The notes beneath the pieces are model-generated. The model worked only from the letters and a program-made list of their open reading frames with translations. It was not told the origin of the DNA and ran no database searches. Made by a program: the position numbers and the translations under genes. A stretch of 64,000 nucleotides of DNA from Sulfurovum sp. GTDB lineage: Bacteria; Campylobacterota; Campylobacteria; Campylobacterales; Sulfurovaceae. Each line of letters starts with the position of its first letter. Position 1 is the stretch's first letter. Below, one piece after another: positions 1 to 64,000 of the stretch. The stretch is from the NCBI GenBank assembly GCA_027063305.1, contig JAMORY010000013.1, positions 62,001 through 126,000 on the forward strand, given 5' to 3'.

Positions 1-1371
1 ATTTAAAGGAACATTACTATAATGATCCTTGATCTTTTGAAGCCGTTTATTGGGAATAGAGCTATATATGATAAATGGCACCTCATACTCATTTTTATAA
101 CTTGGAGCAAAACCATGCCCATGTTTTTGTTCGGATACAACTTCACCATGATCTGAAAGATATATGATCAAAACTTTTTTATTCCGTACCATAAAATATT
201 TAAAAATACGTTCTAATACTTGGTCTGTATAATAAATACTATTTTCATACTCTTCTGCAATACCTTCGGCATTTGGATTCAAAGCTATATTCTTAGTATA
301 ACGCTTTTTATAATCAAAATGGCTTCCAATTAAATGTAAAAAATAGACACTCCTTATATCTGATAAAGGATGCGTTTGAAAATAGTTTAAAAATACGTTA
401 TCTGTCTTTGCAGCATAATACTCCTTACCTTCATTAAAAAAAGTAGTACTATTAGATTCTTGTGCAATTGCTCTGATCTTATCATCATGTTTTCCTGCAC
501 TTCCCTGATTAGAAAGCCATAATGTTCTATACCCTGCATCATTATATGTTTTGATCAAGGAAGGATTATATACATAATCTTTGTCAAAATGATCCAATCT
601 TGCATTTACTAAATAAATAGGTATACTTAATTCTGTTTGATTTGTTGGCGCAATCGCATTCAAATAATTTAGATTTTCTCTAATAGCATTCATAAAGGGA
701 GTAGTTTCTTTATGATATCCATATAAAGAGAGAAATCCTCTATTAACAGATTCACCGAATATAATTACAATATCATCATAGACTTTCTTTTTTCCCCTGC
801 CCACTATCGGTACATCATACTGTTTCTCTTGTTGTTCGACACGGTCTATTGTTAATTGATTTCGATGAATTACATTTATGAGTTCATCAATAATTTTAAC
901 CGGTTCTCTATGTTTTATTTTTCCGATAATTAAAATTGCAAGTACTATCGCCATACCTTTGACCACTAAAGGTATTTTGATGTGAAACCGAAATATAAAT
1001 AATGTAATGACAAATGAAACGAAAAGGTATACTAATATACTCAGGTCATATATATTGATATAAGTTTGTAGATATTCGAACGTCTCATAGGAAGGAGAGA
1101 TATACGCTACAGCAAGCCTTGGTTCTATATTACCATCATATCCACCCCAGTGAAGATATGTATGAACGATGAATATACTTGTAATATCCAGCAAAAAAAT
1201 AGCGATAACAAAAATAACTCTTCCGATCAAACCGAATATAACAAGTAATAGTAAGAGTAGTAAAAGAAACTTTGATTGCTTAATTGAATAAGAGACATAT
1301 AGTTGGGGAAGTATGGCTAAAAAAGCTGTTAAGCATAAAAAAATAAAATAACTGAATTTCTTTTTTATCAT
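1..1371 (-). CDS. EptA/CptA-like phosphoethanolamine transferase (sulfatase superfamily), 3' end outside window
   Basis: I read 457 codons without a stop from an ATG at 1371 to the left edge, so the C-terminus is missing. The N-terminal ~150 residues are a chain of hydrophobic segments, and a periplasmic sulfatase-type domain follows. Its signature is FGESVNRGFLSLYGY with GES at about residues 206-208; in this family the residue after GE is the phosphoacceptor, usually Thr, here Ser. Further on are SDHGE and KHGHGF, the metal-binding motifs. Known members transfer phosphoethanolamine from phosphatidylethanolamine to lipid A or LPS core in the periplasm. Next to a polysaccharide locus the likely role is decorating the surface glycan or lipid A. 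The acceptor cannot be told from sequence. It is transcribed away from the nucleotidyltransferase-like gene at 1482. Confidence 0.88.
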   Translation of the reverse strand, partial: MIKKKFSYFIFLCLTAFLAILPQLYVSYSIKQSKFLLLLLLLLVIFGLIGRVIFVIAIFLLDITSIFIVHTYLHWGGYDGNIEPRLAVAYISPSYETFEYLQTYINIYDLSILVYLFVSFVITLFIFRFHIKIPLVVKGMAIVLAILIIGKIKHREPVKIIDELINVIHRNQLTIDRVEQQEKQYDVPIVGRGKKKVYDDIVIIFGESVNRGFLSLYGYHKETTPFMNAIRENLNYLNAIAPTNQTELSIPIYLVNARLDHFDKDYVYNPSLIKTYNDAGYRTLWLSNQGSAGKHDDKIRAIAQESNSTTFFNEGKEYYAAKTDNVFLNYFQTHPLSDIRSVYFLHLIGSHFDYKKRYTKNIALNPNAEGIAEEYENSIYYTDQVLERIFKYFMVRNKKVLIIYLSDHGEVVSEQKHGHGFAPSYKNEYEVPFIIYSSIPNKRLQKIKDHYSNVPLN

Positions 1372-1424
1372 TTGACCACTATCTCTTTTTTTGTATTATC
1401 TTCTTTAATATCAGTAAAGGCAAT

Positions 1425-1430
1425 ATTATA
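1425..1430 (-). promoter_or_regulatory. -10 box for the phosphoethanolamine transferase gene
   Basis: A perfect TATAAT on the minus strand (context GATATAATATTG) lies 54 nt upstream of the start codon at 1371, in an AT-rich divergent intergenic region. No convincing -35 is visible, which is common for sigma-70 promoters of Campylobacterota. Confidence 0.45.
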
Positions 1431-1481
1431 TCTTTTTATCTTTTAAAAATGAGTTAAAAAAATAACGATATAATTCCTCCT

Positions 1482-2648
1482 ATGACCAATAAAACATCTA
1501 CTCAGTTGGATTTTTTAATCCTATGTACTCGTTACCATCATACTAAGACCGAAAAAGAGAGGATCATCACATATTTTGATGAAAATATCCTTGAAATCGA
1601 TACCTTCATTCAATTTGCAAGGCAGCATGGTGTAGTACCTATTCTCTATCATTCTCTAAAAAAAATTGAGCATATTCCTTCTCATATTCTGAAAAAACTT
1701 AAAGTTCATTATCATATTTTTGTTCAAAAAAATATTCTTATGAGTGCAGAAGTGATCAAGTTGATCAAACTTTTTCAAGAAAACGATATTAAAGCTCTTG
1801 CGATCAAAGGTCCTGTACTAGCCCAAATACTTCACAATGATATTACCCTACGTCAATATGGTGACCTTGATATTCTCGTTCACCCCGATCATGTCTATCA
1901 GGCGGCTATGCTATTAGGAACACACCACTATAAACTTTACGGATCGATCGATCTCCTTCAAAACCCTACATGGATCAAACTTGCAAAAGATATGACATTG
2001 ATCAATCAAAAGAACAACATTGTTCTTGAACTTCATTGGAAACTTTTTCATAATACATTTGCAAAAGCGGATAGCAACCTTGATCTATGGAAAAATATAG
2101 ATCAAGTACTTTTACATAAAAAAAATATTCCAACACTTCAGAAGGATATTTTATTAACATATCTTTGTATTCACGGATCAAAACATTTATGGGAAAGACT
2201 AGGCTGGCTTACAGATATTGATCGCCTGATCCGACAAAAAGAGATATCTTGGGAGAATGTTCTTCATACTGCATATCATTTCCAGTCAGAAAAAATGTTT
2301 TTTTTAGCGCTCTCTCTCACACAAAAACTCTATAACACACCCTTACCACCGGAAATTCAGATATATCTCAAAGGTTCATCCATACAGAAACTTACAAAAA
2401 AAATCCATATGCTTATTGAAACCCCCTTACCAAAACCTCCTTCTTTTAAAGATGTTTTCTATAGAAAACATCTCCATGCATCTATGCAAAACTCATTTTT
2501 ACACTATTTAAAATTTTGGAAAAATGTCCTTTTCTCCTATAATGATGCTGCAATACTTGAAAAGGGTGAACCTTTTGAAAAAAAATCTATCTTCAATCCA
2601 ATACGACCATATAATCTTATAAAAAAATTCATTCTTAAAAAACTATAA
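1482..2648 (+). CDS. Nucleotidyltransferase-like protein (NTP_transf_5 / PF14907 type)
   Basis: The 388-aa protein has the hallmark of this family: a KGPVL stretch at residues 109-113 followed by RQYGDLDILV at about 124-133, which carries the nucleotidyltransferase-fold G-[DE]-x-D metal-binding aspartates. The C-terminal half is helical and basic. Members of this family are common in polysaccharide and natural-product clusters, but no single reaction is established, so the substrate is unknown. It is the only plus-strand gene in the first 43 kb and converges on the glycosyltransferase at 2643 with a 6-nt tail-to-tail overlap. A TATAAT at 1469-1474 sits only 7 nt before the ATG, and I see no Shine-Dalgarno sequence. 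Either the transcript is nearly leaderless or the promoter lies further upstream. Confidence 0.75.
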   Translation: MTNKTSTQLDFLILCTRYHHTKTEKERIITYFDENILEIDTFIQFARQHGVVPILYHSLKKIEHIPSHILKKLKVHYHIFVQKNILMSAEVIKLIKLFQENDIKALAIKGPVLAQILHNDITLRQYGDLDILVHPDHVYQAAMLLGTHHYKLYGSIDLLQNPTWIKLAKDMTLINQKNNIVLELHWKLFHNTFAKADSNLDLWKNIDQVLLHKKNIPTLQKDILLTYLCIHGSKHLWERLGWLTDIDRLIRQKEISWENVLHTAYHFQSEKMFFLALSLTQKLYNTPLPPEIQIYLKGSSIQKLTKKIHMLIETPLPKPPSFKDVFYRKHLHASMQNSFLHYLKFWKNVLFSYNDAAILEKGEPFEKKSIFNPIRPYNLIKKFILKKL

Positions 2649-3770
2649 TATCTCGGAAAGTGCTTTTTTGTAATATGCGATCACTTTCTCTTCCGAAAAT
2701 GTACGTAGTACTTTTTCTCGTCCCATCTCTCCCATTTTTCTTCTCTCTTCAGGAGAAAGCGTAGCCATTCTCACCATTGCATCCGATAAAGAGTCTATAT
2801 CTTTAACCTTACATAAAAATCCATTTACTCCATCTTCAACGACTTCTCTACAACCAGGAACATCTGTTGTAACAATAGGTTTTGCCATACTTGCCGCCTC
2901 TAAAAGAACACGAGAAAGTCCTTCTCTGTAAGAGGGCAGTACGATACTATCATACTCACAAATAACAGACTGTACATTATCTGTTGTACCTAAGTAGGAA
3001 ATAATGTTCTCTCTCTCCCAAGAACACACATCTTCCTCTGTAACTGCTGTAGGATTTCCTGGATAAAAAGCACCTAGAATATCACACTGTACACTATTTT
3101 TTAGTAAAGACTTTATTTCCTTTGCAGCTTGAACATACTCCAAAATCCCTTTATCTTTTACAAGTCGTGCGATAAATAGAAACTTAACAGGAACCTCCTT
3201 CTCTTCAGAATCACTCTTGCAAGGTTTGAACTTCTCCGTATCGATCCCTGAACCGGGAAGAAGTACAGCCAACTCTTTTTGTACTAAACCTTTTTGGATA
3301 AAGGTCTCCATATCAACACTATTTTGAAAAAATACCCTCTGTGGGAAACGGAGTGCAATACGATATAAAAATCGTGCTACTCTTGATGAAATACTTTCAT
3401 CAAGAAATACCGTTCCAAACCCTGATATATTGCTAATTACTGGAATACGGAGCAGACCTGCTGCAATAGATCCATAGATATTAGGCTTGATCGTATATTG
3501 CAATATTACATCCGGAGATATTTTTTTATAGAACTGATAGTAGCGATAGAGAAGTTTTAATTCTTCTTTTGGATCAGTCCCCTTATTATTCATCTCTATT
3601 GTGTAACATGAAAAACCTAGTTTTCTAAGTTTTTGTGTATAGGCATCTTCAGGTGCTACGATAATAATGTCATAACCATCCTTCTTTAATGCATGCAGAA
3701 GCCCCAACCTAAAGTTATATACATTCCAGGATGTATTGACCGATAATACAAGGGTTCTAGGCTTGGACAT
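2643..3770 (-). CDS. Glycosyltransferase family 4, likely L-FucNAc-associated
   Basis: This 375-aa GT-B glycosyltransferase resembles PglA-type enzymes. An N-terminal acceptor domain (SVNTSWNVYNFRLGLLHAL, then YTIKPNIYGSIAA near residue 95) is followed by the C-terminal donor domain with FIARLVKDKG and the E-x7-E motif in SYREGLSRVLLEAASMAKPIV. It is cytoplasmic or peripheral to the inner membrane. Its start codon directly abuts the stop of capG, so it is the last gene of the capE-capF-capG unit. From that position I infer that it transfers the L-FucNAc made by those enzymes, or the next sugar. The donor is not demonstrated by sequence. Confidence 0.85.
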   Translation of the reverse strand: MSKPRTLVLSVNTSWNVYNFRLGLLHALKKDGYDIIIVAPEDAYTQKLRKLGFSCYTIEMNNKGTDPKEELKLLYRYYQFYKKISPDVILQYTIKPNIYGSIAAGLLRIPVISNISGFGTVFLDESISSRVARFLYRIALRFPQRVFFQNSVDMETFIQKGLVQKELAVLLPGSGIDTEKFKPCKSDSEEKEVPVKFLFIARLVKDKGILEYVQAAKEIKSLLKNSVQCDILGAFYPGNPTAVTEEDVCSWERENIISYLGTTDNVQSVICEYDSIVLPSYREGLSRVLLEAASMAKPIVTTDVPGCREVVEDGVNGFLCKVKDIDSLSDAMVRMATLSPEERRKMGEMGREKVLRTFSEEKVIAYYKKALSEIL

Positions 3771-4898
3771 TTATCTCTTTTCCCATACAACACGATTGAT
3801 ATAATCCGTATATGAAAGAATGATTCTCAAGACCTTATCAGACACATTAGGCATACTATAATCAAAAACTTCTCTCAAGGTTTCTTCCGCTTGTGATTCC
3901 AAAATCTTCAGTCCCTGCAATATCCGTTCTTTATCCAATCCGACCATCATCACCGAAGCCTCTTCCATCGCTTCCGGACGCTCATGTGCCTGACGGATAT
4001 TTAAAGCAGGAAACTTGAGAATAGAAGATTCTTCGGAAATCGTGCCGCTATCACTCAGTACTGCTTTTGATTCCAGCTGAAGCTTTACATAATCATTGAA
4101 TCCTAGAGGCTTCAATAGCATAACAAGAGGATGAAAAGAAACGCCTTTCTCTTCTATTTTCTTTCTTGTACGCGGATGTGTTGATACAATGATCGGTAAT
4201 TGATATATATCTGCCATTGCATTAAGCGTTTCGACCAAGGCAGCAAAATTCTTTTCGCTACTAATATTTTCTTCCCTGTGTGCAGAAACAACAAAGTAAT
4301 TCTTTCGCTTTAATGAAAGAGCTTCAAGGATCTGTGAAGCTTCAATATCCTTTAATTTATTATGGATCACTTCATACATTGGACTGCCTGTCTTAATAAT
4401 TCTATCGGCAGGAAGTCCTTCTCGCAATAAATATTCTCTAGCTATATCACTATATGTCATATTGATATCTGCAATATGGTCAACAATCTTCCTGTTTGTC
4501 TCTTCAGGAACACGTTGATCAAAACATCTATTCCCTGCTTCCATATGAAAAACGGGTATCTGTCTTTTTTTTGCAGGAATTGCACAAAGACATGAATTCG
4601 TATCACCTAATACAAGAAAAGCATCAGGAGATATCTCTTCAAGTAACGGATCTACTTTGATCAAAATGTTACCTATTGTCTCAGCTGCCGTACCCAATGC
4701 CGCATTTAAGAAAAAGTCGGGTTTCCGAAGATTGAAATCTTTAAAGAACACTTCATTTAACTCATAGTCATAATTTTGCCCGGTATGAACAATAATGTGT
4801 TCAATCGCTTCTGACTCATCTAGTTTTTTCATAACGGCCGAAAGCCTTATGATCTCCGGTCGTGTTCCTACAACAGTCATTACTTTTAATTTTTTCAT
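3771..4898 (-). CDS. capG: UDP-2-epimerase of the UDP-L-FucNAc pathway (CapG/FnlC)
   Basis: A non-hydrolysing UDP-GlcNAc 2-epimerase-family protein of 375 aa (S. aureus CapG is about 374). Visible family motifs are VVGTRPEIIRLS at the N-terminus, HTGQNYDYELN, VLGDTNSCL, HMEAGNRCFDQRVPEE and the nucleotide-binding SDSGTISEESS near residue 284. As the third enzyme after CapE and CapF it would epimerise UDP-N-acetyl-L-pneumosamine at C-2 to give UDP-N-acetyl-L-fucosamine. It overlaps the upstream capF by 4 nt (ATGA), so the two are translationally coupled. A plain UDP-ManNAc-forming WecB is the alternative, but the gene order capE-capF-capG argues against it. Confidence 0.92.
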   Translation of the reverse strand: MKKLKVMTVVGTRPEIIRLSAVMKKLDESEAIEHIIVHTGQNYDYELNEVFFKDFNLRKPDFFLNAALGTAAETIGNILIKVDPLLEEISPDAFLVLGDTNSCLCAIPAKKRQIPVFHMEAGNRCFDQRVPEETNRKIVDHIADINMTYSDIAREYLLREGLPADRIIKTGSPMYEVIHNKLKDIEASQILEALSLKRKNYFVVSAHREENISSEKNFAALVETLNAMADIYQLPIIVSTHPRTRKKIEEKGVSFHPLVMLLKPLGFNDYVKLQLESKAVLSDSGTISEESSILKFPALNIRQAHERPEAMEEASVMMVGLDKERILQGLKILESQAEETLREVFDYSMPNVSDKVLRIILSYTDYINRVVWEKR

Positions 4899-6010
4899 TC
4901 TTCCACCTCTAGAAAATATGTATCGGGGTTTTCCCTATCAAATACTTCATTTGCCCAAAGTAACAAGATCATCTCGTTATCTCCTGTATTTGTAATATTG
5001 TGGGTATATCCCGGTATCATTTCCACTACTTCCATATTTTTATCACTCACTTTATACTCTATTATCTCATCACCATGTATCTGACGGTATTTAATACTGG
5101 CTTCTCCCTGAATTACAAGGAACTTCTCATTTTTAGTATTATGATAATGATTTCCTCTTGTAACACCCGGGGCGGTCGTAGAGATAGAAAACTGCCCACT
5201 ATCGATCGTTTTAAGAAACTCATAAAAAGTCCCTCTCTCATCACTATACCCTTTTAAAGAATATGAGAATTTATCTTTAGGTAAAAAACTAAGATAGGTT
5301 GCATAAAGTGCTCTTTCAAAACCTCTCCCCACACGCGGGATAAGCAAACTCTCTCGGCTTATCTTGAAATCTATAAGTAACTGGTGGATCTCTCCAAGAG
5401 TTTTTTTATATACAGGTGATATATCACCATAAATCACTCCCTCTTTCCCATTTTCGTCAATATGACGTACGATACTGTTTATCACGTCATCTATATAAAC
5501 CAGATTTAAAGTTACATTTTCATCATTGATCTGAATGGGTAGCTCTCTTATTATATTGTAACACCATGTAGCGATCACTGAATTATAGTTGGGTCTGCTC
5601 CACTTTCCAAAAACATTCGGTAAACGATAAATATAGACAGTAGCACCTGTTTGATGAGAATAAAGCCGAAGAAGTTCTTCCGCTTTATATTTGCTCTTAC
5701 CATAGTCATTATCCATCTCTGCCTGAATAGAAGAGCTTATAAGAATAGAGGGAGGATTCTTTACCTGCATTGCATAATCAATAATCTTTTGTGTTAAATT
5801 ACGATTTCCCTCATAAAACACTTGAGGATCTTTTGGACGATTTACTCCGGCAAGATGAAAAATAAAATCCGCTTGTATGACCTTTTCCTCAAGCACATCA
5901 AAAGATTCATCTTTGGTAAACGTATGAATTTCTAGACCTTCCATTCTAGAAAGTTTTTCAAGAAGGTTCCTCCCTATAAAACCATTACTACCCGTCACCA
6001 ATATACGCAT
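4895..6010 (-). CDS. capF: UDP-hexulose reductase with cupin domain (CapF/FnlB)
   Basis: This 371-aa bifunctional-looking protein has an N-terminal short-chain dehydrogenase/reductase domain (TGSNGFIGRNLLEKL, and YGKSKYKAEELL with the Tyr-x3-Lys pair). From about residue 255 a C-terminal cupin follows (GVTRGNHYHNTKNEKFLVIQG, then PGYTHNITNTG) with conserved metal-binding histidines. Length and architecture match CapF. Known role: the cupin part acts on the CapE product and the SDR part reduces it with NADPH, giving UDP-N-acetyl-L-pneumosamine. It shares the TAATG junction with capE and ATGA with capG. Confidence 0.95.
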   Translation of the reverse strand: MRILVTGSNGFIGRNLLEKLSRMEGLEIHTFTKDESFDVLEEKVIQADFIFHLAGVNRPKDPQVFYEGNRNLTQKIIDYAMQVKNPPSILISSSIQAEMDNDYGKSKYKAEELLRLYSHQTGATVYIYRLPNVFGKWSRPNYNSVIATWCYNIIRELPIQINDENVTLNLVYIDDVINSIVRHIDENGKEGVIYGDISPVYKKTLGEIHQLLIDFKISRESLLIPRVGRGFERALYATYLSFLPKDKFSYSLKGYSDERGTFYEFLKTIDSGQFSISTTAPGVTRGNHYHNTKNEKFLVIQGEASIKYRQIHGDEIIEYKVSDKNMEVVEMIPGYTHNITNTGDNEMILLLWANEVFDRENPDTYFLEVEE

Positions 6011-7035
6011 TATACAACTCCAAAGCTCTTTAGATCATCTTGAATTTCCAAAAGTCCCAAAAGCATTTGCCTAAGCTCCTCTTCATCCAAACGATGGGTA
6101 TTGTGAGAATGGTACTCATGTGCCTGTGTCACAACCTCTTCTCCATCTTCAAAGAATTTGTTATAGTTCAAATCACGCGTATCGGCAGGAATACGATAGT
6201 AACCTCCCATATCTTCCGCTTTGACCATCTCCTCTTTGGTCAACAATGTCTCATAGAGTTTTTCTCCATGTCTTGTTCCGATGATCTTGATCTCATGTTC
6301 AGGTCTGTTCAACATATTTTTAAGGGTATACGCCAACAGTTCAATGGTCGCAGCAGGTGCTTTTTGTACGAAAATATCGCCGTTTCGTCCATGCTCAAAG
6401 GCAAAAAGCACCAACTCGACCGCCTGATCGAGACTCATCATAAAGCGGGTCATCGCCGGATCGGTGATCGTGATCTCTTTCCCCTCTCTGATCTGATTGA
6501 TAAAGAGTGGTATGACCGAACCTCTTGATGCCATCACATTACCGTAGCGGGTAACGGCGATCATGGTTTGCGAATCATCAAGATTACGCGATTTTGCAAC
6601 TGCCACACGCTCCATCATCGCTTTGCTTATCCCCATTGCATTAATGGGATAGACCGCTTTATCGGTACTAAGCACGATCACTTTTTTCACCCCCGCATCG
6701 ATCGCCTCTTCCAGCACATTCTCCGTACCGAGCACATTGGTATTGACCGCCTGCATCGGGTAAAACTCACAAGAAGGTACCTGTTTGAGCGCAGCCGCAT
6801 GAAATACATAGTCAACCCCACGCATTGCATCTTTAACGGAGCTTCTATCGCGTACATCTCCCAGATAGAATTTCAACTTGTCGTTATTGTACTGTTTTCG
6901 CATATCATCTTGTTTCTTCTCATCCCGTGAAAAGATGCGGATCTCTCCTATCTCTGTATTGAGAAACCTACGCAAAACCGCATTTCCGAACGACCCCGTA
7001 CCTCCGGTGATAAGCAGTACTTTGTTCTTAAACAT
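6010..7035 (-). CDS. capE: UDP-GlcNAc 4,6-dehydratase / 5-epimerase (CapE/FnlA)
   Basis: The 341-aa SDR enzyme closely resembles S. aureus CapE (about the same length). It has the NAD(P)-binding TGGTGSFGNAVLRRF at the start, FHAAALKQVPSCEF, STDKAVYPINAMGISKAMMER in place of a classical Tyr-x3-Lys, RYGNVMASRGSVIP and GTRHGEKLYETLLT. It converts UDP-GlcNAc to a UDP-4-keto-6-deoxy-L-arabino sugar, the first committed step to UDP-L-FucNAc. FlaA1/PglF-type inverting dehydratases are relatives, but the coupled capF and capG genes favour CapE. An AT-rich gap with an AAGGATAGGAAG leader precedes the ATG, so this may be the head of its own transcript. Confidence 0.95.
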   Translation of the reverse strand: MFKNKVLLITGGTGSFGNAVLRRFLNTEIGEIRIFSRDEKKQDDMRKQYNNDKLKFYLGDVRDRSSVKDAMRGVDYVFHAAALKQVPSCEFYPMQAVNTNVLGTENVLEEAIDAGVKKVIVLSTDKAVYPINAMGISKAMMERVAVAKSRNLDDSQTMIAVTRYGNVMASRGSVIPLFINQIREGKEITITDPAMTRFMMSLDQAVELVLFAFEHGRNGDIFVQKAPAATIELLAYTLKNMLNRPEHEIKIIGTRHGEKLYETLLTKEEMVKAEDMGGYYRIPADTRDLNYNKFFEDGEEVVTQAHEYHSHNTHRLDEEELRQMLLGLLEIQDDLKSFGVV

Positions 7036-7080
7036 CTTCTTCCTATCCTTATATAAAATTAAATTTATTTTATCGTAATT

Positions 7081-8268
7081 TTACTTTCTCATGAGCAATG
7101 CCGCTAACTCTTCACCATACCGATAACAATCAAATGTACTTTCAGCCTGTTCCCTTGATGCATATCTCATTTTCCGCTTTTTCTCCGTAGAGAGATGAAG
7201 TGCTTTTAGAATACTCTTTTTTAATGCATCAATAGAGTGGTCAAAACAAATAAAACCTTCCTTTCCTTCCCCTATATATGCTCCAAGATCACTGGTGATA
7301 TTGCAAATAACCGGCGTTCCCATACTCAAACTCTCTACCACTTTGGTAGGGAAACCGGCTTGCGCATATCTCTCCGGGCGACGAAGCAGTAAACTAAAGT
7401 CTGCGTTACGTGTAATTTCCATCGCTTCTTGTTGTGATGTGATCCCCCTGCAATCCAGTACGGGGGGGATACTCTCTAATGTGATCTTCCGCTTCTCTAT
7501 AGCTTTAAAGCACATCAGCTGTTCTTTTGTTACACCGGCAAAAGAGAATTGTAGATCATTCCCCTCTTCATGCAGTTGCAAAACCGCTTCGAGATATTCG
7601 TTAAAAAGATCTTTATTACCCGGCGTTCCTGTATATGAGAGAACAAGCCGTTCATTTTCAGGTTCAAGATTCGGTTCCACTTTTTTCATATCCAGTGTCG
7701 GCGGAACCCGTACCGTCTCGCACCCTTTCGATGTATAGTGACGCTCCAAAAAACTGCTGATGGCGATCACCGCATCCGTTTTACGGCTGTAATAACGCAG
7801 TGCCAATTCGATATTCCACTGATAAGGAGAGAGAAGCCCATGTAAGAAGCTCTTGGGATCATACCACTCCACCGCATCAAAAACAAACTTGACCCCATGC
7901 TTTTTGCACCATGGGATAAGGCGCATCATATAGGGACTGTATCCGCTGTAAAGGATTATGGCATCGGGTTTTTCAGGAAGCTGATCAAGCCATGCGACAC
8001 TCTTTCTTCCCATACCAAAATAGAGAAGATGTTTCAAGTAGCGCGGATACTTCTCTGCTGTTCTCTCCCCTAACGATACAACCTTCAGACCTCTGTATTC
8101 ACTCTCTGCCGGTTCATCGTTTCGACTATTTTCTTCTGCTACTTGCCCCGAAGCGATCACCACTTCCGCTCCAGCTTCTTTCAATGCCAGTGCATTCCCC
8201 AATATCCGCCTTGCCGCCGCTCCTCCGTTAGGAAAAGAGAAGGGACCGATGTAGATTATTTTTTTCAT
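7081..8268 (-). CDS. Glycosyltransferase family 4
   Basis: A GT-B fold glycosyltransferase of 395 aa. The N-terminus has the typical IGPFSFPNGGAAARRILGNALAL (donor-side glycine loop), and the C-terminal domain carries FPTKVVESLSMGTPVI with the E-x7-E-like element. Donor and acceptor are unknown. The stop of the upstream SGNH gene overlaps its start by 4 nt, so it is co-transcribed with the acetylation genes. A 45-nt gap separates it from capE. Its base composition is close to that of the conserved flank, unlike the AT-rich gene just upstream, so the composition break lies at about 8.27 kb. Confidence 0.85.
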   Translation of the reverse strand: MKKIIYIGPFSFPNGGAAARRILGNALALKEAGAEVVIASGQVAEENSRNDEPAESEYRGLKVVSLGERTAEKYPRYLKHLLYFGMGRKSVAWLDQLPEKPDAIILYSGYSPYMMRLIPWCKKHGVKFVFDAVEWYDPKSFLHGLLSPYQWNIELALRYYSRKTDAVIAISSFLERHYTSKGCETVRVPPTLDMKKVEPNLEPENERLVLSYTGTPGNKDLFNEYLEAVLQLHEEGNDLQFSFAGVTKEQLMCFKAIEKRKITLESIPPVLDCRGITSQQEAMEITRNADFSLLLRRPERYAQAGFPTKVVESLSMGTPVICNITSDLGAYIGEGKEGFICFDHSIDALKKSILKALHLSTEKKRKMRYASREQAESTFDCYRYGEELAALLMRK

Positions 8269-9269
8269 TTAATAATTCCTGATTTAAATATATATTTTGC
8301 TAAATTTATATGAGCTTCATCATTCCAGTGTTTATCACAACTAAATGATGGAAGTGTAAGAATATGATGTGAAGTCAAATCATATAAATTCAAAAATGGT
8401 ATGGAATATCGATGAAGTATCTTAACAAGTTGTTCTATATTATCTTTTTTTTCAGAATTAATAATTACTATATATTCAATACCCTTGGATTTTAACAATT
8501 TTTTTGTTTGATAAATGGCACCTTCAATTTGAAGCCAGTTTTGAGCTAAGTTCACCATTTTTTTACCTATAGTCTTTTTTTCTTTAATTTTATTGTTTGA
8601 AATGAATTTTTTTACCTCTTTTTTTAAAAAGTAGATAGATTTTTTTAATGGAACATAAATTTGATAGCTACCAATAATATCTATTATTTTATCTTTTAGC
8701 CCTTGTTTTCTTGGGGGAATAATAAAATAATCTTCTACTGATATAAATTTTATAGCTACTTTTGGTCTAGAAAAAGAATCAATGTTTTTAGGATCAACAT
8801 CATATAAATCACTATCTATATTTATAATTTGCAATATGGTTTTTACGTTATTTAAATTTGCTTTTTTTACAAGTATCATATATTGTTGAGTAGGGGATGT
8901 TCCACTTAAACCATAATTTAAAAAGTTATATTTCCCTTTAAATTCTTTCCAAAGTGAATTATGTAATATATTTTTATTCTTAACCATAATTGCTTCAGTA
9001 AAAGAATCACCTAAAATTAAAACATCTTTTCTTTCATCGTTATATATATAGTTAATATCAACTAATCCATTTTCGTCAAAAAAATATTTTGTGTTATAAC
9101 ATTCTTTAATGGCATAAGATGAAAAGTTCTTTTTATGCCACATTCCGATATCTTTATCATAGAGCACAGGGGAAACTCCATAAGAAAATGGTGAATACCT
9201 TAAAAACAATTCAAATGATATAATAGATAAAAACATTGCCATTACTATAATTAGTATTTTTTTAACCAT
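8265..9269 (-). CDS. SGNH-hydrolase-like membrane-anchored protein, probable O-acetylation partner
   Basis: A 334-aa protein with one N-terminal hydrophobic anchor (residues 4-20) and an extracytoplasmic SGNH/AlgX-N-like domain. The nucleophile motif is VLILGDSFTEA with Ser about 89, an oxyanion-type NYGLSGTSP segment lies near 118, and a C-terminal CDKHWNDEAH carries the Asp/His pair of the triad. In the alginate and PatA/PatB systems an MBOAT protein passes acetyl groups across the membrane to such a partner, which acetylates the glycan. The MBOAT gene directly upstream (10-nt gap) supports that role here. Very AT-rich codon use, unlike both flanks, suggests recent acquisition or rapid exchange. 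Confidence 0.72.
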   Translation of the reverse strand: MVKKILIIVMAMFLSIISFELFLRYSPFSYGVSPVLYDKDIGMWHKKNFSSYAIKECYNTKYFFDENGLVDINYIYNDERKDVLILGDSFTEAIMVKNKNILHNSLWKEFKGKYNFLNYGLSGTSPTQQYMILVKKANLNNVKTILQIINIDSDLYDVDPKNIDSFSRPKVAIKFISVEDYFIIPPRKQGLKDKIIDIIGSYQIYVPLKKSIYFLKKEVKKFISNNKIKEKKTIGKKMVNLAQNWLQIEGAIYQTKKLLKSKGIEYIVIINSEKKDNIEQLVKILHRYSIPFLNLYDLTSHHILTLPSFSCDKHWNDEAHINLAKYIFKSGIIK

Positions 9270-9279
9270 TTTCTAATTC

Positions 9280-10683
9280 CTAAAAATTAAAATACAAAAA
9301 CTCAGAAACTTTATTATCCTGCAACATAATATTTGTTAGTTGCAAAAGTGCAAAAAAGAATAAAAAACTACCTAAGAACAAAGCATATCTCATATATCTT
9401 TTTTGCATAATTACTTCATAGCTATTTTTAAATCCTAAAACTAGAATAAATCCTAATATTATATATGTATATTGCATATTCCATACCTGTTTAAAAGCTC
9501 CAATATCAAACATACCATGTAAAACCTTTAGTGCATCATCCCACTCTTTAGCTCTAAAGAATACCCATGCAATATTTACAAAATTAAATGTGATAAACCA
9601 TGCTAATAGTGTATGCATCCTAATACCCAGTTTTTGCCACATACGATGTATAACGATCGCTCCTCCGTGAAGTGCACCCCAAAATATAAATGTCCAACCT
9701 GCACCATGCCAAATACCGCCAATAAGAAATGTTGCAAAAAGATTACGGTAGGTATGTATTTCACCCTTTCGATTTCCTCCAAGTGGTATATAGATATAAT
9801 CCCTTAAAAAACGGGAAAGGGTTATATGCCATCGGTGCCAAAAATCCTGAATAGAGACGGCTTTATAGGGACTGTTAAAGTTGATCGGTAATTTTATATT
9901 AAAAAGCAATGCCGCTCCTATCGCCATATCGGTATATCCGCTAAAGTCAAAATAGAGTTGAAAAGTATAGGAAAGAGAGGTCACCCATGCTTCAACAAAG
10001 TTAAGCTCTTTTGCAACATCAAACCCTTTGGTTGCCCAAACGGCAAAGGTATCTGCAATGACCACTTTTTTAAACAGACCTATAGAAAAAATAAAGAGTC
10101 CCATCGATATATTATGGTAGTTCTTTAGTTTATTTCTTGTTTTGGCAAATTGCGGTATCATCTCTTTATGGTGCACGATTGGCCCTGCAATCAGTTGAGG
10201 AAAAAACGTAACAAACAGTGCATATCGTAAAAAGTCATACTCTTTTGTCTCCCCTCTATAGCTGTCTACAAGATAAGCAATCTGTTGAAACGTAAAAAAA
10301 GAGATTGCCAACGGCAGTGCCAAATGAAGCAAAGGAATTTTCGTTCCTGCAACAAGATTAAAATTCTCTATCAAAAAATCCGCATATTTGAAATATCCAA
10401 GCAAAGCTATATTTGCAACAATACCTATAGTAAGCAGTGTTCTTTTTCCTACTTTTTGATGCTCTTGAGACTTACCAAGACTCTCTCCGATAATATAGTT
10501 GAACAGCATTGATCCTAAAATAAGAGGAAGGTATGCAATATTCCACCAACTATAAAAAAAGAGTGAAGCAAAAACCAAAAAACCTTTTGCCGCTTCCGTT
10601 AAATGCTTTTTATTTAGATAGAAATAAATGAAAAATGTAATCGGTAAAAAAGCAAATATAAATATATAACTATTAAAAAGCAT
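9280..10683 (-). CDS. MBOAT-family O-acyltransferase (AlgI/PatA-like)
   Basis: This 467-aa polytopic protein begins with LFNSYIFIFAFLPITFFIY and has about ten hydrophobic segments. Family hallmarks are YFDFSGYTDMAIG near 244, FWHRWHITLSRFLRDYIYIPLGG from 281, and GGIWHGAGW near 322-330 followed by the likely catalytic His in GALHGG (about 339). MBOAT proteins of this type take acetyl groups in the cytoplasm and deliver them outwards for glycan O-acetylation. With the SGNH-like gene 10 nt downstream it forms an AlgI/AlgX-style pair. The acceptor here is presumably the polymer encoded by this locus. Confidence 0.93.
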   Translation of the reverse strand: MLFNSYIFIFAFLPITFFIYFYLNKKHLTEAAKGFLVFASLFFYSWWNIAYLPLILGSMLFNYIIGESLGKSQEHQKVGKRTLLTIGIVANIALLGYFKYADFLIENFNLVAGTKIPLLHLALPLAISFFTFQQIAYLVDSYRGETKEYDFLRYALFVTFFPQLIAGPIVHHKEMIPQFAKTRNKLKNYHNISMGLFIFSIGLFKKVVIADTFAVWATKGFDVAKELNFVEAWVTSLSYTFQLYFDFSGYTDMAIGAALLFNIKLPINFNSPYKAVSIQDFWHRWHITLSRFLRDYIYIPLGGNRKGEIHTYRNLFATFLIGGIWHGAGWTFIFWGALHGGAIVIHRMWQKLGIRMHTLLAWFITFNFVNIAWVFFRAKEWDDALKVLHGMFDIGAFKQVWNMQYTYIILGFILVLGFKNSYEVIMQKRYMRYALFLGSFLFFFALLQLTNIMLQDNKVSEFLYFNF

Positions 10684-10692
10684 ATCTAGTTC

Positions 10693-11775
10693 CTATTTCC
10701 TATTCAAAAGTAACTGATGTATTTTTTTCATCAAAACAGAAGAAATTAAAACGGCAGATACAAATATCATACAGAAAAAAATATTCATATACCAATTTGT
10801 AAAATATTCAGCAAAACCTATCCATGGATTTCGAAGAAATCCATGGATAAAAAAAATATACATAGACAATGAACCGCACAGCATTATAATAGACTTAAAA
10901 AGTCCATCACTATATGTGTAAATTCCTTGTATCACAAGTAGAAGTATTAATACTATACTAATATAACTAAAATACCAAAAAAATAGATAATAGTTTGAAA
11001 GTATAAAAATAACGATCAAAGCCCCAAAAAATAATAAGGGTATCTTTACCTCTCCTCTTTTTGCAAATATAATTCCTAAAGTAAGTTCAGGAAGGTGCAT
11101 AAAAACAGTTCCTCCTAACCTTATATCCAAATAAGGTTGCAGTAGATATGATAGGAGCAAAGAAAAAAATGAAAGCATCAATAGTATATAATATCCATAT
11201 TGATTCTCAATTTTTAATAAAAGAGGAAAAAGTATATAAAACTGAAATATTAATGAAAGAAACCACCATGGTCCATTAATTGTGTAGAGTTCTCCCGGAA
11301 CAAAGTTAGATATTAACAATAGTTTCATCCAGAGTGATTCCCAATGGTCACATATAACCTGTAAAGGGCCACCATATTTCAAACCTACATAAAAAGCCCA
11401 AAAAAGTACTGAAAGTATAAATACCGGATAGATCTTTTTAAATCTAGTTTGCAAGAAATAACCATAAGTTACCGTACTATTTAGATATTTTTTTGTTAAT
11501 CCGTAAGCACTCAAAAAAAGAAAGACCTGTACTCCATAGTGCCCTAAAAACGAGAAAAATGCTTGAAAAGAATATAGAGGTTCATTTATTACAAGAGCAG
11601 TGAACCTTTTTATATTATTAAAATCAAAATATTGTTCATTCTCTCCAATATAAGGGGAGAGTTTACGAAAAAAATTGTGTAATACAATTAGAAGTATGGT
11701 AATCCCTTTAAAAAAAGTAGTATCCTCGATCGTTAAATCCCGATAAAGCATTGTATGTTTGAACCTACTTTTCAT
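10693..11775 (-). CDS. OafA-like acyltransferase family 3 protein
   Basis: An integral membrane acyltransferase of about 360 aa with roughly ten hydrophobic segments. The first is preceded by LTIEDTTFFKGITILLIVLHNF, which contains the conserved His expected in TM1 of acyltransferase-3 proteins. The reading frame extends to 11835, but I prefer the ATG at 11775. It gives the usual distance to the His motif and only an 11-nt overlap with the upstream gene instead of 71 nt. Family members O-acetylate LPS or exopolysaccharide. Two independent acylation routes (this one and the MBOAT pair) therefore sit side by side. Confidence 0.85.
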   Translation of the reverse strand: MKSRFKHTMLYRDLTIEDTTFFKGITILLIVLHNFFRKLSPYIGENEQYFDFNNIKRFTALVINEPLYSFQAFFSFLGHYGVQVFLFLSAYGLTKKYLNSTVTYGYFLQTRFKKIYPVFILSVLFWAFYVGLKYGGPLQVICDHWESLWMKLLLISNFVPGELYTINGPWWFLSLIFQFYILFPLLLKIENQYGYYILLMLSFFSLLLSYLLQPYLDIRLGGTVFMHLPELTLGIIFAKRGEVKIPLLFFGALIVIFILSNYYLFFWYFSYISIVLILLLVIQGIYTYSDGLFKSIIMLCGSLSMYIFFIHGFLRNPWIGFAEYFTNWYMNIFFCMIFVSAVLISSVLMKKIHQLLLNRK

Positions 11776-13753
11776 AAATACGGTCAACCAGATATTTACA
11801 CAATGCTCTCTCATCCAATGAAGAAAGTGTTTCACACTCTTTCATCGGAATTTTTATTTGTTTTTGCATATTTCTATAGTAAAAATGATCTTTATATTTT
11901 CCTACAGCAAAACTACGATTACTATCTTCAAAGATATTTCTTCCCATAAAACTTTTAGGTACCTCTACTTTATACATAGACAAAAGTGTAGGCGCAAGGT
12001 CAATTTGAGAAAAAATACGATCATTTATAGAAGAGTATATTGTAAAATCTTTATTTTTTGTAACAAATATCAATGGTATTTTTGACAGTCTGTTAAAATT
12101 GCCTTTTTGTGCAAACTTTCTAAAATCAGCTCCTAAATGTGGATTGTGATCCGCCGTAATAATTATTAATGTTTTTTCATCAAAAAGCTGCTCTTTTTTA
12201 AGTTCTTGCATAAATTTCTTTAGTTGACTATCGATCCAATACAATGACTTTAACAAAATATAACTCTTTTGAAGCCCTTTAGGTAACGCTTCATCCAAAT
12301 AGTTACACTTAGGTCCGGGAAGATGAAAATCGATCGTTTTAAGCACTAAAAAAAGTTTCTTTTTTCTATTTTGATCCATTACTTCAAGTGCTTTGCGGTA
12401 GACATATGCATTATCAAATCCCCAACCTGAATATTTTTCACCATAAGACTGAATCATCTCCTCTTGAAAGATCCCATGTTCATAGCCAAAAGCTTTAGGA
12501 TAGTAAGTTAAATGGTCTCCATAGAACTTTGTACTGCCTCGTACAAAATAGGTTTGATATCCCAAATCTTTCATTAGATTAAAAATACTCTGATGCTTCA
12601 CATCTTTATCTAACCTAGATTTCAATAAAGCCGTCAATCCATAATCTGTCGGCATATTGGAGGTATAAAAACGATCTAAATGAAAATAATTTTGTAATAA
12701 ATAATCAAAATATACCGTACTCTCTTTAGGAATACTCTTATTATAATAGTGAATAAAATCTGTACTTAATGACTCAAATACCAGTAACACTATACGATCA
12801 TACTCTTTTGTAAAGACAGGTTCTTTACTTTGTATCCATTCTTTTTGAAATAGTTGACCTAAACTTACCTTCTCTTTTTGAGTTAACTGATAATACTTTA
12901 TTTTATTACCAATTTTACCTTTTTCACTCTTCCATGAACCATATGACAGAGTGTAAGCAGACACCAAATTCGGTATTGACAGTGTAGCAATCTTTTCAAC
13001 AAGCTTGTTTTTACTTTCTCTTGCGGTTGCATACCGAGAACAGACTTTACTAACCACATAGTGATCCCCTACAAATAATACTCCATAAAAAAGTGCTAGA
13101 ATACTCCATGAAATAAAAAGACCCTTAAAATACTTTTTATCATGTTTTATATCAATTATTTTAAAGTAATAAAAGAGTATTACGTTCAATAAAACAAAAG
13201 GAGTCAATACCCTTACAATATCTTTGAATGCAATATCAAGAAAAAAACCTTGTATTGATGTCCAATTCAAATTTTCAAAAAGAATATATTCAAAGGGCTC
13301 CCCAGTATTATAAAAATATACAAAAAATGCCAAGTTAACAAATAAAATCATATTTGCCATAAAAATATATAATACTTTAATATATTTACTCTCTAACCAT
13401 GGCCGAACTAATAATAAAGGAAGAACTTCAATAAATGCTGTAAGTATAACACGAATCAAATAGATAAGATCTGGTGTGATCTGTTGCTGTTTTACAAGAT
13501 ATATTCGTAAACATACAATTAATATAAAAAGTATTAACTCGACACTATATTTATAAAAAGTATGCTTTAAGATACTTCGTTTCAACACTAAGATCAAAAT
13601 TACTAAAAAGTAAAAAAGTAAAAACATATGAATAGAGGCAGTAAGATCACATGGTCTAATCTTGATCGCATGCACTACATAATCTACAATTTTATACAAG
13701 AACCATATAACCGGTAAAGACAACCCTAGTTTTTCGATGATAGTCAACTGCAT
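11765..13753 (-). CDS. LtaS/MdoB-like phosphoglycerol-type transferase (sulfatase superfamily)
   Basis: A 662-aa protein with about six hydrophobic segments in the first 230 residues and then a large sulfatase-type extracytoplasmic domain. The metal/nucleophile motif is VFESLSTDF with ESLS at 327-330 (Ser in place of the LtaS Thr). TSNMPTDYGLTALL follows near 364, and the metal-binding TADHNPHLG lies at about 533-541. LtaS and MdoB move glycerol phosphate from phosphatidylglycerol onto a glycan, and a related decorating or polymerising role is inferred. In a Gram-negative capsule/O-antigen locus it could add phosphoglycerol side groups. It differs clearly from the EptA-like gene at the left edge. 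Confidence 0.83.
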   Translation of the reverse strand: MQLTIIEKLGLSLPVIWFLYKIVDYVVHAIKIRPCDLTASIHMFLLFYFLVILILVLKRSILKHTFYKYSVELILFILIVCLRIYLVKQQQITPDLIYLIRVILTAFIEVLPLLLVRPWLESKYIKVLYIFMANMILFVNLAFFVYFYNTGEPFEYILFENLNWTSIQGFFLDIAFKDIVRVLTPFVLLNVILFYYFKIIDIKHDKKYFKGLFISWSILALFYGVLFVGDHYVVSKVCSRYATARESKNKLVEKIATLSIPNLVSAYTLSYGSWKSEKGKIGNKIKYYQLTQKEKVSLGQLFQKEWIQSKEPVFTKEYDRIVLLVFESLSTDFIHYYNKSIPKESTVYFDYLLQNYFHLDRFYTSNMPTDYGLTALLKSRLDKDVKHQSIFNLMKDLGYQTYFVRGSTKFYGDHLTYYPKAFGYEHGIFQEEMIQSYGEKYSGWGFDNAYVYRKALEVMDQNRKKKLFLVLKTIDFHLPGPKCNYLDEALPKGLQKSYILLKSLYWIDSQLKKFMQELKKEQLFDEKTLIIITADHNPHLGADFRKFAQKGNFNRLSKIPLIFVTKNKDFTIYSSINDRIFSQIDLAPTLLSMYKVEVPKSFMGRNIFEDSNRSFAVGKYKDHFYYRNMQKQIKIPMKECETLSSLDERALCKYLVDRIYEK

Positions 13754-13761
13754 GATCTAAT

Positions 13762-14796
13762 CTAATTCTCCCTCAATATCTTTTCTTCTTGCATAAGTTT
13801 CAAATATTTTGCTACGTTAACCTCAAGTCGGAACTTTTCTAATTTTTCCCGTTCAATTTGAGGATATTGATCCAATGCTTGTTTTATTTTATCTGCAATA
13901 TCTTTATAGTCTCCAACTTTTGCCAAATATCCACTAAGCTCTTTAGGAATGATCTCTCTTATGCCAGAAGGACAGTCTGTCGCTACAACAGGTGTTTTTA
14001 AAATCAGAGATTCAATAACTACCCCGGGTAACCCCTCAATATCTGAAGTCTGTACGAATAGTCTTGCCCTCTTAATATACTTATATGGATTTTCAACCCA
14101 TCCCAACCATTGAACTTTATGGGAAATCCCCAATGTATCTGCTAAAGCATGTAGTTTACGCTCCTCGCTACCCATCCCAAGGATCAATAAGGATTCCTTA
14201 GGTTGTAAACTAGCATAAGCTCTTAATAGAAGGTCATAACGCTTAACCGGCTCCAAACTTCCAACGGCAATAATATAAGAAGAGTCTAGACCTATGGGTG
14301 TTGTAGCCAATAGTTCTATTCTATTAAAGTCAAATGGATTATATATCGTTTTTACATATGATGGTTTTATCTTGAGTAATGATAGATCTTTCCGTACCCA
14401 GTCAGATACAGTAACTACCTTTGCTCCGCGATAGATCAATTGTAATTTCAAATATTCAATAACCCGAGCTTTCCATGACATTTTCTTTAATTTTGCCGAT
14501 ATAGTTGTATGTATGACAAAAAAGATACGAGGATCTTTTTTCATATTCCTCAAGACTTTTGCCGTATGTGTCATATGCCCGATCAAAAGATCGAAATCTT
14601 CTTGAAGTATAGTAGCTTCTATGTTTGCAACTTCTATATATTCTACATATTTTTTATCAATGGGGAACTCAACAATATTATGTGTTATATATATCTTGGA
14701 ATCATATCCTGCACGTAGAAAACCTTCATGTAGGTCAATACAGACCCTTTCTGCCCCTCTTCCTTTTAAACTAGGAATGAACTGTATAATCTTCAT
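13762..14796 (-). CDS. Glycosyltransferase family 4
   Basis: A 344-aa GT-B enzyme. It opens with IQFIPSLKGRGAERVCIDL (the GGAE-type loop with GRGAE), has AVGSLEPVKRYDLLLRAYA at the start of the donor domain, and carries the E-x7-E motif in TSDIEGLPGVVIESLILKTPVVA. It is cytoplasmic and sugar specificity is unknown. It lies 9 nt downstream of the formyltransferase-like gene stop region (gap 14797) and 8 nt before the LtaS-like gene, within one continuous minus-strand operon. Confidence 0.87.
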   Translation of the reverse strand: MKIIQFIPSLKGRGAERVCIDLHEGFLRAGYDSKIYITHNIVEFPIDKKYVEYIEVANIEATILQEDFDLLIGHMTHTAKVLRNMKKDPRIFFVIHTTISAKLKKMSWKARVIEYLKLQLIYRGAKVVTVSDWVRKDLSLLKIKPSYVKTIYNPFDFNRIELLATTPIGLDSSYIIAVGSLEPVKRYDLLLRAYASLQPKESLLILGMGSEERKLHALADTLGISHKVQWLGWVENPYKYIKRARLFVQTSDIEGLPGVVIESLILKTPVVATDCPSGIREIIPKELSGYLAKVGDYKDIADKIKQALDQYPQIEREKLEKFRLEVNVAKYLKLMQEEKILREN

Positions 14797-14797
14797 A

Positions 14798-15568
14798 CTA
14801 TACTCTCCATCCTAATCTACGATAGAGTACTTTTTTCTTTTCATCGGTAATCATTGAAAAACGAAACACTTCCTGTGTTACATTTTCTTGAACTTTACCT
14901 TTATTTCCTTCCTTAGCTAATTTTATTGCATCCGGAATCAATTCAATTGCTGCTAGAATATTTTTATAACGTAAATCATAGAAAGTATCTTTATCTTCAA
15001 CCTGAATACTTTTTTGAAGTAATATATTACCAGTATCCACACTATTCTCTACATAATGTATTGTAACACCACAATACGCATAATCTTGAAAATAAAGTTG
15101 CCAAAACTCAGGCATCGTTCCTTTATAGTATGGGAGTAGTGAAGAATGAATATTCAACATTCCGACTTTAGGAAGAGAGATCAGCGACTGCCCCACAATT
15201 GATGTTCCAAACAATATGATAATATCATAGGATGATGCTTCTATTCTATTCAAAAACTCTTTTGAGTGAATGTTAACAGGACACTTTGGCATTTTTACAG
15301 ACTGAATTACGTTCTTAAAATCAGGGAAGTACCTCTTTCTTGCACGACATTCCATAAGTATCTCTATATCCGATAAAGAATACTGTTTCGTAAAAAAACG
15401 TTTATATCTTTTTAATTCCTTTTTTATAGAGGTAAAAAGACTAATATGATTCTTTTTCTTTTTTTTCTTTTCTATATAAATATCTATAGTTCCATTATTC
15501 ATCTGGAGAAGTTTTCCTACAAAATATTTTGCTGGCAAAGAATCATTTGTCAAGATTGCAATCTTCAA
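14798..15568 (-). CDS. Formyltransferase-fold protein (possible sugar N-formyltransferase)
   Basis: The 256-aa protein carries the formyltransferase core MLNIHSSLLPYYKG at 137-150 and GVTIHYVENSVDTGNIL near 167-183. The catalytic triad Asn139, His141 and Asp178 is intact. Known relatives use N10-formyl-tetrahydrofolate to formylate Met-tRNA, GAR, or amino sugars such as 4-amino-4,6-dideoxy sugars (VioF, WbtJ types) or L-Ara4N (ArnA). The position inside a glycan locus, in a 4-nt overlap with a deacetylase gene, favours an amino-sugar substrate. No aminotransferase gene (DegT family) is in the window, so the amine may instead come from the deacetylase. A lysine-rich run (34-39) comes from an A-rich tract at about 15446-15475. 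Confidence 0.78.
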   Translation of the reverse strand: MKIAILTNDSLPAKYFVGKLLQMNNGTIDIYIEKKKKKKNHISLFTSIKKELKRYKRFFTKQYSLSDIEILMECRARKRYFPDFKNVIQSVKMPKCPVNIHSKEFLNRIEASSYDIIILFGTSIVGQSLISLPKVGMLNIHSSLLPYYKGTMPEFWQLYFQDYAYCGVTIHYVENSVDTGNILLQKSIQVEDKDTFYDLRYKNILAAIELIPDAIKLAKEGNKGKVQENVTQEVFRFSMITDEKKKVLYRRLGWRV

Positions 15569-16458
15569 AATTTCAACTCCTCAATTACTCGTCTATCTGC
15601 AGGAATACGCTTATACCCTACATCCTTTTCTACATTTATACCACCATTTGCAAAAACAATTTGTAATCCTAACTCCAAAGCTACCTTGATTGTAGTATGG
15701 TTCCAATCTCCCGTACGACCAAATGGGATTGCAAAAATATGTTGGTAATATGGATGGTCTTTAAAACAAACAATATCTTTCTCAAGGTTATCTCTCTGCC
15801 AAGATTCATCCATCATAGAAAATCTTTCATGATAGTATCCATGTGGTGCAATATTAAAAAGAGGATCATTAATCACTTTTAGTTCTTCAGATGAGAGATA
15901 AAGATTAAAATCTGTTTTTATCTCTTCAAATAGTTTTTGAAACCTAAAAACATACTCTTGGTAAAATTCTCTATCTAAGGTATGCCTTAACTTTACAATA
16001 TCTTCTTCTATTTGTTGTGTTATTAATGTATTATAAGAAGAATGATGTTTTATAAAATTATAAATAGCATACCAATAAGACATCTTATTATCAAGATGAG
16101 CACCATTGATAAAAAATGTAGCTGGTATTTGAAGCTTTTTTAAAATTGGGATCATCTCTAAAACAGACTTATCCCCATCATCTACCGTAATTGCAGCATA
16201 ATTTCCATCTAGCTTTCCATGATTTAAAAGCTCTATACCCTCTGATAAAGAGATAATCGTATATTCTTTTTGGATATATACTAGTTGTTCTCTAAAAAAA
16301 GAACTCTCTGTAAAAGTACCCTGAGTATGTATACCTGGAATAAACTTTTTTCCGATCTGATGATAATTAAAAACTGTTAGTGCATGAGGCTTTTTTCTTA
16401 TATGACGTAAAAGTTCAAGGTTAATACTATAATTTCTATAAGAAAACTCAAATTTCAT
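15565..16458 (-). CDS. Polysaccharide deacetylase (CE4 family)
   Basis: This 297-aa NodB-homology protein starts with a domain containing FNYHQIG near residue 30. Motif 1 appears as AITVDDGDKSV (VDDGD at 92-96), followed by PATFFINGAHL. A later APHGYYHERFS supplies the paired histidines of motif 2. Both metal-ligand sets appear present, so activity is plausible. No signal peptide or membrane segment is visible, so it probably works in the cytoplasm on a lipid-linked or nucleotide-bound N-acetyl sugar. It overlaps the formyltransferase-like gene downstream and the GT2 gene upstream by 4 nt each, which suggests concerted deacetylation and reformylation (inference). Confidence 0.83.
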   Translation of the reverse strand: MKFEFSYRNYSINLELLRHIRKKPHALTVFNYHQIGKKFIPGIHTQGTFTESSFFREQLVYIQKEYTIISLSEGIELLNHGKLDGNYAAITVDDGDKSVLEMIPILKKLQIPATFFINGAHLDNKMSYWYAIYNFIKHHSSYNTLITQQIEEDIVKLRHTLDREFYQEYVFRFQKLFEEIKTDFNLYLSSEELKVINDPLFNIAPHGYYHERFSMMDESWQRDNLEKDIVCFKDHPYYQHIFAIPFGRTGDWNHTTIKVALELGLQIVFANGGINVEKDVGYKRIPADRRVIEELKF

Positions 16459-17438
16459 TCATGTCCTTTTTTATTTAACTGTTTCTTTACAAAATGTATA
16501 TATCCATAAAATGAATACCACCAAAAACTTATACGATCACTCTTATTATGAAGAAGTATTTTAAAAAGCTCTCTTCTTGATATCATAAGAATAAAAACTA
16601 CTTTTTTATGATTAGAAATAGGTGCATTCACCACTTTACTAAGTAACTTATACAGTGCTTTTTGAAGTGCATCTTTAACAACATTGTCATTGGCACGGGA
16701 GCTTACCATGATCCACTGATATGACATCTCCAAATAGTGAAGGAAGGACTCTATCATCATCTGTGTCTTTTCCAATGGCGCAATATCTCTACGCTGATCA
16801 TCGATACGATGGTAAAAATCAAGACTTTCATCTACTAAATACTTTTTCTCCTCTACCAATAATGCACGAGTATGCAACTCTACATCCTGCAATCGTTTAA
16901 AGCTTTCGTCAAAACCTTTTAGCTTCATTAAAAATGCTCTTTTCCAAATAGGAGATGTTGTATGCCAAGGAATTTGATAGGAGAGAAATAGTAAAAGATG
17001 ATCCTCATTTGGCTGAATATATTTTACAAATGTTGTATCTCCTATTTTTTTATTGAAATGCCCTACCGGATAGATCGCAAAATCGATCTCCGGATTATCT
17101 GTTAGCTTATTAACCCGCTGTTTTAATGCATGAGGGAGAAGAAGATCATCCGCATCAAGAAAAATAATATACTTTCCTTTTGCTTCTTTCAATCCGATAT
17201 TACGGCAGACAGATCCTCCTCGTACTTCACTCTTCCGTTCAATCAAATGAAAACGACTCTCTTCCAATAACAGATCCTTTACTATATTAAGTGAAGTATC
17301 TGTAGAACCATCATCTACTATAATTACTTCCCAGTAAGGAAAGTCTTGAGCTTTTACACTTTCCAGTGTCTCCTGAATATAACGTTCCTTATTATATAAA
17401 GGAATAATAATCGAAACTATAGGTGTATCATTTTTCAT
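16455..17438 (-). CDS. Glycosyltransferase family 2
   Basis: A 327-aa GT-A glycosyltransferase. The N-terminal PIVSIIIPLYNKERYIQETL, VIIVDDGSTDTS and FLDADDLLLP (the DxD metal-binding motif near residue 96) are diagnostic. The C-terminal third is variable and probably recognises the acceptor. It overlaps the flippase gene upstream and the deacetylase gene downstream by 4 nt each, indicating strict co-expression. The donor sugar is unknown. Confidence 0.92.
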   Translation of the reverse strand: MKNDTPIVSIIIPLYNKERYIQETLESVKAQDFPYWEVIIVDDGSTDTSLNIVKDLLLEESRFHLIERKSEVRGGSVCRNIGLKEAKGKYIIFLDADDLLLPHALKQRVNKLTDNPEIDFAIYPVGHFNKKIGDTTFVKYIQPNEDHLLLFLSYQIPWHTTSPIWKRAFLMKLKGFDESFKRLQDVELHTRALLVEEKKYLVDESLDFYHRIDDQRRDIAPLEKTQMMIESFLHYLEMSYQWIMVSSRANDNVVKDALQKALYKLLSKVVNAPISNHKKVVFILMISRRELFKILLHNKSDRISFWWYSFYGYIHFVKKQLNKKGHE

Positions 17439-18883
17439 TTTCTCTTCCTCTTTAACAGGTCAACTATTACTTGCAAAAACTCTCTATTGTAACGGTGGTT
17501 CAAAACATAAAAAAATAGACCCATGATCCCAGTAATAATAATCCCCTTCAAATAGATATTGTCAATACCTATCATATAACATAGGAGTTCTCCAAATAAT
17601 GCACCTGAAATACTAATAAGAAATGGTCGTACGATCTGAAGAAGGTATGACCTTAGTGTTGCACCACTTAATGGACGAACAACAATATACCAGTTTGGGA
17701 AAATAAACCCTGTTGTCAAAAGCAATAAACTCCATGCAACCCCAATTAAACCCCAATGAGAACCTATATAGATCACTGCGACCATAATAAAAAATTTACC
17801 TAAATTTAAATAGAAACTAAGATCTGCTTTCCCTTTTGAAAGTAATAGTGTTCCTTGAGGGTTACCGGTTGAACGGATCGCACCATAAAATGCAAGTATT
17901 CGTAATATATCTATACTCTCTTCCCATTTATGTCCAAATAAGATCAATATGATCGGTTCTGCCAGAACAGCCATTAGAATATAGATAAAAAAGTTCACTG
18001 TCGAAAGATAGTTGATCGTTTTCAAATAGATACTTCTTAATTTTTGCGTATCATCTTGTAACTTTGACATAACAGGGAAAGTGACTCTGGTTATGATCGG
18101 ATTTATCACCTTTGCAGGACGTAAGGATAAATTCTTAGCAATACTATAGATACCCAATGCTTCAACACCCAAAAGTTTTCCGATCAATATTACATCAAAT
18201 TGTGAATTAAAATAGGTAATACTACGATCTGCCATTTGAAAAAGCCCAAATGTGATCATAAAGCGAATCGCACGATAGTTAAATATAAACGAAGGACGAT
18301 GCTCCTTCATACCCATAGAAAGAAAAACCACTGTATTAAAAAAACTACTTCCCAGTGCAGCATAAACAAGAGAATAGATACCAAAATCATTTATTGCAAG
18401 TATTGTAGCAAGTAGCAAACTGGTAAAAACCGTCAAAATACTTATTTTTGAAAGTATATTGAATTTTAATTCTTTTTGAAGAAGTAATTTATACTGGCTT
18501 GCAAAAGCATTCATGACAAAGGTCAAAGCAAGCAAACGGATCAATACAACTAATGACTCTTGATGGTAAAAATCTGCTATAAAGGGGGCTATCATATAGA
18601 CTACAAGAAATAAGAATACTCCTGCAAATACATTTAACCAATATAAACTTGAAAGCTGTTCATGACTTAAGTGCTGTTTATGAATAATTGCTGCACTAAT
18701 CCCCATATCCATAAAGAGTGCACTAAAACCGATAATCACATAGACAATTGCCATCAATCCAAAATCAGAAGAAGATAGATAGTGCGTTAATATTGCAAGT
18801 TGTAAAATTTGAAAAAGCGTATTGATCGCAGATGAAAGTGTTGTCCACTTGACACCTGAAAGTACTTTCTCTCTCAATGACAT
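17435..18883 (-). CDS. Wzx/WzxC-type oligosaccharide flippase
   Basis: The 482-aa protein has 12 or more hydrophobic segments and the N-terminal signature of the MOP superfamily (SLREKVLSGVKWTTLSSAINTLFQILQLAIL). DFGLMAIVYVIIGFSALFMDMG follows, as in WzxC/TuaB-type translocases. It would flip the undecaprenyl-linked repeat unit to the periplasm. Together with the Wzy-like gene at 23460 it indicates a Wzx/Wzy-dependent pathway. The start overlaps the upstream glycosyltransferase stop by 10 nt. Confidence 0.92.
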   Translation of the reverse strand: MSLREKVLSGVKWTTLSSAINTLFQILQLAILTHYLSSSDFGLMAIVYVIIGFSALFMDMGISAAIIHKQHLSHEQLSSLYWLNVFAGVFLFLVVYMIAPFIADFYHQESLVVLIRLLALTFVMNAFASQYKLLLQKELKFNILSKISILTVFTSLLLATILAINDFGIYSLVYAALGSSFFNTVVFLSMGMKEHRPSFIFNYRAIRFMITFGLFQMADRSITYFNSQFDVILIGKLLGVEALGIYSIAKNLSLRPAKVINPIITRVTFPVMSKLQDDTQKLRSIYLKTINYLSTVNFFIYILMAVLAEPIILILFGHKWEESIDILRILAFYGAIRSTGNPQGTLLLSKGKADLSFYLNLGKFFIMVAVIYIGSHWGLIGVAWSLLLLTTGFIFPNWYIVVRPLSGATLRSYLLQIVRPFLISISGALFGELLCYMIGIDNIYLKGIIITGIMGLFFYVLNHRYNREFLQVIVDLLKRKRK

Positions 18884-20049
18884 GATACATCTCCCAGAAG
18901 TGTATGAAAGCTCTCCTCGATCTCTTGCATTTTCTCTGCTAGTGAAAATCTCTTCTCTACCATTAAGCGTGCCTCTTTCCCCATACGTTCTCTGCCTTCA
19001 GAATCCTCAATCATTAAAAGCATTGCCTGTGCTATTTCATCAAGATCTTCAGGATCAACCGTATATCCTGTAACACCCGGGATAACAATTTCAGGAATCC
19101 CTCCTGTTGTTGAACCGATCATGGGAAGTGCCCTGGCCGCTCCTTCAAGTAAAGATATCCCCAAAGCTTCTTCTTGTAGCATTTTACCAGGTTCTTTATA
19201 GATACGACTAACCAGTACGACCACATCTGATTGACTGAGCTCGTCAAGCACCTTTGAATTTTCCATTGCTCCTTTGAACACTACTTTGTCATTCAATGAT
19301 AACCTTTGAACCATATCTCTGATATTATTCTCCTCTTCTCCGGAGCCGATCAATACCAACTCTGCATCTGTAATACCTTTTTGAAAAAGTTTGGCAAATG
19401 CTCGAATAAGATTAATATGGTTTTTAACAGGCACAAATCTTGCGACACAGATAAAACGAACCCTGCTACTATAAGGTTTTGTCACATATATACTATTTGC
19501 TACACAGGGTACCCCTAAATAACGTACTTCAGTTTTTTCTTTTGGTGCACCAAGCGTAACAGCTATTTCTCTTAAAAACTCGGATACAAAAAATATCTTC
19601 TCTGCCTCTTCCCAAACATGAAGTAATCTTTGTCTGTAATATTGATCTTCTCTTGCTCTATTAACATCCGATCCATGATGGAATATACAAAATTTTTTTC
19701 CGATCCGTTTAATATCTTTTCCAAACTGAATAGGAAGCGTACCAAACTGAAAACATACAAGATCCACTGAGGTTGAACGAATCTTTTCGAGTATAAGACT
19801 ATGTAGTGCAGAGTAACTCCCTTGAAGGTGTAATTTCCTATTAATCCATGGACGTAACTTATGTGAAATACGGATCTCTTGAGGATCCCAAAAGTAGATC
19901 TTCTCTTCAGGAAAAGGGAAGGCATCACGATTGATATACTTCCCCGTAAGTAGTATAATGTCCCAACTTTTCATTTGTGTAAGCATTCTATATACAAAAA
20001 CTTCTGAAAAACGCCCAAAAACCTCATGTACAAAAAGTATCTTTTTCAA
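18874..20049 (-). CDS. Glycosyltransferase family 4
   Basis: A 391-aa GT-B enzyme with the donor-domain marker FICVARFVPVKNHINLIRAFAKL and a C-terminal E-x7-E element in EEALGISLLEGAARALPMIGSTTGGIPE. The N-terminus (KILFVHEVFGRFSEVFVYRML) resembles glycosyltransferases of colanic-acid-like clusters (WcaL type). FHHGSDVNR near residue 120 is a typical acceptor-domain loop. It overlaps both neighbours by a few bases (4 nt with the gene at 20046). Specificity is unknown. Confidence 0.87.
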   Translation of the reverse strand: MKKILFVHEVFGRFSEVFVYRMLTQMKSWDIILLTGKYINRDAFPFPEEKIYFWDPQEIRISHKLRPWINRKLHLQGSYSALHSLILEKIRSTSVDLVCFQFGTLPIQFGKDIKRIGKKFCIFHHGSDVNRAREDQYYRQRLLHVWEEAEKIFFVSEFLREIAVTLGAPKEKTEVRYLGVPCVANSIYVTKPYSSRVRFICVARFVPVKNHINLIRAFAKLFQKGITDAELVLIGSGEEENNIRDMVQRLSLNDKVVFKGAMENSKVLDELSQSDVVVLVSRIYKEPGKMLQEEALGISLLEGAARALPMIGSTTGGIPEIVIPGVTGYTVDPEDLDEIAQAMLLMIEDSEGRERMGKEARLMVEKRFSLAEKMQEIEESFHTLLGDVSCH

Positions 20050-21218
20050 TACCGTCCCTCAATAATCTCTATGAGCTTATCTATTTTATGACCATCATCC
20101 ATTATCTCTTTTGGAAGTTTTGCACAACTTAGCTTCTCTCGTAATTCACTATTACACAATAATTGACGCATACCATTGAAGATCGACTCTTCATTATTTG
20201 CGACAATAATCCCTGTCTCCCCGTCCTCTATTTGCTCGTATATACCGGAAAATTCCGTTGCGATAACCGGTTTACCTATTACTTTAGCTTCATTTACCGC
20301 ACCACAAAGCCCTTCATAATATGAAAGCGTTGCAGAGATATCTGCATTTTTATAGTAAGGAAAAGGGTTTTCTCTACTTCCAAGGAGTATCATTTTATCC
20401 GTAAGTCCTGCTTTATTAATAGCAATTTGCATTTTTTCTTTATCCGGCCCATCACCAACAATAAACCATTGAAAATCGATACCTTCTTGATTTAGTCTGG
20501 AATGGACACTCACCATTCTTAAAAGTCCTTTCGCCTTATCACTTAATCGACACACTGTTACGACCTTTAAGAAAGAAGGGTTATTCTCCATTTCAGGTGC
20601 TTTACCATCTTCTGCAAGCTTCTTCATCTCTTCTGGTGCAATAATATTATAGACAGTTGATGTTCTATCTTGAAGTTCTGGGAATAACGTATTAAGCGAT
20701 CTTTCTGCTGTTTGAGAGACACAAACAAAGTGATCAAGACAATTTTTGTATTGTGTAATATTATTCTGAGCCTTCTGCTCAGAATCGCAGAGTAAAAGGT
20801 CATTACGTATCCACTGTATCCTACATTTTGCTCGTATGAATCGACATACAAATTTCGGTGAAAGTCCATGTAGCGAAATAGCAGCAGCATCAAATCGATA
20901 TTTACTAAAAAGAAATATACTTTTTATATACTCTTCTATTCTGGTAATACCATACAAACAAAGATCCGAAAGATTAATGATCCTTCCTAATAAGGTTGAT
21001 GCTCCTTTAAACTGATTTCCTGCTGCTATACTACGAAGATGATAAACATGAACTCTCGGATCTATTTCATCTTCAAGGGTACCACCACCTGCAGTAAGAA
21101 CAAGAAAAACATTCCATCCTTTATCAGATAAATATCGCATCAATCGTAACAGTGATCTCTCTGCACCGCCAACATTCAGTATTGAGTAGTGAAATAGAAT
21201 CGATTTTTCTTTTTTCAT
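20046..21218 (-). CDS. Glycosyltransferase family 4
   Basis: A 390-aa GT-B protein: FHYSILNVGGAERSLLRLMRYL carries the GGAERSL nucleotide-sugar loop, TVCRLSDKAKGLLRMVSVHSRL begins the donor domain, and LSYYEGLCGAVNEAKVIGKPVIATEF holds the E-x7-E motif. It is translationally coupled (4-nt overlaps) to the glycosyltransferase genes on both sides. Linkage and sugar cannot be predicted. Confidence 0.88.
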   Translation of the reverse strand: MKKEKSILFHYSILNVGGAERSLLRLMRYLSDKGWNVFLVLTAGGGTLEDEIDPRVHVYHLRSIAAGNQFKGASTLLGRIINLSDLCLYGITRIEEYIKSIFLFSKYRFDAAAISLHGLSPKFVCRFIRAKCRIQWIRNDLLLCDSEQKAQNNITQYKNCLDHFVCVSQTAERSLNTLFPELQDRTSTVYNIIAPEEMKKLAEDGKAPEMENNPSFLKVVTVCRLSDKAKGLLRMVSVHSRLNQEGIDFQWFIVGDGPDKEKMQIAINKAGLTDKMILLGSRENPFPYYKNADISATLSYYEGLCGAVNEAKVIGKPVIATEFSGIYEQIEDGETGIIVANNEESIFNGMRQLLCNSELREKLSCAKLPKEIMDDGHKIDKLIEIIEGRY

Positions 21219-22165
21219 TTACCTAATACTCTCCGTAAAAACTGTTCAACTCTTTCAAATCCATTACTTCTTAAATATCGTGCTAGTTGCGTAGAAAAAG
21301 AACCAGAATATAGTTTATAAAGTTCCTGTATTATCTTTTGGTTAGGTTCGACGTTCTCTAGTATAAAAGGGGTAGGCTCATGAGTGATATGGGTATCCAA
21401 AGGTCCACTATAAGTTCCATGAACACCACTACCATCCCAGCCAATATGCTGAATACGTGTTCGTGCAGGAAATACAGTAAGCTTTTTTGCTCTAAATTGC
21501 CAATAACTAAAACGTACAGCCCAAGAGTCTGCTCCTTCATTCATTTGACGATGTAGTCGGTCATATTGATCGGAACCGCACCGATTAAATTGCCGGATTT
21601 GATAACGATCTTTTTGAAAATGATGAAAATCTTTAACATCCCAATCAACCTCTTTCCATCTGTTAAACCATGTCCCCCACCCCAAACTACTACTACGACA
21701 TGCTGTCCAAACATCTTTTTGGTATTGTTTTGGAAGGGAGGCTATGGGTGAGTAACCTGAAATTGAACCTATTTTATCATTATCATAATAGTAATCCAAT
21801 GCCTCATTCATGAAAGATAAAAAATCCGGAGCGGATAAAAGATCATCCTCTAATACAATTACTTTTTTATTTTTTTCAATTACCTGGTCTACTCCTGTAA
21901 TAATGGAAGTTGCCAGCCCTTTATTATGTTGAGCCTTCACAATATGCACTTCTTTAAAATAATCTTCTTTTATAAGTAGATCGATATAATTTCTTACTTT
22001 TTTTACACCTTCCTCTGCCTGTCTATTTTTAGCAGCATCAGAGAAGATATATAAAATACTATCCTTTGCAAGTGCATTTTTCGCCAAAGATTCAATGGTT
22101 CTTTGTGTATGTTCAGGACGATTGTAGACAAATACTACAATTGGAGCTAATGCTTGATGCTCCAT
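21215..22165 (-). CDS. Glycosyltransferase, GNT-I-like/GT2-related
   Basis: A 316-aa GT-A protein of the type found in sugar-transferase clusters: PIVVFVYNRPEHTQRTIESL at the start, SDAAKNRQ, then VIVLEDDLLSAPDFLSFMNEAL with the EDD metal-binding motif near residue 103. SSSLGWGTWFNRWKEVDWD is typical of the GNT-I/POMGnT-like bacterial group. It is cytoplasmic. It abuts the GT4 gene upstream (1-nt spacing) and overlaps the one downstream. The role in repeat-unit assembly is inferred from context. Confidence 0.82.
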   Translation of the reverse strand: MEHQALAPIVVFVYNRPEHTQRTIESLAKNALAKDSILYIFSDAAKNRQAEEGVKKVRNYIDLLIKEDYFKEVHIVKAQHNKGLATSIITGVDQVIEKNKKVIVLEDDLLSAPDFLSFMNEALDYYYDNDKIGSISGYSPIASLPKQYQKDVWTACRSSSLGWGTWFNRWKEVDWDVKDFHHFQKDRYQIRQFNRCGSDQYDRLHRQMNEGADSWAVRFSYWQFRAKKLTVFPARTRIQHIGWDGSGVHGTYSGPLDTHITHEPTPFILENVEPNQKIIQELYKLYSGSFSTQLARYLRSNGFERVEQFLRRVLGK

Positions 22166-23440
22166 CTATTTACCTTCTATTATTGTCTTTTCATCTTGAA
22201 TGATACCGGAATAGATATGTACCATACGATCAACATTCATCTGAGGATCATGATCATGTAATGCTCTTTTCCGTGCATTGACAGAGAGTTTTTTTGCCAA
22301 AACATCATCATCAAAAAGACGTTTTATCTGATATGCTAACATTGCAGGATCATTATCTCTATAAAAAAGTACTTCCTCCCCGTCTACAGCCATATCCTGA
22401 ACTCCTCCAACAAAAGAGGATATGGAAGGCACACCCATGATCATTGCTTCACTTAGTGTTGTAGGGCTATTTTCAATTACAGACGGCAATACAAAAAGAT
22501 GACACTTTACCATACGTTCTGCTAACTCTTCCGCTTGTAAAACACCGGTAAAATGAATATGTTTTTCTATTTCAAGCTTATCGATCAGATAGTTAATATA
22601 TGCGGTATAGCCAACTACCCTTTTCCAATCCCACTTATGACGTTTTTTAGGTTTTTCACCTGCAATATATAATCTAATATTAGGGAACTCTTCTTTTAAT
22701 TGAGCAACAGCATATAAAAGAAAATGTGCTCCTTTTCTAGGTACAGCAGCATTCCCAACAAAAATAGAATGTTCTTCTTTTTCTTCCACAGACCATACTG
22801 TTTTATAAAAGGTATCACGAAGAATATGATGACAATGGTGATAGGTTGCACGAGGATTGATTGCATATGCATGTGAGCGATCCCATGTTGTACGTCCAAT
22901 AATATTATTGGCTAAAGAGATCGTCTCCCTCTCTTTTTTCATACGTTTTTTAAAAAATAGAAATTTATTACTCATTAACACCATTGCTATGAGCATTTCA
23001 CGAAAATGAAAAGAAAAAAGCATATCCGCTACAGGAAGATTCCCGTATTCATATGGTTCATATCCATTAAGAATACCTTGCAAAGAGACACTATTCTTCC
23101 CTCTCCATGTCTTGAAAAAGCGCTGTGTAAAAGCTCCTTCTGTTCCTTCAGAGTGTAAAATATCAGGTAAAACTCTCTGAAGTATCTCTTCACAATCATT
23201 TTGATAGACATCAAAACGATCCTCTTTTGATTGAGGAATTAAATAGTAATGAATACCATTGATCTCTTCATAAATAATCTTATCTACCGGTGACTTCATT
23301 GCCACATAAAATGAAAAGCCTTCAACTTTTGCCAAGCGATGCAGCATTGTTCCTACCCAACCACCAAAAGCATTTTTTTCAACACCTGCCAAGTGGGAAA
23401 CTTCAGGGAGAGGAAAACTGATTATCCATAATATCTTCAT
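22166..23440 (-). CDS. Glycosyltransferase family 4
   Basis: A 424-aa GT-B enzyme. It begins with KILWIISFPLPEVSHLAGVEKNAFGGWVGTML, the form seen in exopolysaccharide glycosyltransferases with a GGW loop. It continues with SIFVGNAAVPRKGAHFLLYAVAQL (donor-domain start) and VLPSVIENSPTTLSEAMIMGVPSISSFVGG (E-x7-E). It is the first glycosyltransferase after the polymerase-like gene in the transcript, with a 19-nt gap. Specificity is unknown. Confidence 0.88.
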   Translation of the reverse strand: MKILWIISFPLPEVSHLAGVEKNAFGGWVGTMLHRLAKVEGFSFYVAMKSPVDKIIYEEINGIHYYLIPQSKEDRFDVYQNDCEEILQRVLPDILHSEGTEGAFTQRFFKTWRGKNSVSLQGILNGYEPYEYGNLPVADMLFSFHFREMLIAMVLMSNKFLFFKKRMKKERETISLANNIIGRTTWDRSHAYAINPRATYHHCHHILRDTFYKTVWSVEEKEEHSIFVGNAAVPRKGAHFLLYAVAQLKEEFPNIRLYIAGEKPKKRHKWDWKRVVGYTAYINYLIDKLEIEKHIHFTGVLQAEELAERMVKCHLFVLPSVIENSPTTLSEAMIMGVPSISSFVGGVQDMAVDGEEVLFYRDNDPAMLAYQIKRLFDDDVLAKKLSVNARKRALHDHDPQMNVDRMVHIYSGIIQDEKTIIEGK

Positions 23441-23459
23441 TCTTTACCTTTTTCTTCAA

Positions 23460-24707
23460 TTAATGGGATGATAACTCTTTTATAATGTATGGATAGAATA
23501 AATACAATATAAATCCATACAGCATTGCTACATTGTTCAAACTTATAAGGAGTATTGCCAAAGCTAATATTGTAACAGAAAGTGCTTTAGCTTTCTTTAT
23601 TCTGATATAGAGATCAAGCGGGATCTTCAAAAGGATATATATAAGTATAATCCCCATAAAAAAACCATACTGTGCAAATGTATCTAAAACCAGTGAGTGC
23701 TTACCAATCGGTGCAATCCTCCATATTCCCATAATAGGATGTTCCATAAATATCATTAAGCTTCTCATATATCGTTCAACCCTGTCAGCTGTCGTACCAG
23801 TCACCTTTCCTATTTCCATTGAAGCAATAATATCTCCAAGCTTTAACCTATATGCACCTTGATCGATACTATTGTATAAAAGCTTTAACATATCTAGTAG
23901 ATAAGACTGTAGAAAGAAATACAATATAATAATAAAAAAAAGTAGAAATATATTTTTTATAGGGTTTTGCGAATAAAAAAAGAAAAATACCATAGATAGA
24001 ACCCATAATATTACAGCAATAGAATATCCGGCTTTTAGAATAACCAAAGAGGATATACCTACACTAAATATTAAAAAATAGGTAAAAATAGAGAACTTTT
24101 TATACTTTAAATATTTGTATCTTAACAGTGCCAAAACAGAGATATTGTAAATAAGAAGAGAGTAAATGAAGGCAAATCCTCCAACCCCCTGTTGCATTAA
24201 TTGCCTTGCATATGCATTACTTTTAATTACATAGCGAGAAGCATGAGGATCAATAAGTAATCCTTTATAGGTTGTTACTGCCCATAAAGTAAAAAGTATA
24301 ATATTGATATAAACAATAGGTTTTAAAAGATATAACGATCTTCGTTCATATGCTGCATAAATAAAGATAAAAAAAAGCATCATATAAAACTGAATATTTC
24401 TATTGATCGCAGAAATACCGTCTACATTATAGCTGATCAGTGTTGTATAGAATATAAAAAAGAGTGTTAAGATAAGATAAAGTGGGGGTTTAATAAAAAT
24501 ATTATTTTTTCTGAACAACTCTACCAAGATCCATACAAAAATAGATGCAAATGCCAAAAGCCTATAGGTACTACCATAGGCTAAAAAAGGAGAGCTTACC
24601 CATATTGTAAGATATAAAAGTGCTGTTAATTGGATTTTATCACTTATAGGAAGCTTAAAGAATCGAAGTGTATACGGCTTATGATGTTCTATTGTCTGCA
24701 CTGTCAT
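23460..24707 (-). CDS. O-antigen polymerase/ligase-like membrane protein (Wzy/WaaL type)
   Basis: This 415-aa protein has about 10-12 hydrophobic segments and one larger periplasmic loop late in the sequence, containing [21 protein letters not shown] and [15 protein letters not shown]. The HPIMGIG-type and HNxxLD-type motifs are what the Wzy_C/O-antigen ligase family conserves. With the Wzx-like flippase in the same operon it is the best candidate for the repeat-unit polymerase, while a ligase role cannot be excluded. The start overlaps the end of the upstream epimerase gene by 29 nt. The AT-rich variable core begins here. Confidence 0.83.
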
Positions 24708-25773
24708 TCACTCCAAAAAATGCCAAATACCAGTCAACGAACTTATCGATCCCCTCTTCAATAGATGTTTGCGGCTTATAACCCAAATCTTCAATAAGAT
24801 CACTGACATCAGCATAGGTACTAGGTACGTCACCTGCCTGTAAAGGAAGCATGTTCTTTTTGGCTTTTTTCCCAAGCTTCTTCTCTATCGCTTCGATAAA
24901 ATCCATTAGTTTGACCGGATTATTATTACCGATATTGTATATTTTATACGGTGCAGGAGAGCTTGACGGATCGGGGTTCTTCCCATCCCATTGAGGGTTT
25001 CCTTTTGGAGGATTGTCATTGACACGAACGATCCCTTCTACAATATCGTCGATATAGGTAAAATCCCTTTGCATGTTACCATGGTTGAACACATCAATCT
25101 CTCTATCTTCAATGATCGCTTTGGTAAAGAGGTAGAGCGCCATATCGGGTCGTCCCCATGGTCCGTAGACTGTAAAAAAGCGTAACCCCGTCGTAGGAAT
25201 GCCGTAAAGATGCGAATAGGTATGTGCCATCAGTTCGTTTGACTTCTTGCTTGCTGCATAGAGGCTTATGGGGTGGTCTACATTATCATGCGTTGAGAAG
25301 GGCTGTACTTCATTAAGCCCGTACACAGAGGAGCTGGAAGCGTAAGAGAGGTGTTTGACACCGTTATGACGGCACGCCTCCAAAAGATTGACGAATCCGA
25401 CGATATTACTCTGCACATATGCCAGCGGATTGGTTAATGAGTAGCGTACACCTGCCTGTGCCGCAAGGTTAACGACCGTATCGAACTTCTCTTGGGCAAA
25501 GAGCGCATCTATCTTCTCTTTGTCTTCAAGGTTCAATTTAATGAAGCGGTAGTTCTCAAATTTCTTCGACTGAAGCATCTCGCCGTATGGTATGGACTCT
25601 CCCTCTTCGATCGAATCAATAATACCACCACGTTGCAAACGTCCGTATTTTACACGCTGATCATAGTAATCATTAATATTATCAAGTCCTACTACCTTAT
25701 CTCCACGTGCCAAAAAACGCAATGCCAAATGGCTTCCTATAAAACCTGCTGTTCCCGTAATTAAAATCTTCAC
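24679..25773 (-). CDS. UDP-glucuronate 4-epimerase-like NAD-dependent epimerase
   Basis: A 364-aa extended [22 protein letters not shown], then [17 protein letters not shown], the loop characteristic of UDP-GlcA epimerases (LspL/WbnF/CapI type). It also has [27 protein letters not shown] with the catalytic Tyr-x3-Lys, and [15 protein letters not shown]. It would interconvert UDP-glucuronate and UDP-galacturonate. Placed 11 nt downstream of ugd, it uses that enzyme's product, so the polymer probably contains GalA. Base composition matches the conserved flank rather than the AT-rich core. Confidence 0.92.
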
Positions 25774-25784
25774 CTTGTTATCCT

Positions 25785-26978
25785 CTAACTATCACTATTA
25801 AAAATATCTCTCGTATAGACTTTCTCTTTTACATCCATAATATCTTCAGAAAGTCTGTTTGCCACGATCACATCCGCTGTTGTTTTAAACTCTTGCAGAT
25901 CTTTAATGACTTTGGAGTGAAAGAACTCATCTTCATCCAAAACAGGTTCATAGATCACCACTTCGATCCCTTTTGCTTTGATGCGCTTCATGATCCCCTG
26001 AATAGCCGATGCTCGAAAATTATCGGATCCGCTCTTCATGACAAGGCGGTAGACACCGACCGTACCGGTTGGGAAACCATGGGCATCTTTAGGTAGACGT
26101 GCAATGATCTGATCGGCAATGAAGTCTTTACGCGTACTGTTTGCATCGACGATCGCTTTGATGATATTGGACGGTACGTCTTTATAGTTTGCAAGCAGTT
26201 GCTTTGTATCTTTTGGAAGGCAGTAGCCGCCGTAACCAAAACTCGGATTATTGTAATGAGAACCGATACGGGGATCAAGCCCCACTCCCTCGATGATCTG
26301 TCTTGAATCCAAGCCGTGTGCCTCCGCATAAGAGTCAAGTTCATTAAAGTAAGCCACACGCATAGCAAGATAGGTATTGGAAAAAAGCTTGATCGCCTCT
26401 GCCTCGGTCGCATCGGTAAAGAGCATGGGAATATCCTCTTTCAAAGCGCCTTCGGCTAAGAGATTTGCAAATACTTTTGCCCGTTCGGAACGCTCTCCTA
26501 CAACAATACGGGATGGATAGAGGTTGTCATAAAGGGCTTTACCTTCTCGAAGAAACTCCGGTGAGAACATGATATTCTCTGTATTGAACTTCTTTTTTAC
26601 CGACTCTGTATAGCCCACAGGAACGGTTGACTTGATCACCATTACCGTATCAGGATTGATAGAGAGTACATCTTCAATGACCGCTTCGACACTTTTGGTA
26701 TTGAAATAGTTTGTTTCTGGATCGTAGTCCGTTGGAGTGGAGATAATAACAAAATCCGCACCGCTATACGCCTCTTCCTTATCGAGTGTCGCTCTAAAGT
26801 TCAAAGGTTTTGTCTGAAGGTACTCCTCTATCTCTTTATCTTCGATAGGAGACCGTTTTGCATTGAGCATCTCCACTTTCTCAGGAACAATATCGAGTGA
26901 GACCACTTCATTGTTCTGTGCCAAAAGAATGCCGTTTGAAAGCCCAACATAACCAGTTCCCGCTATAGCTATTTTCAT
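25785..26978 (-). CDS. ugd: UDP-glucose 6-dehydrogenase
   Basis: A 397-aa nucleotide-sugar dehydrogenase of the short Ugd type. The N-terminal NAD domain has [16 protein letters not shown], followed by [25 protein letters not shown] and [24 protein letters not shown]. The active-site [15 protein letters not shown] carries the catalytic Cys. It oxidises UDP-glucose to UDP-glucuronate, fed by galU at 29.5 kb and feeding the epimerase at 24.7 kb. The ATG abuts the stop of the TviB-like gene (26978/26979). Confidence 0.94.
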
Positions 26979-28241
26979 TTACAATCTCCCGTCAACACTA
27001 TTTTGATCGAGGATCGCCTTAATATCAAAGATCACTTGACTATCATCACTTGAAATAGCCAGTGATCTAAACTCATTATGTGCCACTGCTAGTACAATAG
27101 CACCATACTTATCGAGTTCAAGTTCATCTTCAGATAGAAGAGACAACCCATACTCACGCTCTACCTCTTTCGGATCCGCCCAAGGATCATACACATCGAC
27201 TTTCGTACCGAACTCTTCAAGTTCTCGGATCACATCGATCACACGTGAATTTCTGATATCGGGACAATTCTCTTTAAATGTAATACCCAATACGAGTACC
27301 TTGGCACCCTCGATCTTCTGCCCTTTTTTGATCATCAGTTTGATCACTTGGTTGGCAACGTAAATACCCATATTATCATTAAGCCGGCGACCGGCAAGAA
27401 TGATCTCCGGATTATAACCGACCTCTTGTGCCTTATGGGTCAGATAGTAAGGGTCGACACCAATGCAATGCCCTCCGACAAGTCCCGGACGGAAAGGCAG
27501 GAAGTTCCACTTGGTACCGGCAGCTTCCAGTACCGCTTCCGTATCGATACCGAGTTTATTGAAAATGATCGCCAGTTCATTGACAAATGCAATATTGATA
27601 TCACGCTGAGAATTTTCGATCACTTTTGCCGCTTCCGCTACTTTTATAGAAGGTGCAAGGTGTGTTCCAGCCATGATCACGGAAGCATAGAGATCATCTA
27701 CGATCTTTCCTGTCTCAGGAGTTGAACCGGAAGTGACCTTAAGGATCTTTGTAACAGTATGCTCTTTATCCCCCGGGTTGATACGCTCGGGCGAGTAACC
27801 GCAAAAGAAATCTTCATTGAACTTCAAACCGCTTACCTTTTCAAGGATCGGCACACAATCCTCCTCGGTCGCTCCCGGATATACTGTTGATTCATAGATA
27901 ACGATATCACCCTTTTTCAACACTTTCCCAATACTCTCACTTGCTTTAAGCAGCGGCATAAGGTCGGGGCGTTTATGCTCATCGATCGGTGTTGGGACTG
28001 TTACGATATAGGTATTGCAATCAGCAATATCATCCAACTGATTCGTAAACTCCATACCATTAGCAATCGCTTCTTTCACCTGTTCATCACTCAGCTCCAA
28101 TGTTCTGTCATGTCCGTTTCGCAGCTCATCGATACGCCACTGTGCAATATCGAAACCTACAACCTTATATTTCTCACTAAATGCATGTGCCAAAGGTAGT
28201 CCGACATATCCTAAACCGATCACTGCTATTTTATGTTGCAT
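26979..28241 (-). CDS. tviB: UDP-HexNAc 6-dehydrogenase, TviB/WbpO-like
   Basis: A 420-aa nucleotide-sugar dehydrogenase distinct from Ugd: [68 protein letters not shown], and [17 protein letters not shown] with the catalytic Cys. This motif set and length fit Vi-antigen TviB and WbpO. Those enzymes oxidise UDP-GlcNAc or UDP-GalNAc to the uronic acid (GlcNAcA/GalNAcA). It is the first gene after the promoter-like region at 28.29 kb and so probably heads the long polysaccharide transcript. Confidence 0.9.
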
Positions 28242-28287
28242 TTTAATTTGATCCCTTCTTCCTCAGATAATAAATCTTATTTAATAT

Positions 28288-28293
28288 ATTATA
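28288..28293 (-). promoter_or_regulatory. -10 box ahead of the tviB-led polysaccharide operon
   Basis: A perfect minus-strand TATAAT (context GGTTATAATATATT) sits 47 nt upstream of the TviB-type start codon, in the 64-nt AT-rich gap after pgi. I see no clear -35. It is the only sizeable gap between 28.3 kb and capE and therefore the likely start of the long operon. Confidence 0.45.
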
Positions 28294-28305
28294 ACCAATT
28301 AATCG

Positions 28306-29508
28306 TTATTGGCTCTTTGTCAGCATCTCTTTTAACAATATTTTACCCCTCTCAACACCGGGTTGATCATAGGTATTGATCTGCAAGAATGCACCGATAA
28401 TAGAAACAAGCAGCTCGTAACTATAGATCAGTTCCGCGATATTGTACTCATCGACCTTATCGATAGTGATCACATCATAAGGAATATCTCCCTGCTCTGC
28501 AATGGATCGTATGGTCGCATCCGCTTGCATATCGATAAGTTTTGAAAAACTGATACCTTCTAGATAATCCAACTCCGAAAGAGGACTTTTTGTAGGCACG
28601 AATATCTCCTCTTCAAAATCCTCTACCTTGATGAAAGTAACGGTCTTGTCACGTTTTCCTTCCATAATAAGCTGAAGAAAAGAGTGCTGGTCTACCGGAC
28701 CGATAAGCCCTACGGGAGTTAATGCCTGACGGGTACCGTTTATGTTGATCTTTCCCAAACTCTCAGCCCAGAGTTGTACATACCACTTGTTAAAACCTTC
28801 CAGTGCCGAAGAGTAACTAAAGAGTACGTTAATATTGAAACGATATTTATTCTCGACAATAAAGCGTGCCTTCTCCATCAACTCTTCATAGCTTTTACCT
28901 TTTTCAAAAAAGCTATGGTAGATCTTCTGCGCACCACGCAACATATTGTCAATATCGACACCGATCAGTGCCAGAGGCAGTAGTCCAACAACACTAAAAA
29001 CGGAAAAGCGCCCACCGACATTCTCAGCAAGAAAGAAGAAAGGCAGGCCGTTCTCTTTGGCATAGGAATCAAGGGTACTTCCTTTTGAACTTATGATGAC
29101 CGTATTGTTGTGATCTAGGCTGATACGTGTCGAGAGGTATTTTAAGATACTGATCGTCTCAACGGTCGTACCGCTTTTACTGATCACCAAAAAGAGTGCA
29201 TTCTCAAGATTGATCGCTTCAAGCTGGGAACGGATATCGACAGGGTCGGTACTCTCTAAAAAAAAGAGCCTTTTGGAGAAGTCATGTTTATGTCTAAGGA
29301 ACTGATAGATCGCACGTGCTCCTAAACTACTCCCCCCAATACCAAGTACGACAATATCCTCTTTGGTATTCTTTGATGCGAACTCTTTAATAGGATCAGT
29401 GTTTTCAAAAGGGAGACGGTAATAGCCTATATGCTCTTTTTCTTCTTCTAACTTCTCAAAGATCACTTCATTGGAGCGAATACTGTAGTAGTTCTTTTCA
29501 AACTTCAT
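28306..29508 (-). CDS. pgi: Glucose-6-phosphate isomerase (short Campylobacterota type)
   Basis: A 400-aa SIS-domain protein, clearly shorter than the about 550-aa E. coli enzyme but typical for Campylobacterota. Recognisable elements are VLGIGGSSLGARAIYQFL, ISKSGTTVETISILKYL, ENVGGRFSVFSVVGLLPLAL (the PGI signature region) and QLIMEGKRDKTVTF. It interconverts glucose-6-P and fructose-6-P, linking gluconeogenesis to nucleotide-sugar synthesis. It is the last gene of galE-manB-galU-pgi and directly abuts galU. Confidence 0.94.
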   Translation of the reverse strand: MKFEKNYYSIRSNEVIFEKLEEEKEHIGYYRLPFENTDPIKEFASKNTKEDIVVLGIGGSSLGARAIYQFLRHKHDFSKRLFFLESTDPVDIRSQLEAINLENALFLVISKSGTTVETISILKYLSTRISLDHNNTVIISSKGSTLDSYAKENGLPFFFLAENVGGRFSVFSVVGLLPLALIGVDIDNMLRGAQKIYHSFFEKGKSYEELMEKARFIVENKYRFNINVLFSYSSALEGFNKWYVQLWAESLGKININGTRQALTPVGLIGPVDQHSFLQLIMEGKRDKTVTFIKVEDFEEEIFVPTKSPLSELDYLEGISFSKLIDMQADATIRSIAEQGDIPYDVITIDKVDEYNIAELIYSYELLVSIIGAFLQINTYDQPGVERGKILLKEMLTKSQ

Positions 29509-30354
29509 TTATATCTCTTTCTCGTAAAAGAAGTTCGTTGCTTCCACAAATCCATTGACCGATCCGCAATCGAATCGTCTGCCTTGAAAACGGTATGCCA
29601 AGACTTTTCCCTCTTTGGCAAGTGTTAATAGTGCATCTGTGATCTGAATCTCTCCGCCTTTACCCGGAGGGGTCTGCTCCAATACATCAAATATCTCGGG
29701 AATAAGCACATAGCGTCCGATGATCGCAAGATTGGAAGGTGCTTCCTCCACTGACGGCTTCTCCACCATATTGGTGATACGAAGCAAGTCGGCAGTAGTA
29801 TTTGAAGCAAAGCTTTTTACCTCGACAATACCGTATTTGCTCACATCTTCTTGCGGTACTTCCTCTACTGCAACGATACAGTGACCGGGATGTTCAGCAT
29901 AAAGTGCGGTCATTTGTGCAAGTACTCCGTCTCTATCGTTATGACAGAGGTCGTCCGGCAGGATAACGGCAAAAGGGGTATTGCCCACCAGTGGTCTTCC
30001 CGTTAAGATAGCATGTCCCAAACCTTTCATCTCTTTTTGGCGGATAAAGGTGAACGATGCCTGCTCTATCAAAGCGTTCAACGGTTCAAGCAGTGTTTCT
30101 TTACTACTGCCTTGGATACTCTGCTCGATATCGGTATGGGTATCGAAGTGATCCTCGATCGCTTTTTTGTATTTGCTCGTTACCATCGCCATCGTATGAC
30201 ACCCCGCTTCCAACGCCTCTTCCACCCCATACTGGATCAGCGGTTTCGTAAGAATGGGAAGCATCTCTTTGGGGATTGCTTTGGTCGCAGGCAGAAAACG
30301 GGTACCGTACCCTGCTACCGGGAATAGACACGCATGAACATCCGTATGGATCAT
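29509..30354 (-). CDS. galU: UTP-glucose-1-phosphate uridylyltransferase
   Basis: A 281-aa nucleotidyltransferase with the canonical activated-nucleotide loop GYGTRFLPATKAIPKEMLPI and KPLIQYGVEEALEAG. VILPDDLCHNDRDGVLAQM supplies the metal-binding Asp, then IVEVKSFAS, MVEKPSVEEAPSNLAIIGRYVL and GKGGEIQITDALLTLAKEG. It makes UDP-glucose from Glc-1-P and UTP, supplying ugd and galE. It overlaps manB by 4 nt (ATGA), so the mutase that makes Glc-1-P and GalU are co-translated. Confidence 0.96.
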   Translation of the reverse strand: MIHTDVHACLFPVAGYGTRFLPATKAIPKEMLPILTKPLIQYGVEEALEAGCHTMAMVTSKYKKAIEDHFDTHTDIEQSIQGSSKETLLEPLNALIEQASFTFIRQKEMKGLGHAILTGRPLVGNTPFAVILPDDLCHNDRDGVLAQMTALYAEHPGHCIVAVEEVPQEDVSKYGIVEVKSFASNTTADLLRITNMVEKPSVEEAPSNLAIIGRYVLIPEIFDVLEQTPPGKGGEIQITDALLTLAKEGKVLAYRFQGRRFDCGSVNGFVEATNFFYEKEI

Positions 30355-31775
30355 GAAGGCTCCTTTAAAATCGATTGGGCTTGTGATATCAGTGCATTGA
30401 CCGCCTCTTCATATTTTTTTGCCAATGCTGCGTCTGTTGACTCGAAACGTGTTACCAGTACAGGGGTAGTATTGGATGCACGCACCAATCCCCACCCTTT
30501 TTCAAAATTGATGCGTACACCGTCCACATCGATCAAACTTTTGATCTTTGGAAAATCTGAAGGAGGGTCTTGTAAGAGGAGTTTCACCTGATCGATAATG
30601 GCGAACTTCTCCTCTTCTGTCGTCTTTACCTTGATCTCCTCTGTTGAGAATACTTGAGGAAGCGCTTCGATCTCTTTATCCAGGTCGACCCCATCTTTGA
30701 TAAGCTCCAACATACGCAAGGTAGCATAGATAGCATCATCATAGCCGAAATAGCGGTGTTTGAAGAAGATATGCCCGCTTACTTCACACGCAAGGTCCGC
30801 ACCGGTCTCTTTCATTTTGACTTTGAGGTTGGAGTGCCCGGTCTTATACATGATCGCCTTGGCACCACGGCGTTCTAGTTCATCATACATCACCTGCGAG
30901 CATTTCACTTCACCAATGACCGTAGGGTTTTCCATGCTCATGGCAAAAAGCAGTGCCATTTGATCACCTTTGATATTGTGCTTCCTAGTCAGTACAGCGA
31001 TCCTGTCCGCATCACCGTCATACGCAAAAGCAATATCTCCCTCTCTCTCCAACGCCTCTTTCACATCGGCAAGGTTCTTCTCTTCGGAAGGGTCCGGATG
31101 GTGGTTTGGGAACGTTCCGTCAGGCTCACAGTAGAGTCCGCGATAATCAAACCCAAGCACATCGAAAATATCGTTAATGACCGTACCTGCCACACCGTTC
31201 CCGCAATCAAGAACGATCTTGCTCTTCAATCCCTTCAAGTGTGAAAAGTGTGTGACCATATAGTCGATATAAGGAGTTTTTACATCAATATTGACACATT
31301 CGCAAGAGGCGCATAGAGTACGGCTCTCATCTGCGATAATAGCATCACCCAAAGCATAGATCGCCTCACCGAAGAAGGGGGAACGATCGAGCGTGATCTT
31401 GAAACCGTTATACTCAGGAGGATTGTGAGAGCCGGTGATCATCACGGAAGCATCGATCAAGGCATCGTTACTAAAACCGTTGGATTGAGGATCATCCATC
31501 AGTACGGAGAGCGGCTGATAGTTACTGAAATAGTTCACCGGCGTGGCGACCATACCCATATCCAGTACCGTACAACCCGCTTCATTCAAACCGGAAGCTA
31601 GCCAGTCACGCAGCTTAGGAGAGTGTGAACGGGCATCATACCCGATAGCAACCAGTTTCGCACCGCCTACCTTCTGTCCCAAATGAAACCCGATAAGCTT
31701 TACACTCTGCTCATGAAGCTCTTTTTCAAAAATACCGCGTATGTCATATTCACGAAAGATCGACCGTTGAACCAT
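30351..31775 (-). CDS. manB: Phosphomannomutase/phosphoglucomutase (AlgC-like)
   Basis: A 474-aa alpha-D-phosphohexomutase: IFREYDIRGIF start, phospho-Ser loop MITGSHNPPEYNGFK, metal-binding AYDGDADRIAVL, sugar-binding CEVSGHIFF, and the phosphate-binding SNTTPVLVTRFE near the C-terminus. All four catalytic motifs are intact. It interconverts 6-P and 1-P of glucose and/or mannose. Position between galE and galU suggests that Glc-1-P supply is the main role here. Names in use are manB, algC or pgm. Confidence 0.93.
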   Translation of the reverse strand: MVQRSIFREYDIRGIFEKELHEQSVKLIGFHLGQKVGGAKLVAIGYDARSHSPKLRDWLASGLNEAGCTVLDMGMVATPVNYFSNYQPLSVLMDDPQSNGFSNDALIDASVMITGSHNPPEYNGFKITLDRSPFFGEAIYALGDAIIADESRTLCASCECVNIDVKTPYIDYMVTHFSHLKGLKSKIVLDCGNGVAGTVINDIFDVLGFDYRGLYCEPDGTFPNHHPDPSEEKNLADVKEALEREGDIAFAYDGDADRIAVLTRKHNIKGDQMALLFAMSMENPTVIGEVKCSQVMYDELERRGAKAIMYKTGHSNLKVKMKETGADLACEVSGHIFFKHRYFGYDDAIYATLRMLELIKDGVDLDKEIEALPQVFSTEEIKVKTTEEEKFAIIDQVKLLLQDPPSDFPKIKSLIDVDGVRINFEKGWGLVRASNTTPVLVTRFESTDAALAKKYEEAVNALISQAQSILKEPS

Positions 31776-31777
31776 TA

Positions 31778-32800
31778 TTACCTCTTTGCTGTTTGATATC
31801 CGTCAGGATTGTTAGATTGCCATCGCCATGTATCTTGACACATCTCATCGATACCACGTTCCGCTTCCCAGCCTAAAACCTCTTTGGCATAGTGCGGATC
31901 CGCATAACAGACCGCAATATCACCGCTTCGTCTCGGAGCGATCTCATACGGTATTTTTTTACCTGATGCTCTCTCGAATGCAGCGACCATCTCTAATACA
32001 GAATAGCCTTCTCCCGTACCGAGATTGACAGCAAGTACACCATCGATATCCAAAAGTTTTTCCAGTGCCTTCAAGTGTCCTTTCGCCAGGTCCATGACAT
32101 GAATATAGTCACGTACACCCGTTCCGTCTATCGTATCGTAGTCGTTACCAAAAACAGAGAGTTTCTCCCGTTTTCCTACGGCTGTTTGGGCAATAAAAGG
32201 CATCAGGTTATTTGGAATACCGTTAGGATCCTCTCCTATAAGTCCTGACGGATGTGCCCCTACGGGATTGAAATAACGCAACAATACAACCTTCCATGCA
32301 GGATCAGCATGCTGTAGATCACGCAATATCTCTTCGACCATTAACTTGCTTCTGCCGTATGGATTGGTGGCTGAAAGAGGAAAATCTTCTTTGATCGGTA
32401 CAGTATGTGGATCACCATAGACCGTTGCCGAGGAACTGAAAACGATCGATCTGCACCCGTGTTTCGCCATTACTTCACACAGCGTCATCGTACCGCAAAC
32501 ATTGTTCTCGTAGTAGCAAAGCGGTTCTTCTACGGATTCTCCCACCGCTTTTAAACCGGCAAAATGGATGACAGCATCGATCGTATGATCGGAAAATAGC
32601 GTTTGAAGTTCAGACTTATTACGAATATCCCCTTCGATCAGTGTCACCTTCTTACCGGCGATCTTCTCGACACGAGAGATACTCTCTTTCGAAGCGTTGC
32701 AAAAGTTATCATAGACGATCACATCGTACCCTGCTTCCAACAATAGTACACAGGTATGTGAACCGATATATCCCGCCCCACCGGTAACAAGAATTTTCAA
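31778..32800 (-). CDS. galE: UDP-glucose 4-epimerase, TTG start
   Basis: A 340-aa [65 protein letters not shown] (catalytic Tyr-x3-Lys) and [19 protein letters not shown]. It interconverts UDP-glucose and UDP-galactose (or the N-acetyl forms). The start codon is TTG at 32800, with a well placed GAGG six bases upstream and no in-frame ATG nearby, so the start is convincing though unusual. It is the first gene of galE-manB-galU-pgi, with a 2-nt gap to manB. Confidence 0.96.
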
Positions 32801-32838
32801 AAGGTACCTCTTTCGTATCCTAAAATAAAAGTGTTGGA

Positions 32839-32844
32839 ATTATA
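32839..32844 (-). promoter_or_regulatory. -10 box of the galE-manB-galU-pgi operon
   Basis: A perfect TATAAT on the minus strand (context ACGATATAATTCC) lies 38 nt upstream of the galE TTG codon, downstream of the tRNA pair. A T-rich stretch further upstream (32873-32890) could serve both as terminator tract for the tRNAs and as AT-rich promoter flank. Confidence 0.55.
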
Positions 32845-32890
32845 TCGTAAGAAAGGTTAGAAAGTAAGGGAAAATAAAAATTTTTGAAAG

Positions 32891-32965
32891 TGGCTCCGGA
32901 TGCTGGATTCGAACCAGCGACCAAATGATTAACAGTCATCTACTCTACCACTGAGCTAATCCGGA
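32891..32965 (-). tRNA. tRNA-Asn (anticodon GTT), copy 2 of 2
   Basis: On the minus strand the sequence folds as a complete tRNA. The acceptor arm is TCCGGAT/ATCCGGA, the D arm GCTCAGTGGTAGAG, the anticodon loop CTGTTAA with anticodon GTT, the T arm GCTGG-TTCGAAT-CCAGC, discriminator G, and an encoded CCA. Length is 75 nt. It lies 28 nt downstream of the first copy and is presumably processed from the same transcript. Confidence 0.97.
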
Positions 32966-32993
32966 ACAGATAAAAAGAAGTTACAAATCGAAG

Positions 32994-33068
32994 TGGCTCC
33001 GGCACCAGGATTCGAACCTGGGACCAAATGATTAACAGTCATCTACTCTACCGCTGAGCTATGCCGGA
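32994..33068 (-). tRNA. tRNA-Asn (anticodon GTT), copy 1 of 2
   Basis: A complete cloverleaf on the minus strand: acceptor TCCGGCA/TGCCGGA, D arm GCTCAGCGGTAGAG, anticodon loop CTGTTAA (GTT), T arm CCAGG-TTCGAAT-CCTGG, discriminator G, encoded CCA. It differs from its tandem neighbour mainly in the acceptor and T stems, while the anticodon arm and variable loop are identical. A perfect sigma-70 promoter precedes it. Confidence 0.97.
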
Positions 33069-33089
33069 ACATTTGAATTTGTGAATGGG

Positions 33090-33118
33090 ATTATAGAGAA
33101 AAATACCTTGAATGTCAA
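33090..33118 (-). promoter_or_regulatory. Consensus sigma-70 promoter of the tRNA-Asn pair
   Basis: On the minus strand TTGACA (33113-33118) is followed by exactly 17 nt and TATAAT (33090-33095). The predicted start is about 15 nt before the first tRNA. This is the strongest promoter visible in the window. Its -35 box lies inside the terminator stem-loop of the preceding gene. Confidence 0.9.
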
Positions 33119-33127
33119 GGTATTTTT
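33099..33127 (-). terminator. Intrinsic terminator of the radical-SAM gene
   Basis: A perfect 13-bp inverted repeat (33099-33111 and 33115-33127) with a 3-nt loop forms AAAAATACCTTGA-cat-TCAAGGTATTTTT on the minus strand, ending in a T-run. It starts at the TAA stop codon of the radical-SAM gene (33126-33128). The palindrome could act in both directions. Confidence 0.8.
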
Positions 33128-34037
33128 AGACTTTTTTATAAAAAATCACACTATTTATCTCAACTGATGCGATTTTTCCAGATTTTAGAAGTGATCTGAA
33201 GTTTTTTTGACTCTCTTCATTAAAAAGTGCTTGAATATCGTCCTCGGTCAAAGGGCGCTTTTGCAATGTAGAGAGGATCTCCTCTTCACTATAGAAAGTA
33301 GATTTGATCTCCGCCTTTTTACGAGAAGCGATATAGACAGGTAACGTAGTATCAAATTGACGGCTGATCTCAAGCAGTGTTTCATAACCGACTGGTTTGA
33401 CATCAAATGCAGGAGGACGATCGATCGTGCCAAGATCGATACGTGTAGGCTGAAGTTCCAGTAAGTAACGGTTCAGTTCGGCTATCTCTTCTTCTGAATC
33501 GTTCAAGCCCTCGACCACCAATATCTCGATAATAAGCGGGTTTCGATACGCTTTTTTAAATGTCAACATCCCCTCTTTGATCTTCTCAACTAAAATACCG
33601 CTATGGGAACGGTCGAGTTTTTTCAGACACTTCTGCGTTGCACAATCCAATGAGAGCTTCACTTCATCAAGTTTCAAGAGCGCCGCTTGTACGTTAGGGT
33701 CATCTATCGTGGATGCATTGGAGAGAATGAGGGTTTTAATGCTCCCTTTAAAAGTGTTGATCTCATCGATCAATGCTGAAAGATACGGATAGAGTGTCGG
33801 TTCTCCGTTTGCCGTAATGGTCAGTACATCGATATCGGTATGGATCTTCAATGCCTCTTTAACAGCTGTAACGATGGTCTCGACGGGTAATACATCATCT
33901 TGACCATCCATTGTCTTTGCCGGATCAAGTTCACAATAAAGACAATCGAAGTTACACTGCTTTCTGGAAGGACTCAGATCGATACCGAGGGATTTTCCGA
34001 ATCTTCTTGAATGAATTGGGCCAAAAATGATATTCAT
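33126..34037 (-). CDS. Radical SAM protein (COG0731-like Fe-S oxidoreductase)
   Basis: About 303 aa. The N-terminal FGPIHSRRFGKSLGIDLSPS leads into the SAM cluster motif CNFDCLYC (C-x3-C-x2-C). ITANGEPTLYPYL (a GGE-like SAM-binding element) and KLSLDC complete the radical-SAM barrel. The C-terminal ~70 residues form a helical extension. The family is related to wyosine-type enzymes, but the substrate in bacteria is unknown. I place the start at the ATG at 34037 with GGAG seven bases upstream; an upstream TTG at 34049 would add four residues. hemE lies upstream on the same strand, beyond an inserted cassette. Confidence 0.87.
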   Translation of the reverse strand: MNIIFGPIHSRRFGKSLGIDLSPSRKQCNFDCLYCELDPAKTMDGQDDVLPVETIVTAVKEALKIHTDIDVLTITANGEPTLYPYLSALIDEINTFKGSIKTLILSNASTIDDPNVQAALLKLDEVKLSLDCATQKCLKKLDRSHSGILVEKIKEGMLTFKKAYRNPLIIEILVVEGLNDSEEEIAELNRYLLELQPTRIDLGTIDRPPAFDVKPVGYETLLEISRQFDTTLPVYIASRKKAEIKSTFYSEEEILSTLQKRPLTEDDIQALFNEESQKNFRSLLKSGKIASVEINSVIFYKKV

Positions 34038-34052
34038 TTTTGGCTCCAATTC

Positions 34053-34082
34053 AAGCGTTCAGCGTTAAGCGTTAAGCGTTCA
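34053..34082. repeat. Tandem heptamer run AGCGTT(C/A)A, left flank of the four-helix cassette
   Basis: Four near-perfect tandem heptamers (agcgttc agcgtta agcgtta agcgttc) abut the 3' end of the four-helix-bundle pseudogene and lie just upstream of the radical-SAM start. An inverted counterpart lies at 34661-34686 and a solitary copy at 40171-40202. Confidence 0.7.
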
Positions 34083-34642
34083 GGTATTTTCAACATAATT
34101 TTTCTTTAAGGCATTTAACATTTTTAGGATCTCATTAGCTTCTTTGATCCACATCAAACCTGTTTCTCTTTCAAGGGCACCTCTAAAAACTCTACATGCC
34201 CATAATGGGTTTTGCAAATGTGAGGTTGTGCAAGAGGCTTTTGAGTCATAGCCGTAGCTACGATGAAGGAAGCATCTTGTGCAAGACCGCGTTTGCAAAG
34301 CCCACCCTGCGGGCAATACAAGCTTCCGCCCATACGGCGTTACTCACTTTTGAATTAGCTACGGCTAGTCCTGCAAGTGAGTGCCTTGCCTGAACGAAAG
34401 CTTGTAATGTTATAGGTATGCAGGGTTATTAGATGTGCCCTCAATATAACCGATTTCTATACCGATATATGTTTGTGTAATAAGTTCTGCTTAGATCCTT
34501 GAGCGATATTGCTACCGATAGATAAAACACTTCGTATGATCTGATCCTTAAATCCATAATCTTTGCAGCTTGCAAACACTTTATAGATATTGACAGACAA
34601 ACGACATGCCCGTTTCCAAACCTCCAACCGTTCACATCTCAT
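34080..34642 (-). pseudogene. Four-helix-bundle protein (23S-IVP / TIGR02436 family), broken by deletion and element insertion
   Basis: The N-terminal half starts at an ATG at 34642 (MRCERLEVWKRACRLSVNIY, then IIRSVLSIGSNIAQGS), the conserved first helices of the family. The frame is then lost. A second frame gives AELITQTYIGIEIGYIE up to 34445, and after the 266-bp element the remainder reads RETGLMWIKEANEILKMLNALKK to a stop at 34080. Deleting the element plus one 4-bp duplication joins these as IGYIERETGLMWIKE, a normal family C-terminus. About 20 residues expected between helices 2 and 3 are missing, so an internal deletion came in addition. These small proteins occur in 23S rRNA intervening sequences and elsewhere, and their function is unknown. 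Confidence 0.85.
34175..34440. mobile_element. 266-bp MITE-like non-autonomous element
   Basis: The ends are imperfect inverted repeats of about 30 bp (24 matches), both starting GGGCAC: gggcacctctaaaaac at 34175 and the reverse complement of the right end gggcacatctaataac. They are directly flanked by a 4-bp duplication TCAA (34171-34174 and 34441-34444). There is no transposase or credible coding region inside. Internal nested inverted repeats are visible: tacaagctt (34317-34325) with aagcttgta (34398-34406), enclosing ctcactt (34343-34349) with aagtgag (34375-34381). Size, ends and 4-bp duplication fit a MITE mobilised in trans, possibly by an IS5-like transposase (inference). Confidence 0.85.
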
Positions 34643-34660
34643 AACATATCCATTACTTTT

Positions 34661-34686
34661 CTGAACGCTACACACTGAACGCTGTG
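34661..34686. repeat. Inverted heptamer repeat, right flank of the four-helix cassette
   Basis: The sequence ctgaacgct-acacactgaacgctgtg ends directly at the hemE stop codon (34687). It is the reverse orientation of the AGCGTTCAG run at 34053-34082, so the pseudogene is bracketed by inverted repeats. It is near-identical to the solitary copy at 40171. Confidence 0.65.
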
Positions 34687-35733
34687 TCAACGCTTGGACA
34701 CACGTTGACACTCCTTCACAAAGTGCTTCGCATTCTCCACAGGTACATCAGGCAAGATACCGTGTCCGAGGTTGAAGATGTGACGTTTGCCGCCCATGAT
34801 CTCTTGAATGGCTTCGACACATTCGGTCGTTGCTTCTTTGGAGTAGAGGCGACACGGCTCCATATTCCCTTGAAGCACGTACTTGTCTCCGAGTTTCTCT
34901 TTTGCCATTGCCATCGGAGTTCCCCAGTCGATTCCCATGACATCGAAGTTCCCGTAGACAAGACCGCGTTCGATGAATGCAGCCACCCCTTTAGGGAACA
35001 TGATGATTGGAATATGCGGATACTTTGCTTTAAGGTAGTCTGCGATCTCTACCATATATTTCCAGCTGAACTCATCATATTTGCTCGGCTCGATTGCTGC
35101 CGCCCAGCTGTCGAATATCTGAACCACATCGACACCTGACTCAATCTGCTTCTCCATGTAATACTTCACTACTTCGGTCACTTTGGCAAGAATGTTATGA
35201 AGCAGTTCAGGGTTGGAGTACATCATCTTTTTACAGATGTTATACGTCTTTGTCCCCTGCCCCTCTATCATATAAGTTGCCAGTGTCCACGGTGCACCGG
35301 TAAAACCGATAAGCGCTTTCTCGTCACCACGTGCGTCAAGCTGCTCTCTCAATAGTTTAATGGTCTCATAGACATAGGTCAGCTTCTCAGCCGCTTCTTC
35401 ACCGCCGATGAGTCTGTCAAGGTCTTCTTGTGTTGCAATAGGATCGGAGAATTTCGGGCCTTCTCCTTTGACAAAGCTCAAATCCATTCCCATCTCGTCA
35501 GGAATGACCAAGATATCACTGAACAAAATAGCAGCATCGACACCAACGATATCAAGCGGTTGGATGGTCACTTCTGCTGCTTTTTTCGGATCATGACAAA
35601 GGTTTAGGAAATTTCCTGCCTCTGCACGCACCGCCATATATTCAGGAAGGTAGCGCCCCGCCTGTCTCATCATCCATACCGGTGTGTATGGGGTCTCTTT
35701 GCCTAAACAGGCATCTACGAAAATCTTACCCAT
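34687..35733 (-). CDS. hemE: Uroporphyrinogen decarboxylase
   Basis: A 348-aa enzyme of haem synthesis (uroporphyrinogen III to coproporphyrinogen III, cytoplasmic). The signatures are [15 protein letters not shown] at residues ~18-32, [35 protein letters not shown] and [20 protein letters not shown]. It is the last gene of gyrA-asd-yqhA-hemE, sharing a TAATG stop/start junction with yqhA. Its stop abuts the heptamer repeat. Confidence 0.98.
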
Positions 35734-36302
35734 TAATGTCCATCTCCCTTATGCATAAAGTAGAATGCCAACGCCAATCCCAAGATAGCACCGGAGAGAT
35801 AGAGCATCTCGATCGCACTGCCGTAGGTGGTGTTCATTGCACGTTTGAAAAAGCCGACGATCAATACCATAATAATGACCTTGGCAAGCTTGTCTTTGAG
35901 TTCATCGAGCGAGTGTATCTCCAATATCTTCGATGCCGCACTCTTTTTGGCAACATCGATCTGAGAGATGAAGAGCTCATAAAGCCCGAACCCAAAAATG
36001 AAAAGTACGATAGCGATCAGATAAAGGTCAACCGCTCCGATCAGTTCAGCTACGATCTTCTCATGGAAGTTCGCCAAGTGCCCTGCATGTCCGAAGTAGT
36101 TGTTAAAGACCATCATCGCAACATGCCACACATCGACACTCGCAACGATAAAGAGCGATATACCACCGATCATACTGAATACAACCGCCAAAATAACAAA
36201 GAAACGTGTACTCCAAAGCAGACTCTCGAAGCCCTGCTCAAGCATAGAGCTGGAGGCTTTGTCCATTTCGTAGTGCTTTTCTCGTGTATGCTCCTCTTTC
36301 AT
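35733..36302 (-). CDS. YqhA family (UPF0114) membrane protein
   Basis: A 189-aa inner-membrane protein with about four hydrophobic segments (residues ~33-55, 85-125, 140-160, 165-183). The family elements are [25 protein letters not shown] in the middle and [21 protein letters not shown] in the third segment. Function is unknown in the whole family. It is coupled by TAATG junctions to asd upstream and hemE downstream. Confidence 0.85.
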
Positions 36303-37342
36303 TACATACCCTCCTCAAGTTTGATCCACTTCTGTGCGATACGTACGGCATTGGTCGCCGCTCCTACACGTACCTGATCGGCGACACCCCACATATGAAG
36401 GATGTTCTCTGCAAAGATATCTTTTCTAATCCGTCCAACATAGGTGTAGTCCGTATCGGTTGAGATGATCGGCATCGGGTACTCACCCTTTTCAAGGTCA
36501 TCGATCACTTTGACATTCTCAAAATTCGCCAACGCTTCACGCGCCTCTTCCACACTTACATCAACACCCTCTTTAAATGTTACCGTAATAGACTCGGAGT
36601 GAGAGCGCAAAACAGGCACACGTACACATGTCGCACTTACAGCGATATCGGAGTGCATGATCTTGTTGGTCTCATTAACCATCTTCATCTCCTCTTTGGT
36701 ATAGCCGTTTGGCTGAGGCTTATCGATCTGAGGAATGACATTGAGTGCGATCTGGTGCGCAAATGCTTTGACTTCGCTCTCATCAAGTTTGAACGCAAAG
36801 AAGTCCTTCATCTGCATTACAAGCTCTTCCATACCCGATTTCCCTGCTCCCGAGACCGCTTGATAGGTACTGACATCTACACGTTTGATACCGTAGAGGT
36901 CATGTAGAGGCTTAAGCAACTGTACCATCTGAATGGTCGAGCAGTTCGGGTTGGCGATGATACCGGTATCTTCCCACAGTTCAATATCTTCAGGGTTCAC
37001 CTCGGGAACGACCAACGGTACGTTCGGGTCCATACGGAAATGTGATGTGTTATCGATAACCACGGCACCCGCTTCAACCGCATACTTCGCATAGTGAGCA
37101 GAGATGCTTCCACCCGCACTGAAGAATGCGATATCGATATCACGCCCTTCAAATACCGTTTCAGTCAACTCTTCGATCTTATAGCTCTTGCCTTGACACT
37201 CCACCTCTACACCGACACTTCTGGCACTTGCCAATGGAAGGAGTTCGTTGATAGGGAAATCCACCTCTTCGAGCACTCTAAAGAGCTCCTCACCTACGGC
37301 ACCTGATGCACCGACCACTGCTACGTTATATTTTTTAGCCAT
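36302..37342 (-). CDS. asd: Aspartate-semialdehyde dehydrogenase
   Basis: The 346-aa protein has the NADP-binding VAVVGASGAVGEELFRVL, the active-site IIANPNCSTIQMV with the catalytic Cys, VSTYQAVSGAGKSGMEEL and the C-terminal RVGAATNAVRIAQKW. It reduces aspartyl phosphate to aspartate semialdehyde for Lys/DAP, Thr and Met synthesis. It shares TAATG with gyrA upstream and yqhA downstream. Confidence 0.97.
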   Translation of the reverse strand: MAKKYNVAVVGASGAVGEELFRVLEEVDFPINELLPLASARSVGVEVECQGKSYKIEELTETVFEGRDIDIAFFSAGGSISAHYAKYAVEAGAVVIDNTSHFRMDPNVPLVVPEVNPEDIELWEDTGIIANPNCSTIQMVQLLKPLHDLYGIKRVDVSTYQAVSGAGKSGMEELVMQMKDFFAFKLDESEVKAFAHQIALNVIPQIDKPQPNGYTKEEMKMVNETNKIMHSDIAVSATCVRVPVLRSHSESITVTFKEGVDVSVEEAREALANFENVKVIDDLEKGEYPMPIISTDTDYTYVGRIRKDIFAENILHMWGVADQVRVGAATNAVRIAQKWIKLEEGM

Positions 37343-39879
37343 TAAAACAATCCTGTACTATTCTCATTGCTGTTTTCTGAAGGTGCCTCTTGGGATTGTG
37401 TTGTCACTTCACCTTCACTCTCTTCTTCAGCCTCGTCAGGCTTCTCCTCTTTTTGACATTTAGCCATAGAGACAACCTTGTCTTTCTTCTCAACGGTCAC
37501 GACCTTGACACCGGAAGTATTACGTCCCGCTTTACGGATCTGCTCCATATCGACACGGATCATCTTACCGACCGAAGTTAAACACATCAAGTCTTTATCC
37601 TCTTCAACAAGCACTACACCGACCACATCACCGGTTTTTGGTGTCAGTTTCATCGAGATCACACCCTTACCTGCACGGTTCTGCTCACGGTACTCGCTGG
37701 CTGTCGTACGTTTACCCAATCCTTTTTCAGAGAGCATCAACAGCTCATCCTCTTCGGAGCGGATAGTGGTCGCACCGCATACATAGTCGCCGTCGATCTT
37801 GAACTTGATCGCCGTAACCCCGCGTGAGACACGTCCGATCTCTCTGGCATCTTCCACTTTAAAGCGGATACAGAGTCCTTTTTTTGTCGCAACGAAGAGC
37901 CACTGCACATCAGGAGTTACGATCTTGGTCGTAACCAGTTCATCATCCTCATCCAGGTTGATCGCACGGACACCGTTGCTTCTGATATTGGAGTATTCAC
38001 TTAGGTTCGTACGTTTAACGATACCATTCTTGGTAAAGAAGACCAGACTCTTCTCATCTGAGAAGTCCGTTGTCGGGATGATCGCCATGATCTTCTCGTC
38101 AGGCTGGAGGTTGATCAGGTTGACCACCGCTTTACCTTTGGCGGTACGTGAACCTTCAGGAATACGGTAGACCTTCAGCCAATAAAGCTGTCCGCGGTCG
38201 GTAACGAACATAAGCGTATCGTGCGTATTGGAGGTAAAGAAGCTCTCAATGAAGTCATCATCATAGGTCGTTACCGCCGTCTTACCCTTACCGCCACGAT
38301 GCTGCTTCTCATAGAGCTTGACCGGTACACGCTTGATATACCCTCTATGGGTAATGGTCACGACCATCGGCTCGTTAGGAATGAGATCTTCGATATCGAT
38401 ATCGTCATAATCATCTACGATCTCGGTACGTCTTGGTGCGGCATACTTCTCACCAAGCTCTACCAGTTCTTCCCGGATGATCGCATTGATCTTCGCTTCG
38501 GACTTCAAAATACCCTCAAGCTCTTCGATCTTCTTGAGCAGTTCCGCCAACTCATTCTCGATCTTTTCGATCTCAAGACCGGTCAGACGGCGCAGACGCA
38601 TTTCAAGGATCGCCTTTGCCTGGATCTCGGAGAGTTTGAAACGCTCCATCAGGTTGTTACGGGCATCTTCATCATCGGAAGAGCCACGGATGATCTTGAT
38701 CACCTCATCGATGTTATCGACCGCGATCTTCAAGCCTTCCAAGATATGCGCTCTTGCACGCGCTTTCTCCAAATCGAAGATAGTACGGCGGATAACGACC
38801 GTTTTTCGGTGGTTGAGGAAGAGGTCGAAGAGTTCAAGCAGGTTGAATACCTTCGGCTCTTTGTTGTTGATAGCCAGCATAATGATCCCAAAGGTCACCT
38901 GCATCTGCGTACTCTTAAAGAGGTTATTGAGCACGATCTCGCTCATCGCATCACGCTTAAGCTCCATAACCACACGGATACCTTCACGGTCAGACTCGTC
39001 ACGGATCTCGCTGATCCCTTCGATCTGCTTGTCACGTACCAGCTGGGCGATATTCTCGATGAGCCTTGCTTTGTTGACCTGATATGGAAGCTCGTCGATG
39101 ATGATCACCTCTTTGCTCCCCTTTTGCTCAATATGTGTCTTGGCACGTACCTTGATACGCCCGCGTCCGGTCATGTAGGCATCGGTGATACCCTTACGCC
39201 CGAAGATGATCCCCCCTGTCGGGAAGTCCGGCCCTTGCACGATCTTCATCATATCCTCAACCGTCGATTCAGGGTTATCAATGCGAAGCACCAATGCATC
39301 GACCAGCTCGGTCAAGCGGTGAGGCGGGATATTGGTCGCCATACCGACGGCAATACCGCTCGAACCATTAAGTAGCAGGTTTGGCACACGCGAAGGAAGG
39401 ACATCGGGCTCGACCATCGAGTCGTCATAGTTGGGTACGAAATCGACCGTATCCTTCTCAATATCGCTCAAAAGCTCTTCGGCGATCTTGGTCATACGCG
39501 CTTCGGTATAACGCATCGCAGCAGCGTTATCACCGTCGATCGAACCAAAGTTCCCCTGACCGTCGATCAGAGGTGCCTGCATAGAGAAGTCCTGTGCCAT
39601 ACGGACAAGCGCATCATACACGGCATTGTCACCGTGCGGGTGATACTTACCGATCACATCCCCGACGATACGCGCCGATTTCTTATAGGGGCTTCTATGC
39701 CCCAGATGCAGATCGTTCATCGCATAGAGAATACGGCGATGCACCGGCTTCAGACCATCGCGTGCATCGGGCAGTGCCCTACCGATAATGACCGACATGG
39801 AGTAGTCAAGATAACTCGACTTGATACTGTCTTCAATCAATACCTCTTCGGTATTGTCATGTTCAAAGAGATCAGCCAT
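37342..39879 (-). CDS. gyrA: DNA gyrase subunit A
   Basis: 845 aa. The winged-helix/active-site region has [21 protein letters not shown] and [11 protein letters not shown] with the catalytic Tyr124. Then come the coiled coil with [13 protein letters not shown] and a C-terminal beta-pinwheel with the GyrA box as QHRGGKGKT. The tail is acidic and glutamate-rich. It introduces negative supercoils with GyrB. The position equal to E. coli Ser83 is Asn85, as in wild-type Helicobacter, so it is not evidence of quinolone resistance. It is the first gene of the operon with asd, yqhA and hemE. AAAGGA precedes the ATG. Confidence 0.98.
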
Positions 39880-39906
39880 ATTTTTCCTTTATTTCAAAGT
39901 AGACTG

Positions 39907-39912
39907 ATTTTA
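39907..39912 (-). promoter_or_regulatory. -10-like box upstream of gyrA
   Basis: The minus-strand TAAAAT (context GATAAAATC) is 28 nt upstream of the gyrA ATG. It is the best match in the AT-rich 5' region. The 345-bp gap 39880-40224 also contains the structured repeat at 40047-40151, the heptamer repeat and a terminator-like hairpin, and no credible gene. Confidence 0.4.
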
Positions 39913-40046
39913 TCTAAAATTAGGGTAAAAACGGCTTATTTTACATTTTAGAGGGGTTCATGGGGATTTTTGAGAAAAAAGGGAGTTTTTGATTAACATA
40001 ATATAAAGTGTAAAAATAGCTTATTTTACTATTTTCGTCTTTACTT

Positions 40047-40151
40047 CCTACTTTTTTAAAAAAGTAGGCAAAAATCGTTACTTTTGCAATTGTGCGGACG
40101 TTGCTCCCGGCACTACTGCCTCCGCAACTACACAAAAAGTGCAAAAGTAAC
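40047..40151. repeat. Structured intergenic repeat, copy A
   Basis: An 11-bp hairpin (cctactttttt/aaaaaagtagg, 40047-40068) is followed by a perfect 12-bp inverted repeat gttacttttgca (40077-40088) and tgcaaaagtaac (40140-40151), separated by 51 bp. A second copy with the same order lies at 44093-44215. It sits between the thioredoxin-like gene and gyrA. Confidence 0.8.
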
Positions 40152-40170
40152 ACAAAATATCCATATTACA

Positions 40171-40202
40171 TCTGAACGCTACATGCTAAACGCTGAACGC
40201 TT
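40171..40202. repeat. Heptamer repeat, solitary copy
   Basis: The run tctgaacgctacatgctaaa followed by cgctgaacgctt closely matches the repeat beside hemE (34661), with ctgaacgctaca identical. No four-helix-bundle gene is next to it. Confidence 0.6.
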
Positions 40203-40224
40203 CAAATGGCTATATGCCATTTGA
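40202..40224 (-). terminator. Hairpin after the thioredoxin-like gene
   Basis: A perfect 9-bp inverted repeat, tcaaatggc (40202-40210) with gccatttga (40216-40224), directly follows the stop codon at 40225-40227. It has no U-tract, so termination would be weak or the hairpin may protect the mRNA 3' end. Confidence 0.4.
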
Positions 40225-40542
40225 TCACTCCGTCATCATCGCATAAGGTCGTTTGAGCTGCTCGGTCATCTTGTGCATACTTACCGACCTACCCTCACGC
40301 ACAAACTCCCGTCCATCCAAAAAGACGATCATCGTCGGTACGCTAAAGACTTGAAAATGGGCAGAGATCTCAGGATTTTCATGCGCATCAAGGTAGATCT
40401 GTTTGATCTTTGGGAACTCCGTATCGAACAGCTCTTTAAACTTGGGTCTGAGCGCATGGCAGACATTACAATTCTCTCCTGAGAAATAGAGCAGTACGCC
40501 TATCTCATCTTTAATGGCTTGTTGTAGTTCTTCTAAAGTCAT
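40225..40542 (-). CDS. Thioredoxin-like protein with CNVC motif
   Basis: A 105-aa thioredoxin-fold protein. YFSGENCNVCHALRPKFKELF carries a C-x-x-C (CNVC, residues ~27-30) in place of CGPC, and VFSVPTMIVFLDGREF supplies the conserved cis-Pro. There is no signal peptide, so it is cytoplasmic. The start overlaps the stop of the toxin gene by 4 nt (ATGA), making it the third gene of the toxin-antitoxin transcript. Whether it takes part in toxin control or is just carried along is unknown. Confidence 0.88.
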   Translation of the reverse strand: MTLEELQQAIKDEIGVLLYFSGENCNVCHALRPKFKELFDTEFPKIKQIYLDAHENPEISAHFQVFSVPTMIVFLDGREFVREGRSVSMHKMTEQLKRPYAMMTE

Positions 40543-40835
40543 GTTGCATTTTCCTTTCTTTCATCTGTCCATTTAAAAATATCTAAAATAATGATCTCTT
40601 TACGTGACTCATCGATCAAATAGGGAATCGTATAACCTTTAAAAATGTAATCTCTCACTTTATCTCTGTCATAGTAGAGAGATTTTCTAAATTTGCAAGG
40701 GAAAAGCGGTAATTGATCCAAATGTGTCAATAGTACTTCTTCAAATACGATACTTGCCCCTATACTGTCTTGCATGATGTAGTCTAAAATTGTAACCAGT
40801 TTTTCTTCAAAAAGTTCATCAAAAACAAGAGTCAT
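40539..40835 (-). CDS. RelE/ParE-family toxin
   Basis: A 98-aa protein. The C-terminal half DKVRDYIFKGYTIPYLIDESRKEIIILDIFKW is the typical RelE/ParE beta-sheet with a basic residue before the sheet. The N-terminus is two helices. It follows the antitoxin gene by 4 nt, in the usual antitoxin-first order. Whether it cuts mRNA (RelE) or poisons gyrase (ParE) cannot be told. gyrA lies close by, but that is not evidence. Confidence 0.8.
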   Translation of the reverse strand: MTLVFDELFEEKLVTILDYIMQDSIGASIVFEEVLLTHLDQLPLFPCKFRKSLYYDRDKVRDYIFKGYTIPYLIDESRKEIIILDIFKWTDERKENAT

Positions 40836-40839
40836 AGAT

Positions 40840-41151
40840 CTAACTTCTTCTTTGCTTCAATCTTTCTCGTAAAGTCTCTTTGGATATGGTTTTCATCGTA
40901 CCACTTTCATAGCGTTCAACCGCTTCAGCAACCCGCTCACACGCTTCATCAAACGAGATGCTCGGATATCCGTCATCCTCTACCTCTTCTTCCTCCATTG
41001 CAGCAATGAATCTCTCCAGTCGTTTGTACTTCTCATAATCCATTACTACAACAAAGGGCTTGTCCCGCTTGGTCACAAGCAGATCACCTCGAAGTGCATC
41101 TTGTAAGCGCATGGTATTTTGTTTCAGATCGGAAGCAGTAATCGTTGTCAT
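40840..41151 (-). CDS. Phd/YefM-family antitoxin
   Basis: A 103-aa protein. The N-terminal ITASDLKQNTMRLQDALRGDLLVTKRDKPFVVVMDYEKYKRL is the Phd/YefM DNA-binding fold. The C-terminal part is acidic then helical and would wrap the toxin. It binds the promoter and represses its own operon in this family. AAAGGAG is correctly spaced before the ATG, and a palindrome lies just upstream. Confidence 0.82.
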   Translation of the reverse strand: MTTITASDLKQNTMRLQDALRGDLLVTKRDKPFVVVMDYEKYKRLERFIAAMEEEEVEDDGYPSISFDEACERVAEAVERYESGTMKTISKETLRERLKQRRS

Positions 41152-41162
41152 AGTTGCTCCTT

Positions 41163-41188
41163 TTGTCTATTTGGTTCATTATAGACAA
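41163..41188 (-). promoter_or_regulatory. Toxin-antitoxin promoter and palindromic operator
   Basis: An 8-bp perfect inverted repeat ttgtctat (41163-41170) and atagacaa (41181-41188) overlaps a minus-strand TATAAT at 41178-41183, 27 nt before the antitoxin start. A palindrome over the -10 box is what Phd/YefM autoregulation would need. Confidence 0.65.
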
Positions 41189-41259
41189 TTGGGCTTAAAA
41201 GATTATAAAATTAAATACTTGTGGGGATACTTGAGGGGTACTTACGGGTTTTCCGCAAG

Positions 41260-41589
41260 TTACAACGCAACAAACAAAGAACACCGTCCCATTGTTTCCC
41301 GTCCAAAGAGGTGCATCAGTCTTTCGTGGTCGAGTTTGACATAGCGGTGGACTTTTCGGTAGAGGTATTGAATGTCATCTCTATGGGAGAGTGCATAGAA
41401 GTCGCGTTCAAGCGCTTCAAGTTCCAGAATGTTCTGGCGGCATCTGCTTCTTTGAATACGGTTAAGCGTTAAACGGCTTCGCTCTTCATTGAGTCTTCTT
41501 TTGATCTGGTGCAAACGACCGAAGAAGTGTCTGAGCTCATTTTCAAGTTCACTGTAACCGCACATCTCTATGGAAGGCAAATAGTGCAT
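41260..41589 (-). CDS. Hypothetical protein, 109 aa, helical and basic
   Basis: I do not recognise a family. The start at 41589 is chosen because AAGGAG sits seven bases upstream; an in-frame start at 41622 would place that site inside the coding region. The sequence is highly charged (RRLNEERSRLTLNRIQRSRCRQN) with heptad-like leucines from about residue 10 to 70, so a helical hairpin is likely. It has no signal peptide or membrane segment. It lies between the toxin-antitoxin promoter and selO on the same strand, 63 nt from selO. Confidence 0.5.
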   Translation of the reverse strand: MHYLPSIEMCGYSELENELRHFFGRLHQIKRRLNEERSRLTLNRIQRSRCRQNILELEALERDFYALSHRDDIQYLYRKVHRYVKLDHERLMHLFGRETMGRCSLFVAL

Positions 41590-41652
41590 GATCGACTCCT
41601 TACAAAAAAGATCTTGTCTCATTATAGGAAGCTGAAACTTAAAAAAAAATCT

Positions 41653-43089
41653 TTAGGAGGAACAGCTCAACTTTGTATTTCGGAACTCCTCCGGTGTCAC
41701 TCCTGCCCAGCGTTCAAACTGAGGATGCTCCGCAAATGGCTCTTTTGCAATGGCGAAAAGGTCATCGATCAGTCGGTAGCTTCCTTCTTCCGCCGCATCA
41801 ATGGCTTCCTGAAGCATATAGTTTTTCAAAACATATTTTGGGTTGGTTTGAAGCATGGCTTCATGACGCTCGGTTTCACTGCTCTCGTTTTGAGCAAGAC
41901 GTTTGTCATATACATCCAGCCAGTCATGCATCGGTGTATGGTAAAGCCCCAAAGAGAGTATCTCTTTTCTCTCACCGGTATAACGGCTCAGTGTTCTGAA
42001 AAAGAGCGTGTAGTCCACTTGAAGCCCCTGCAACGCACCCAAAAGCTGCTTAATGATATCGCTGTCCTTCTCCTCAACCGCATCCAAACCAAGCTTCCCG
42101 GACATGATGGCAATGTAGTGCTCACTGTAAAGGGTGCCGAACCTCTCAACAGCATGTTCCATCTTATCCAGAGGGATCATCGGTGAGAGTGCCGCCATCA
42201 ATGCTCTGAGGTTCCACTCGGCAATATTGGGTTGATTGCCGAAACTGTAGCGTCCGTAGGCATCGGTATGGTTGCAGATGTTGTTATGGTCATAGACATC
42301 GAGGAAGGCATAGGGACCGTAGTCAATGGTCAGTCCGTGAATGGACATATTATCCGTGTTCATCACCCCGTGGTTAAAACCTACCGACTGCCACTGTGCC
42401 AAAAGCTTTGCCGTACGCTCTACCACTTCTGTAAAGAAACGTATATATGTGTCTTCTGAATCTTTCAGGTGCGGGTAGCTCTCGTCAATGGCATAGTCCG
42501 CCAGTGCTTCAAGCTCTTTGAACTTCTTCTTATGGGCAAAATACTCAAAGGTACCAAACCTCACCCAGCTTGGGCTTACACGCAGGACAATGGAGCCCTT
42601 TTCCCACTCCTGTCTGTAAACGGAGTGTTCCGAGCCTATGATCGCCAGTGCCCGGGTCGTATCAATACCCAGTCCATGCATCGCTTCACTCATGAGGTAC
42701 TCACGTATGGAAGAGCGCAGCACCGCACGTCCGTCTCCTGAACGGGAGTACTTCGTCTGCCCCGCTCCTTTAAGCTGCAGGTGCCATCCGTTCAGTGTGC
42801 CGATGTTAATGGCGCGTCCATCACCAAGTCTTGGTACATAATGCCCAAACTGATGCCCCGCGTAACACATAGCAAAAGGGTCGCTACCCTCAGGGTAGTA
42901 GTCACCGTTGACAAACCGGACGAAATCTTCACTATAGAGTTCATCCGTATCGATGTTAAGCATTTGAGCGACATCTCTGTTGGCATGAATAAGAAACGGC
43001 TCATGAAGCGGTGAGGGATTCACACGGTCATGACACTCTGATGGCAGGTTCAGGTAGGGATTGGTCAGTTTAAGTTCGTTTAGTTTCAT
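41653..43089 (-). CDS. selO: Protein adenylyltransferase SelO (UPF0061/YdiU)
   Basis: A 478-aa pseudokinase-fold protein. Family motifs are CYAGHQFGHYVPRLGDGRAINIG, LKGAGQTKYSRSGDGRAVLRSSIREYLMSEAMHGLGI, GVMNTDNMSIHGLTIDYGPYAFLD and WNLRALMAALSPMI. It ends in CSS, where many relatives have a C-terminal Cys or Sec. Known activity is AMP transfer to Ser/Thr/Tyr of redox-related proteins. The gap from here to yebC (43090-43345) holds a hairpin repeat and an AT-rich promoter. Confidence 0.94.
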   Translation of the reverse strand: MKLNELKLTNPYLNLPSECHDRVNPSPLHEPFLIHANRDVAQMLNIDTDELYSEDFVRFVNGDYYPEGSDPFAMCYAGHQFGHYVPRLGDGRAINIGTLNGWHLQLKGAGQTKYSRSGDGRAVLRSSIREYLMSEAMHGLGIDTTRALAIIGSEHSVYRQEWEKGSIVLRVSPSWVRFGTFEYFAHKKKFKELEALADYAIDESYPHLKDSEDTYIRFFTEVVERTAKLLAQWQSVGFNHGVMNTDNMSIHGLTIDYGPYAFLDVYDHNNICNHTDAYGRYSFGNQPNIAEWNLRALMAALSPMIPLDKMEHAVERFGTLYSEHYIAIMSGKLGLDAVEEKDSDIIKQLLGALQGLQVDYTLFFRTLSRYTGERKEILSLGLYHTPMHDWLDVYDKRLAQNESSETERHEAMLQTNPKYVLKNYMLQEAIDAAEEGSYRLIDDLFAIAKEPFAEHPQFERWAGVTPEEFRNTKLSCSS

Positions 43090-43206
43090 GGGGTTATCCT
43101 ATCAGTGGTTGCTTAGAATCAGATAAATCACTACTCATGCAACACCAATACCTAACGTCAGTTCCAGCTTTCGCCATAAAGCGTGATAACTGCTCAATCT
43201 TCCCTA

Positions 43207-43233
43207 TGTGGTGGGCAGGAATGCCCGCCCTAC
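43207..43233. repeat. GC-rich hairpin repeat, degenerate copy
   Basis: An imperfect stem gtggtgggca-ggaa-tgcccgccctac is followed by atcaattaa. The same layout, with a perfect stem and the atcaattaa tail, recurs at 47543-47568. Confidence 0.5.
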
Positions 43234-43310
43234 ATCAATTAAAGCTTTTTTAGCAAAAAAGCATACCGTCATTATTCATTATTCACTATTCATTATTAAT
43301 TGATTTGGAG

Positions 43311-43316
43311 TATAAT
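43311..43316 (+). promoter_or_regulatory. -10 box of yebC
   Basis: A perfect TATAAT 29 nt before the yebC ATG, preceded by an AT-rich tract of attcatta-type repeats (43271-43300). AAGGA at 43335-43339 is the ribosome binding site. Confidence 0.65.
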
Positions 43317-43345
43317 ACGCACAATAAATCAACCAAGGATAACTT

Positions 43346-44086
43346 ATGGGTAGAGCGTTTGAGTACCGTAAAGCAGCAAAGATGAAACGATGGGGGACAA
43401 TGTCCCGTCTATTCCCGAAACTGGGAAAGATCATTACCATGGCGGCAAAAGAGGGAGGATCTCCCGATCCTGAGATGAATGCGAAACTACGTACAGCCAT
43501 TCTCAATGCCAAAGCGCAGAATATGCCAAAAGACAACATCGAAGCGGCGATCAAAAGAGCTTTCAACAAAGATGCCGCAGACATTAAAGAGATCACTTAC
43601 GATGTCAAAGCTCCTTACGGCGTACAGATGATCGTCGAGTGTGCTACGGACAACGGAACCCGTACCGTTGCCAATGTCAAAGCGATCCTTAGAAAAAACA
43701 ATGCGGAGATGCTTACTTCGGGTTCTTTGAACTATATGTTCACACGTAAAGCGGTCTTTATCATTGACAAGACAGAAGATATGGATGTAGAAGAGCTTGA
43801 GCTTGAACTCATCGACTACGGTCTTGAAGAGATCGAAGAGGATGTCGAACCGCAAGAGAACGGTGAAGATAAACCTATTTTGCGTATCTATGCGGACTTC
43901 ACATCGTTCGGAGAGATGAGTAAAGCGTTCGAAGAGAGAGGTATCGAACCTAAGAAGTCTACACTTGAGTACATCGCCAACACACCGATCGAACTCAATG
44001 ACGAACAACTCGAAGAGATCGAAGCACTCATTGAAAAACTCGAAGAGGATGATGATGTGCAGACAGTTTACACCAATATCAACTGA
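43346..44086 (+). CDS. yebC: YebC/PmpR-family protein
   Basis: 246 aa. [37 protein letters not shown] at the N-terminus, [16 protein letters not shown] and the acidic C-terminal domain are typical. The family includes transcription regulators and, by recent work on YebC proteins, factors that help ribosomes through proline stretches. The role here is not resolved. It is a single-gene transcript with its own promoter, converging on the ABC-F gene. Confidence 0.96.
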
Positions 44087-44092
44087 TTGTAT

Positions 44093-44215
44093 TCCACCTT
44101 TTTAGAAAAGGTGGAGCCAAAAGCGTTACTTTTGCAATCGAGCAGACGTTGACTCCGTCGCCTTGCTTCGCAAATATGGGCGGCTGCGCAACTGCACGAA
44201 AAGTGCAAAAGTAAC
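44093..44215. repeat. Structured intergenic repeat, copy B
   Basis: A hairpin tccacctttt-tag-aaaaggtgga (44093-44115) is followed by gttacttttgca (44125-44136) and its exact inverse tgcaaaagtaac (44204-44215), 67 bp apart. The layout equals copy A at 40047-40151, including the cacaaaa that follows. It lies between the convergent yebC and ABC-F genes, where the first hairpin could serve as a terminator for both. Confidence 0.8.
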
Positions 44216-44247
44216 ACAAAAATTTTTCTGAACACTAAGTATGGTCG

Positions 44248-45846
44248 TTAATGACGACCATACTTTTCTACGAATTCTTCATAATTTCCTTCAAAGTCAA
44301 TCATTGTGCCATCTTCATTGAGTTTAATGATACGGTTGGCAAACGCATCGATAAGTTCACGGTCGTGAGAGACGACAATGGCACCGCCTTGATAGTTGTG
44401 CAGCGCTTCTCCCAGTGCGACGATCGCTTCAAGGTCGAGGTGGTTGTTGGGCTCGTCCATCACAAGGAAATTGGCAGAGTCCATCATCATCTTACTCATC
44501 ATGACACGGTGCTTCTCTCCTCCTGAACAGGCATCAACTTTTTTCTTCTGCTCTTCACCTGAGAACAACATACGCCCCAATGTCTTACGAATGTCATCGA
44601 TGTGCCATTTGGGATCAAAGCCCTGGATCCACTGCGGAAGTTCCACATCACCTGTTACCACATCGGTCGTGTTCTGAGGAAAGTAGCTGGTAGTGATGGT
44701 CTGTCCCCAGTTGAACTTTCCGCTGTCGGGTTCAAGGTTGCCCATGAGGATCTCAAGCAAGGTTGTTTTACCCACACCGTTGGTACCGATGAGCGCAATT
44801 TTGTCGCCTTTGTTAACCTTAAAAGAGATATCTTCAAAAACCTTCTCTCCGTCATAACTTTTACTCAAGCCTTGTACTTCAAGCACTTCGTTCCCGATAT
44901 CACGGTGCGGACGGAACATGATGGAGGGATCACGGCGTGAAGAGAGTTTGATCTCGCCGACATCAAGCTTGTCAAGCTGTTTCTGGCGTGACGTTGCCTG
45001 TTTTGCTTTGGAAGCGTTTGCAGAGAACCTTGCGATGAACTTCTCAAGCTCCTCTTTCTCTTTCAGCGCTTTGCTTCTATCAGCTTCTGCCTGCTTGGAG
45101 AGGAGGTTTGCCGCGATGTACCACTCATCATAGTTTCCGGTGAACTCACGGATGGTCTGGAAGTCAAGGTCAAGAATGTGTGTGACCACACCGTTGAGGA
45201 AATGTCTGTCGTGAGAGATGACCAGCAGTGTTCCTTCGTGACGCTTCAGCTCCTCTTCGAGCCATGCAATGGTCTCCATGTCAAGGTTGTTGGTAGGCTC
45301 GTCCAGCAGTAGGACATCGGGCTTAAGAAAGAGTACCTGCGCCAAAAGGATCTTGAACTTGTCCCCGCCTGTAAGCGAGCTCATCAAATCATTATGCTGC
45401 TCTACAGGGAAACCAAGCGTCGTGAGCAGTTTTTCTATTTTGACATCAGACTCGTATGTCGGGTCTTCGTCAGCACAAATCATCTCAAGTTCTGCAAGAC
45501 GGTTGTTGACCGCATCAGACTCAAAGTCACCCTCCATGTAGAGCTTCTCTTTCTCTTTTTGTGCATCGTAGAGCTTTTTGTTCCCGTATAGTACGGCATC
45601 TTTGAGTGTAAAATCCTCAAATGCATACTGGTTCTGAGAGAGCATCCCCAGTTTGAGTCCCGGTTGAAGCTGTACTTCACCTTCGCTTGGCTCTATCTCT
45701 CCTGCGAGGATCTTCATGAATGTGGACTTCCCTGCCCCGTTGGCTCCAATGAGCCCGTAGCGTTTACCCACGTCTAGGGTAAGGTTGATCTTGTCGAAAA
45801 GCACACGCTTTCCGTATCGTTGTGTTAAATTAACTGTACTAAGCAC
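44248..45846 (-). CDS. ybiT: ABC-F ATPase, YbiT type
   Basis: A 532-aa soluble protein with two ATPase domains joined by a linker. Domain 1 has GANGAGKST (34-42), SSLTGGDKFKILLAQ and LLLDEPTNNLD. The linker holds FIARFSANASKAKQATSRQKQ, almost the same as in E. coli YbiT. Domain 2 has GTNGVGKTT, CSGGEKHRVMMSKMM and LVMDEPNNHLDLE. ABC-F proteins act on the ribosome (E-site) in translation. The start codon is GTG at 45846 with AAGGA six bases upstream, and no ATG fits better. Confidence 0.94.
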   Translation of the reverse strand: MLSTVNLTQRYGKRVLFDKINLTLDVGKRYGLIGANGAGKSTFMKILAGEIEPSEGEVQLQPGLKLGMLSQNQYAFEDFTLKDAVLYGNKKLYDAQKEKEKLYMEGDFESDAVNNRLAELEMICADEDPTYESDVKIEKLLTTLGFPVEQHNDLMSSLTGGDKFKILLAQVLFLKPDVLLLDEPTNNLDMETIAWLEEELKRHEGTLLVISHDRHFLNGVVTHILDLDFQTIREFTGNYDEWYIAANLLSKQAEADRSKALKEKEELEKFIARFSANASKAKQATSRQKQLDKLDVGEIKLSSRRDPSIMFRPHRDIGNEVLEVQGLSKSYDGEKVFEDISFKVNKGDKIALIGTNGVGKTTLLEILMGNLEPDSGKFNWGQTITTSYFPQNTTDVVTGDVELPQWIQGFDPKWHIDDIRKTLGRMLFSGEEQKKKVDACSGGEKHRVMMSKMMMDSANFLVMDEPNNHLDLEAIVALGEALHNYQGGAIVVSHDRELIDAFANRIIKLNEDGTMIDFEGNYEEFVEKYGRH

Positions 45847-46002
45847 GGTATTTCCTTCAATAATTGGTATCTTTTGATTAAAATTAGTGGAATTTTAGCA
45901 TAATGTGTTGAAACATGGAATATGACGAAAAAATACCTCTTTTTCAGTATCCATTAAGTGAGCTTCCCCCATAATTGCGCATTTTAGATCACAGGATAAC
46001 CT

Positions 46003-47220
46003 ATGCAACGAAGAGATTTTTTTAAACAGACCCTGACCCTAGCCGGAGGTGCGGTAGTCGGTACGACCTTCTCTGAGGCATCCCAGCAGGTAGAGACCCT
46101 TCATCCGGTCGATGACCGCAAAGTATCGGATATCGCCTTTCCGCAAAAGCGTCCTCTTATCACCTACTCCGACCGTCCACCGCTGCTAGAGAGCCCCAGA
46201 GAGGTATTTACTAGTCCTATCACACCCAACGACCTCTTCTTCGTACGGTGGCATATGCCGATGATCCCAACCTATATCAGCAAAAACCGATTTACACTTC
46301 ATATTCATGGTGCGGTCGAAAGAGAGCTCAAACTCTCTTTAAAGAGCCTTCAAACTGAATTCGAACAGGTCGAACTCACCGCGGTCCTTCAATGTGGCGG
46401 AAACAGCCGTACAGCCTTTAAACCGACTGCCGGAGGTATTCAGTGGGGGATCGGTGCGATGGGGTGTGCCAGATGGAAAGGGGTCAGGCTCAAAGATGTA
46501 CTTGCCAAAGCAGGACTCACCAAAGATGCCCGATGGATCGGCTTTAACGGATTGGAAAAAGCCGTCTATGCAGAAACGGACAACTTCGTACGCGCACTGG
46601 AACTTGAAAAACTGAGCGACAATATCATCCTTGCCTATGAGATGAACGGCGAGGACCTTCCCTATCTTAACGGCTACCCGCTTCGCCTCATCATCCCAGG
46701 AACATACTCCGACAGCTGGATCAAGATGATCTCCAACATCAAAGTGACCAAAGAGAAGATGAGGCTACACTTCATGGAGCATGCTTACCGCATTCCGGAC
46801 AATGAGTGCGAGTGTGAAACACCCGACAACCTTACACAAAAGACCAAGCCTATTGAAAAGATGAACGTCAACTCCGTTATCGGCTACCCTGTCAGCGGCA
46901 TCAAGGTCAAACAGGGAGCAGAGCTCATTGTTAGGGGGGTTGCTTTTGACGGGGGAGAGGGTATTGCCAAAGTGGAAGTCTCGACAGACGGCGGTACTAC
47001 ATGGCAAGAGGCAAAACTCGATAAAGATGAAGCGGGCAGATACGCTTACCGTGCCTTCACCCACCCGATCACTCCAAAACAAGGCGGCACGCTCTCCATT
47101 ATGTGCCGTGCCACCAACACCAAAGGAGAGACCCAGCCCTTCCCACACGAAATAAAATGGAACCGCGGCGGATACAAATATAACGGTATCGATGAAGTTA
47201 CCGTGAAGGTGGTCGTATGA
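46003..47220 (+). CDS. sorA: Sulfite dehydrogenase molybdenum subunit (SorA-like, YedY/sulfite-oxidase family)
   Basis: A 405-aa periplasmic oxidoreductase. The N-terminus MQRRDFFKQTLTLAGGAVVG is a Tat-type signal (twin Arg, then F-F-K). The molybdopterin domain has AVLQCGGNSRT with the Mo-ligand Cys131, IQWGIGAMGCARWKGVRLKDVL and YPLRLIIPGTYSDSWIKMISNI. The C-terminal part is the dimerisation domain (KVEVSTDGGTTWQEAKL). With the following cytochrome c gene (4-nt overlap) it matches the sulfite:cytochrome c oxidoreductase of Campylobacter jejuni (Cj0005c/Cj0004c). It would oxidise sulfite to sulfate in the periplasm. Confidence 0.92.
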   Translation: MQRRDFFKQTLTLAGGAVVGTTFSEASQQVETLHPVDDRKVSDIAFPQKRPLITYSDRPPLLESPREVFTSPITPNDLFFVRWHMPMIPTYISKNRFTLHIHGAVERELKLSLKSLQTEFEQVELTAVLQCGGNSRTAFKPTAGGIQWGIGAMGCARWKGVRLKDVLAKAGLTKDARWIGFNGLEKAVYAETDNFVRALELEKLSDNIILAYEMNGEDLPYLNGYPLRLIIPGTYSDSWIKMISNIKVTKEKMRLHFMEHAYRIPDNECECETPDNLTQKTKPIEKMNVNSVIGYPVSGIKVKQGAELIVRGVAFDGGEGIAKVEVSTDGGTTWQEAKLDKDEAGRYAYRAFTHPITPKQGGTLSIMCRATNTKGETQPFPHEIKWNRGGYKYNGIDEVTVKVVV

Positions 47221-47537
47221 GAAGTGTCATCAAACTGACAGCAGCCATCATTGTATGCAGTACGACCGCTACTTTTGCCGATAGCAACAAAGGTATCAAA
47301 ATGCCCTATATTGAATTTCCGATGAAACCGGGTAAAGGGATGTACTCTACCAAAGGCAAGTGCAATATGTGCCACTCATGGGGCTACACTATCAACCAAG
47401 GACCACAGTCAAAAGCATTTTGGAGAAAAAAGGTCATCAAGATGATCGAAGTGTTCCATGCACCTATTAAAAATGAGGATATTGAAGAGGTAGTGGCATA
47501 TCTGTATGCCAACTATGGAAACGGGGAAGAAGATTAG
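47217..47537 (+). CDS. sorB: Monohaem cytochrome c subunit of sulfite dehydrogenase (SorB-like)
   Basis: A 106-aa periplasmic protein with a Sec signal (residues 1-21, cleavage likely after TFA) and one haem c site CNMCH at 49-53. HAPIKNEDIEEVVAYLYANYG is the usual C-terminal helix of small c-type cytochromes. It overlaps sorA by 4 nt and would take electrons from the molybdenum centre and pass them to the respiratory chain. Confidence 0.92.
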   Translation: MRSVIKLTAAIIVCSTTATFADSNKGIKMPYIEFPMKPGKGMYSTKGKCNMCHSWGYTINQGPQSKAFWRKKVIKMIEVFHAPIKNEDIEEVVAYLYANYGNGEED

Positions 47538-47542
47538 TCAAT

Positions 47543-47568
47543 GTAGGGTAGGCTCAAGCCTACCCTAC
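47543..47568. terminator. Perfect 12-bp hairpin between sorB and arsC
   Basis: gtagggtaggct (47543-47554) pairs with agcctaccctac (47557-47568) across a 2-nt loop. It lies in the convergent gap, its right arm containing the arsC stop codon (47565-47567). It is probably a bidirectional terminator or RNA-protecting stem. There is no strong U-tract. It is related to the stem at 43207. Confidence 0.6.
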
Positions 47569-47918
47569 GCATCAATTAATTCTATGATCTTCTCGATCGG
47601 TCGTCCGATAGCGGCTTTGCCGTCATTAATGACCACGGGGCGTTCTATGAGTTTCGGATACTCTGCCATCGCTTCAATGAGTTTCTCTTCATCCTCCACG
47701 TCTTTAAGTCCAAGCTCTTTATAGATATCTTCTTTGGTACGCATCAGCTCACGTGCAGAGATACCCAGCATCTTCAATACTGCTTTGATCTCCTCTTTGC
47801 TTGGCGGGGTTTCAAGGTACTTGACTACTTCTGCTTCTACGCCTTTGGCTTCCAAAAGCTGTGCCGCCGCTCTTGATTTGCTGCATCTTGGGTTATGCCA
47901 AATGGTCACTTCTGCCAT
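47565..47918 (-). CDS. arsC: ArsC-family arsenate reductase (glutaredoxin type)
   Basis: 117 aa. VTIWHNPRCSKSRAAAQLLEAKG carries the active-site Cys of the ArsC/Spx fold, and later come LIERPVVINDGKAAIGRPIEKI (the RPIV-like element). It reduces arsenate with glutathione or glutaredoxin, though some relatives have other thiol roles. I choose the ATG at 47918 because GGAG lies six bases upstream and the overlap with ppk2 disappears; an upstream ATG at 47933 is possible. No arsR or arsB is near. Confidence 0.88.
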   Translation of the reverse strand: MAEVTIWHNPRCSKSRAAAQLLEAKGVEAEVVKYLETPPSKEEIKAVLKMLGISARELMRTKEDIYKELGLKDVEDEEKLIEAMAEYPKLIERPVVINDGKAAIGRPIEKIIELIDA

Positions 47919-47919
47919 C

Positions 47920-48741
47920 TCATACTCCTTCATTGTGTAGTGTTACGATCTTCTCATCGACACCGGTAACGACCGTATGGTTCTTTCCTTCATAGTCGAT
48001 ATTCGAAAGCAGGTATCTTATAGCATTCAACCTTGAACGCTTCTTATCGTTGGCATCGAGCTCACACCATGGTGCGAACTTCGTACCCGATAGCCTGAAC
48101 ATCTTATCGCGCAGTTTCTCATAAAACGGGTAGGCTTCATGCGATTGGTAGTCCAACTCAGAGAGCTTCCAGCTTTTCAGCGGATCGGTCTCACGCTGTT
48201 TAAGGCGCTTTGCCTGTGTCTCGAACGAGATATTGAGGTAGAACTTGAAAAAGAGTATGCCGTCATCGACCAACATCTCCTCCACACCGTTGACCTGTCT
48301 GTAAAAATGCTCATGCTGTTCCTGTGTACAAAAACCGAACACCTGCTCGATCCCCGCACGGTTGTACCATGAACGGTCAAAGAAGACGATCTCTCCTGCG
48401 TTGGGGATCTGTTTGATATGTCGCTGGAAATACCACTGCCCCAACTCTTTGGAGTTTGGTTTGGGCAAAGCGACCGAACGCGCCTCTCTAGGGTTAAGGT
48501 AGTTCATGAACGCCTTGATACTCGAACTCTTTCCTGCCGTATCCATCCCTTCGAAGATAATCAGCAAGCGTTTTTGATTGTCGATGATCCACTTTTGCAG
48601 TTTGACCAGCTCGTACTGAAGCCGCAAACTCTCCTTTTCATAGAACGAGCGTTTGATCGCCCCGTTCTTCTTGAAGACCTCTTTAGGGTTCTTTTGCAAC
48701 TCAGGAAGGGTTTTGGATATTTGAAGTGCTTGATGCTTCAT
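47920..48741 (-). CDS. ppk2: Polyphosphate kinase 2 (class I)
   Basis: A 273-aa P-loop kinase: Walker A IFEGMDTAGKSSSIKAFMNYL (residues 65-71 GMDTAGK), lid/Walker B VFFDRSWYNRAG (about 119-130), and FKFYLNISFETQAKRLKQRETDPLKSWKLSELD. It transfers phosphate between polyphosphate and nucleoside diphosphates. The one-domain length fits class I. It overlaps the coiled-coil gene upstream by 4 nt. Confidence 0.95.
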   Translation of the reverse strand: MKHQALQISKTLPELQKNPKEVFKKNGAIKRSFYEKESLRLQYELVKLQKWIIDNQKRLLIIFEGMDTAGKSSSIKAFMNYLNPREARSVALPKPNSKELGQWYFQRHIKQIPNAGEIVFFDRSWYNRAGIEQVFGFCTQEQHEHFYRQVNGVEEMLVDDGILFFKFYLNISFETQAKRLKQRETDPLKSWKLSELDYQSHEAYPFYEKLRDKMFRLSGTKFAPWCELDANDKKRSRLNAIRYLLSNIDYEGKNHTVVTGVDEKIVTLHNEGV

Positions 48742-49280
48742 GACCCTTCACCCTCTTGACGCTGTTTCAACTGCTGTGCAAAACGCTCTTCACTCTCCAG
48801 TTTCATAAGCAATCGAGCATTGTTGACACGCAGTTTGTTGTTCTCTTCTATGGTACTCTCCATCTGCAAACGGTAAGATGCATACTCCTCTTGAAGCTGT
48901 GAGAGCTGCCGTGTTACATTCTCCAGCTCCGTTCTTGTCTGCTTCTGTAGTGATTGCAAATCTGTGAACTCTTTGCGAAGGGTATCGAGCATCGCCTGTG
49001 TCTCCTCCAGTGTCGCACGTGTCTTGGCAAAGGCCTCCAGCTGGCTTGCCTGCTTAGTGTTATCCTTACGTAGTGCATCCACTTCTGCTTGAAGTGACGC
49101 TATGGTCTGCTCTTTTTCTCTATTATCAATATCGACATTGATAAAGCGGTGCTTGTAGGTACGTATGCGCATAGCGGCAACCACCACCACCAGAACCACA
49201 AAAAGCAAAATGACCACTCCGATCGCCGCAGCGAGCATCAAGACCGGGTCGTTCTGTATCTTTATGATCAACTCATCCAT
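48738..49280 (-). CDS. Membrane-anchored coiled-coil protein of unknown function
   Basis: 180 aa. One hydrophobic segment (residues ~15-38, ILLFVVLVVVVAAM) is followed by a long predicted coiled coil from about 50 to the end (heptads in EQTIASLQAEVDALRKDN and ETQAMLDTLRKEFTDLQSL). The topology suggests a short periplasmic N-terminus and a cytoplasmic coiled coil. I do not recognise a named family. It sits between lolA (2-nt gap) and ppk2 (4-nt overlap), so it is co-transcribed with both. Confidence 0.7.
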   Translation of the reverse strand: MDELIIKIQNDPVLMLAAAIGVVILLFVVLVVVVAAMRIRTYKHRFINVDIDNREKEQTIASLQAEVDALRKDNTKQASQLEAFAKTRATLEETQAMLDTLRKEFTDLQSLQKQTRTELENVTRQLSQLQEEYASYRLQMESTIEENNKLRVNNARLLMKLESEERFAQQLKQRQEGEGS

Positions 49281-49282
49281 AA

Positions 49283-49810
49283 TTATCCCCTTATCATATC
49301 GTAATCGGCAGGATAGTTACACTGCATTCGCTTTGCCGACAATCTCTTCGTACCGTAGTGCATCTTCTCAAAAACGATCTGTACCTTATTATCCAGATCG
49401 TCATAATAGGCAATACTCTCCAGACGCCCTTTCCGATCCAGTTTGACCGTATACTGCTTCCCCTCATAGGTGGTAAGATAGATATTGTCACGGTAGGGTT
49501 TGGCATGTGCAAGTATATTCGCCATATCAAACCCCTTGCCTATCCTGTATGCCGAAACCTGTTCCAGATCATGGTCAACGACAAGTATCTCTTTGCCGTC
49601 GGTACACACCTCTTTTCGAGAAGGTGCCGTATAGAGCCACTTCAGACGGTTCTTTTGAGAAAAGAGCACATGCCCCTCATACTTGATGACCTGTTTTTTC
49701 GGATTTGTCACACGCTGCTTAAAATCAGCCTCAAAATGCTGTGGCAGGCTGATATCTGCACCATAGAGAGTGCCTGCAAACATGACGATCATACCAAGAA
49801 CACGCTTCAT
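49283..49810 (-). CDS. lolA: Outer-membrane lipoprotein chaperone LolA
   Basis: 175 aa with a signal peptide (residues 1-18, cleavage after LYGA). The mature part has FEADFKQRVTNPKKQVIKYEGHVLFSQKNRLKWLYTAP, the LolA core, and later KVQIVFEKMHYG. It carries lipoproteins from the inner to the outer membrane. Campylobacterota keep lolA divergent from secA and near an ABC permease of the LolC/E type, as here. It heads the minus-strand operon lolA-(coiled coil)-ppk2-arsC. Confidence 0.92.
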   Translation of the reverse strand: MKRVLGMIVMFAGTLYGADISLPQHFEADFKQRVTNPKKQVIKYEGHVLFSQKNRLKWLYTAPSRKEVCTDGKEILVVDHDLEQVSAYRIGKGFDMANILAHAKPYRDNIYLTTYEGKQYTVKLDRKGRLESIAYYDDLDNKVQIVFEKMHYGTKRLSAKRMQCNYPADYDMIRG

Positions 49811-49990
49811 TCCAACCCCTTTTCGACTGAGAAAAAAGTGAGATCATCCCTCTTTCCCCAACCTTTGATAAAGATAAAAATATACCCTAAAACCACTTGG
49901 ATAGGGTTTAGGTTCTTTTAAATACTAACACAAAAAGATATACCGTTCGTAAAGCAAGAAAGCATAACGGTTTATTAATCACTTTTTCGA

Positions 49991-49996
49991 TAAAAT
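49991..49996 (+). promoter_or_regulatory. -10-like box of secA
   Basis: TAAAAT (context CGATAAAATAAG) lies 34 nt before the secA ATG in the 219-nt divergent gap. AAGG at about 50016 is the ribosome binding site. Confidence 0.45.
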
Positions 49997-50029
49997 AAGC
50001 GCAATTTCTTTCATTAAGGCAAGACAATC

Positions 50030-52681
50030 ATGATAAAAAGTCTACTCAAAGTCTTTGGCACCCAGAATGACCGGATCGTCAAAGGATATCTCAAAAAAGT
50101 CAAACAGATCAATGCACTCGAAAGTACCTATGAACCGATGAACGACGAGGAGCTAAAAGAGGCGTTCAACGCACTCAGAGCATCCGTTAACAGCGGAGAG
50201 AAGAGCCTCGATGACGTTCTTTTTGATTCGTTCGCCATTACCCGTGAAGCGAGTAAGAGGGTACTGGGACTCCGCCACTACGATGTTCAGATGGTCGGGG
50301 GTATGGTACTGCATGACGGGAACATTGCCGAAATGAAGACCGGTGAGGGAAAGACCCTCGTCGCGACCCTTGCCGTGATCCTCAATGCCATGACAGGCAA
50401 AGGGGTGCATGTCGTTACCGTCAACGACTACCTTGCCAAACGTGACTCCGAAGAGATGGGACAGCTCTACAGCTTTCTTGGCTACACGGTCGGATGTATC
50501 ACCTCCGATATCCACGATGAGTACACCCGTAAAGCACAATACGATGCGGACATCACCTACGGAACGAACAACGAGTACGGTTTCGACTATCTGCGTGACA
50601 ACATGAAAGTACGTCTTGAAGAGAAGGTACAGCGTGAGCACAACTACGCTATTGTCGATGAAGTGGACTCCATCCTTATCGATGAGGCGCGTACACCGCT
50701 TATTATCTCCGGTCCGACACAGCGTACCCACGACCACTATCACAAAGCTGACGAGATCGCACGTCAGATGGAGAGAGGCGAGAAGATAGAGACACGTCCG
50801 GGTGAAGACGAACAGACCACAGGCGACTTCATCGTAGATGAGAAGAACCGTACCATCGTCATGACCGAACAGGGACTTCAAAAAGCACAAGATCTCTTTG
50901 AGGTGGACAACCTCTACTCTTTGGAGAACGCCGCCCTTTCCCACCACCTCGACCAGGCACTTAAAGCCCACTACCTCTTTGAAAAAGATGTCGACTATGT
51001 CGTAAAGGACGGTGAGATCATCATCGTCGACGAATTCACAGGAAGACTGAGTGAAGGAAGACGCTACTCCGAGGGGCTTCACCAAGCACTCGAAGCCAAA
51101 GAGGGTGTCCAGATACAAGAAGAGTCACAGACACTTGCGGAGATCACCTACCAGAACTACTTCAGACTCTACGACAAACTTGCGGGTATGACAGGTACGG
51201 CACAAACGGAGGCAACTGAGTTCGCGCAGATCTACGGGCTTGACGTTATCTCCATCCCGACCAATGTTCCCGTACAGCGTATCGATAAGAACGACCTGAT
51301 CTATAATACCGAGCGTGAAAAGCTCGATGCGGTCGTGCGAAAGGTCAAGGAGTACCATGAAAAAGGACAGCCCGTTCTCATCGGTACCGCTTCGATCGAA
51401 AAGTCCGAGATGATCCATGAGCGTTTGAAAAAAGAGAAGATCCCACACAACATTCTCAATGCAAAAAACCACTTCCAAGAAGCGGAGATCATCAAAAATG
51501 CAGGACAAAAAGGTGCCGTTACCGTTGCAACGAACATGGCGGGGCGTGGGGTCGACATCAAGATCGACGATGAAGTAAGAGAACTCGGCGGACTTGCCAT
51601 CATCGGTACGGAGCGTCACGAATCACGCCGTATCGACAATCAGCTCAGAGGTCGTTCTGGTCGTCAGGGTGATCCGGGTGAGAGCCAGTTCTTCCTAAGT
51701 CTTGATGATAACCTTCTACGAATTTTTGGCGGAGAGAAGATCAGAAACATCATGAACCGTCTGGGGGTTGAAGAGGGAGAGTATATCGACTCCAAGATCG
51801 TCACACGTTCGGTAGAGAAAGCACAGAAAAAAGTGGAGAACCAGCACTACGAAGCGCGTAAGCACATCCTTGAGTACGATGATGTCGCCAACCATCAGCG
51901 TAAAGCGATCTACGCCTTCCGTAACCAACTGCTTGATCCTGAATTCGATATCGATGCAAAGATCAAAGAGAACCGTGAAGAGTATGTGCAACACCTGCTC
52001 GATGAAGCGGAGATCATCGACGGAATGCCTAGAGAGGACTACGATCTTGAGAAACTTGTCGCACTCATCCAAGAGGAGCTTCATGTCACCCTCGATCCGG
52101 AACAGCTCAAAGATAAAGAGGCTTCCGAGATCAAAGAGATGATCATTGCGATGATGGAGCACTTCTACGAAGAGAAGATGAGCCAACTCGAACCGCAACA
52201 GCGTAAAGAGATCGAACGTATTCTCTACCTTCAAGTGCTAGACCCTCAGTGGAGAGACCACCTCTATGAGATGGATGTACTTAAAACCGGTATCGGTCTG
52301 CGCGGATACAATCAGAAAGATCCGTTGACCGAGTACAAACAAGACAGCTACAAACTCTTTACCGACCTCGTTCAGCGTATTAAGTTCGAAGCGGTCAAGA
52401 CACTGCACCTGGTACAGTTCGACTTCACTTCACCCGAAGAGGAAGAGGCAGCGGTCGAACATATCCGTGAAGAGCTTGAAAGTGATGTTGCCGAAGCGAT
52501 GCTCAACCAATCTTTTGAAGAGGGAAGCATTGCCGAGGACTCGTCCAAGCTCCAGCCTATCACAGGAACGAAAAAACCTAAACGTAACGACCCTTGTCCA
52601 TGCGGTTCAGGTGAGAAATATAAGAACTGCTGCGGACAGAGCGGCCCTAAAAAAGGTCTATTATCATCAAACAACGCATAA
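50030..52681 (+). CDS. secA: Preprotein translocase ATPase SecA
   Basis: 883 aa. Walker [10 protein letters not shown] (about 101-109), [65 protein letters not shown] and [19 protein letters not shown] are all present. The C-terminus carries the zinc/SecB-binding [14 protein letters not shown]. It drives Sec-dependent export at the inner membrane. It is the first gene of the plus-strand stretch and is followed by the LolC/E permease. Confidence 0.99.
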
Positions 52682-52770
52682 GAAGCAAAGCTCCTTATTG
52701 CTACGCTAACGCTTAAGTTCGCTTCAGCAGCGTGCTTGCGAGACGAGTCTCGTTTTATCTGAGGATTTTT

Positions 52771-53991
52771 ATGCATACCAACATTCCAAATAAAGCCTTC
52801 GTTAGGCGTATTATCAAACACTACCTCAAGTACGACAAGGAAAATCCCTTTATCTTCATCTCCGGTATCTTGGCATTTTTGGGGATCGCCGCGGGGGTGA
52901 TGGTATTGATGATCGCGATGGGGATCATGAACGGTACGCAAAAAGAGTTCAAAAAACGCCTTTTTGTCATGAACTATCCGCTTACGGTACTTCCCATGAT
53001 GGACAATGCTGTCAACGATACGCTCATAGAACAGCTGCGTCAGTCCTTCCCATACCTGAAATTCAGCCCCTACTACACCACACAGGTCATTACCAAGAAT
53101 GCCGGTGCCGTGCAGGGATCACTGCTTTACGGAGTCGATTTTAACAAAGAGAGCCGAATGAACCCCATCTTCAAAGAAGCCATTGCCTCTGCAAAGAGCC
53201 AAAGTATCTTCAGGGTCGTGATCGGTGACTCTCTTTCTTACGAAATGGACGCACCCAAAGGAGAAAAGGTCACACTCTACTTCTCCGAACAGCAGGCGAT
53301 CGGATTTGGTACCATGCCGCTTCAAAAACGCTTCGTTGTCGATGGCATTTTCGACTCCGGACTGAAAGCGTATGACAAAGCGATCATGTACACCACACTT
53401 GAAGCCTTTGAGCGTCTACTCAAACGTCCCAAAGGGGTCTATGACGGATTGCACATCTACACGCAAGATCCTCTCGGAGAGATAAAGGCGATCCGTCAGG
53501 TACTCCCTAAGAACACGATCATCGAAGGGTGGTGGCAGCAGAACGGGAACTTCTTCTCTGCTATGGAGATGGAGAAGAAGGCTCTCTTCCTAGTACTGCT
53601 ACTGATCATTCTCGTTGCCTCTCTCAATATTATCTCATCCTTACTCATGACGGTTATGAGCCGACGCAGTGAGATCGCTTTGATGCGTACACTGGGTGCG
53701 ACCCAAACGGAGATCAGACAGATATTCTTCAAATTGGGGCTGATCATAGGTAGTGCGGGTATGCTTACGGGTTCCATTTTAGGCGGTATAGGGCTCTGGG
53801 CACTGAAGACCTTTGACCTTATCTCCGTTCCCGAAGATGTCTACGGCACCAGTAAACTCCCCGTTGACCTGACACTAAGTGATTTCGGGCTTATTCTTCT
53901 CGGAACCTCGGTGATCATCCTCCTCTCGGCACTCTACCCTGCAAAAAAAGCAGCACAGACCGATCCACTTACAGTACTGCGTAACGAATAG
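52771..53991 (+). CDS. LolC/LolE-family lipoprotein-releasing ABC permease
   Basis: About 406 aa. One N-terminal transmembrane helix (PFIFISGILAFLGIAAGVMVLMIAMGIMNG), a large periplasmic domain and three C-terminal helices (ALFLVLLLIILVASLNIISSLLM and others) form the FtsX/MacB/LolC topology. RRSEIALMRTLGATQTEIRQIFF is a conserved coupling element. I choose the ATG at 52771 with GAGG six bases upstream; the frame runs on to 52732 but without a good site. No LolD ATPase gene is adjacent. Confidence 0.9.
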   Translation: MHTNIPNKAFVRRIIKHYLKYDKENPFIFISGILAFLGIAAGVMVLMIAMGIMNGTQKEFKKRLFVMNYPLTVLPMMDNAVNDTLIEQLRQSFPYLKFSPYYTTQVITKNAGAVQGSLLYGVDFNKESRMNPIFKEAIASAKSQSIFRVVIGDSLSYEMDAPKGEKVTLYFSEQQAIGFGTMPLQKRFVVDGIFDSGLKAYDKAIMYTTLEAFERLLKRPKGVYDGLHIYTQDPLGEIKAIRQVLPKNTIIEGWWQQNGNFFSAMEMEKKALFLVLLLIILVASLNIISSLLMTVMSRRSEIALMRTLGATQTEIRQIFFKLGLIIGSAGMLTGSILGGIGLWALKTFDLISVPEDVYGTSKLPVDLTLSDFGLILLGTSVIILLSALYPAKKAAQTDPLTVLRNE

Positions 53992-54000
53992 AGGTTGTGC

Positions 54001-54006
54001 TATAAT
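54001..54006 (+). promoter_or_regulatory. -10 box before the small secreted protein gene
   Basis: TATAAT lies 32 nt before the ATG at 54039. A 7-bp inverted repeat TCCTTAC (54008-54014) and GTAAGGA (54024-54030) covers the start site and the Shine-Dalgarno, so it may work as an operator or an RNA hairpin that masks the ribosome site. Confidence 0.5.
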
Positions 54007-54038
54007 CTCCTTACATTTTTAACGTAAGGAATTTCTCT

Positions 54039-54383
54039 ATGCACAAACATCTCACCATCGCCGTTACATCACTACTGCTTTCCGCTTCTATCCATGCACA
54101 GGAGTGTACGATCATGACATCTCCTATCGACCTATCGAAAATGCGTTTTGGCTACAGCAGTTGGTATGTGCAGACCGCACCTATCGTCTCCGGTAAGGAT
54201 TTCAAGTTCACCAGTTTTGTCGATGCCTACAGCGACTTTGACAAGAAATTCACCCAATATATTCAAGAGACCGTATGCAAAAAAGGGAAATGGGACGGGG
54301 TTGCCAACTACAAGGTCACATGGCAACAGACAAAGAACAGTTACAACTTTGTCGGTACCTACGATGCCTACAGCAACCAGTAA
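54039..54383 (+). CDS. Small secreted protein of unknown function
   Basis: 114 aa with a clear Sec signal (HKHLTIAVTSLLLSASIHA, cleavage before QECTIM). The mature part has two Cys residues that could form a disulfide (C in QECTIM and in ETVCKKG) and aromatic-rich ends (NYKVTWQQTKNSYNFVGTYD). I know no family name. It has its own promoter. A terminator-like stem acctc/gaggt followed by a T-run comes after the stop. Confidence 0.65.
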   Translation: MHKHLTIAVTSLLLSASIHAQECTIMTSPIDLSKMRFGYSSWYVQTAPIVSGKDFKFTSFVDAYSDFDKKFTQYIQETVCKKGKWDGVANYKVTWQQTKNSYNFVGTYDAYSNQ

Positions 54384-54450
54384 GTAACCTCCTTTAAAGA
54401 GGTGGCCTCAAAACCTTTTTTCTTGCATAACGTTTTTATCTTTCTACCGC

Positions 54451-54456
54451 TATAAT
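54451..54456 (+). promoter_or_regulatory. -10 box of the amidohydrolase-porin unit
   Basis: TATAAT (context CGCTATAATATAC) is 29 nt before the amidohydrolase ATG. GAAGGA at 54475-54480 is the ribosome site. Confidence 0.6.
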
Positions 54457-54485
54457 ATACCCCTATTAAAGAAAGAAGGATAAAA

Positions 54486-55859
54486 ATGAAACAGTTACTA
54501 TCGATCATGGCAAGTTGCATACTGATCACACTCCAGTCATTCAGCGCAACAGATACCTCTAAACCTCAACCAAAGAAAGAACAGAGCTACCTCTTTACCC
54601 ATGTCAAGATCTATGACGGCATGCATGATACGCTCATAGAGGGGAAAGATCTGCTCGTCAAAGGCAACAAGATCGCAAAGATCGCCACACATATCCCTAC
54701 AACAAGGCTAACGACCATCATTGACGGGAACAACGGCGTATTGATGCCCGGATTGATCGATGCCCATACCCACCTAATGGTAGTGGAGGATTTTGAAACG
54801 GCTATCTATAAGTCCGATCAGATGTATATCGGAGCGGTCGCGACAGAGGCGGCAAGACGTATGCTGCTTCGCGGGTTTACCACCGTACGTGATGCGGGAG
54901 GTCCCGTAGGCGGATTGAAACGTGCCATCGATGAGGGTGTAGTACCCGGACCGCGTATTTTGCCCTCCAATGCTTTCATTTCACAAACAGCGGGACACGG
55001 GGATTTCAACACGGCCATGAGCTATCTCTCCCCGCATTTCACAGGTATTCCCGACAAAGCGGAGATCTACAGCTGGGTCAAGATCGCCGATGGTGTCCCC
55101 GAAGTACAGAAGGCTGCGCGTGAAGTTCTACGCTCGGGCGCATCACAGCTTAAGGTCATGGCAAGCGGAAGCATTACAGGTGCGCACGACCCACTCGATG
55201 CTACGGAGTACACTTATGAGGAACTCAAAGCGATCGTCACCGAGGCGGAGCATTGGGGAACTTACGTAATGGTGCACGCATACTCCGACGGTGCGGTGCG
55301 CAACGCAATCAAAGCCGGTGTCAAGTCCATCGAGCATGGGCTTTTGGTCAAGCCGCAAACACTTAAGCTGATGAAAGATAAGGATATCTGGCTCTCGACA
55401 CAATGTATCTCCTACTCCAAAGAGGCTCAAGAACTCGGCATTAGCGGTACACCGATGGAGCCGAAGTTCAACGAAGCCAAAAAAGGTGCGGAGCAGACCT
55501 ACGCACTGGCAAAGAAGTACGGCTTGAAGCTGGCATGGGGAACAGACACTTTCGGTTCACTCGATCTGCAAGCCACACAATCCGATGAATTCACCGCGCG
55601 TGCCAAATACTTCAGCAGTCTGGAAATACTCAAACAGGTCACTTCACTCAATGCCCAACTGCTTGAACTAAGCGGGAAACGCCACCCCTATCCTGATGCC
55701 AAGTTGGGTGTTATAGAAAAGGGAGCCTATGCCGACTTGATCATTGTTTCCGGTGATCCGACCAAGGATATCACACTCCTAGCCCACCCACAAAAGAACA
55801 TCAAACTCATTATGAAAGATGGAAAAGTCTATAAGAACACCCTTCGCAGAGGCAAGTAG
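54486..55859 (+). CDS. Periplasmic metal-dependent amidohydrolase (imidazolonepropionase/prolidase-like)
   Basis: 457 aa with a signal peptide (about residues 1-21, SFSA). The amidohydrolase core shows MPGLIDAHTHLMV (H-x-H metal site), RDAGGPVGGLKRAIDEG, QLKVMASGSI (likely carboxylated Lys), YVMVHAYSDGAVRNAIKAGVKSIEHGLLV (two His ligands) and LAWGTDTFGS (Asp). All metal ligands appear intact. Relatives include Xaa-Pro dipeptidases and other amide hydrolases, and the substrate is open. The stop codon directly abuts the start of the OprB-like porin, which suggests uptake and hydrolysis of the same kind of substrate (inference). Confidence 0.88.
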   Translation: MKQLLSIMASCILITLQSFSATDTSKPQPKKEQSYLFTHVKIYDGMHDTLIEGKDLLVKGNKIAKIATHIPTTRLTTIIDGNNGVLMPGLIDAHTHLMVVEDFETAIYKSDQMYIGAVATEAARRMLLRGFTTVRDAGGPVGGLKRAIDEGVVPGPRILPSNAFISQTAGHGDFNTAMSYLSPHFTGIPDKAEIYSWVKIADGVPEVQKAAREVLRSGASQLKVMASGSITGAHDPLDATEYTYEELKAIVTEAEHWGTYVMVHAYSDGAVRNAIKAGVKSIEHGLLVKPQTLKLMKDKDIWLSTQCISYSKEAQELGISGTPMEPKFNEAKKGAEQTYALAKKYGLKLAWGTDTFGSLDLQATQSDEFTARAKYFSSLEILKQVTSLNAQLLELSGKRHPYPDAKLGVIEKGAYADLIIVSGDPTKDITLLAHPQKNIKLIMKDGKVYKNTLRRGK

Positions 55860-57083
55860 ATGTATGCAAAGCATCTCTTTACACTGCTGCTCTCATCGGG
55901 AATGCTCCTTGCCACACCTTCAACGTACGAGCGTTCCGCCTACTACACCTCCCCAGATGCCGTAAGCAATCTGCTTACCGATACGAAAGAGGACCAAACA
56001 CCCCTCTTCTCGATGGCACGGTATGAGGCGTGGAAAGCATCACTTCAAGAGAACTATGCTCTTTCCCTTGGTGCGGACTACCACCTTGTAGGGTTCTACG
56101 CCAACCGAAGTATGGATGACAAAGAGAGTCTGGGCGGGGTCTTTCGCCTCTTTGGAGAGTGGCAGATGTACCAAAACAACTCCGGTAGCGGCTCACTGGT
56201 GTTCAAGCTGGAGCATCGCCACGCATTGAGCGAGATCTCCCCTGTTGACTTCAGTAACGCACTGGGATATGCGGGATTGGTACAGTCTACCTTTAGCGAC
56301 CAGCAGCTTAGACTGACCACACTCTACTGGAAGCAGTCGTTCAATGATAACAATGCCGTCATCTATGCCGGATTTCTCGATGTGACCGAATATGTCGATG
56401 TCTATTTACTCATCAGCCCGTGGAATGCTTTTGGCAATATGGTCTTTGCCACAGGTTCTGCAACCATGGGAGGATTGCCTGACGGTGCTTTGGGTGTCAT
56501 GGCAGCGGCATGGCTGAACGACCGTACCTATATCGTCGGAGGCATCGCTGATGCCAATGCCGACCCGACCGATCCTTTTCACGGTTTCGAGACGCTCTTT
56601 GATGATCTTGAGACCTTCAAATCGATAGAGATAGGCTGGACGACCCAAAAAGAGGCGCTCTACTTCGACAACTTCCATCTTACTCTATGGCAGATGGATG
56701 CACGCCCACAAGCAGGTACACAAGAGGGGTGGGGTGTGAACTTCTCACTTACACATACTTTCAACACCAACTGGATGGGCTTTCTTCGCGGAGGCTACTC
56801 CGTTGACGGAGGGGCACTGCTTGAGCGCTCTATCAGCAGTGGGTTCGGATATAAAATTCCCGATCGAGAAGATATTATTGGATTTGGAATGAACTGGGGG
56901 ATCCCTAACGATGAACTGTACGGTGATGCCGATGCACAGTGGACATCGGAGCTCTTCTACCGCTATCAAATAGGAAAACGTACGCAGATCACACCAAGCC
57001 TTCAACTGATCGCAGATCCGGCACTCTTCCCAGATACCGACCTTATTGCCCTTTTTGGACTTCGTCTTGAGGTACGTTTTTAG
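55860..57083 (+). CDS. OprB-like carbohydrate-selective porin family protein
   Basis: A 407-aa outer-membrane protein: signal peptide (LFTLLLSSGMLLA), alternating aromatic/polar beta strands, GGVFRLFGEWQMY, DVYLLISPWNAFGNMVFATGSATMGGLPDGALGVMAAAWL, and a C-terminal Phe (LRLEVRF) as outer-membrane barrels require. The family forms sugar-type diffusion channels. It is co-transcribed with the amidohydrolase (no gap). Its last 41 nt overlap the end of the AsmA-like gene on the other strand. Confidence 0.8.
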   Translation: MYAKHLFTLLLSSGMLLATPSTYERSAYYTSPDAVSNLLTDTKEDQTPLFSMARYEAWKASLQENYALSLGADYHLVGFYANRSMDDKESLGGVFRLFGEWQMYQNNSGSGSLVFKLEHRHALSEISPVDFSNALGYAGLVQSTFSDQQLRLTTLYWKQSFNDNNAVIYAGFLDVTEYVDVYLLISPWNAFGNMVFATGSATMGGLPDGALGVMAAAWLNDRTYIVGGIADANADPTDPFHGFETLFDDLETFKSIEIGWTTQKEALYFDNFHLTLWQMDARPQAGTQEGWGVNFSLTHTFNTNWMGFLRGGYSVDGGALLERSISSGFGYKIPDREDIIGFGMNWGIPNDELYGDADAQWTSELFYRYQIGKRTQITPSLQLIADPALFPDTDLIALFGLRLEVRF

Positions 57084-59700
57084 AAGGGGGACTACTCTTC
57101 TTTCCTTTCGTTCCCGTAGGTACCAGATGGGCAGGTGCCGTGATGGTACGCTGAATGATCTGGATCGGCAGTGTCAGAATATCTTTTGCCACACTTGTTG
57201 CGACCTTTGGTTTCGCTAACGTGCCGGTGATCTTCAATCCTACGGTCATACTGTTATCATCCCCTAGAAGAATATAGCCTAACAGCGGTATGTTACCGAC
57301 GATCTTACCCAATTCTCTTACCGTCTGTATCGCCAGATTGATATCGAGCTTTCCACTCTTGAGATCGACCGTACCCGTACCGACGATCGTTGCGGAATCT
57401 CCCTTTAGGTAGACCGAATCGAAAGTTATCTTCTTTTGCGTCATGGTGTACTCGATAACCCCCTCTTTGATCTTGAAACCCTTCCCCGAGAAGCCCGGCT
57501 TGTTAAGAGTCGCAAGTGCTGGAACAGTATTGATGAACGCAAGGGTGTTGTTGTAGGCTTTAAAATCACTCAAAACACCCCCTTCGATCAAGATACGTCC
57601 TTTCATCTTGTGTTCGGGATCCCCCTCTTTTCGTAAAGAGTAACGTCCTCCTTTCAAACCACGGAAGTTGATCAATGGTCTTAACATCTTATCTTTGATA
57701 CGCAACGCCTCTATCACAATATTCCTACCCTGTTTGGTGAACTTGACGATATCTCCGTCCAAACTCCCTATTGCCTTGATCGTACCATCAGGACGTATCT
57801 CGATATCGTAACTGTCCAGCAAGAGACGGTAAGGGCCGTAACGCAACTGGCTCTTCTTTCCTAAAATGATGAACTTGCGTTTGAGCCTGCCTTTCTTCGT
57901 GTATTTTGGCAGAGATCTGGAGAGCAGTACTTTCAGATCGATATTGATCCCATTGAGCTGCACCACACCTTTGGTCAGATCCAGACGCAAACGATCACCG
58001 AAGGCATTGAGCTTCCATGCGCCTGTTGTCGTAAAGTAGCCTGAAACAGGGATCACGGCATAACAGGCATGCTGTTTCTCATAGAAGAAACATGTACTGC
58101 TTTGTACCTTCCCCGTATAGTGGAAGGTTCGCATATCCGTACTCTTGAGTGTCAGAACACCTCCGCTGATACCCAAGAAGTTATCCCGTATATAAGGTGC
58201 AATACGGCTTAGATCACCAGATCGTACGATCCATGTTCTCTTCTCCTTCGATAAGGAGATCGCAAGTGAAGGGAGGGTGATCTCCAACCCGTTGGCATAA
58301 GAGATCTTTACAGGAACTCTTTTTTTACGTATTTGCAAGATATCACCAAGCCTTAGGTCATTGGCATCTACTTCAAGTAAGATGCTCTTTTGTTTGACAT
58401 CGACCTTCCCGAAGACCACTCCCTTAAGCCAACGCTCATCCACCACCACATCCGATAGCTTCACCTCCCCATCCTGATAAGAGAACGTACCCCGCTCGAT
58501 CTTTAAAGGGAATTTCTCTATCTGTAGTGTTCCCGCACTCAAGTTCCCATCTACAAGAACACCGATCTTACGCTTACTACCATCAGGATTTCGCTTGAGC
58601 GGAATATCCAGATGGATATGCACACGGTCATCCTTACCATTGTGGTAGAGAGGAATATGCAGTTTATAGGCATGAAGGATCTTCTGTATCTCCTCATCCA
58701 GCGGACTTTGTACATAAAGATCAAGAAGAAGTACCGGCTCTCTCCCACCTGCGATATGCAGTATCTTTACACCACTTCCGTCAAGTTTACGGTCAAGATG
58801 GTGCGGATGGATCAATGAGAAATAGAGTCCCCCCTCCTTATAGACAAGGTCCATAGCCTCTGCCTCTACAGCCCTAACCCCCTCTTTGTAACGGATCGTC
58901 ACATCATCAAAGTGCACTTTTCCCTGTAGCAACATAGGATCGTACAATATATTCTCTCCGTCCAGTAGCATTGTACCTGTCAGATAGGAGACTTTATAGC
59001 GCTTTGCCCGAACCTTGTCAGTGATCCAGACCGAAATGGCAGGGGGGAGCGAGATCCGAGACATCAACGGCTCGATCGTATTGAACGCTTCTGTATTAAG
59101 TGCATACAAGATCTTCTCTTTACGCTTTTGCACCCGAAAGTGCCCCTTGATACCGAACCCTTCAAAATCCCCTTCCGTTAAGAGTATACTCTTTTTCAGA
59201 TCGTATGCCAGGCTACCGGACAGTGTGACCTCCTCTTTTTTGATATAAAGCAAAGAGACATCCGCGATCAACTTCTCACCCTCATGTTTGATGTTCCCCG
59301 CGATCTCATAGATATCACTGGTAATATAAAGGACATCGTCGGCATAGAGGAACGTAACATGGTTGTTCTTGAAGTTGATACGGTCGAGCATGATCATATC
59401 GAAGAAGTCCAGAAGGTACTTTATATCATCAAAGGTCTTATCGACACGTCCAAAGGAGGGTTTTGCCTTACTGCGCGGAAGAGTGACCTCCGTTGCCATC
59501 AGCGTCAGCTTTTTATCGAGTTTAATGTATAATCCCGCTATCTTATACTCACCAATATCCAATCGATCGATCGAGATACCGTGGATAAGCCAAAAAAAGA
59601 GTATGGAGAGAAGGACGGTAAGCAGAATGAAAAAATTGCGTACGATCAAATGGAGTACGTGGATCGCTTTGGCAGAGAACTTTGCCGTGGTCTTGATCAT
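57043..59700 (-). CDS. AsmA/YhdP-like envelope protein
   Basis: An 885-aa protein anchored by one N-terminal helix (IVRNFFILLTVLLSILFFWLI, about 18-38), the rest periplasmic and beta-rich. The C-terminal region has RILIEGGVLSDFKAYNNTLAFINTVPALATL and GTGTVDLKSGKLDINLAIQTVRELGKIVGNIPLLGYILLG, typical of the AsmA-like/YhdP C-terminus. Such proteins are thought to carry phospholipids between membranes or affect outer-membrane permeability. Its 5' end overlaps mltG by about 74 nt and its 3' end overlaps the porin by 41 nt, both antisense. Confidence 0.83.
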   Translation of the reverse strand: MIKTTAKFSAKAIHVLHLIVRNFFILLTVLLSILFFWLIHGISIDRLDIGEYKIAGLYIKLDKKLTLMATEVTLPRSKAKPSFGRVDKTFDDIKYLLDFFDMIMLDRINFKNNHVTFLYADDVLYITSDIYEIAGNIKHEGEKLIADVSLLYIKKEEVTLSGSLAYDLKKSILLTEGDFEGFGIKGHFRVQKRKEKILYALNTEAFNTIEPLMSRISLPPAISVWITDKVRAKRYKVSYLTGTMLLDGENILYDPMLLQGKVHFDDVTIRYKEGVRAVEAEAMDLVYKEGGLYFSLIHPHHLDRKLDGSGVKILHIAGGREPVLLLDLYVQSPLDEEIQKILHAYKLHIPLYHNGKDDRVHIHLDIPLKRNPDGSKRKIGVLVDGNLSAGTLQIEKFPLKIERGTFSYQDGEVKLSDVVVDERWLKGVVFGKVDVKQKSILLEVDANDLRLGDILQIRKKRVPVKISYANGLEITLPSLAISLSKEKRTWIVRSGDLSRIAPYIRDNFLGISGGVLTLKSTDMRTFHYTGKVQSSTCFFYEKQHACYAVIPVSGYFTTTGAWKLNAFGDRLRLDLTKGVVQLNGINIDLKVLLSRSLPKYTKKGRLKRKFIILGKKSQLRYGPYRLLLDSYDIEIRPDGTIKAIGSLDGDIVKFTKQGRNIVIEALRIKDKMLRPLINFRGLKGGRYSLRKEGDPEHKMKGRILIEGGVLSDFKAYNNTLAFINTVPALATLNKPGFSGKGFKIKEGVIEYTMTQKKITFDSVYLKGDSATIVGTGTVDLKSGKLDINLAIQTVRELGKIVGNIPLLGYILLGDDNSMTVGLKITGTLAKPKVATSVAKDILTLPIQIIQRTITAPAHLVPTGTKGKKSSPPSKNVPQDEVQKGQ

Positions 59701-60586
59701 TTCACTCGCCTTTTATATTACCCTACCCGTCAAGACAAAACAGACTGTTTATGTGCCTGAGGGCTCTATCGGAGGTATTATATCACAGCTGGCTAAAAAA
59801 GGGTATGACCTCTCTGTGATCGATGTCTACCTCATGCGGCTGATCGGACAGCCTCAGCACGGGTGGATATTCATCGGGAAGAAAGAGATGAACCGTATCG
59901 ACTTCCTACATAAGCTTACCAGTGCCAAATCGGCGATACATAAGATCACATTGATACCAGGTGAGACTCTGGAGATATTCTTTGATACCCTGGCAAAGAA
60001 GTACGGGCTTGATAAAGAGAAACTTTTTCAATATTATCGAACCTACAGCAAATATCCTGAGGCGGGGATCTATGCCGACACCTACTTCGTTCCTGCAGGG
60101 ATCAAGGAGAAGCATCTGATCGCCTTTTTGGTCAAAGAGTCCGAAAAGCGTTATCGGAAACTTGCAAAAGAGACTTTGGGATCGTACGATAAAGAGAGTT
60201 GGCAACGCATCCTTACCATTGCATCCATTGTCCAAAAAGAGGCGGCGAACAACCGTGAGATGCCCATTGTCGCATCGGTCGTCTATAACCGGCTAAAAAA
60301 GAAGATGCGTCTTCAGATGGACGGTACGCTCAACTACGGAAAGTACTCTCACATCAAGGTCACACCACAACGTATTAAAGATGACAACACTACCTTCAAC
60401 ACCTACAAGTTCAAAGGGCTTCCCCCTTCACCCATCGGATCGGTCTCACTTACAGCCATTCGTGCCGCTCTCAAACCTGCAAAGACCGACTACCTCTACT
60501 TTATGAAGGGAAGATCAGGAACGCACGATTTCAGTAAAAGCTTCAAAGCCCATCGAAAGAACATTCAAAAAGCAAAAGAGAAGTAA
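59627..60586 (+). CDS. mltG: Endolytic murein transglycosylase MltG
   Basis: About 319 aa. One N-terminal helix (NFAVVLIISLAFYITL) is followed by the YceG domain: YVPEGSIGGIISQLAKKG (LysM-like start), LIPGETLEIFFDTLAKKYGL, AGIYADTYFVPAG and the catalytic Glu in ASIVQKEAANNREMPIVASVVYNRLKKKMRLQMDGT. It trims nascent glycan strands at the inner membrane. The reading frame is open back to 59363, but family length and the position of the membrane helix make the ATG at 59627 (or 59603) the start. The longer N-terminus would be antisense to the AsmA gene. Confidence 0.92.
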   Translation: MKKLRTIKWSTWIALAENFAVVLIISLAFYITLPVKTKQTVYVPEGSIGGIISQLAKKGYDLSVIDVYLMRLIGQPQHGWIFIGKKEMNRIDFLHKLTSAKSAIHKITLIPGETLEIFFDTLAKKYGLDKEKLFQYYRTYSKYPEAGIYADTYFVPAGIKEKHLIAFLVKESEKRYRKLAKETLGSYDKESWQRILTIASIVQKEAANNREMPIVASVVYNRLKKKMRLQMDGTLNYGKYSHIKVTPQRIKDDNTTFNTYKFKGLPPSPIGSVSLTAIRAALKPAKTDYLYFMKGRSGTHDFSKSFKAHRKNIQKAKEK

Positions 60587-60635
60587 TATGGGACTCCAGT
60601 CCCGTTATTGCGTATGAAAGGGATAATATGGTTCC

Positions 60636-61532
60636 CTAAAAGAAGATCAGCTGTACCAAATTCAGTACGAACATCGTAATGAAGCCGATCTTATAGACCA
60701 TCAGCTCATGCCTCTAGATAAAGGATGACGTCTTATCGAAATAGGGACGTACCTTTTGCGGATTGTCAAGCTCAAAGAGCATCTCCGAATAGTTGTGGTA
60801 ACGCTTATCGGTATCACTCTCAACCGCTCGCAATATCACACTCTCCAGCCATTCAGGGATCTTCGGGTTGAGCTTACCGGGATGCTTGGGCGGCTTGTCA
60901 AAACTGGGATTCTGGAAAGGCTCTATCTCACCGAAAGGGAACTTACCCGGCAATGCTTCATAGAGTGTCACGCCTATCGCATAGATCTCTGTTTGTTCCG
61001 TTACCGGTGCCTGTTTAAAACGCTCCGGTGCAAGGTATGATGGCGTGCCTGCACGGGTCACTTCGGAGTAGACTTCAGTGATCGAACCGAAATCGACCAT
61101 TTTAAATACGGTCTTCTCCTTACGCTTGGTTACAATGATATTCTCAGGCTTGATATCACCATGCACCAGATTCTACTTAATGAGATACTGTGACATCTTC
61201 AACAAGAAGCGTGCCAACTCAATATCCAGATCGACCGAAAGCGGCTTTTGGCAATGAACTCCTTAAGCGGTGTCCCCTCAACATAACTCATAATGTAGTA
61301 ACGGTGTGTACGCTTTTTAGGAATGACCGCTTTTGGGAAAAAAACCGGCTTTAAGCCGCTTTGCCATCCAAACCTCTTTAACGAAAAGATCGAGTATCAC
61401 CTCATCCTCGGCAGCTTCATAAGGGGTGAACTTCATGACATACTGCACCCCTTTGCAAGAGTAAAACCTGACGTTTCTATATTCTGTTTACGGATATGAC
61501 CCAAAGGGTTCTTATAGCTTTTGAAATCATAT
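60636..61532 (-). pseudogene. Decayed serine/threonine protein kinase with C-terminal membrane tail
   Basis: Joined over several frames, the minus strand reads as a kinase. YDFKSYKNPLGHIRK (about 61530) leads to RNVRFYSCKGVQYVMKFTPYEAAEDE and VKEVWMAKRLKAGFFPK, then VIPKKRTHRYYIMSYVEGTPLKEFIAK, the catalytic VHGDIKPENIIV, MVDFGSITE and YLAPERFKQ, and a C-terminal helix MVYKIGFITMFVLNLVQLIFF ending at 60636. Lesions: a frameshift near 61471-61492, one extra A in CCCAAAAGCGG (61327-61337), one missing A in GCCAAAAGCC (about 61241-61252), and in-frame TAG codons at 61173-61175 and 60714-60716. The longest intact part is 60714-61166. Relatives carry an N-terminal PP2C domain, and there is no room for it here. 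Confidence 0.85.
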
Positions 61533-61622
61533 GATTATGTCAGTAAATTAAGTCGAACCATAGTCATTTATGCTTAAAATATATACAATTAATCTTGAAG
61601 AGCATAGGGGGGAAATAGAGGG

Positions 61623-62861
61623 ATGCATCATTCAGATATCAAGGCCATCTCCGGCATACGTAAACTCGATACGACACAAATGATGGAGAATTATCGTTTT
61701 ACCGATAAGGATGCGGAGGTACTTACCACACTTCAACCGCTAATGCGCACATCGCTTCAACCGCTTTTAGAAGGGTTTTACGATTTTATCTTCTCTTTTG
61801 AACATGCGAAGATCTTTCTTAACAGTCCGCAGATCCTACAGAAACATCGCGCCGGTATCAGTGCATGGTTTCTCGATCTTTTTAACGGTACATACGATGA
61901 TGCCTATTTTCATAAACTTATCACTATCAGTGAAACCCATGTCAAAATAGGACTCCCACCGCACTATGTCAATACCGCATTCAGTTATGTTCGCCAATTT
62001 CTCGACGGACTACTTCTTGAACACGGCTATGAGCAGGCTCTCTCCTCCGTACACAAGATCATCGATATCAATCTGGATATTCTCAGTCTCTCCTACCAAG
62101 AGGAGGAGCAACAACAACTTATCAATACGGTGGTATTCCTCAAACGTGTTTCGGTCGAAGAGAGCATCATACCCTTTGTGCAGCCCATTATCGATACGCA
62201 AACCGAACAGATCATGAAGTTTGAGTGCCTGATGCGTCTGGAAGATCCGCTTACAAAAGAGTGCTACTCCATTTTCCCTGTACTTCAGACGGCAAAGAGC
62301 ATTAAACTGTATGAACAATTTGCCAGACTGATGATACAACGTTCACTTGATATTTTCCGTACCCTTCCTTGGTCATTTAGTCTTAACCTTGGATATGATG
62401 ATATCTCCGATCAGGCATTTGTTACTTTCTTAAAAGAGAAAATAGAAACGTTTCCTCACCCCGAACGTATTATGTTCGAAATTCTAGAGAGTGACTTCAT
62501 CGATGACTTTACTATTGTCGAATCGTTTGTAGCGATGGTACGCCAATACGGCTGTCAGATTGCTATTGATGATTTCGGTGCAGGTTATTCCAATATGAAA
62601 AACGTGGTTAAACTCAAACCCGAATGTATTAAGATCGACGGTTCGCTCATTCGTGAAATCAACACTTCCGAAACTTCGCTTACCGTTGTTAAAAGTGTTA
62701 TCGATATGGCAAAAGAGCTTAAAGCACGTACCATTGCTGAGCATATTCACAATGAAGAGGTATTCAATGTGATACGCTCTTTAGGGGCGGACTGTATGCA
62801 AGGATACTATACTGGACGACCGTTCAATGCATACAAACTGCTTGAACCACTATGCAAATGA
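61623..62861 (+). CDS. Globin-coupled sensor EAL protein (c-di-GMP phosphodiesterase)
   Basis: 412 aa. Residues ~15-165 form a protoglobin-type sensor with the probable haem-ligand His106 in ETHVKIGLPPHYVNTAFSYV. Residues ~190-410 are an EAL domain: KFECLMRL (ECL for EAL, Glu201), SLNLGYDD (Asn255), MFEILES (Glu286, Glu289), IAIDDFGAGYSN (Asp316, Asp317), CIKIDGSLI, and TIAEHI. The metal ligands look complete, so the enzyme is probably active despite the Ala-to-Cys change. It would lower c-di-GMP in response to oxygen or another haem ligand. It is cytoplasmic, without membrane segments. Confidence 0.9.
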   Translation: MHHSDIKAISGIRKLDTTQMMENYRFTDKDAEVLTTLQPLMRTSLQPLLEGFYDFIFSFEHAKIFLNSPQILQKHRAGISAWFLDLFNGTYDDAYFHKLITISETHVKIGLPPHYVNTAFSYVRQFLDGLLLEHGYEQALSSVHKIIDINLDILSLSYQEEEQQQLINTVVFLKRVSVEESIIPFVQPIIDTQTEQIMKFECLMRLEDPLTKECYSIFPVLQTAKSIKLYEQFARLMIQRSLDIFRTLPWSFSLNLGYDDISDQAFVTFLKEKIETFPHPERIMFEILESDFIDDFTIVESFVAMVRQYGCQIAIDDFGAGYSNMKNVVKLKPECIKIDGSLIREINTSETSLTVVKSVIDMAKELKARTIAEHIHNEEVFNVIRSLGADCMQGYYTGRPFNAYKLLEPLCK

Positions 62862-62863
62862 GC

Positions 62864-64000
62864 CTAACGGAAACGGGGTAGATGCTGCCGGTCATCAACC
62901 TTTTCCCAATCCACTACCTCTTGAGAGGTCAGGATCTTCAGTACTTTACGCTCTTGATCCAAAGAGGGATCCTTTAGTATCTTCATCTCCTTTGAAAAGA
63001 GCGTTTCAAAACGATTAAATATCTTCTGATACGCTTTTGAGACCCGTAAAGGACATGATCTTCTCTCCCATTGACTCAAGTATGGAAAGTAAGGATGCTT
63101 TGGAGGGTAGATCAGCACATCGTTCATGGTTACAACCTCACGTTCATACGGTATAGAGATATGATCGTCACATGTAGCACGCATATCGATGATCCAATTC
63201 TTCATCAATGTCACATACTGGCTAAGTAGGATCGCTTTACGGATTCCTGCTGTCTCATAACCAACCTTTTGGCGAAAATTCACTGTAGCAACATGCCGAT
63301 GCTCCTTACCACTTCCGTCACGGTAGCGTACACTCAAGTTAATCTTATCTGCATGACCTATTCGCTTTAAACGTAGCAGTATCACACCACCTTTCACCCG
63401 ATCCTCTTCCGATGCACTGGGGAAAAGCGTATCGATCTCTAAAATATCCCCTGTCATCAGATCAGCTTTGGGTGCACCGTAGACCGCATCGATCGTAAAA
63501 CCTTTTGAAGCGACATTCAACACCAGATCATATACTAGCGGAGTAACCATATAGTCGAACTCTTTATCCACTCTCTGACGAAAATCTTGAGAAGAGTGTA
63601 CGGAATAGTAGTTCGCACCTCTGGTCTTACTGACATATTCAACCAGTTCTGGGTTAAAGTCAACCCCTACTCCGATAAATGTCGTATGAATCTGTGATTT
63701 TGCCGCCTTTTTTGCCAATCCAAAAAGCCCCTCTTTACGTAATTCCCCCAAATTCGGCATCGCATCGGTAATAAAAACAATACGATTCTCATACCCCTCT
63801 TTCTTTACACGCTTAAAGTAATCCAGTGCCGCTTGATAACCGGCACTCCAATTGGTACCTCCTTTAGGTTTCAGTGCCAAAATATGTCTTTTGATCGCTT
63901 TCATATCGGTTTTTGCCACTTCTCTAAGTGGCTTCACCGTATAGGCTTGATTGTCAAAAAGCACCATTCCCAAACGGTCATACTCCGCCAAGTGATCCAC
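62864..64000 (-). CDS. von Willebrand factor A domain protein, 5' end outside window
   Basis: 378 residues are visible and the N-terminus lies beyond the right edge, so the first MIDAS motif (D-x-S-x-S) is not seen. Present are GGTNWSAGYQAAL (MIDAS Thr) and FITDAMPNLGEL (MIDAS Asp), which belong to the VWA fold, up to about residue 150. A beta-rich region (LVLNVASKGFTIDAVYG and others) follows, then a C-terminal helical tail. Similar VWA proteins are periplasmic or membrane-bound and bind proteins, and the partner is unknown. It converges on the EAL gene with a 2-nt gap. Confidence 0.82.
   Translation of the reverse strand: MDHLAEYDRLGMVLFDNQAYTVKPLREVAKTDMKAIKRHILALKPKGGTNWSAGYQAALDYFKRVKKEGYENRIVFITDAMPNLGELRKEGLFGLAKKAAKSQIHTTFIGVGVDFNPELVEYVSKTRGANYYSVHSSQDFRQRVDKEFDYMVTPLVYDLVLNVASKGFTIDAVYGAPKADLMTGDILEIDTLFPSASEEDRVKGGVILLRLKRIGHADKINLSVRYRDGSGKEHRHVATVNFRQKVGYETAGIRKAILLSQYVTLMKNWIIDMRATCDDHISIPYEREVVTMNDVLIYPPKHPYFPYLSQWERRSCPLRVSKAYQKIFNRFETLFSKEMKILKDPSLDQERKVLKILTSQEVVDWEKVDDRQHLPRFR

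Follow-up and report, generated by a model that had tools for sequence, protein, structure and literature searches.

Two overlapping genes in a genome of Sulfurovum sp. probably form an N-acyl exchange module, in which a CE4 deacetylase would remove the N-acetyl group from a sugar intermediate in the cytoplasm and a formyltransferase would then N-formylate it. N-formyl sugars serve as surface epitopes; in the usual account their synthesis begins with an aminotransferase. In the route proposed here, the CE4 protein would deacetylate the nitrogen of an N-acetylated sugar, either nucleotide-activated or lipid-linked, and the second enzyme would move a formyl group from N10-formyl-tetrahydrofolate onto the resulting amine, ahead of flipping of the repeat unit. 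Enzymes for a UDP-HexNAc-uronate and for L-FucNAc are encoded within the same cluster, so the likely product would be an N-formyl hexosamine, in the simplest case one with formamido at C-2, for example GalNFo(A), GlcNFo(A) or FucNFo. The proposal is built on features legible in the sequences themselves: the families of the two proteins, their intact catalytic residues, the overlap of their genes, and the recurrence of such formyltransferases beside, or fused to, deacetylases. From these we infer the order of the reactions, their substrate, the carbon position and the action of both enzymes on one nitrogen.

The window is a stretch of 64,000 nucleotides (positions 62001-126000 of contig C13) from a nearly complete host genome of 2.03 Mb. 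Both open reading frames, which a first-pass annotation had described as overlapping by 4 nt, were found where that annotation had placed them:

15565-16458, minus strand: CE4 (NodB-fold) deacetylase of 297 aa (PF01522), a predicted cytoplasmic de-N-acetylase
14798-15568, minus strand: predicted sugar N-formyltransferase of 256 aa (PF00551), with a TTG start and an N139-H141-D178 triad
15565-15568, minus strand: stop/start overlap of 4 nt, TTGA, which with GAGGAG on its 5' side suggests translational coupling

The TGA stop of the CE4 gene falls within the TTG start of the formyltransferase gene. A Shine-Dalgarno-like GAGGAG lies within the CE4 gene and ends 8 nt 5' of this TTG, which makes the start plausible. 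The formyltransferase matched PF00551 at 2.5e-19 (70.2 bits; gathering cut-off 26.1) and the deacetylase matched PF01522 at 5e-12 (46.3 bits; gathering cut-off 23.1), both passing. Among NCBIfam equivalogs, the formyltransferase missed the cut-offs for Fmt (69 bits, cut-off 201), PurN (57, cut-off 150), ArnA (66, cut-off 777) and PRK07579 (33, cut-off 238). A simple hydropathy scan found neither a signal peptide nor a strongly hydrophobic N-terminus in the CE4 protein, in agreement with its earlier description as cytoplasmic-looking. The whole genome has one PF01522 match, which is the window CE4, and five PF00551 matches; adjacency by chance would therefore have a likelihood of about half a percent, an estimate for which about 2000 genes were taken.

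The Asn-His-Asp triad of the formyltransferase, previously noted as intact, is indeed so: none of N139, H141 and D178 varies in alignments of 28 and of 32 sequences. An AF2 model of the protein has a pLDDT of 90.9, and its top PDB folds are WbkC, a GDP-perosamine N-formyltransferase, in first place and ArnA as a close second (Foldseek E 2e-13). ArnA is also among the top profile matches. The protein is predicted to be a sugar N-formyltransferase with N10-formyl-THF-dependent activity. In the CE4 protein the Asp-Asp of motif 1 (D93, D94) and the metal-binding His residues of motif 2 (H206, H210) are intact, and all four are invariant over 8 sequences, which include fused FMT-CE4 proteins. Motif 3 reads AIPFG and has no counterpart to the Arg of RxP(Y/W); IcaB/PgaB-type enzymes are likewise not known to have an Arg in this motif. 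The nearest folds of the CE4 AlphaFold model are IcaB, PplD and PgaB, with which the profile search was concordant, but the model is of low confidence (pLDDT 61.7) and too poor for active-site claims.

Relatives were found by similarity to the formyltransferase, with no selection on neighbouring genes. An alignment of five proteins, the window formyltransferase and four plasmid relatives, served as the query for a scan of 84,980 genomes, and the neighbours of the matches were then read. The first-pass annotation had suggested looking for the pair in other genomes; it recurs in three architectures, including some with deacetylases that are not homologous to the window CE4. In the first, a PIG-L deacetylase gene precedes the formyltransferase gene. 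The nearest plasmid relatives (tblastn), from Antarctobacter and three Leisingera, each lie directly 3' of such a gene with a 4-nt overlap, and with these four loci included PIG-L (PF02585) is directly 5' of the formyltransferase in 11 Rhodobacteraceae-type loci, mostly with the same overlap. The second is a fusion, found in 7 loci of Acidobacteriaceae, Bryobacter and relatives, in which a single polypeptide of about 560 aa carries the formyltransferase domain at its N-terminus and CE4 at its C-terminus, both Pfam domains scoring above cut-off. Among the CE4s found, this fused domain is the closest to the window CE4, and D93, D94, H206 and H210 are common to both. In the third, a distinct CE4 subfamily, which we call DFE-type (motifs LDFE-WG, HTFSH and HPHNFG), lies directly 5' of the formyltransferase in 14 scanned loci, 10 of them confirmed by Pfam and the remainder assigned by HMM. 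Hosts of the third architecture include Chitinophagaceae, Flavobacteriia, Campylobacterota, Omnitrophota, Oscillospiraceae and others.

CE4 of this subfamily is also encoded directly 5' of the formyltransferase in two further Campylobacterota genomes, and in a distant relative (L050) the formyltransferase gene overlaps a gene for a VimE-like deacetylase. Where the two genes are separate the overlap is 1-26 nt in almost every case, and two bigger overlaps (53 and 94 nt) hinge on the choice of start codon. The same profiles found no deacetylase of these kinds near any of 46 control loci, most of which encode PurN/Fmt-like proteins. No relatives turned up on viral contigs, and a tblastn search of plasmids with the CE4 protein gave no matches. 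The window pair has less than 30% overall identity to all of its relatives, and the arrangement with a window-type CE4 (CE4a) upstream was seen only in the window. At another locus (L045:1084-2676), an upstream gene for a protein of about 420-530 aa shares 1 nt with the formyltransferase start. In this protein, CE4-like D/H motifs can be seen by eye (SSDPDN, TWGDY, VDHSMFPG, YTHLG); searches of Pfam, NCBIfam and PDB gave no matches, and the locus was therefore counted as unpaired.

Three samples of genomes show how regular the association is. The subfamily occurs in 4 of 397 Campylobacterota genomes, set apart by a score of 227 bits vs 120 for the next match. All four carriers have a CE4 in the locus, overlapping in three; one genome (G003) had been a candidate for an unpaired carrier and was rejected as such, its CE4 lying 16.6 kb away on the same contig. 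Among 397 Flavobacteriaceae genomes the formyltransferase is found in 25, DFE-type CE4 in 53 and both in 16; that is, DFE-type CE4 is present in 16 of the 25 carriers vs 37 of 372 non-carriers (Fisher odds ratio 16.1, p 9.5e-10, uncorrected for phylogenetic relatedness). In all 16 genomes that have both, the genes are on one contig within 16 kb. Most of the other nine carriers have a FemAB/GNAT gene next to the formyltransferase, or the latter stands alone in non-glycan surroundings. In the Rhodobacteraceae-type sample 4 of 306 genomes are carriers, two with PIG-L pairs and one with a DFE-type CE4 nearby. With the three samples pooled, a deacetylase is in the locus for 23 of 33 carriers, and in the others the formyltransferase has either a FemAB/GNAT gene or no related gene beside it. 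Pairing is common without being universal: the top matches had given the impression that it was nearly so, which these family-wide samples rejected, and the carriers that have no DFE-type CE4 indicate that the formyltransferase need not have a deacetylase next to it. At six loci (L065:4379-6435, L069:4372-6480, L187, L190, L193 and L204) the formyltransferase gene is directly 3' of a FemAB/GNAT gene, with no deacetylase adjacent; at L065 it also follows a PylC-like ATP-grasp gene.

The DFE-type CE4 genes of Flavobacteriaceae have other partners as well. Where no formyltransferase is present, a FemAB/GNAT-type acyltransferase gene adjoins the CE4 gene in 11 of 18 loci according to one profile, and at least three more of these 18 have another FemAB-like gene in that place. 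This is the pattern expected of a de-N-acetylase with interchangeable re-acylating enzymes. By analogy, these loci probably encode a deacetylate-and-reacylate module like VimE/VimA. At L224, L225, L227, L230-L233, L236 and L237 the CE4-FemAB/GNAT genes often adjoin a gene for a polyprenyl-phosphate sugar transferase.

The statement in the first-pass annotation that the window has no aminotransferase for a classical 4-amino sugar holds for the DegT family (PF01041), and for the contig as a whole. A contig-wide profile search found no DegT gene on C13, and a direct scan of the window together with the preceding 40 kb and the following 19 kb also gave none, so that an amino-sugar pathway just outside the window, which that annotation had named as evidence against its proposal, was not encountered. 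The genome has two strong DegT matches, both on contig C2. One is PseC, with PseB/PseF/PseI neighbours, and the other is of LegC/PglE type and adjoins PglB. These enzymes are predicted to produce 4-amino sugars in this cell. Many sugar N-formyltransferases use 4-amino sugars, and the window enzyme might take the product of PseC or of the LegC/PglE-type transaminase while the CE4 protein trims another residue of the glycan. We consider this unlikely. Both transaminases are encoded in the genome, some relatives of the formyltransferase have no deacetylase, and a DegT gene is near two subfamily loci (L064 and L071), but these two are the only ones among about 40, the transaminases are on contig C2 amid pseudaminate and PglB genes, and this route would leave the FMT-CE4 fusions, the repeated recruitment of unrelated deacetylase partners and the co-occurrence statistics unexplained.

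In the synthesis of lipid A aminoarabinose, ArnA and ArnD likewise combine a formyltransferase of PF00551 with a CE4 protein in one pathway. ArnD is a CE4 deformylase. By analogy the window pair might carry out transient formylation, in which an amino sugar would be formylated and the window CE4 would later deformylate it in lipid-linked form. Such a scheme is improbable here. The substrate of ArnA is a 4-amino sugar from ArnB, and ArnD later takes off the formyl group, whereas the window locus has no ArnB and contig C13 has no aminotransferase of this type. ArnA is among the top fold and profile matches of the window formyltransferase, yet the NCBIfam ArnA score of 66 is far from its cut-off of 777. 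The order of genes in one divergent Campylobacterota clade, formyltransferase first and CE4 second, would suit formylation followed by deformylation; in the main subfamily, however, the deacetylase usually comes first. Elsewhere the place of CE4 is occupied by PIG-L, a known family of N-acetylglucosaminyl deacetylation, and DFE-type CE4 pairs also with FemAB acyltransferases. PIG-L in the deacetylase position, the fusions and the alternation with FemAB together favour exchange of N-acetyl for N-formyl over these other explanations.

In the formyltransferase tree one branch suffices to set off the PIG-L group, and one the fused group; the DFE-type CE4 group requires three changes. Since the architectures fall in separate clades, deacetylase partners were gained more than once. 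The window formyltransferase has a long branch and is nearest to the PIG-L group, with weak support. Glycan loci often exchange genes and the window pair is isolated on this tree, but it is very improbable that shuffled cassettes have merely placed together two enzymes with no common substrate, given the single-polypeptide fusion, the overlapping frames in many lineages, the repeated linkage with CE4a, CE4b and PIG-L, and the finding of such a deacetylase in 0 of 46 control loci; chance adjacency was rejected on these recurrence data.

In the divergent Campylobacterota group, where both frames are intact, the formyltransferase gene and the CE4 gene that follows it overlap by 1 to 4 nt. Pairs in this reversed order are at L171:8913-10636, L172:8361-10108 and L173:8929-10782, with a 4-nt overlap in L171 and L172. 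At L172 a TylF-type methyltransferase gene precedes the pair and a gene for a CMP-sugar-type cytidylyltransferase follows it. The reversed-order pair may be part of nonulosonate glycosylation. One genome of the same genus (G264) has two formyltransferase-CE4 pairs, unlike each other and some 15 kb apart (L168:10167-11916 and L169:7031-8997).

The logic of exchanging one N-acyl group for another has precedents. In NodB/NodA of Nod factor synthesis and in LpxC/LpxD of lipid A synthesis, a GlcNAc unit is de-N-acetylated and then N-acylated with another group; NodB is itself a CE4 enzyme. These systems differ from the window pair in their fatty acyl donors, unrelated acyltransferases and defined oligosaccharide or UDP-GlcN substrates. 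The nearest solved structures to the window formyltransferase, WbkC of Brucella, WlaRD and the PRK07579 family, have the Asn-His-Asp chemistry in common with it, but they act on the 4-amino (or 3-amino) groups of sugars made by an aminotransferase and have about 20% identity to it. We know of no deacetylase partner for formyltransferases of this kind. In the Wbp/Vim pathway of Porphyromonas gingivalis and Tannerella forsythia, VimE, of the CE4 family, is proposed to remove the C-2 N-acetyl group of a UDP-sugar, and VimA re-acylates the amine with serine or glycine (PMC7468200). Deacetylation by CE4 followed by re-acylation is the logic proposed for the window pair; the differences are that a seryl or glycyl group is added by a FemAB/GNAT-type enzyme rather than a formyl group derived from folate, and that VimE belongs to a different CE4-like subfamily. 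Genetic linkage of deacetylase and N-acyltransferase across lineages, of the kind seen for NodB/NodA and VimE/VimA, is found here as fusion, overlap and co-occurrence.

The first-pass annotation had put forward deacetylation followed by formylation as a route that is not well described. The route itself gains support, beyond what had been expected, from the recurrence of the pair in three architectures, with its substrate and order proposed from the sequences. As to novelty, only the formyl version appears to be undescribed. No description of a deacetylase-formyltransferase exchange was found in the open-access literature, and the literature on the Bordetella wbm locus gave no help on such a route, but removal of N-acetyl and subsequent re-acylation has precedents with fatty acyl and aminoacyl groups. 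The O-antigen of P. aeruginosa O6 contains D-GalN(formyl)A (PMC10609480, Table 3), a natural formylated hexosamine uronate of the kind expected from the proposed route. In the open-access literature we found no paper that names the genes for this N-formylation. Deacetylation followed by formylation would explain 2-formamido sugars, for example this GalNFoA.

A broader proposition, that N-acyl exchange is modular, has about an even chance of being correct. In it, deacetylases of several unrelated kinds (PIG-L, and two or three CE4 subfamilies) would feed interchangeable re-acylators (formyltransferase or FemAB/GNAT), and the Acidobacteria-type fusion would be bifunctional. If so, modular exchange would give bacteria a general way to make N-formyl hexosamines that dispenses with an aminotransferase, and annotators could predict N-formyl glycans from the gene pair or the fusion. 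The most testable novelty is the fusion as a putative single enzyme that would convert N-acetyl to N-formyl.

The pair is inside a long glycan cluster, in the order GT2, CE4, formyltransferase, GT4, 3' of a flippase gene. The relevant genes of the cluster are:

17435-18883, minus strand: MOP-family flippase, Wzx-like (NF007773, 497 bits, above cut-off)
16455-17438, minus strand: GT2 glycosyltransferase (PF00535, E 1.8e-33), overlapping the CE4 start by 4 nt and sharing a transcription unit with CE4
13762-14796, minus strand: GT4 glycosyltransferase (PF00534, E 1.2e-32), directly 3' of the formyltransferase with a 1-nt gap
26979-28241, minus strand: UDP-GlcNAc 6-dehydrogenase, TviB type (NF011729, 602.6 bits, cut-off 592)
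6010-7035, minus strand: FnlA-like UDP-GlcNAc 4,6-dehydratase/5-epimerase, UDP-L-FucNAc route (TIGR04130, 577.9 bits, under the cut-off of 730)
4895-6010, minus strand: FnlB/WbjC-like reductase, UDP-L-FucNAc route (NF047837, 485.5 bits, slightly under the cut-off of 500)
3771-4898, minus strand: UDP-HexNAc 2-epimerase, WecB/FnlC-like, UDP-L-FucNAc route (TIGR00236, 244 bits, above cut-off)

The Wzx-like flippase points to assembly in the cytoplasm with flipping afterwards, and the TviB-type dehydrogenase would supply a HexNAc uronic acid, which is a candidate acceptor. Elsewhere in the window, at 8265-10683, a gene for an MBOAT O-acyltransferase (PF03062) adjoins one for a 334-aa protein that has no Pfam match and resembles an AlgX/SGNH-type partner; the two are probably a module for O-acetylation of the glycan. 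At 10693-13753 an acyltransferase-3 gene with a GTG start overlaps by about 70 nt a gene for a sulfatase-family membrane protein (LtaS/phosphotransferase-like). At 33126-34049, just past the sugar-nucleotide genes, a gene that starts with TTG encodes a radical SAM protein (PF04055).
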